Below, one piece after another: positions 1 to 21,648 of a stretch of DNA of 21,648 nucleotides. A model generated the notes under the pieces. It was given only the letters and a program-made list of their open reading frames with translations. It did not search any database and was not told the origin of the DNA. The position numbers and the translations under genes were made by a program. The stretch comes from a virus: positions 1-21,648 of the IMG/VR virus record IMGVR_UViG_3300043567_001147; one strand, 5' to 3'. The first letter of the stretch is position 1; each line of letters begins with the position of its first letter.

Positions 1-145
1 ATCCTTTGACAAGAGCCACAGACTCTGCTGCCATTCTCTGTTCAAGATTGCCAGCATCCTTGTACTTCTTGACAAGATCTTTTGCTTGAGAGATGTAGTC
101 TCCCCTGCGCTTGGTGGCTAAGCTAACAAACGAGAGGAGATCCAT
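1..145 (-). CDS. Partial unknown phage protein (N-terminus only)
   Basis: An open frame begins with ATG at 145-143, six bases after the protease/scaffold stop, and stays open to the left edge of the window (48 codons visible). The visible protein starts MDLLSFVSLATKRRGDYI and is helical and charged (KDLVKKYKDAGNLEQRMAAE). There is no clear Shine-Dalgarno sequence; the start lies just behind the upstream TGA, which fits translational coupling. In Mu-like gene order the major capsid protein usually follows the protease/scaffold, but these 48 residues do not look like a capsid N-terminus. I do not recognise the family. Confidence 0.6.
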   Translation of the reverse strand, partial: MDLLSFVSLATKRRGDYISQAKDLVKKYKDAGNLEQRMAAESVALVKG

Positions 146-151
146 AACTCA

Positions 152-2950
152 TCAGGAGAACATGGTCTTCTTCAGTGCTTCAACGTAGTCGATAGCACCT
201 TCGGACTCTTCAACCATTTTCAGAGCACGAGCGTGAGGATCGAGGTCCTCTTCAGCGTACTGGAAAGTACCACCGGCCACTTCACCGAAGGAAACCATCG
301 GGGGCAGCTTGGCCAGCAGGCCGAGCAGTTTGGTGGCAGCAGTCTCACCCTCTGAGAACTCCATGGTGCCGAACTCAAGGCCTTCGCAATAGGAAAGCAG
401 TTCGCCCTGAGGCATGATGCCGTCAGTCAGGCGACCCTCTTCATACAGAGCTTCAACGAAGCTGTGCATCTTGTCCTTGCGAGCCTTGATCTTCTCCTCC
501 ATGTACATTTTCTGGAGCTCAGCATGCTCAGACTTGAGTTTCTCAAGCTCAGCTTGCATCTTCTCAGCCATGCTCATGGCAGGGAAACCTACGGCACGAG
601 CCTGACCCATCGAACCCATGCCGTAGTCCATACCGCAGTGGTCAACGCTCAGCTCGTTGTAGTCCTCTTCACCTTCATCCACACCGTCATCACCTTCACC
701 TTCATCGTAGGTGGAGCCGAAGCCGGTCTTGGTGTAGGGATCCTTCTTCTCGCCGTGCTCCTCAGCATACACGCCGCCGGAACGCTTGGAAACCTCAGCA
801 GGGCTGTCCAGGTCGTCCATGGCACCGGGCTTGAGCTGACGGGCCTTGGAGGGCTTGCCATCGCCGATGTCATTACGGAGCTGTTGGAGAGAGGCTTCAC
901 CATAGGCACCGTCAGGGCCCACGGTTTGATCGGCCTCGTCAATGCGATCCATAGCGCCGGGGACCAGCTGCTTGTTGGAGGACTTCTTCTCGCCCTTGTA
1001 GGACTTGTACTCGCCCTCAGGGATTTCAGCATGCTCGGCACCTTTGACGGGAATACCGTCGCCGTCGGTGGCACGCAGCGTCTTCATCGAACGCTCAGCA
1101 TAAGCACCAGAAGGTCCAACAATGGCAGCAGGATCCTCGAGGGAGTCCTGAGCACCAGGGGTCAGGAGACGATTCTTGGCTTTCTTGCCGTCGCCGATTT
1201 CGTGGCGCAGAGTGTCCAGGCTGGCGCCGCTGTCAGCGTCGTCAGTCTCGTACTCAGCGTGCTCAACGGTCTTGCTGGCTGTCATGCCCTTGCGAGCGGT
1301 TGTCACACCTTTTTCGCCAGTCATTTCATCGGCTTGAGGCTCACCGTAGAGATAGTCGTGGGTGCCCACGGACTTGGCACGAGCATCCGAAGACTTCTGA
1401 CGAAGAACACGCATGTTCTTGTCGCTCATAACGTTGGTCATGCCAACAGCAAACACGGTGTCATCGGGCATCTCTTCCGACTCGGTCGGAATCTTGGTCT
1501 CAGTCTCGTCACGACCGTAAGGGTCGGTTCCCGAAGACAGCTTCGGCTTATTGCCTTCCGGGTAATCGTCAAAACCAGCGTCATACTGGTCCATGTTGCT
1601 GACTTGATCGTAGCCATCTTCCTGACCAGCCCAGCGGGAGAAACCATCTCCATCGGGACCAGCTTCGGCAGTGTGCATACGGTCAGAGTCTTGCTCACCG
1701 TTTTCAGCGGTGTGCATACGGTCGCGATCCTGCTCACTGGACCGGGCAGTCTTCATGCGGCCCACGTTGCCGTCGGGACCAGACTTGCCAACCTTCATGC
1801 GATCGACATAGCCGTTGTCAGTCGAACGGGCAGTCTCGTAACGACCAGTGGGGTCCTCATCGTACTCGAGCTCGGCGTGATCCTCGGCAAAGTGGCCTTG
1901 GGCTTTCACTTGAGCAGCACGCTTTTTGAGGGCGGGAGGCATCTCACCATGCTTGGCTTCTTTGATGAGTTCGTCCTCTTCCTTACCGAAACGCTTGACC
2001 TCTTTGGCCTCCGCAGGCTTTCCTTCCTTCTTCATGCGCTTGGCTTCGAAGGCACGGTCGGCAGCGGCTTTGCGTTCGTCGGTAGATTCTTTGTGAGCTT
2101 CCTCGTAGACGTTCTCTACGACTTGCATGACTTGGCCGTGGGCACCTTTAGCGTGCTTCCGGCTGATTTTTCCTTGTTCCATAAATTCCTCTTCCGGAAA
2201 TTGATCTTCGAGGTCAGCCGTTTGCTGAGTGATTTCAGTTCCTTCGCGACCCACGTATTTTTGTTTTTCAGAGTAGTCGGTTTCTGGATTAGCCATTTGT
2301 GCGGTTTCTGGCTCTGTAGTTACCGAGGATCCAGTCACTTCCTCAAGTTGTTGCACAGGCTGAGCCTGCGAACTGGTTTGCAAGTCTTTGACTGCGCTGG
2401 AGACGTCCTCACGGACGGCAGCGAGTTTTTCTTGCAACATTTCGAGGGGACTCTTCTCAACAATGAGTGTCGGTCCAAGTTCCTCATCGAAAATGTCCGA
2501 GGGCGACAAGGCCACGGCAAAATCGTAGACTCCTTCCGTTTCCGCGAAGGTGAATGGCTCAAGTCCTTTCACCGCCGGGGGAGAGGCCCCCAGCAGAGCA
2601 AGGTGTCGGGCACTCCACTTGCCTTTGTGGGGATTGATTGCTGAGTCTGGAGAATAGAATGAGATGGAAACCTTGCGGTAATGCCCATCTTTCACCAGAT
2701 TCTTTGCAGTGTCAGTAAAAGCGACGTCTGCATACAAGTTATCCCCTTCACGGCTGAATCCTTGGATCCAACCGTAGGCAGGAAGACTGTCGTTATCTCC
2801 CGCATGGCCGATGACGAGAGGTGCTTCATGGATCGCAGGATCGTATGTCCGCACCACTTGTTCGAGGTCCTTCGGAGAAAACTTCCGTTGGACCCCTTGG
2901 GCCGAGGTCTGATCACCTGCTTTGAAGACGTGTATTCTTTTTGTAAACAC
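152..2950 (-). CDS. Mu gpI-like prohead protease/scaffold protein, enlarged
   Basis: 932 residues with a GTG start at 2950. Residues 1-135 match the pattern of Mu gpI-like head proteins: APLVIGHA near 43, PAYGWI near 57, NLYADVAFTD near 71, YRKVSISFYS near 91 and RHLALLGASPPAVKGL near 115. In that family this part processes the prohead and the C-terminal part scaffolds capsid assembly. Residues 793-830 form a coiled coil (MAEKMQAELEKLKSEHAELQ), followed by a compact helical C-terminus, as in scaffolds. The middle (about 170-770) is very acidic, low-complexity and repetitive, and is the reason for the unusual length. The gene follows the portal by 36 bases, with a GGGTAAAA element between them. 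The general role is fairly sure; I cannot assign the catalytic residues. The long ORF opposite it on the plus strand is a codon-bias shadow. Confidence 0.8.
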   Translation of the reverse strand: MFTKRIHVFKAGDQTSAQGVQRKFSPKDLEQVVRTYDPAIHEAPLVIGHAGDNDSLPAYGWIQGFSREGDNLYADVAFTDTAKNLVKDGHYRKVSISFYSPDSAINPHKGKWSARHLALLGASPPAVKGLEPFTFAETEGVYDFAVALSPSDIFDEELGPTLIVEKSPLEMLQEKLAAVREDVSSAVKDLQTSSQAQPVQQLEEVTGSSVTTEPETAQMANPETDYSEKQKYVGREGTEITQQTADLEDQFPEEEFMEQGKISRKHAKGAHGQVMQVVENVYEEAHKESTDERKAAADRAFEAKRMKKEGKPAEAKEVKRFGKEEDELIKEAKHGEMPPALKKRAAQVKAQGHFAEDHAELEYDEDPTGRYETARSTDNGYVDRMKVGKSGPDGNVGRMKTARSSEQDRDRMHTAENGEQDSDRMHTAEAGPDGDGFSRWAGQEDGYDQVSNMDQYDAGFDDYPEGNKPKLSSGTDPYGRDETETKIPTESEEMPDDTVFAVGMTNVMSDKNMRVLRQKSSDARAKSVGTHDYLYGEPQADEMTGEKGVTTARKGMTASKTVEHAEYETDDADSGASLDTLRHEIGDGKKAKNRLLTPGAQDSLEDPAAIVGPSGAYAERSMKTLRATDGDGIPVKGAEHAEIPEGEYKSYKGEKKSSNKQLVPGAMDRIDEADQTVGPDGAYGEASLQQLRNDIGDGKPSKARQLKPGAMDDLDSPAEVSKRSGGVYAEEHGEKKDPYTKTGFGSTYDEGEGDDGVDEGEEDYNELSVDHCGMDYGMGSMGQARAVGFPAMSMAEKMQAELEKLKSEHAELQKMYMEEKIKARKDKMHSFVEALYEEGRLTDGIMPQGELLSYCEGLEFGTMEFSEGETAATKLLGLLAKLPPMVSFGEVAGGTFQYAEEDLDPHARALKMVEESEGAIDYVEALKKTMFS
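761..1168 (-). repeat. Three PGA(M/Q)D repeats within the scaffold
   Basis: Three imperfect copies of about 25 residues lie at residues 595-619, 661-685 and 705-730. The pattern is L-x-PGA-(M/Q)-D-x-(L/I)-(D/E), then VGP-(S/D)-GAY-(A/G)-E in the first two copies. The third is diverged, with SKRSGGVYAE in place of VGPxGAYxE. LR-x-(E/D)-IGDGK spacers precede copies 1 and 3. The function is unknown. Confidence 0.7.
1643..1810 (-). repeat. Four short RM-(K/H) repeats within the scaffold
   Basis: Residues 381-436 hold four tandem units of about 13-16 residues, each with R-M-(K/H)-(T/V) followed by an acidic G/D/E/Q-rich stretch. The last two units share RMHTAE. The segment is hydrophilic and probably disordered. 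Confidence 0.6.
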
Positions 2951-2979
2951 CGTGTTTAGTTAGTGACCCATACTTGGTT

Positions 2980-2987
2980 TTTTACCC
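2980..2987 (-). promoter_or_regulatory. GGGTAAAA element upstream of the protease/scaffold
   Basis: GGGTAAAA on the minus strand, with its first G being the last base of the portal TAG stop. It lies 29 bases before the GTG start at 2950. One of six such elements in the window; the role as late promoter or regulator site is inferred. Confidence 0.5.
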
Positions 2988-4609
2988 TACTTTCTATCCA
3001 TCTCAACTGCTTCGTCCTCCGTGATTATTTGGTCGCCGAACGGTTTCTCTTCATCATCAGAAATGCTCTCTTCGGGCTCATTGTCCCAAAGGAAGTCAAG
3101 CTCATCGTCCAGCTCAGTCGGAGCACCGGTGCTGCCTTCCTCAGTGCTTGCCAATAGGTCGTCAACAGAAGGGTCCCCTATTGCGTCAGCTTGGGATTCT
3201 TCGGGAGCAGCGCCAGCGGGCATGTTCATTTCGTTTGCTGCTTTCTCAAGCTCACCAGCAGCGGCTTGCTCTCCTTGGGGGGTGGGACCTTGCCCCTCTC
3301 CCTCAGGGCCAAAAATGTTTTCAAAAAGATTCTGATCTTTTTGCGGATCAAATTGTGCCTCTTCCTCTGCGCCACCACTTTCGCCGGGAGACTTCTCTTC
3401 CAGCTCCACGCGGAAGTGACGCTCGATCCATTCTTTGCGAGGAGTGTATCCAGACTGAATGAGCAGGGAAAGGTCGGGAACCGTGATGGCAGATTCCTCG
3501 ATGCGAAACTCGCGAGTCAGAGAGGGTGAGGCAACGTCAGTGCCAAAGTTCAGATCGACGATCCAACGAACCAAGGTTTGTGAGAGTGTGTGCGAAAGCA
3601 TTTCGGAGAGCTCGCTTGCTCGCACCACACGCACCGTGTTTGCCACTTGAGAGGAAGCGCGGGAGCCTGCTTCAGCCTGCCCAGCTTCGTTCTCTCCACA
3701 GATAACCAGAGAGATTTCTTTGTCGATATAGTCAATCAGATTTTTGAAAACTTCGGGAGAACCGGAGGGGACAACGAACTCAAGCTCGTATCCTTCCGGC
3801 AGAATCATTGCCGTTTCTTGCGAGAGATTGGAAAGATGGCCGTAGAGCGTATCCAACTCTCTCGTGCTCGCACTGAGAGGGGCTTTAGCAACAGCTGTCG
3901 GCGTCGCGTAACGGTCGCCGTAGAGCACGTAAGACTCGATGGCACGGCGCCGAAACTTGACGAGAGGATAAAGAATGCGGCCGAGAGAAGAACCGTATGG
4001 GTCGCCGTTGTGCGAAACCCAGTAGCGAGAGACGATAAACTTCCGCTGTGGGAGCTCAACACCTTCAAACATGCGGTTGAAAGTGAGGCAACGCATTGTA
4101 AAGCCAGTGCTGGCATCTTGCTCTTCCTGGAAAACGAAACGGCGCTGATCGCGCATGCGAACGTCAAAAGGAATCACACCGCGCTTGGTCTTCTTCCACA
4201 TGATTTCTCCAACAGAGAAACCAGTGATCATCGCCTCGGCCATTCCCACATAGATGTCATCCAGAGGCATCTCTTCCAGAACTTCGGCCACAAAGTCCCG
4301 GACTGCCATGTCTCCAGGTTTATCCGAATATTGCTGAACATACCAGGGACGCGAAGTCACTTCTTGGAGCAACTTGCGGAAGCATCCCTGCACTTGCTCG
4401 TCATAGAGCAGACGCTGATACACCACCAGGGCGCGGTTGCCACCCTTCTGAATCAGAAGATCGTCGTTCGGGCGAACGATCGTGTTCCCCTGCCCCGTGA
4501 AGGGAGAGGAACTACCGAACATGTAGATTGACGATAGATTATATGGGTCGCTCGTGTACCTTGCGACTTCTCCTGATGGGACTGGTGCTGTCTTGAATCG
4601 CTGCGCCAT
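2987..4609 (-). CDS. Portal protein, Mu gp29-like (DUF935)
   Basis: 540 residues. The portal forms the ring at the capsid vertex through which DNA enters and leaves and to which the neck attaches. DUF935 features in order: a helical region with VTSRPWYVQ (about 84-92); GMAEAMITGFSVGEIMW (about 122-138); a fold around DQRRFVF; the typical DPYGSSLGRILYPLVKFRRRA near 203-223, then YGDRYATPTAV; a region ending YIDKEISLVICGE near 294-306 with a following Gly/Ala/Ser-rich loop; and LVRWIVDLNFG near 346-356. Residues after about 400 form a very acidic Glu/Asp/Pro-rich tail, longer than I expect for the core family. No strong ribosome-binding site is visible. It sits between the gp25-like gene and the scaffold, with a GGGTAAAA element on each side. 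Confidence 0.88.
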   Translation of the reverse strand: MAQRFKTAPVPSGEVARYTSDPYNLSSIYMFGSSSPFTGQGNTIVRPNDDLLIQKGGNRALVVYQRLLYDEQVQGCFRKLLQEVTSRPWYVQQYSDKPGDMAVRDFVAEVLEEMPLDDIYVGMAEAMITGFSVGEIMWKKTKRGVIPFDVRMRDQRRFVFQEEQDASTGFTMRCLTFNRMFEGVELPQRKFIVSRYWVSHNGDPYGSSLGRILYPLVKFRRRAIESYVLYGDRYATPTAVAKAPLSASTRELDTLYGHLSNLSQETAMILPEGYELEFVVPSGSPEVFKNLIDYIDKEISLVICGENEAGQAEAGSRASSQVANTVRVVRASELSEMLSHTLSQTLVRWIVDLNFGTDVASPSLTREFRIEESAITVPDLSLLIQSGYTPRKEWIERHFRVELEEKSPGESGGAEEEAQFDPQKDQNLFENIFGPEGEGQGPTPQGEQAAAGELEKAANEMNMPAGAAPEESQADAIGDPSVDDLLASTEEGSTGAPTELDDELDFLWDNEPEESISDDEEKPFGDQIITEDEAVEMDRK

Positions 4610-4641
4610 CCAAAGTCTCGTGCAGTGGCCTAGTTGATTAG

Positions 4642-4649
4642 TTTTACCC
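4642..4649 (-). promoter_or_regulatory. GGGTAAAA element upstream of the portal
   Basis: CGGGTAAAAC begins two bases after the stop of the gp25-like gene and lies 32 bases before the portal ATG at 4609. Same element as at the other five junctions; its function is inferred. Confidence 0.5.
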
Positions 4650-4651
4650 GG

Positions 4652-5029
4652 TTAGTTCGCCAGGGTGAAGTTGAGAGGCGGTTGAGGCACTCCTGCCACC
4701 TCGTATTGAATAGAAACCGTGTATAAACCGTCGTCTCCGGCAGTCTTCCAGTCCCCGAGCACAGAAAGTGCAGTGAGACCGTCAACGTTTTGGAGAATGG
4801 CGCTCTGAATGGAAGAGTTGATGAGTCCAGGATCTAGAATCTCCAGAACATAGTCACCGATGCCGTAGTCAGCGATCATGACACGCTCGTAGTAGCGCGT
4901 TTCGAGAACGCTACGAATCTGCTGCGAAATCAAGTCGTAGTCAGTGCTGACTGCTAGATTGCCATTCTCAACGGTAAGAGGATACCGGATGCCACGAATT
5001 GACGCAGAAAGCATCGTGGGATTGCTCAT
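4652..5029 (-). CDS. gpW/gp25-like baseplate wedge protein
   Basis: 125 residues, the usual length for the GPW/gp25 family. The protein is a wedge component at the inner baseplate where sheath assembly begins. Visible family features are the N-terminal IRYPLTVENGNLAVSTDYDLISQQIRSVL, the conserved core TRYYERVMIADYGIGDYVLEIL (about 44-65), which corresponds to the G/Y-E-R-V-M...D-Y-G motif, and a C-terminal beta strand region with YTVSIQYEV. The ATG overlaps the stop of the preceding RHH-like gene in an ATGA, with a CAGG eight bases upstream that could act as a ribosome-binding site. Sheath-to-wedge gene proximity fits a contractile tail operon. Confidence 0.87.
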   Translation of the reverse strand: MSNPTMLSASIRGIRYPLTVENGNLAVSTDYDLISQQIRSVLETRYYERVMIADYGIGDYVLEILDPGLINSSIQSAILQNVDGLTALSVLGDWKTAGDDGLYTVSIQYEVAGVPQPPLNFTLAN

Positions 5030-5328
5030 CGGATATACCTGCGGGAAATTTGAAATTCGAGAGCATTGACTCTTTTCTTCACCTCGTCGGTGGGAAGGTC
5101 ACTCTCAATGACTTTGCGAATCTCTTTGCGAAGAACATCGAGATGCATTGATTGATAAAAGTTTGGATCAACAAGACTTCCTTCGTTGTTTTCGCCTGAG
5201 AGCCGAGAAATACAGAGTGCCTCGAGTGAGACACCCTGATCCTCGGCCTGTTGCTCAAGCTGAAAAAGAAGGGAGTCTGGGATGCGTAGATTTAGATCCC
5301 GGTACAAAATGTGACTCCCTATACTCAT
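5026..5328 (-). CDS. Ribbon-helix-helix-like small protein
   Basis: 100 residues. The N-terminal 43 residues read like an Arc/CopG-type ribbon-helix-helix: a short strand (RDLNLRIP, about 10-17), helix one (DSLLFQLEQQAEDQG), then SLEALCISRL as helix two. Such dimers bind short DNA repeats through the paired strand. The rest (44-100) is a charged helical region ending ISRRYIR. Its ATG shares one base with the sheath stop (TGATG) and its stop overlaps the gp25-like start (ATGA), so it is embedded in the tail operon. It could be a transcription factor made with the tail genes; alternatively the resemblance is superficial and it is a small tail assembly protein. Confidence 0.55.
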   Translation of the reverse strand: MSIGSHILYRDLNLRIPDSLLFQLEQQAEDQGVSLEALCISRLSGENNEGSLVDPNFYQSMHLDVLRKEIRKVIESDLPTDEVKKRVNALEFQISRRYIR

Positions 5329-8300
5329 CAGAACGAATTATCCTGTCCGAGTCCTTGCAGATCCAGCTCATTCTGCATATTGCCGATGGCAACACGGATG
5401 AGGTCGATCTGGATGCGCTCCAGTGTCGGGACCGGGGTCACGAACACCTTGGCGTTCACGATGCCGTTCTCCAAGTCAGCAGGCGGGTTGATGCGAGAAT
5501 CGCAGATCACCTGGAAGGCTTGGTCCGGAGTCGCACCGAACAGAGCACCCTTCACGTACAGCTGGTTCAGGATAGCGTTGCCCACCAGAATGATCTGGTT
5601 GAACACGATACCGAAACCATCGATCACGTTGAAGATCTGGCTGTCGAAAGCGCGACGGAGCGAGCCATACACCACGTTGAGAATAACGCGAGTGTTGACG
5701 AACTTGTACAGCGCCTGTTGAGCGTCGTTCGGGTTGGGCAGACGGGTGCGACCACCCCAGATGAACACGGCAGTCTGCGGATAACCAGGCAGGGTGCGGA
5801 TTGCGTTGCATCCTTTCGGGTTGAGCAGATTCTGCTGAGCCGAATTGATCGGAATCTGAGTGGCGATGGCATCGTTCAGCTGATACTTCACGCCAGCGGG
5901 CGGGAACTGGTAGCCCTCGGAGCGGTAGCGGCGGACGGCCACACCGGTCACATAGGGCGACGGGGGAATCCACTTGCCAGCACCGTTTTGGATGTACGGA
6001 CCGTAGTAGGCAATGAAGCCGAACGGGTTGGCATAACGCTGCGAGTCATCCAGCAGGCGGTTGACGTTGTCAACACCAGCATCCACAAACACAGCCTCAG
6101 GCTCACCACCGTTGCCAACGCCACGGAGGGCATTGTCAATGATTTCGGTGGAAGTGATGGCATCGAAGCGCCACAGCACAGCAGGAACAACTTCCTCAGC
6201 ACTGAAGGTCATTTCAATCTGAGAGTTGTACTGAACGCGGCCAGCGGTGGTGATGTCGCCACCGGCAGCGACGGCGGGAGTCACTTGCCAGCTGTAGGTG
6301 TTGCCGTTGTAGACAGCGGTGATTGTGTCTCCGATGACAACAGCAGTAGTGCCGTCGGGAGCGAAACCTGCGTTGGAAACGATCTCGAAGGTCAGACCAG
6401 TAATGGCACCGGACTCAAGAGCAGCTTGAACCGAGTTTCCAGTGTTGCCTGCACCAATACCTGCAGCTTGAGCGTAGCTACCGGCAGGAGCACCTGTGGT
6501 GACTTCACCTGAGGAAGCGACAAGATTCAGCTCTGTCGCTGTCAGAGTCAGGGCGAAGTTCGTGCCAGACCCACCCACCTGATAGGCGGGAACGGTGAGC
6601 ACATCGCCCACGGCGTAGCCCCAACCGGCTTGAGTCACGGTCACGGTTGTCACCGCGCCACCAGCCACCACGATGGTCGCTTGAGCGCCACGGCCCACGC
6701 CACCAGTCAGTTCCACGTTCTGGTATGTACCGGCAGTGTATCCAGCACCAGGAGTGGTGATTGCGGCGGAGATGTTGGCCAGGGTCAGAGGACCCTCGGT
6801 GCCAGTGCCGGTCGGATCATAGTCGCCACCATAAATAGTGCCCAGAGCAGGAACCATGAAGGCTTCGGCTTGGAACTCCTGATCCACAGTCGGAACGCAG
6901 TAGGCGTTGGCGATTGTAGGAGTGGGGTTCGTGGTCGGGTTCGGCAGTTCCAGCTTCGGCAGCCAGCCAGCGGTGTCATATGTCTCTCCATAGGGCGAGA
7001 TCAGACCGCTGCCCAGAACCACGGCGCTGGTGTTGAAGTAAATGGACTGATCGGGAACGATGTTGGCAGCCGAAACAGCAGGGGCGGCACTCGAGCGCGA
7101 AGCCTGGTTGAAGACGTTGCTGGAGTCGAAAGCGTATTTGCGTCCGCGAATCACGGGGAACTGACCCACATCCTGCAGAGTGATGTCAGTTGTACCGCCG
7201 ACGAGGATGTCGGTGTACATGACAGTCGGCAGGGGCTCGTAGTAGCCATTGACGTACTTCACGAAACTTTGAGTCGTGTAGTTCGACAGGGAGTTGGAAA
7301 CCACGAAGGTGTCACTGTCAACAACGGTCACCCAGTAAGGGTTGGTAGCGTTTGGCGTTGTAGCCTTGATTACGTTCGTGTTGTTGACGATGATGGGCTG
7401 AGTGAAGTAGAGCTTTTGCCCACTCACCAAACCGTGACTCACCACGTTGAACTGCAGAGCACCAGTGTACTTGTTGGTGCTGCCACCCACGACCGAAGCC
7501 ACGGTGATGGCAAAACCACTGCCGGAACCACCAAGGTTGGCATTCGCAGCAGTCAGCACGTCGCCGACATAGTATGCGGAGCCAGCTGCCACCAGGACCA
7601 CGGAGGTCACAACGCCAGCAGGGCTCACGGTGATGTCAGCAGTGGCGCCTGTGCCATGCAGACCCACGAGGGGTACGGCAAGGTAGGTACCGGCAACGTA
7701 TCCAGCACCACCTTGAAGGCTGCTCAGAGTGGCAACGCCACCAGTGCTACCGGCAGGGCTCACGCCACCCGGATTGGTGTTGGGGTTGAGAATGGTGCGG
7801 CTCACGAAACCAAGACGATAGGTTTCGGTGGGTTCCTGCAGAGTGCCAGGCAGGTGCAGGGTGTTCACACCAACGGTGGCGTTGGTGATGTTCTGAATCA
7901 GGTTGGAAGTCTGACCGTTGATGGTGACAGGGAAGTTCCAGAACGAGTCAGCATAAGCAACGCTGAAGGAGTCGCCGGTGCCAGCTGCAGTAATGGAGCC
8001 GCTTACCGGAGAGGTCGAAGCAGCCAGAGTGCCGCCAGCAGCAACAACAAAGTTGTAGACAGCAGTGGCGTCCTGAGATGTGGTTGCCAGGTAGACAAAG
8101 TTCAAAGGATATGAACCAGTGGCGTCCACCTCAGGAGTATAAGGAGGAGCAATGACGTAAACCTCTGTCCCGTTGTAAGGATGCAGGGGATTGGTCACGG
8201 CATCAGCACCAGACAGCACCACTTTCTGGATCGGCAGGTTCACCGGCCAGAAGTTGGAGCTGGTGATCTGGAACACACCATTAACGGAGGCACCGATAGT

Positions 8301-9584
8301 AACCAGATCGTAGGATCCGGAATCCAGCAGACCCACTTGAACATCGGAGCCAACGGTGTTGGCGGACTCGGTCACAGCGGCTTGAGGGCTTTGACCGGAG
8401 ACGATCGCCTGATAAGCCAGACGGTCGTAGGTGCGGTCAGCACCGGTCCACTGATAGATGGCGTTGTCAATCAGGTACTTCATGCCTGTGATCAGGTCAG
8501 CAGCAGCCTGGTGAGGCTGGAACTCGGAGTACTTGTTGACGTCGGTGATCAGGTAAGGACCAGGATCAGCCAGGGCCATCCACTTGTAGCTGTTGCTTTC
8601 GCAGTGCAGAGCAGCGATTTGACCCACATAGGCACGGCCAGTGGAATCGAACTGAGCATAGGCGGTCGGGGTGATCAGGTAGCCCTGGTCTTGCTGACCT
8701 TCAAACGCAGTGGTGATGCACTGAGTGTAGTCCTGGGGAACGCGAACGATTGCACTCTGTCCACCCACAATGTTGTTGACATCGTAGGTGTTCTGCATGA
8801 ACACGAAATTGGCACCAACAGGGAACACCTGAGTCACCACCGACACGTTGCCGTCAAAGGTCGTGTTGGCAATGGTGATGTAGGAATTCTGCGAGTTGGA
8901 GAGGGGATCGAGGTCGTTCACCAGACCGAAATCGCGCACATAGACAGCAGCGCGAACGGCAGGGTTGGACTCGATGGCAGCTGCCACGGCGCTCGAAATA
9001 GCGGCGGCAATCTTGCGGTTATTGACTTCGTCACCGGCAACATAGTTGACGGGGATGCGAACGGGCACACCCAGGTACTCGTCATTGGCAGTAAAACCAG
9101 GATACTCCAGGTTGAAGTCGTCCTGCACACCGCTGGTCAGACGGAGACCATTGATGACCATTTGCACGTAAACAACGTTACCAGCCATCAGGGCAGACGG
9201 CAGGGAACTTGTGTTAGTTTTGCTACCCGAGGGAAAAAACTCGATCTCAACAATCTGATTCGGGGTTCCAACGCGAACAACCCGCAAATCGCCTACTTGT
9301 GCGTTGTTGAAAAACTCTTCAACGCAGCTGTAGCTCAGCGAAGGAATGCGTGAGGTTGGAATCTGACCACCATTCAGCACTCGGTAGTCGTTCAGTGAAG
9401 AAACGGCAACGGGAGTGTTGAAAGGGAAGATTGTGGTGGGAACGTTCTCCTCGGTCTCTACCAGCATGTAGACGGTGCTAAAGCTGGCAAGTTGGGGAGC
9501 ACCGGCAAGACCGGCACGCTCATTGATATAAACGCCGGGAGCTCCGGGAGTAATCCCCGAAGTGCCCAAAGAAAAAGTGGCCAT
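5328..9584 (-). CDS. Contractile tail sheath protein, very large
   Basis: 1418 residues. The sheath surrounds the tail tube and contracts to drive it through the envelope. The N-terminus has the family opening GITPGAPGVYINERAG (10-25) and a first domain to about 110 (SCVEEFFNNAQVGDLRVVRVG). The C-terminal 250 residues are a classic sheath core: YANPFGFIAYYGPYI, VTGVAVRRYRSEGYQFPPAG, NAIRTLPGYPQTAVFIWGGR near 1260, VNTRVILNVVYGSLRRAF near 1296, then the closing beta strand VFVTPVPTLERIQIDLIRVA near 1380. T4 gp18 is 659 residues; the excess here is a Gly/Ala/Thr/Val-rich beta region between about 430 and 1130 that includes two approximately 80-residue repeats. The start follows a structured leader of about 105 bases. 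No tube gene follows; an RHH-like gene does. Confidence 0.93.
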   Translation of the reverse strand: MATFSLGTSGITPGAPGVYINERAGLAGAPQLASFSTVYMLVETEENVPTTIFPFNTPVAVSSLNDYRVLNGGQIPTSRIPSLSYSCVEEFFNNAQVGDLRVVRVGTPNQIVEIEFFPSGSKTNTSSLPSALMAGNVVYVQMVINGLRLTSGVQDDFNLEYPGFTANDEYLGVPVRIPVNYVAGDEVNNRKIAAAISSAVAAAIESNPAVRAAVYVRDFGLVNDLDPLSNSQNSYITIANTTFDGNVSVVTQVFPVGANFVFMQNTYDVNNIVGGQSAIVRVPQDYTQCITTAFEGQQDQGYLITPTAYAQFDSTGRAYVGQIAALHCESNSYKWMALADPGPYLITDVNKYSEFQPHQAAADLITGMKYLIDNAIYQWTGADRTYDRLAYQAIVSGQSPQAAVTESANTVGSDVQVGLLDSGSYDLVTIGASVNGVFQITSSNFWPVNLPIQKVVLSGADAVTNPLHPYNGTEVYVIAPPYTPEVDATGSYPLNFVYLATTSQDATAVYNFVVAAGGTLAASTSPVSGSITAAGTGDSFSVAYADSFWNFPVTINGQTSNLIQNITNATVGVNTLHLPGTLQEPTETYRLGFVSRTILNPNTNPGGVSPAGSTGGVATLSSLQGGAGYVAGTYLAVPLVGLHGTGATADITVSPAGVVTSVVLVAAGSAYYVGDVLTAANANLGGSGSGFAITVASVVGGSTNKYTGALQFNVVSHGLVSGQKLYFTQPIIVNNTNVIKATTPNATNPYWVTVVDSDTFVVSNSLSNYTTQSFVKYVNGYYEPLPTVMYTDILVGGTTDITLQDVGQFPVIRGRKYAFDSSNVFNQASRSSAAPAVSAANIVPDQSIYFNTSAVVLGSGLISPYGETYDTAGWLPKLELPNPTTNPTPTIANAYCVPTVDQEFQAEAFMVPALGTIYGGDYDPTGTGTEGPLTLANISAAITTPGAGYTAGTYQNVELTGGVGRGAQATIVVAGGAVTTVTVTQAGWGYAVGDVLTVPAYQVGGSGTNFALTLTATELNLVASSGEVTTGAPAGSYAQAAGIGAGNTGNSVQAALESGAITGLTFEIVSNAGFAPDGTTAVVIGDTITAVYNGNTYSWQVTPAVAAGGDITTAGRVQYNSQIEMTFSAEEVVPAVLWRFDAITSTEIIDNALRGVGNGGEPEAVFVDAGVDNVNRLLDDSQRYANPFGFIAYYGPYIQNGAGKWIPPSPYVTGVAVRRYRSEGYQFPPAGVKYQLNDAIATQIPINSAQQNLLNPKGCNAIRTLPGYPQTAVFIWGGRTRLPNPNDAQQALYKFVNTRVILNVVYGSLRRAFDSQIFNVIDGFGIVFNQIILVGNAILNQLYVKGALFGATPDQAFQVICDSRINPPADLENGIVNAKVFVTPVPTLERIQIDLIRVAIGNMQNELDLQGLGQDNSF
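6534..6776 (-). repeat. Beta-rich GY-GTY repeat, sheath copy 2
   Basis: Sheath residues about 937-1017. Pattern: PGAGYTAGTYQNVELTGG, then GAQATIVVAGGAVTTV, then AGWGYAVGDVLTV, then GGSGTNFALTLTA. It is the clearest of four copies in the window, and is probably a surface-exposed insertion. Confidence 0.75.
7491..7733 (-). repeat. Beta-rich GY-GTY repeat, sheath copy 1
   Basis: Sheath residues about 618-698. Pattern: GGAGYVAGTYLAVPLVG, then GATADITVSPAGVVTSV, then GSAYYVGDVLTA, then GGSGSGFAITVAS. It aligns along its length with copy 2 and with two copies in the protein at 14856-15803. Confidence 0.72.
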
Positions 9585-9589
9585 GTTTA

Positions 9590-9599
9590 CACATATGTG
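9590..9599. repeat. 10-bp palindrome before the sheath start
   Basis: CACATATGTG is a perfect palindrome ending six bases before the sheath ATG, where a ribosome-binding site would lie. It could be an operator or RNA stem that influences sheath translation; chance is also possible. Confidence 0.4.
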
Positions 9600-9681
9600 G
9601 TCCTGCTTTTTCGCAGAGCAGTGTAGGCCAGGATGACTCCTACGTGGTCTCCGCAGAGCTGCTCAGACGACGGGTTTCCGT
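9597..9681 (-). promoter_or_regulatory. Structured 5' leader of the sheath gene
   Basis: The gap of about 105 bases before the sheath holds several nested signals. A direct repeat on the plus strand has GTGGTC plus CGCAGAGC at 9597-9619 and again at 9644-9659. Inverted arms GAGCAG (9616-9621) and CTGCTC (9659-9664) enclose a second pair GTAGG (9623-9627) and CCTAC (9639-9643). A small hairpin (ACGG/CCGT) lies at 9670-9681. It is the only long leader in the otherwise compact virion block. Confidence 0.4.
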
Positions 9682-9688
9682 AAATAAG

Positions 9689-9696
9689 TTTTACCC
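9689..9696 (-). promoter_or_regulatory. GGGTAAAA element upstream of the sheath leader
   Basis: CGGGTAAAAC overlaps the stop codon (TAA) of the upstream LysM-like gene and lies 104 bases before the sheath ATG. GTAAA and TTTAC arms five bases apart (9680-9684 and 9690-9694) also form an inverted repeat here. No TATAAT-like -10 is found 16 bases beyond TTTAC. Confidence 0.5.
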
Positions 9697-10053
9697 GCCA
9701 ACTGTTGTGATTTCGCTGTCCAGGGAGTAGCCATTGACCTTGTCGCGTTGCTGCACGGCACTGGGACTGTATTTCACCAGAGACTTCACGTAATCTTCAA
9801 CGCTGTCGAAGGGATAGATTTCAAACTTAGTGTCATCGATGGGCTGTCCAAACAGGAAACTTCCTTGGACAAGGCCCCCGGTGCTTGATGATGTTTCGCG
9901 AATACGAATTTGAGCCCCAATGGGAGGCAACTGCGTTACATTCCACTGGGGGTTTTGTTCCAGTACCTGCCGATAGTCGAGCGAGTCGGTAAAGAAAAGA
10001 TAACCGAGCTTTCGCCACGTAAATTGTTGTTGGAAAGGTACTGAAACGGTCAT
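9691..10053 (-). CDS. LysM-like small tail protein
   Basis: 120 residues. Residues 16-52 (LGYLFFTDSLDYRQVLEQNPQW, then LPPIGAQIRI) follow the shape of a LysM-like or tail protein X module: a helix with xLxxNPxW, then L-P-x-G-x-x-I-x-I. In phages such small modules sit at the tail or baseplate and may hold parts together or touch peptidoglycan. The rest is Ser/Asp-rich and ends YSLDSEITTVGG. The start overlaps the preceding stop as ATGA, and the gene lies directly upstream of the sheath leader. The fold assignment is tentative; the tail context is sound. Confidence 0.5.
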   Translation of the reverse strand: MTVSVPFQQQFTWRKLGYLFFTDSLDYRQVLEQNPQWNVTQLPPIGAQIRIRETSSSTGGLVQGSFLFGQPIDDTKFEIYPFDSVEDYVKSLVKYSPSAVQQRDKVNGYSLDSEITTVGG

Positions 10054-10469
10054 GGGCGATAACCAGATTTTGCGCGGGCAATAAGACGGGCGCCAATCTC
10101 ACGACCACGGGTGAGTTCAAATCCTTGCTGTTTAGCGACTTGTTCCATTTTGGACTTGTCGACCGCCTGGGAGACGCCGGGATTGAAGAGATCTTCCTCA
10201 GTTTTGCGGTTGGCCAGTTTGTTTCGGATTTGATCGTGAATGCTTTCGGCGGACTGGGCTTCTTTGAGGGTGCTTGCGGGTTCCTCTTGCTTGAGGTCGC
10301 CGATCACCGGCCCCTTGTTGTCAGCTTCAGCCACCACCACTTCGGCGGGAGCTTCTTCAGCTGGAGTTTCCTCAGCCACGGGGGTTTCCACAGCAACTTC
10401 TTCAGTCACTGCGGGAGTTTCCTCAACGGGTGCCGGAGCAGAGGGACGTGTGCGTTTACGTGCTACCAT
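10050..10469 (-). CDS. Acidic Ala/Glu/Pro-rich protein of unknown function
   Basis: 139 residues. After a short basic start (MVARKRTRP), residues 10-50 are low-complexity, rich in Pro, Ala, Glu and Val with repeated ETP and PAEE, probably an extended linker. Residues 51-139 are charged and helical (LKEAQSAESIHDQIRNKLANR) and end with a basic stretch (GREIGARLIARAKSGYRP). I recognise no family. It is flanked by the tail completion gene (two-base gap) and the LysM-like gene (ATGA overlap), so a neck or tail assembly role is likely but inferred. Confidence 0.6.
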   Translation of the reverse strand: MVARKRTRPSAPAPVEETPAVTEEVAVETPVAEETPAEEAPAEVVVAEADNKGPVIGDLKQEEPASTLKEAQSAESIHDQIRNKLANRKTEEDLFNPGVSQAVDKSKMEQVAKQQGFELTRGREIGARLIARAKSGYRP

Positions 10470-10471
10470 GA

Positions 10472-10885
10472 TTAGTATTGTCGAAGAATGTTTTTCCAGG
10501 AAATTGGAACAATTTGTTTGAGAGAGTCATCGGGAACTCCCATCCAGGGGCGGGCGGACATTTTGCTCGTACCAAACTGGTTGAAAGCACCGTAGCGTGT
10601 GGTGCGAACGAGAAATTGATCGCGGCCACGAGTAAAAATGTAAGAGCCGTCAAGCATAGCCCCCGTGCGGCGCAGAATTGGTTCGCCGGGAAAGTGCTTG
10701 GCCTTCCATTTTGCTGTGCTGGGTGCCAATGACGCCCATTTTTGCCCATAGGTTGGGTCTTGTTGTCGTTTTTGATATCGGTAGTTGTCGTCTATTAGAA
10801 GTGGAACCCACTCTCTTTGAGTAGGAGTCCACCACCGCAGATTCATTCTCTGCAGTCCGTCGCCTGCAACGCGAAACCGAATCAT
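10472..10885 (-). CDS. Tail completion / virion morphogenesis protein, gpS-like
   Basis: 137 residues. It has the hallmarks of the P2 gpS-like / Mu virion morphogenesis family: WASLAPSTAKWKAKHFPG (about 50-67), ILRRTGAMLDGSYIF (about 70-84), RYGAFNQFGTSKMSARPWMG (about 97-116), where YGxxxQFGT...ARPW(M/F)G is the key motif, and a C-terminal helix (DDSLKQIVPISWKNIL). These proteins act at the top of the tail during head-tail joining. The start overlaps the T-frame stop in ATGA, so it is translationally linked to the chaperone pair. Confidence 0.82.
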   Translation of the reverse strand: MIRFRVAGDGLQRMNLRWWTPTQREWVPLLIDDNYRYQKRQQDPTYGQKWASLAPSTAKWKAKHFPGEPILRRTGAMLDGSYIFTRGRDQFLVRTTRYGAFNQFGTSKMSARPWMGVPDDSLKQIVPISWKNILRQY

Positions 10886-11304
10886 TTTCGTCTCCTTGCG
10901 GCTTTTTTCTGTTCTCTTTCGACGTCTTCCCCGTGTTTTTTAATGATGTCGAGCATAGTGTGAATTTTGCTAATTGGTTGCAGTTCCAACCAGTCAATTG
11001 AAGAGTCCCACCGTTGCTTACACAGGTGATAGGAAACTTCAAGCCAATTTTCAACTGAGAACACATTGTTTTCAAGTAGGTGTTTTGATGCCCAATTGAA
11101 AACGTTTTTTGTTTGGTGGAATGTTGCTTCATCGAGGACTTCATCATTAAGTAGAAGTCTACTTAGTATCTCAATCCCACTGCCTTCCTTTTGACGAACA
11201 ATTTGCGCAAAATAGAAATCTTTTGGTCGTATTTCTCTCAGATGGAAAGTAAGATCGTCGACAGTAACCAGGTAGGAGAAGTCTTCTAAGTCCTCGGCTG
11301 TTAG
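10882..11304 (-). CDS. T extension of tail chaperone GT (reached by -1 frameshift)
   Basis: An open frame of 140 codons from 11304 to the TGA at 10884-10882, with no ATG, GTG or TTG until a GTG 80 codons in. It begins LTAEDLEDFSYLVTVDD, then HLREIRPKDFYFAQIVRQKEG, and ends in a basic tail (KKAARRRK). The frame lies in the -1 phase of the upstream chaperone gene, and a canonical slippery heptamer sits on the last two sense codons of that gene. It is best read as the T part of a G-T fusion, as in lambda gpG/gpGT, made by a minority of ribosomes. An independent product starting at the internal GTG (60 residues) is possible but less economical. Confidence 0.8.
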   Translation of the reverse strand, partial: LTAEDLEDFSYLVTVDDLTFHLREIRPKDFYFAQIVRQKEGSGIEILSRLLLNDEVLDEATFHQTKNVFNWASKHLLENNVFSVENWLEVSYHLCKQRWDSSIDWLELQPISKIHTMLDIIKKHGEDVEREQKKAARRRK

Positions 11305-11627
11305 TTTGGGTCGTTTTCGTCAGCGCCGCTGGCTTCACCAACTAAATCGCTGAGTTTTTTGAAGTCACGAACGCCCAGGTCGAGAATCTCGTCGTAGGTG
11401 ATTTTGTCATCGCCCACAATCAGACGCTCGATGATTTTCATGCCCTTCTCCACATCGCCTGACTTGCTCAGGTCTTTCTCCATGTAGATGAGGTCACGAC
11501 CTGTCATTTCGCGGATCACGATCTCACGACCATCGGAAATGGTGGTGGAAAACGTTTGAAGTTTAGACTGGGGAGTTTTCTTGGTCACAGGTGCTGCGGG
11601 TTCACCGTCATTGGAAATAGTTCTCAT
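11301..11627 (-). CDS. Tail assembly chaperone G
   Basis: 108 residues. The pattern of a polar N-terminus, a strand with SDGREIVIREMTGRDLIYME (about 31-50), then helices with MKIIERLIVGDDKITYDEILDLGVRDFKKLSDLV, matches phage tail assembly chaperones of the gpG/gp41 type. These bind the tape measure protein before tube assembly. The ATG overlaps the upstream stop as ATGA, and a GGGTAAAA element lies 23 bases upstream inside the preceding gene. It ends DENDPN with the slippery heptamer CCCAAAC immediately before TAA. The tape measure gene that normally follows is not in this window. Confidence 0.78.
   Translation of the reverse strand: MRTISNDGEPAAPVTKKTPQSKLQTFSTTISDGREIVIREMTGRDLIYMEKDLSKSGDVEKGMKIIERLIVGDDKITYDEILDLGVRDFKKLSDLVGEASGADENDPN
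11304..11310 (-). other. Programmed -1 frameshift site CCCAAAC
   Basis: In the zero frame the heptamer reads C-CCA-AAC and is followed directly by TAA (11303-11301). It fits X-XXY-YYZ exactly, so both tRNAs can re-pair as CCC-AAA after a one-base backward slip. The -1 frame then stays open for 140 codons. Confidence 0.75.
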
Positions 11628-11854
11628 AGTTTCTGTGAGATGTTATCAAGTTTTACCCGCATTGCAGCAATTTGGTCTTCGAGAGACATATCGCCGCAGC
11701 CTGCGGGAAGTGAAAGGTAAATCAAGTTGGCTTCTTGCCAGCTTTTTTCTGCATCATCGACGCGATTGAGCTGGATTCGGTCTTCAACATCATCCAACCA
11801 GAACCCAACTGCCGCTTTGCGAAAATCAGGGTCCAGTGGAAGGGGGAGTGTCAT
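11624..11854 (-). CDS. Unknown small protein in the tail operon
   Basis: 76 residues, helical, starting MTLPLPLDPDFRKAAVGFWLDD and ending MRVKLDNISQKL. Both ends overlap neighbours by four bases as ATGA. The position just before chaperone G recalls small tail genes, but I recognise no family. A GGGTAAAA element is embedded in its last codons (AUG-CGG-GUA-AAA), so regulatory and coding use coincide here. Confidence 0.65.
   Translation of the reverse strand: MTLPLPLDPDFRKAAVGFWLDDVEDRIQLNRVDDAEKSWQEANLIYLSLPAGCGDMSLEDQIAAMRVKLDNISQKL
11651..11658 (-). promoter_or_regulatory. GGGTAAAA element upstream of chaperone G
   Basis: CGGGTAAAAC inside the 3' end of the preceding gene, 23 bases before the chaperone ATG at 11627. 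Flanking bases match those before the portal and sheath (CGGGTAAAACTT or ...CTA). Confidence 0.45.
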
Positions 11855-12039
11855 AGTGATCTGAGCATGTTGACTGTCTGGTCCAGGTCAAAGTAGCGAG
11901 AGTTATAGGCACACTCAACCGAGGAAGGAATCACACGATTCTTTTTGTCGTAGGGGACCGTGAGGTAGTAGGTGTCGATGACGCCCTTGAAAAGGAGCAC
12001 ACCGACAGACTCGACACGGGATTTCTTTTGTTTTTTCAT
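11851..12039 (-). CDS. Unknown small basic protein
   Basis: 62 residues, starting MKKQKKSRVESVGVLLFKGVIDTYYLTVPYDKKNRVIPSS and ending LDQTVNMLRSL. The N-terminus is basic and the rest looks like a small beta fold. The ATG shares its A with the TGA of the polymerase (TGATG) and the stop overlaps the next ATG (ATGA), which supports it as a real, coupled gene joining the polymerase to the tail operon. No family recognised. Confidence 0.6.
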   Translation of the reverse strand: MKKQKKSRVESVGVLLFKGVIDTYYLTVPYDKKNRVIPSSVECAYNSRYFDLDQTVNMLRSL

Positions 12040-14819
12040 CAGATCATTCCTTTTTGGATTGCGTTGAAGCGAACTTTGAGTTTGTCGATGGCACCGATTT
12101 CGGAAAGTTCCATCATTGAGTATTCCACACCGGGCTCTTCCTTCTCTCCCCCAGGATTGGAAAGGGTCACCGTCTTTTCAGTCGGTGATTTGCGAAGGCG
12201 AGTGTCGATAGCGACAGAGGAGAAATAGGCTCGGGAAAGCGGAAGGTCAGGGATCTCCAGCGCCGAGTGGAAAAGGGACCAGGTGTACATGTGAGCGATC
12301 TGAAAAAGCACAGCAAATTGCTCTGCATATCGCTCGGGAGTCATGAACCAGATCTCGTCGTGAATACTGAGCACGAATCGACAGGGGATTCGATACTCAG
12401 CAGCCAACCAGTGCACGGCGGTGAGCATGATACTCAGGATCTCGGCACCCGAAGACTGAATGGTCCAATTGACGCGACCGGTTTTGAAATCGTCGCCGAC
12501 AGCAGCGGGACGCATTGCGGTTGAGATCTTGGTTCCAAGGCACGGAAGCGTTGGGACACGCGACCGCATCGCAATCTCTTCCATAAAGTTGAAGCAACCG
12601 CTGTCGCTCCCTCCTTCATAGAGACCGTTGCGCTGTTTGCCTTTCTTTCCTTCAAGAATGCGATACGCAAAGTTTTTGACTTCTGCTGGAGACTTCTCTG
12701 GATACTTTCGACGAATGTAGGTTTGCACAGCGCGAACACCAGCGCCATAAAGCACAGCAAAGCCGGCAATCTTGGCAGTGTCGCGATCTACGCCCGCGAG
12801 CTTCGCGAGCGCGGAGTGCGGGTCCGTGCCCGCCTCCTTGCTTCCACTCAGCACATTGTATCCAAACGGTGAGCAACCGACGTGACCACCTTCCCATTTG
12901 TCGGAATAGATTGAGGCAATCTGCATCTCCTGACCGTCAAAGTCAGCGCCGACAATCTTCCACCCGTCAGGAGCTTGGACTCGAGACTTTAGTTCTGTCC
13001 CGATCCTCCAGTTTTTGGTGGAGCACATTGTCACCATGAGGCTCTCCACGGTGCGTCGAGTGACGGTGCCGTGGCAAAGGATTTCGGGAAGGGTGACCAG
13101 GGCGTCAGCGCCGTGGGGATTGGCTGCTGGAAGAAAGATACGGTCCATAACTCGTTTCCGGACCGAAGTCCAGTAGGACACTGCGTTTGCAATCTCAAGC
13201 GCACGCTTTGCTTCGGGCAGGTCGCTGTTTAGACGGCCCACCTTCATGTCATCGACGAAGTCTTTGGAAAGGACACCGCCAACGTTATCCCCGTTTCCTT
13301 TCGGGTGAGGGATCTTTGTCAGAGCACCGTCTTCGTTGTGAAAACACCAGCCCATGTCCTTTGTCAGGATCATCGGCGTGTTTTCCCACTGCAGTTTGAG
13401 AAGGAGGTGGGACAAGTTGCTTTTGACTCCGATGTGAGTGTCGGGGTCTTTGACGAACGGACGCACCCAATTCGGAACATGTGCGTATTTGCCTTTCTCC
13501 GACTTCACTTCCCAGTCAAGTTGAGACAGCCAGGGATCCTTGGCAATCCAAGACTCGGCCATGCCGGGTTCTGCGAAGTAGCGATCACGCCATTCTTCGT
13601 AGTATTGCCAGACAAGGTCCTGGCATAGCTTCGTCATTTCGGCATTGTGCTCATCGAACACTCGCTCTACACCCTTGATCCAGTCTTCCCAGTCGGGTAC
13701 GAGGGGAACGATGGATCCATTCAGGTGGTAATGCCCACAGAGGGCAACCAGGCTGGGAGTGGCATCGAGATACTTCGGCCAGATTGCCTGGAAGAGCTCA
13801 GCAGTGTAGAAAGCATCTTTGACAGCGTAGTCAACAGCCTGCGTCAGCATCTGCCGAATCTGACTCAGGTGCGTAGCCTTGACGAAGATGTCACGAACGG
13901 CTTTGTCTCCGGCGCCAAGGGGTTGTACGTCGTCACCGAAGTACTTGCGCACCTCATAAACGTGAAAGTTGTACGTGGCAACCAGGGAGTTGGTGGAACC
14001 TTCGTCCAGCCACTTGGGTGCATAACGCAACTTGCGCTTTTCCTCATCCGTCAAATCCTCGGGATCTTTGCCAGCGAGAACATAGAGCCAACGCTGGCCC
14101 GAAGCCAAGCCACTCACGCCAATGTGTGCGGACAGAGTGTCAAAGTAAAAGTTTTCTGGTTTGACACGGTCAAGGGAGTACCCTTCGCGGGCACGCACGC
14201 GATCATAGGAAATGTTGTGACCGGCAATGAAACGGTTCTCGCCAACAGGGATCAGGTCGTACTGGTCCCACTCGTCCTCAGGGAGGGACGGATCGACAAG
14301 TTCGGCAGCGAGCCAGACATAAACTGCTTTGGCAGAGAGTGCGGTGCCGATGATGGGAAACGCACCACCGTGCACAAAGGTCTCGGTGTCAAATGTGAAA
14401 GCGTCTTCAAGTGGGTACGGAACCTTGGTGACTTTCCACTTTCCTCGCACTTTTTCATAACGGCGCCAGCCGCTTTCAAAGACAAGTTCGGTTGTCGGGG
14501 GCAACTCTGGGAGTTTTGCTTTTGCAAAGTCATCGGCCCACCCCTTGTACTGGCCGACTTGTTCCTTTGCGATGGTCTCAAAGTGCTCACGCAGGGCGGG
14601 AGCTTTGAGTTCAGGAAGAGGAAGAGGGCCGTCGTAGAGGTGGTCAGGGTAGTCAACCGGAGTCGCCACCCCAAACTCCTTCAGCAAGTTCTCAGCCTTT
14701 TGCTTGGCCAGGCGCGACATGGGCGCGGGCGTTTCTACACCAAAAATCCTGGAATGAATCTCTTCATCCAGGACTGGGTATCCGAGCGAGGTTTTTCGCA
14801 TAGACGATGTGTTTTTCAT
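12039..14819 (-). CDS. Family A DNA polymerase, mitochondrial Pol gamma type, with 3'-5' exonuclease
   Basis: 926 residues; replicates DNA and carries proofreading. Exonuclease motifs: I, FTFDTETF with D144/E146; II, AGHNISYDRVRAREGY with D206; III, YAVKD with Y331/D335. Polymerase motifs: A, VGADFDGQEMQIAS with D626/E631; B, DRDTAKIAGFAVLYGAG with R679, K683, F687, Y691; C, LSIHDEIWF with H820-D821-E822. Pol gamma-specific stretches, compared from memory with the human enzyme, include GTVTRRTVE (584-592), RIGTELKSRVQAPDGW, GTDPHSALAK, GGSDSGCFNFMEEIA (736-750), GRVNWTIQSSGAE (781-793) and AYFSSVAIDTRLRK (864-877). The order and spacing fit Pol gamma rather than E. coli Pol I or T7 polymerase. 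It is shorter than human Pol gamma (1239), mostly in the spacer between exonuclease and palm. F687 replaces the Tyr of human Pol gamma (Y951). A TATAAT box ends only six bases before the ATG, so the mRNA may be leaderless or start at Met7. Confidence 0.96.
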   Translation of the reverse strand: MKNTSSMRKTSLGYPVLDEEIHSRIFGVETPAPMSRLAKQKAENLLKEFGVATPVDYPDHLYDGPLPLPELKAPALREHFETIAKEQVGQYKGWADDFAKAKLPELPPTTELVFESGWRRYEKVRGKWKVTKVPYPLEDAFTFDTETFVHGGAFPIIGTALSAKAVYVWLAAELVDPSLPEDEWDQYDLIPVGENRFIAGHNISYDRVRAREGYSLDRVKPENFYFDTLSAHIGVSGLASGQRWLYVLAGKDPEDLTDEEKRKLRYAPKWLDEGSTNSLVATYNFHVYEVRKYFGDDVQPLGAGDKAVRDIFVKATHLSQIRQMLTQAVDYAVKDAFYTAELFQAIWPKYLDATPSLVALCGHYHLNGSIVPLVPDWEDWIKGVERVFDEHNAEMTKLCQDLVWQYYEEWRDRYFAEPGMAESWIAKDPWLSQLDWEVKSEKGKYAHVPNWVRPFVKDPDTHIGVKSNLSHLLLKLQWENTPMILTKDMGWCFHNEDGALTKIPHPKGNGDNVGGVLSKDFVDDMKVGRLNSDLPEAKRALEIANAVSYWTSVRKRVMDRIFLPAANPHGADALVTLPEILCHGTVTRRTVESLMVTMCSTKNWRIGTELKSRVQAPDGWKIVGADFDGQEMQIASIYSDKWEGGHVGCSPFGYNVLSGSKEAGTDPHSALAKLAGVDRDTAKIAGFAVLYGAGVRAVQTYIRRKYPEKSPAEVKNFAYRILEGKKGKQRNGLYEGGSDSGCFNFMEEIAMRSRVPTLPCLGTKISTAMRPAAVGDDFKTGRVNWTIQSSGAEILSIMLTAVHWLAAEYRIPCRFVLSIHDEIWFMTPERYAEQFAVLFQIAHMYTWSLFHSALEIPDLPLSRAYFSSVAIDTRLRKSPTEKTVTLSNPGGEKEEPGVEYSMMELSEIGAIDKLKVRFNAIQKGMI

Positions 14820-14825
14820 GTTTGT

Positions 14826-14853
14826 ATTATAGGGGTGGTTTGCCCCGAGTAAA
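14826..14853 (-). promoter_or_regulatory. Sigma70-like promoter of the polymerase gene
   Basis: The -35 TTTACT (14853-14848), a 16-base spacer and a perfect -10 TATAAT (14831-14826). The -35 begins three bases after the upstream stop. GGTTT/AAACC arms (14837-14841, 14851-14855) overlap it and GGGG/CCCC (14832-14835, 14843-14846) can pair within the spacer. The expected start of transcription falls on or next to the ATG. Confidence 0.65.
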
Positions 14854-14855
14854 CC

Positions 14856-15803
14856 TTAGAGGGTGCCGATCGGCGGCGGAACGGCGCTGTCTCCGACCGG
14901 GTAGATCCAGCCGCCCACGCCGGGGAGCGGAAAGAGGGAGTTGACCTGGGCTTGAGCGTTCACGGGGCGCTGTGACCAGAAGGGCTCACCGCCGAGGCTC
15001 GTGGTGCTGATTGAAGTGACAACCACGGAGAAACCGGTGCCAGGGCCAATTGCCCCGCCAGCGACGCCCAGGGTCGTTCCCACAGGGTATCCGGCACCAA
15101 CGTTGTTGAGGAAGGCAGTTTGAACCTGGCCGCCAGCGACTACGATGTTGAGAGTAGCGCCAGAGCCAAAAGCTCCTGTGGTTGTGGCAACCCCAGTGTA
15201 AATGCCATCAGTGTAGCCCGAGCCCATCGGCCCAGTGAAGCCGATCGAGGAAATGGTGCCGGTCGGGGGCTTGTACGAGTGAACGACGTACTCGAAACCG
15301 CCAGCGTCCATGCCAGGGTAGGTGTTGGCGTAAGGGGCGGCAACCGGGGGAATCTCGGTGTAGTAACTGGAAAAGTTCGTGGTCCAGCCTTTGAAGACGG
15401 GTTGCACGATGCGAGTGTCCACGGCGCCCACGGTCAGGACTGCGGTGGTGCCAGCGGAGGCGCGAGTGATGTTGCTCAGTTTGATGGTATCACCGACGGT
15501 GAAGTTCTCTCCGGCAGAAGTAATGGCGACGCCAGTCACAGCACCACCAGCCACGGTCACTGTGGCAAATCCGAAGCTACCCGTGATCGAACTGAGGTAG
15601 ACGTTGGTATAAGTGCCGTTCGCGTAGTTGGTCCCGGCAGTTGTGATTGAGAGAGTGTCGAGACCGCCAGAGGCTCCTGCAGTGGAGACGGCGTTTGCCG
15701 TGGTAACGTAACCGTTGAGAATAACGTTGCCGTAGTCTAGGTATTGAGGGTTGGTGAAGGTACTCTGAACATACGCTGCCACTTTCGCTGTACGAGGTAT
15801 CAT
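14856..15803 (-). CDS. Beta-repeat virion-like protein
   Basis: 315 residues. Residues 48-128 and 182-265 are two copies of the same beta-rich module found twice in the sheath: GTNYANGTYTNVYL with VTVAGGAVTGVAITSAG, and GSGYTDGIYTGVA with NIVVAGGQVQTAF. Between them is FKGWTTNFSSYYTEIPPV, and the C-terminus is Pro/Gly-rich (PLPGVGGWIYPVGDSAVPPPIG). The start has AGGTG four bases upstream and a GGGTAAAA element 31 bases upstream, like the virion genes, so a virion surface or tail decoration role is likely. It lies directly before the polymerase promoter. Confidence 0.7.
   Translation of the reverse strand: MIPRTAKVAAYVQSTFTNPQYLDYGNVILNGYVTTANAVSTAGASGGLDTLSITTAGTNYANGTYTNVYLSSITGSFGFATVTVAGGAVTGVAITSAGENFTVGDTIKLSNITRASAGTTAVLTVGAVDTRIVQPVFKGWTTNFSSYYTEIPPVAAPYANTYPGMDAGGFEYVVHSYKPPTGTISSIGFTGPMGSGYTDGIYTGVATTTGAFGSGATLNIVVAGGQVQTAFLNNVGAGYPVGTTLGVAGGAIGPGTGFSVVVTSISTTSLGGEPFWSQRPVNAQAQVNSLFPLPGVGGWIYPVGDSAVPPPIGTL
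15009..15260 (-). repeat. Beta-rich GY-GTY repeat, second copy in the 315-residue protein
   Basis: Residues about 182-265: GSGYTDGIYTGVA, GATLNIVVAGGQVQTA, GAGYPVGTTLGV, GTGFSVVVTSI. Aligns with the sheath copies. Confidence 0.7.
15420..15662 (-). repeat. Beta-rich GY-GTY repeat, first copy in the 315-residue protein
   Basis: Residues about 48-128: GTNYANGTYTNVYL, FATVTVAGGAVTGV, ENFTVGDTIKL, AGTTAVLTVGAV. The most diverged of the four copies in its Gly positions. Confidence 0.68.
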
Positions 15804-15834
15804 GGCACCTGGAGACTTGAAGAAGTTACTCTGC

Positions 15835-15842
15835 TTTTACCC
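15835..15842 (-). promoter_or_regulatory. GGGTAAAA element upstream of the beta-repeat protein
   Basis: TAGGGTAAAAG, where TAG is the stop of the upstream small gene; 31 bases before the ATG at 15803. Same arrangement as the element before the protease/scaffold. Confidence 0.5.
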
Positions 15843-16045
15843 TAGAACTCGCAATCCCAGCAGAGTTTGCCCGGTCTCTCATCGTGAAGCCCGAGATTGC
15901 GAGCCTCATTGATTGACTCAAGGAGTGCCTTGTCATTTTTCAGGCGACGGTGGAGGCGCAGACGCCACAGGCAGTAGGCTCGGGCATTGGCATCGTTGGG
16001 TTTCTCACAGTATTTCTGGTAATAACGCTCAACGGTGTCCACCAT
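15842..16045 (-). CDS. Unknown small helical protein
   Basis: 67 residues from the ATG at 16045: MVDTVERYYQKYCEKPND, then ARAYCLWRLRLHRRLKNDKALLESINEARNLGLHDE, ending GKLCWDCEF. It looks like a short helical repeat (TPR-like) domain with a C-terminal Cys-x-x-Cys (CWDC). The frame extends further upstream into the preceding gene but has no good start there, so I chose the first ATG in the 61-base gap. The ribosome-binding site is weak. No family recognised. Confidence 0.55.
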   Translation of the reverse strand: MVDTVERYYQKYCEKPNDANARAYCLWRLRLHRRLKNDKALLESINEARNLGLHDERPGKLCWDCEF

Positions 16046-16106
16046 GCCAATACCAACTTTGGAAATGAGGTGATCGACCGGATTGAGTGGGCGAGAGTGC
16101 TGACGC

Positions 16107-16904
16107 CTATCCTTTGTTGAGGAATTGCTTGAGCTCAAACTCGCGAAGTCCTGTAGAATCATAGACGGCATCCTTGTGTTTACGGTAAATTTCGTAGGCT
16201 TCAAAAATTGTGGAGAAGTTCAGCGGGCGATCTCCGGGAGAGTCACGCCAAAGAAGCATCTCCGGGAGGGAGAAGGGGGCATCAATGTCCCACTGTTCGT
16301 CGCGAGCTCCGTAGAGCAGAGGCAAGGCGTCGTTGGCCCACCACTCACGCATGTAATCGACAGCATCAGCCCAGGTGTCGGGGTCTGTCAAGTGAGTCTC
16401 ATACTGAGTCCGCATCCAGTCGACGTATTCGCGACCGCGAGCAATCACGAGGGCCGCAGAGGGAGGCACTTCTGTCAGGAAATAGGCTTCTTGATCTCCG
16501 AAAACCACCCGCTCAATCACGGCAGGAAACAGGAATGCCTCTGAGATGAGGCGAATGTCTGTGGCCGTGCCGGAGATGAGGCGGAGGATGCTATCAAGGA
16601 TAGCCACAGTTGAGGCAATCTTGAGTTCGCTCGGTGAGACGTCAGTTGTCACACTCTCGGGCATCTCCTTACGCAAAAGCGCCAACTCATGTTCGAGTCG
16701 ACGCACTTCACGACCCATCTCGCGTTCAAGTTTGGACTTATAGATTTCGACCTGGGTGAGAACGTTGTCAAACTTTGAATCGAGCTTGGACAGGTCTGCG
16801 TCAAACTTTTCGACAGAGACTTTGAGGTCCGAGAGTTTTTTCCTCAGCGAAGACACTGAGGACCGCATGCTGTTGGTTGCGAGAACTATGTTGTCAGCAG
16901 TCAT
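16107..16904 (-). CDS. Unknown protein with N-terminal coiled coil
   Basis: 265 residues. Residues about 14-82 are a long coiled coil (SLRKKLSDLKVSVEKFDADL, then VEIYKSKLEREMGREVRRLEHELALLRKEM). The remainder is a globular acidic domain with many aromatics (REYVDWMRTQYETHL, AVDYMREWWANDALPLLYG, LLWRDSPGDRPLNFSTIFEAYEIYRKHKDAVYDS). The ATG shares one base with the preceding stop (TGATG), so the pair is coupled. I do not recognise it; a structural spacer or an assembly role is possible. Confidence 0.65.
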   Translation of the reverse strand: MTADNIVLATNSMRSSVSSLRKKLSDLKVSVEKFDADLSKLDSKFDNVLTQVEIYKSKLEREMGREVRRLEHELALLRKEMPESVTTDVSPSELKIASTVAILDSILRLISGTATDIRLISEAFLFPAVIERVVFGDQEAYFLTEVPPSAALVIARGREYVDWMRTQYETHLTDPDTWADAVDYMREWWANDALPLLYGARDEQWDIDAPFSLPEMLLWRDSPGDRPLNFSTIFEAYEIYRKHKDAVYDSTGLREFELKQFLNKG

Positions 16905-17452
16905 CAGTAGATTGGCTTGTAGGTTGCGCGGAGGATGTCAGCTTGAACGTCGATGATGTCTACGTTGAAGGCGTATTGACGCTCGGGGTCAGAGAGAAGG
17001 TGAAACGCACCTTCAAAACGTTCGCCGTCTTCGGAACGAAGGTAGCTGTTGCCAGGTGTCGGCGGGGAAACAAGAGCGATGTTCCCGTCAAAGTCAGGGT
17101 TGGCCTCAACGATGGACTTGACGATGCGGTCGTAGATGGCACTTGCTGCGGCCATCTCGTGGTCATTGGTGATTTGAGCGCGAAGCTCGCCGTCGATGGG
17201 CTTGAGAATGGAAGCGAGGCCGGTGTTGAGGGTCATTTGAACCGTGCCGTCGGAGTGATCCATGGAGAAGCAGATTTCGTCCGCAGTGAATTCGATTTCT
17301 TCCGGATCTTCGTATTCTCCAAATCCGTGTTCAATCAGCTCGTAGAAAGCATTTTTGAGTGTCTCTCCGTCGGGTCCTTCGAGAGCGTTTGCAATCGCAA
17401 AGAAAATGCGAGGGTTGGCCAGAAGCCGTTCGACAGGGTAGAAAATTTCCAC
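16904..17452 (-). CDS. Unknown acidic protein
   Basis: 182 residues from the GTG at 17452, preceded by GGAG eight bases upstream. A longer reading to 17536 would run through the promoter and GGGTAAAA element and is unlikely. The protein starts with VEIFYPVERLLANPRIFFAI (initiator GTG), has an acidic region (EHGFGEYEDPEEIEFTADEICFSMD), a segment AAASAIYDRIVKSIVEANPDFDGN, and ends with a beta-rich part and YKPIY. Its own sigma70-like promoter and a GGGTAAAA element lie upstream, so it heads a transcription unit with the next two genes. Function unknown. Confidence 0.65.
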   Translation of the reverse strand: MEIFYPVERLLANPRIFFAIANALEGPDGETLKNAFYELIEHGFGEYEDPEEIEFTADEICFSMDHSDGTVQMTLNTGLASILKPIDGELRAQITNDHEMAAASAIYDRIVKSIVEANPDFDGNIALVSPPTPGNSYLRSEDGERFEGAFHLLSDPERQYAFNVDIIDVQADILRATYKPIY

Positions 17453-17473
17453 AGGTATTGCTCCACTGGGGGC

Positions 17474-17501
17474 ATTATAGGGACGCCGGTGGCGAGGTAA
17501 A
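17474..17501 (-). promoter_or_regulatory. Sigma70-like promoter of the gene at 17452
   Basis: The -35 TTTACC (17501-17496), 16 bases, then a perfect -10 TATAAT (17479-17474), 21 bases before the GTG start. TTTACC pairs with GGTAAA (17519-17514 on the minus strand) across 12 bases. Confidence 0.65.
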
Positions 17502-17512
17502 GCCTCAGGTGG

Positions 17513-17520
17513 TTTTACCC
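17513..17520 (-). promoter_or_regulatory. GGGTAAAA element upstream of the gene at 17452
   Basis: GGGGTAAAACC, 12 bases downstream of the RTX stop and 60 bases before the GTG start, upstream of the sigma70-like promoter. Both signal types therefore occur at one junction. Confidence 0.45.
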
Positions 17521-17532
17521 CGCCGGGTGGGA

Positions 17533-18960
17533 TCAACCCATGAACTGGATGGCGCGGGAAGCGTCGAAGCCAGCGAAGGTCACGCCTTCCAGGGTGGTCT
17601 TGTTGTCGCCACGGTTGATTTCGACATAGCCCTGAGCATTCTGGCCAATGGTGTACTTCGGATCTGCGAAGACCAGAATCTTATCACCCTCGCCGAGGTT
17701 GAAGTCTTTGAAGGTGTCCTGGCCAGCGCAGAGAACAAAGGAGTCGGCGCCTGCGTTGCCATAAACGATGTCGTTGCCAGTGTTGTTAATGAGCATGTCG
17801 TTGCCGAAACCGCCCCAGAGCACGTCAGCACCGTCGTTGCCATACAGAATGTCATCGTCTTGGTTGCCGATGAGGATGTCGTCACCGAAGCCACCCCAAA
17901 GAGTGTCAGTGCCAGTGCCACCGCTCAGGGTGTCGTTGCCCTGGTTGCCAGTGAGAACGTCGCTGCCAGCGCCACCACTGAGGGTGTCGTCGCCGAAGAG
18001 CCCCTTGATCCAGTCGTCACGGTCAGTGCCGGCCAGAACGTTGCTGTTGTTATCGCCAGCAATGTCAACGTAGGTGCGGTTGTCCACCGTGATCGTGCCG
18101 AAGTTGTTCAGCACGTTGACGTTGTTGTTGTTGCCGTTGATGGTGACGTTGGTCACGCTGGTGGCAGCCCAGTCGTTGTCCTGCAGGGTGACGGTGGAAG
18201 CACCGACGAAGTTCAGCTTGTAGGCGCTGCTCAGAGAGGCCCCACCCTCAAGACGGACGGCTTCGTCCGTTTCCTTCATCGTGTCGTCGACAGTTTGCAG
18301 GCGAATCTCAGCGTAGTCGGAGCCAGCAGTGAAGCGAACGTCGGGGAAGATGTAGTTGGAACGAGTCTCAGCGCCGACCACGTCGGCTTGGACAAACTGG
18401 TTGCCCAGGTTGGTGAAACTCGGGCGGAAGGAGACCCCGTTGTGATTCTTGGTGTCGAGCTTGAAGCGCATCACCAGGTCTTGGCCTTCGGTGGCCGTGA
18501 CGGAAGGATCGAGCAGGGTTACCGTGTAGGTTGGCACGGCCGGAGCAACCACGGTGGGAGCCACAGGGGTCACGACGGTAGGTGCCTGCAGCAGCTGGAA
18601 CCCGCCAGTCTGCGAGTTGTAGGTCATCGGAGCACCGTACACGTCGGCAGGGAGCACGAAGCTCTCGGCCTTGTAGGTGGTGCGGGCGTAGGTGATATAG
18701 TCCTTGATGAGGGCAGAGTCAACGAAACCTTCGTAGGTTTTGGCACCGACGACATTGTTCAGAAACTCAACGTTGCGAGTGAATGTTTCTTGGCGAGTTT
18801 TGACGATGTTGGAGGGGGACTCGTATTTGTCAATGACGCCGCCTTCCAGCATTGACTGAACAACGTTGATCGAATCCTGAACACCAGTGACTCCCTTGAG
18901 GGCGTTACCTCCGGGGAGGATGACGTAGGGAGCCTTGGTGTAGACGTTAGAAGTTGCCAT
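17533..18960 (-). CDS. Calx-beta and RTX calcium-binding protein
   Basis: 475 residues. Residues 1-125 are an unrecognised domain beginning MATSNVYTKAPYVILPGGN. A Pro/Val linker (TPVAPTVVAPAVP) spans 131-143. Residues 144-263 fit a Calx-beta fold: SVTATEGQDLVMRFKLDT, FTAGSDYAEIRLQTVDDTMKE and the closing STVTLQDND. Residues about 305-405 are RTX nonapeptides GG-x-G-x-D-x-(L/I) in tandem (GDDTLSGGAGSDVLTGN, GNDTLSGGTGTDTLWGG and so on), which wind into a beta roll on calcium. The C-terminal 70 residues resemble the end domain of RTX proteins (DTFKDFNLGEGDKILVF). There is no signal peptide. It may be a virion surface protein whose fold sets when the phage meets calcium outside the cell, or an exported cell-envelope protein. 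It has its own promoter. Confidence 0.85.
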   Translation of the reverse strand: MATSNVYTKAPYVILPGGNALKGVTGVQDSINVVQSMLEGGVIDKYESPSNIVKTRQETFTRNVEFLNNVVGAKTYEGFVDSALIKDYITYARTTYKAESFVLPADVYGAPMTYNSQTGGFQLLQAPTVVTPVAPTVVAPAVPTYTVTLLDPSVTATEGQDLVMRFKLDTKNHNGVSFRPSFTNLGNQFVQADVVGAETRSNYIFPDVRFTAGSDYAEIRLQTVDDTMKETDEAVRLEGGASLSSAYKLNFVGASTVTLQDNDWAATSVTNVTINGNNNNVNVLNNFGTITVDNRTYVDIAGDNNSNVLAGTDRDDWIKGLFGDDTLSGGAGSDVLTGNQGNDTLSGGTGTDTLWGGFGDDILIGNQDDDILYGNDGADVLWGGFGNDMLINNTGNDIVYGNAGADSFVLCAGQDTFKDFNLGEGDKILVFADPKYTIGQNAQGYVEINRGDNKTTLEGVTFAGFDASRAIQFMG

Positions 18961-18996
18961 GGTTTAGTTAGGAGTGTTTTCCTTTCGGTTGCTTGT

Positions 18997-19024
18997 ATTG
19001 TAGGAAGGGCACCGCCCAGGTAAA
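18997..19024 (-). promoter_or_regulatory. Sigma70-like promoter of the RTX gene
   Basis: The -35 TTTACC (19024-19019), 16 bases, then -10 TACAAT (19002-18997). The bases after the -10 (ACAAGC) resemble those after the polymerase -10 (ACAAAC). The ATG is 36 bases further on. Confidence 0.6.
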
Positions 19025-19037
19025 TGGGCGGTTTACC
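19012..19037 (-). repeat. Interleaved inverted repeats over the RTX promoter -35
   Basis: On the minus strand four arms follow each other without gaps: GGTAAA (19037-19032), CCGCCCA (19031-19025), TTTACC (19024-19019) and TGGGCGG (19018-19012). Arm 1 pairs with 3 and arm 2 pairs with 4, so the two stems are mutually interleaved. No T-tract follows, so it is not a standard intrinsic terminator for the topoisomerase gene. Confidence 0.6.
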
Positions 19038-19046
19038 GAACCTTGC

Positions 19047-20984
19047 TCACAGGGTGAGTTCGGTGATGGTGGCTACTTTGATGCCGCGAGCGCCAGGGCG
19101 ACCTTGTTTGGTGCTCACAGGGAACAGTTCCACTTTTTTCTTGCGAGTGGAGGCCCAGGGAACCACATAGGAACCTTCGCCAAAGTACAGAAGTTGCGCT
19201 TCTTCAGGGATGACGCGTTTTCCTTTTGAAGTAACCTTACACAAGTCACTCCCAGCAACCATCATCGCTTTGAGCTGGTCCCCGAGTGTGAAGACTGCGA
19301 GGTATTTGCGTTCTGCCACATCAGTTTCTTTCTTTGCAAGTAACACAGGAGAGAGTCCCATGCCAAGAGGACCCTTGTAGTTAGGGGGAAGTTTTTTGAG
19401 CGTGCCATCTTCTGTAAGTGTGATAAGTTTATCAGTCTTTTCCAATATGATGGCTCCTCGTGGTCCTTTCGCTTGTTCGGCCACGCCCCGCTTGATGTCA
19501 ATTTTTATGAATCGCGGTCTTGCCGGCGCCGCAGGCCGTGAGGATCCTTTCTCCACGACAAGGCCTTCGGGTGGATCAATCAGTTCGCTGCGGCGTTTCT
19601 CGCCATGCCGTACCCCAATCTCCTTGATTTCCTTGATCATATACCCTTTGCGTGCCTTTTCGTCCTTGATTAGGGTGTCAAGCTCTGTAATTCGCTCTTT
19701 AAGGGTACCCTCTTCGGTTGCTAGTTCCTCAGAGTCGAGGTTGGTTAATGCCCGGAGTCTCATTTCCAGGATCGCACGGGCCTGATCCGCAGTGAATTTG
19801 AGTGTTTTGTTGGAGACGAGTTCAATCAGGGCTTCTTTTGGTGAAGCTGCGTTTCGAATAATTTTAATAACAGCATCAATCTTGTCGATTGCTTTGAGGT
19901 AACCACGAACGATTTCCAAACGGTGTTCTGCACCGTCTAGTTCGGATTGGAACTTCGCACCCAACCGATCCAGTCGCCATGTCTGCCAACGCGCAAGAAG
20001 CTCACTTGGAGAGAGTTCGACTGGTTTGACCCCGTCCACAACCAGCAACCGCGCCGAATACTTAGTGTCCAGGTCAGTGTAGTGGTAGAGTTGGCGGATG
20101 GCCAGTTGGATATCGGTGCCAGACTTAAGAGTAACCGCGATACGGTCTCCGGTGAGATCAGACTCGTCAATGACATTGGTGATTCCGGTAAGGGACCCTT
20201 TTTCTAGCGCCGCCGCAATTTGCTCCCCGACTTTCTCCGGGTTTGTGCTTGCGGGGAGGTTTGTGAACGTAAGCGTTGTCTTTGCCTTACGACCTGTGCC
20301 CGTTTCAACAGTCTCACAGCGAGCACGGAGGCGGAGGCCCCCAATGCCAGTGTTAGTGTAGGCATCAAGTCCGTCATCTCGAATAATGTCACAGCCGGTA
20401 GGGAATGATGGAACTAAAGGGGACCCTTTTGTGATTGCGTCGCAGATGTCGCGAAGCGAGTGTGGGGGGATCTTTGTGGCGAAACCAACTCCAATGCCAT
20501 CCTGCCCGTTTAACAAAACGGTAGGCACTTTTACGTTTAGCTCCACGGGCTCCTGCAGGGACCCATCGTAATTCTCTGTGGTAACCCACGTATCGGAATC
20601 GGCAAGGAGACACTCCCAGGCAAATGGGGACAGTTTGCATTCCGTGTACCTGCTCGCAGCGGCACCATCGACCGACGACCCCCAGTTGCCCTGCCCAGAG
20701 ATTAAAGGAAGGTTATTATTCCACGGGGCTGCCAATGTGACCATGACGCCATATGCCCCACCGTGAGGGTGCAGCTTGCCCATGGTCTCCCCTTCGACAC
20801 GGGCACTCTTCATAAAGGGACCCTCGGGTTTCAGCCCTAGCCATTTCATTGCGGTGAGGACACGGCGCTGAGCTGGTTTCAGGCCGTCAGTGAGGGACGG
20901 AATTGCTCGGCCCACAATGACAGCCATGCTGTAGGCAAGATAGTCATCTTTAAGTTGCTGGGAGATGTTGGTTGATGTGTCCAT
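19047..20984 (-). CDS. Type IIA DNA topoisomerase subunit A (GyrA/ParC-like)
   Basis: 645 residues; cuts and rejoins both DNA strands to control supercoiling or decatenation. Visible features: DYLAYSMAVIVGRAIPSLTDGLKPAQRRVL (14-43), the gate region HPHGGAYGVMV near 72, ISGQGNWGSSVDGAAASRYTE with catalytic Y113 after R112, and TVLLNGQDGIGVGFATKIPPHSLRDI. A coiled-coil/dimer region follows (RLEIVRGYLKAIDKIDAVIKII, ARAILEMRLRALTNLDSEEL). The C-terminal part (about 480-645) is a shortened beta-pinwheel and ends near GRPGARGIKVATI. It is shorter than GyrA (about 875) and longer than T4 gp52 (442). The partner ATPase subunit is not in the window. HPHGG-AYG replaces HPHGDSAVYD of E. coli GyrA at the quinolone contact. 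Confidence 0.95.
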   Translation of the reverse strand: MDTSTNISQQLKDDYLAYSMAVIVGRAIPSLTDGLKPAQRRVLTAMKWLGLKPEGPFMKSARVEGETMGKLHPHGGAYGVMVTLAAPWNNNLPLISGQGNWGSSVDGAAASRYTECKLSPFAWECLLADSDTWVTTENYDGSLQEPVELNVKVPTVLLNGQDGIGVGFATKIPPHSLRDICDAITKGSPLVPSFPTGCDIIRDDGLDAYTNTGIGGLRLRARCETVETGTGRKAKTTLTFTNLPASTNPEKVGEQIAAALEKGSLTGITNVIDESDLTGDRIAVTLKSGTDIQLAIRQLYHYTDLDTKYSARLLVVDGVKPVELSPSELLARWQTWRLDRLGAKFQSELDGAEHRLEIVRGYLKAIDKIDAVIKIIRNAASPKEALIELVSNKTLKFTADQARAILEMRLRALTNLDSEELATEEGTLKERITELDTLIKDEKARKGYMIKEIKEIGVRHGEKRRSELIDPPEGLVVEKGSSRPAAPARPRFIKIDIKRGVAEQAKGPRGAIILEKTDKLITLTEDGTLKKLPPNYKGPLGMGLSPVLLAKKETDVAERKYLAVFTLGDQLKAMMVAGSDLCKVTSKGKRVIPEEAQLLYFGEGSYVVPWASTRKKKVELFPVSTKQGRPGARGIKVATITELTL

Positions 20985-21006
20985 GCGGTTGGGGCGGTCT
21001 CAGGGG

Positions 21007-21034
21007 AGTATAGGGTGAGGGGCGGGGGTGTAAA
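21007..21034 (-). promoter_or_regulatory. Sigma70-like promoter of the topoisomerase gene
   Basis: The -35 TTTACA (21034-21029), 16 bases, then -10 TATACT (21012-21007), 22 bases before the ATG. GTAAA and TTTAC arms four bases apart (21043-21039 and 21034-21030 on the minus strand) form an inverted repeat that includes the -35. Confidence 0.6.
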
Positions 21035-21043
21035 GTGGTTTAC

Positions 21044-21200
21044 GGTGGGGTGGGGGGATTTTGACTTGCACTCTCACCCCTATATCCGGCCTCACGCGGC
21101 CACGACGGTAAAATCCCGGGCGACGGTGAAAGGGACCCATTGGGGGGGGGCCGGCCCAAAACCCGGGGCACCAGTACGGATGTACTGGTTTGATTGTCAA
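21044..21200. other. Non-coding spacer, G/C-rich, between the 57-residue ORF and the topoisomerase promoter
   Basis: No convincing gene. It contains GGTAAAA on the plus strand (21107-21113), a run of nine G (21142-21150) next to GGCC and CCCGGG blocks, a perfect 8-bp hairpin at 21170-21189, and TGATTG/CAATCA arms (21191-21203). A weak plus-strand TTTTGA, 16 bases, TATATC (21059-21086) could be a divergent promoter. Confidence 0.5.
21170..21189. repeat. Perfect 8-bp hairpin
   Basis: ACCAGTAC and GTACTGGT separated by GGAT. On the minus strand it starts 11 bases after the stop of the 57-residue ORF, so it could end that transcript, but no T-tract follows in that direction (GCCCC). On the plus strand it is followed by TTGATTG. 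ACCAGTA also occurs at the 82-residue gene start. Confidence 0.5.
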
Positions 21201-21374
21201 TCAGTAGTGCGATTCCGATGTGTCACACAGTGGAGTGAAATCCATCATTCGTCGTACTGCGAGTGAGTACATTTGTGGATCAATGTGTTGATGTTGATTG
21301 GCAAATTGATTTGCACATTTGATTCTGTTCTCGGGCACGGCCAGCACAGCGATGACAGGTTGGTAGTAGTTCAT
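21201..21374 (-). CDS. Possible small protein of 57 residues
   Basis: Eight bases after the stop of the exported-protein gene an ATG opens a frame of 57 codons: MNYYQPVIAVLAVPENRIKC, then ANQFANQHQHIDPQMYSLAV, ending LCDTSESHY. It ends just before a hairpin. The close spacing suggests an operon with the upstream gene. No ribosome-binding site beyond GAGT and no family recognised, so it may be chance. Confidence 0.4.
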   Translation of the reverse strand: MNYYQPVIAVLAVPENRIKCANQFANQHQHIDPQMYSLAVRRMMDFTPLCDTSESHY

Positions 21375-21382
21375 TGTGATAC

Positions 21383-21631
21383 TCAGGTGTGTTCAATCAG
21401 GCAGGATTCCATGTTCTCGTAGTCCCTGTCAGTGATGAGTTTCTGCCAGTCAGTGTGTGTGATGGCAGCACAATGGCGCACAGTGGAGATGCGGGATTCT
21501 CCCAGTGATTCCAGTCCAGGCACGAGCACGGTCTGTTCGTGAGGGGCCACCACAGGGTGGGGCACAGGGGTGGCGAGGGCCACGCCACCGAGGGCGAGCC
21601 CAGCGAGGGCAGTGAGGATTGCTTTGTTCAT
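21383..21631 (-). CDS. Small exported protein with signal peptide
   Basis: 82 residues. MNKAILTALAGLALGGVALA is a clear Sec signal peptide (basic n-region, hydrophobic core) with ALA before a likely cleavage after residue 20. The mature part of about 62 residues begins TPVPHPVVAP and has two cysteines (C54, C77) that could form a disulfide in the periplasm. It carries HTDWQKLITDRDYENMES. No family recognised. The start lies in an inverted repeat, and the promoter, if any, is beyond the right edge of the window. Confidence 0.65.
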   Translation of the reverse strand: MNKAILTALAGLALGGVALATPVPHPVVAPHEQTVLVPGLESLGESRISTVRHCAAITHTDWQKLITDRDYENMESCLIEHT

Positions 21632-21643
21632 ACTGGTAGTATG
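21629..21643. repeat. Inverted repeat at the start of the exported-protein gene
   Basis: CATACT and AGTATG arms around a 3-base loop; the minus-strand start codon is the last three bases of one arm. It could occlude the start or serve as an operator; chance is possible. Confidence 0.4.
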
Positions 21644-21648
21644 GCACA

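Follow-up and report, generated by a model that had tools for sequence, protein, structure and literature searches.

Does a DNA polymerase gene on an environmental phage contig that shares many sequence blocks with mitochondrial Pol gamma truly belong to the Pol gamma branch of family A, and how close does it lie to the mitochondrial enzyme itself? The window analysed here is a stretch of 21,648 nucleotides, corresponding to positions 1099-22746 of a 112-kb IMG/VR contig, and it contains an intact ORF of 926 aa, beginning with ATG, that encodes a Pol gamma-type DNA polymerase (Table 1).

Table 1. Polymerase gene, its domains and motifs, and neighbouring genes in the window
Feature	Position	Strand	Evidence
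Head maturation protease	152..2950	(-)	phrog_976
Mu-type portal protein	2987..4609	(-)	PF06074, PHROG; 64.7% identical to S-CBWM1, residues 3-403
Tail sheath protein, 1418 aa (contractile tail)	5328..9584	(-)	phrog_17610
Relative of S-CBWM1 'tail completion or Neck1 protein' gene	10472..10885	(-)	35% identity
Pol gamma-type DNA polymerase gene, 926 aa	12039..14819	(-)	ORF translation, profiles, PDB search, structure
Family A polymerase domain, PF00476, residues 608-839	12303..12998	(-)	Pfam profile
Pol motif C SIHDEI (D821, E822)	12351..12368	(-)	alignment
Pol motif B RDTAKIAGFAVLYGAG	12738..12785	(-)	alignment
Pol motif A VGADFDGQE (D626, E631)	12927..12953	(-)	alignment
3'-5' proofreading exonuclease domain, PF18136, residues 67-350	13770..14621	(-)	Pfam profile
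Exo III motif YAVKDAFYT (Y331, D335)	13803..13829	(-)	alignment
Exo II motif GHNISYDR (D206)	14199..14222	(-)	alignment
Exo I motif FDTETF (D144, E146)	14376..14393	(-)	alignment
Protein matching S-CBWM1 gp76	16107..16904	(-)	28% identity; gp76 directly precedes S-CBWM1 polymerase
Protein matching S-CBWM1 gp75	16904..17536	(-)	31% identity
DNA gyrase/topoisomerase subunit A, upstream of polymerase	19047..20984	(-)	45.5% identical to, syntenic with S-CBWM1

Identity and structure of the polymerase

By computation, the identity, catalytic residues and lineage of the window polymerase make it a genuine Pol gamma within family A. All six of the lineage-specific blocks quoted in the original prediction occur in the translation, and the five that were aligned (GTVTRR, RIGTELKSRV, GGSDSGCFN, GRVNWTIQSSG, and AYFSSVAID) align with comparable stretches of the human and yeast enzymes but correspond only poorly to T7. 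The predicted combination of exonuclease and polymerase motifs in one protein was confirmed, with the mitochondrial exonuclease domain PF18136 matching at 6.8e-59 (199.8 bits against a cut-off of 26.7), PF00476 matching at 6.5e-10 (38.9 bits), and the Exo I-III and Pol A-C motifs all intact in the alignment, where we take the FDTETF site to be the one conventionally named Exo I. No 5'-nuclease domain was found in the protein. The proposed profile search likewise upheld the Pol gamma identity, the protein matches the PHROG family phrog_22619 ‘DNA polymerase’ (5.1e-223), and all 14 distinct PDB sequences found at E<=1e-3 are Pol gamma.

The AlphaFold model used here has a pLDDT of 85.1 and a pTM of 0.85; a single-sequence model was poor (pLDDT 34) and was left out of the analysis. 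In Foldseek the first 36 ranks belong to Pol gamma without exception (E 1.3e-54 to 9.2e-23), followed by Klenow at 2.0e-12, and the structural comparison suggested at the outset gives Pol gamma as the best match over the whole length, with a Z of 43.4 over 827 residues compared with 21.8 over 526 residues for the best other family. The resemblance of the sequence to Pol gamma is far beyond chance. In human Pol gamma, the spacer between the two domains binds the accessory subunit. The long human-type spacer is not found in the window polymerase, as the exonuclease and polymerase blocks of the PDB-hit alignment lie 249 residues apart in the human enzyme and 54 in the window, and the corresponding gap in the yeast alignment is 37 residues in yeast and 3 in the window. 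The long spacer is a metazoan trait rather than a family-defining one, the yeast spacer also being much shorter in the same alignment.

Phage context and relatives

The contractile tail and Mu-type portal that had been read from the sequence are both real: the sheath family phrog_17610 matches at 1.6e-44, with sheath relatives in 7/7 records, and Portal_Mu (PF06074) matches at 1.7e-70. The Synechococcus myophage S-CBWM1 is the closest isolate for the polymerase, terminase, capsid, portal, and topoisomerase, and its gene order is common to the window. Judged by this nearest isolate and by the sheath gene, the window phage is a predicted contractile-tailed cyanophage of the S-CBWM1 lineage. Its polymerase is 29-57% identical to those of other annotated phages with long matches, and IMG/VR contains many further relatives. 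The presence of Pol gamma in the window phage is real, but related viruses carrying it were known before, and the suggestion that a myovirus with this enzyme widens the known phage diversity does not hold, as section 15 of PMC7156551 names the cyanomyophages S-TIM5 and S-CBWM1 as Pol gamma carriers.

Beyond phage records, only two degenerate patterns were used to scan 84,980 bacterial species genomes. Of the 72 sites that matched, two encode a Pol gamma relative; both are from one Microbacteriaceae MAG and are tentatively read as binned phage DNA. The plasmid scan for Pol gamma patterns gave no match, and a search of IMG/VR for A-HIS-like relatives gave 51 pattern matches and no relatives. Rfam searches of interrupted relatives from four sources gave nothing at the gathering score; at a relaxed threshold there was one miRNA-family match in L060, far below the gathering score, and nothing in L069.

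The host is probably a cyanobacterium because relatives carry psbA and the contig has an Hli-like gene. psbA was found in 7/14 records and then in 4/11 further records, which by lineage over both sets amounts to 5/14 S-CBWM1-like, 6/7 S-TIM5-like, 0/2 Mic1-like, and 0/2 L077/L078-type records; it was not found on the window's own 112-kb contig, which may be incomplete. The Hli-like gene scores 21.6 bits, just under the Pfam cut-off of 22.3, and the annotated Hli genes of S-TIM5 score 17.5-18.5 in a six-frame search.

Replisome partners

Among the genes of the 112-kb contig is one for a primase that belongs to phrog_25243 and has a DUF5906 domain, which we take to be D5/SF3-like. This family occurs in 9/10 of the PolG-phage records examined and is absent from T7. 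The 5'-nuclease family phrog_26716 is present in 9/10 of the same records but is a less specific partner because it also matches weakly in T7 and in 3/14 control bacteria. No helicase was recognised among the 44 ORFs scanned on the contig outside the window (some also with Pfam). The Mic1 helicase (ORF89) used as query gave no match in record G001 and, against 11 records, matched only itself and 66 residues in S-TIM5, although a helicase is counted in PMC7156551 among the components that Mic1 shares with S-CBWM1 and A-HIS1/2. Some of the ten PolG-phage records may be fragments, and among them neither the phage-type RNA polymerase PF00940 (0/10; its own controls gave no match, positive controls T7 and CRP-143 2/2) nor the DnaB_C/Twinkle-type helicase PF03796 (0/10; 14/14 control genomes match, 10 over the cut-off) was found. 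On these ten records, the idea that such phages carry a complete mitochondrial-type replisome was rejected, and nothing suggests that the lineage gave mitochondria Twinkle or RNA polymerase.

Phylogenetic position

Three trees were computed, the first including E. coli PolA (on a branch 6.3 long) and two smaller ones, rooted and unrooted, without it; the eukaryotes are human and yeast, both opisthokont, and AU tests were applied to the data set of the first tree only. As the original prediction anticipated, the window polymerase lies among the mitochondrial and phage Pol gamma sequences, outside which T7, CRP-143, and E. coli PolA fall together (100/100 in the first tree; the outgroup split is also 100/100 in the smaller trees, which have no Pol I row). 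Within Pol gamma it clusters with S-CBWM1 in a phage clade (96/100 in the first tree, 97/100 and 100/100 in the smaller ones), which the S-TIM5-like sequences join at 96/98 in the first tree and 100/98 in the smaller unrooted tree but at only 79/42 in the smaller rooted one.

In two of the three trees no phage lies nearer to mitochondria than Mic1: with the long E. coli row omitted, it joins them at 89/99 and 100/99, whereas in the first tree, which came with an explicit long-branch warning, it adjoins the outgroup and the fork is weak (68/28). In the smaller rooted tree, mitochondria lie inside the phages, with weak deep forks (73/60, 79/42). The A-HIS placement of the first tree did not recur there, so no claim is made for A-HIS. 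The AU test rejects a clade of mitochondria with window-like sequences (p 1.1e-10) and one that adds the S-TIM5-like sequences (p 5.6e-4); it does not reject mitochondria with Mic1 (p 0.54) or all phage PolG as one clade (p 0.29).

Proposed role and origin

We consider it very probable that a cyanophage of the S-CBWM1 lineage, with a contractile tail, uses this gene for its replicative polymerase, an enzyme of the Pol gamma branch. The enzyme would serve as the phage replicase, coupling 5'-3' synthesis to linked 3'-5' proofreading, and would probably act as a single chain, given that hardly any of the long interdomain spacer of the human enzyme is present. The phrog_25243 primase and the separate 5'-nuclease on the same contig are probably further parts of the replisome. 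A topoisomerase subunit gene also lies near the polymerase.

One rival reading takes the enzyme for a common T7-like or Pol I-like polymerase whose Pol gamma-like blocks arose by chance. In its favour are motifs A, B, and C, which the window polymerase shares with T7, the match to the general PF00476 model, and weak Pol I matches in NCBIfam (17.7-21.3 bits). Yet PF18136 is present in 10/10 PolG-phage records and absent from T7 and CRP-143, the PDB hits are exclusively Pol gamma, and the tree together with the large gap in the fold comparison rules out such an identity, leaving it a negligible chance. It is also highly improbable that the window polymerase is the phage branch closest to the mitochondrial clade, as was first proposed in placing it as a new branch near the root of that clade. 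It is 30-32% identical to the human and yeast enzymes over most of its length, but Mic1 outscores it to both (484/494 against 357/409 summed bits), the window sits with S-CBWM1, Mic1 is the phage that joins mitochondria without the E. coli row, and a sister position to mitochondria is rejected by the AU test.

The direction of transfer could also have been reversed, with cyanophages taking Pol gamma from a eukaryote, which would make the mitochondrial gene the source of the phage ones. A single phage PolG clade with mitochondria outside is compatible with the AU test, and only two eukaryotes, both opisthokont, were sampled; against this stand the great diversity of phage PolG and the trees that put Mic1 with mitochondria and, when rooted, mitochondria inside the phages, albeit across weak deep forks. 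We regard this reversal as unlikely. Cyanophage Pol gamma may instead be the ancestral pool of the mitochondrial enzyme, a possible but less likely than not reading in which a module of Pol gamma, DUF5906 primase, and 5'-nuclease would cross cyanophage tail types, mitochondria would come from the Mic1-like side, and the window and S-TIM5-like lineage would form the other main side. Where the mitochondrial replicase came from is still an open question, and the window alone leaves the picture unchanged; the smaller trees place the mitochondrial enzyme nearer Mic1 than the window, and with so many environmental relatives the phage side of the Pol gamma tree could be sampled well.

Comparison with known Pol gamma enzymes

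The polymerase of S-CBWM1 (NC_048106, MG450654), described as a myophage (PMC7156551), is 56.8% identical over 99% of the protein, and both genomes have the order topoisomerase, two unknown genes, polymerase, and neck-region genes; S-CBWM1 differs in a short insert before its motif B that the window is without, and the window in extra genes for an RTX-repeat protein and a fibre-like protein between topoisomerase and polymerase. The polymerases of S-TIM5, S-TIM54, S-TIM61, and S-TIM66 are 37-38% identical to that of the window and the portal, capsid, and terminase of this group are related to the window's, S-TIM5 being likewise a myophage with Pol gamma (PMC7156551), but 9/9 S-TIM5-like sequences have HDS for HDE and NTSTNR for GTVTRR. 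Microcystis phage Mic1 and the Acaryochloris phages A-HIS1 and A-HIS2 are siphophages (PMC7156551), unlike the window phage; their PolG is of the same family (29-32% identity), and the Mic1 and A-HIS1 records have the same primase and nuclease families as the window's contig, whereas the Mic1 gene is split and nearer to mitochondria. Human POLG and yeast Mip1 share the fold over the whole length and the motifs, although most of the human spacer is missing from the window polymerase. In the alignment, motif B has Phe in the window polymerase and S-CBWM1, whereas the human, yeast, T7, S-TIM5, and Mic1 enzymes all have Tyr.

Identity of the polymerase

The polymerase is an uninterrupted 926-residue open reading frame of the Pol gamma type, as the original prediction held. 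In Pfam, residues 67-350 match DNApol_Exo, the exonuclease of the mitochondrial polymerase (PF18136, 6.8e-59), and residues 608-839 match DNA_pol_A (PF00476, 6.5e-10), and in PHROGs the protein falls in phrog_22619, 'DNA polymerase' (5.1e-223). All 14 distinct PDB sequences matching it at E<=1e-3 are Pol gamma, led by yeast MIP1 (9c51, 6.9e-110); NCBIfam returned Pol I-type models alone, weak and well under their cut-offs. An AlphaFold model built from 37 sequences (the window protein and IMG/VR loci; pLDDT 85.1, pTM 0.85) agrees with the profiles: in Foldseek against the PDB, rows 1-36 are Pol gamma throughout (E 1.3e-54 to 9.2e-23), followed by Klenow (2.0e-12), and VIA-align gives Z 43.4 for Pol gamma (827 residues, rmsd 3.5) against Z 21.8 for Pol theta, the best other row (526 residues, 12% identity).

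In an alignment that took in every one of the 49 collected sequences except E. coli PolA and CRP-143 (47 rows), the window protein retains D144/E146 (Exo I), D206 (Exo II) and Y331/D335 (Exo III), together with Pol A D626/E631, Pol B and the HDE of Pol C. The motif B position that we equate with E. coli residue 762 is Phe in all 32 S-CBWM1-like sequences and in A-HIS1/2, and Tyr in all nine S-TIM5-like sequences as well as in Mic1, T7, yeast and human. Residue 762 is treated in PMC6370689, and PMC7156551 already gives the Tyr as present in Mic1 and S-TIM5 and absent from A-HIS1/2 and S-CBWM1. Motif C is HDS instead of HDE at locus L003 and in the S-TIM5-like loci (9/9 S-TIM5-like sequences), and HDE in 32/32 S-CBWM1-like sequences.

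Relationship to mitochondrial and phage Pol gamma

The original prediction also held that the protein, occurring in a myovirus, would widen the range of phages with Pol gamma and add a branch near the mitochondrial root. The observation is sound; its novelty, as a first myovirus case and as a near-root branch, is unsupported. According to PMC7156551, Pol gamma was reported in A-HIS1/2 (2011), S-TIM5 (2012) and S-CBWM1 (2018), the latter two are termed cyanomyophages, and further homologues are predicted. In our main tree (33 of the 49 sequences, 16 similar rows having been dropped), the window protein lies within an S-CBWM1-like clade of 20 (support 96/100), next to which stand the S-TIM5-like sequences (96/98) and then A-HIS (87/99). 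Mitochondria and Mic1 fall outside this grouping at a poorly supported fork (68/28), with long-branch warnings; the eukaryotic enzyme is represented in the trees by two sequences, both opisthokont and assembled from PDB alignments. Approximately unbiased (AU) tests on the same set argue strongly against joining mitochondria with window-like sequences (p 1.1e-10) or with these plus the S-TIM5-like ones (p 5.6e-4), and are compatible with a single phage clade (p 0.29) and with mitochondria plus Mic1 (p 0.54). A 20-row tree rooted on T7 and CRP-143, without E. coli PolA, gives mitochondria+Mic1 89/99, A-HIS alongside them 73/60 and window-like+S-TIM5-like 79/42; without outgroup (18 rows), Mic1+mitochondria receives 100/99 and window-like+S-TIM5-like versus the rest 100/98. 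The window polymerase is an added member of the already known phage Pol gamma group.

Among 50,697 annotated phage records the polymerase has 13 matches; 11 of them span 80% or more of the query, while the other two are weak matches in Roseobacter phages. With the protein as query, 75 IMG/VR loci were found; an alignment-based search found a relative (E<=1e-3, not necessarily always Pol gamma) in 231 of 319 pattern-matched stretches, the best 80 of the 231 at 60-100% identity. IMG/VR also holds 44 S-TIM5-like and three Mic1-like loci. Across bacterial genomes (84,980 species, two degenerate patterns), a relative occurred in one MAG only, the Microbacteriaceae MAG CALGUV01, whose two gene fragments (L142 and L143, 56-59% identity) are probably binned phage DNA.

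Four relatives (L060, L069, L077 and L078) were kept out of the tree set because their polymerase genes are interrupted. An interruption shared by three of them, between motifs A and B, may be an intron or intein; Rfam at gathering score returned nothing for L060 or L077. A second common site lies directly ahead of the polymerase block.

Coordinates of the features discussed
Feature	Record	Position (strand)	Detail
Pol gamma-type polymerase	window	12039-14819 (-)	926 aa
Tail sheath	window	5328-9584 (-)	1418 aa
RTX calcium-binding repeat protein	window	17533-18960 (-)	475 aa; PF00353 9.7e-27
Window	G001	1099-22746 (reverse)	identical
Hli-like gene	G001	109185-109406	
Split psbA	S-CBWM1 (W01)	111309-112992	two pieces
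Split psbA	G003	99966-101655	two pieces
Motif A/B interruption (window residues ~673-697)	L060	12146-12949	~0.7-0.8 kb
Motif A/B interruption	L077	6353-7011	~0.7-0.8 kb
Motif A/B interruption	L078	12396-13054	~0.7-0.8 kb
Interruption near window residue 498	L069	7239-7950	~0.7 kb; HNH endonuclease ORF (PF01844 22.4 bits, cut-off 21.4)
Interruption near window residue 498	L077	4171-5827	~1.7 kb
Interruption near window residue 498	L078	10214-11870	~1.7 kb

Replication genes and host

The 112,418-base IMG/VR contig containing the window (G001) also encodes a primase (phrog_25243, 5.5e-130; DUF5906, 28.2 bits, cut-off 27.6), a 5'-nuclease (phrog_26716, with a 5_3_exonuc_N domain), an RNase_T/DnaQ-type exonuclease, a ribonucleotide reductase small subunit, a dCMP deaminase and a sigma factor. 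The primase and nuclease families each occur in 9 of 10 phage records with Pol gamma, G003 having neither. T7 lacks the primase family; the nuclease family is less specific, matching T7 (1.3e-4) and 3/14 control bacteria. No phage-type RNA polymerase or DnaB-type helicase was found in the 10 records, and no helicase was seen among the 44 contig ORFs scanned, all outside the window (the whole contig has 83 of at least 100 aa).

We infer that the host is a cyanobacterium. The gene psbA (PF00124) is present in 7/14 phage records with Pol gamma and 4/11 additional ones; by lineage, it occurs in 5/14 S-CBWM1-like records (S-CBWM1, G002, G003, partly G004, and G005), 6/7 S-TIM5-like, 0/2 Mic1-like and 0/2 L077/L078-type records. 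G001 has no psbA match; the protein of its Hli-like gene scores 21.6 bits on PF00504, just under the cut-off of 22.3. In S-CBWM1 and G003 the psbA match comes in two pieces apart from each other, as an interruption would give.

Comparison with S-CBWM1 and eukaryotic Pol gamma

Near the polymerase, Pfam and PHROGs identify a topoisomerase A subunit, the tail sheath, a Mu-type portal and a head protease. Among isolates, Synechococcus phage S-CBWM1 comes closest, with identities of 66.1% for the major capsid, 64.7% for the portal, 56.8% for the polymerase, 53.6% for the terminase and 45.5% for the topoisomerase, and 8 of 19 window proteins are matched, in conserved order, in the 42.9-kb stretch surrounding its polymerase. 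Its sheath and portal genes lie outside this stretch, and the two genomes therefore seem rearranged. Megablast with the whole window gave no match in the 50,697 phage records, a search that may skip entries closely similar to it. The RTX protein, located between topoisomerase and polymerase, is unmatched in the S-CBWM1 stretch. The middle of the sheath (~residues 606-936) diverges more among relatives than its ends.

Pol gamma is the enzyme of animals and fungi, whereas non-opisthokont eukaryotes use Pol I-like enzymes, named POP, according to PMC7050145. In the ranges aligned in the PDB search, the exonuclease and polymerase blocks are separated by 249 residues in human Pol gamma against 54 in the window protein, and by 37 in the yeast enzyme against 3, and this short spacer suggests, from sequence comparison, that the phage polymerase would work without an accessory subunit.
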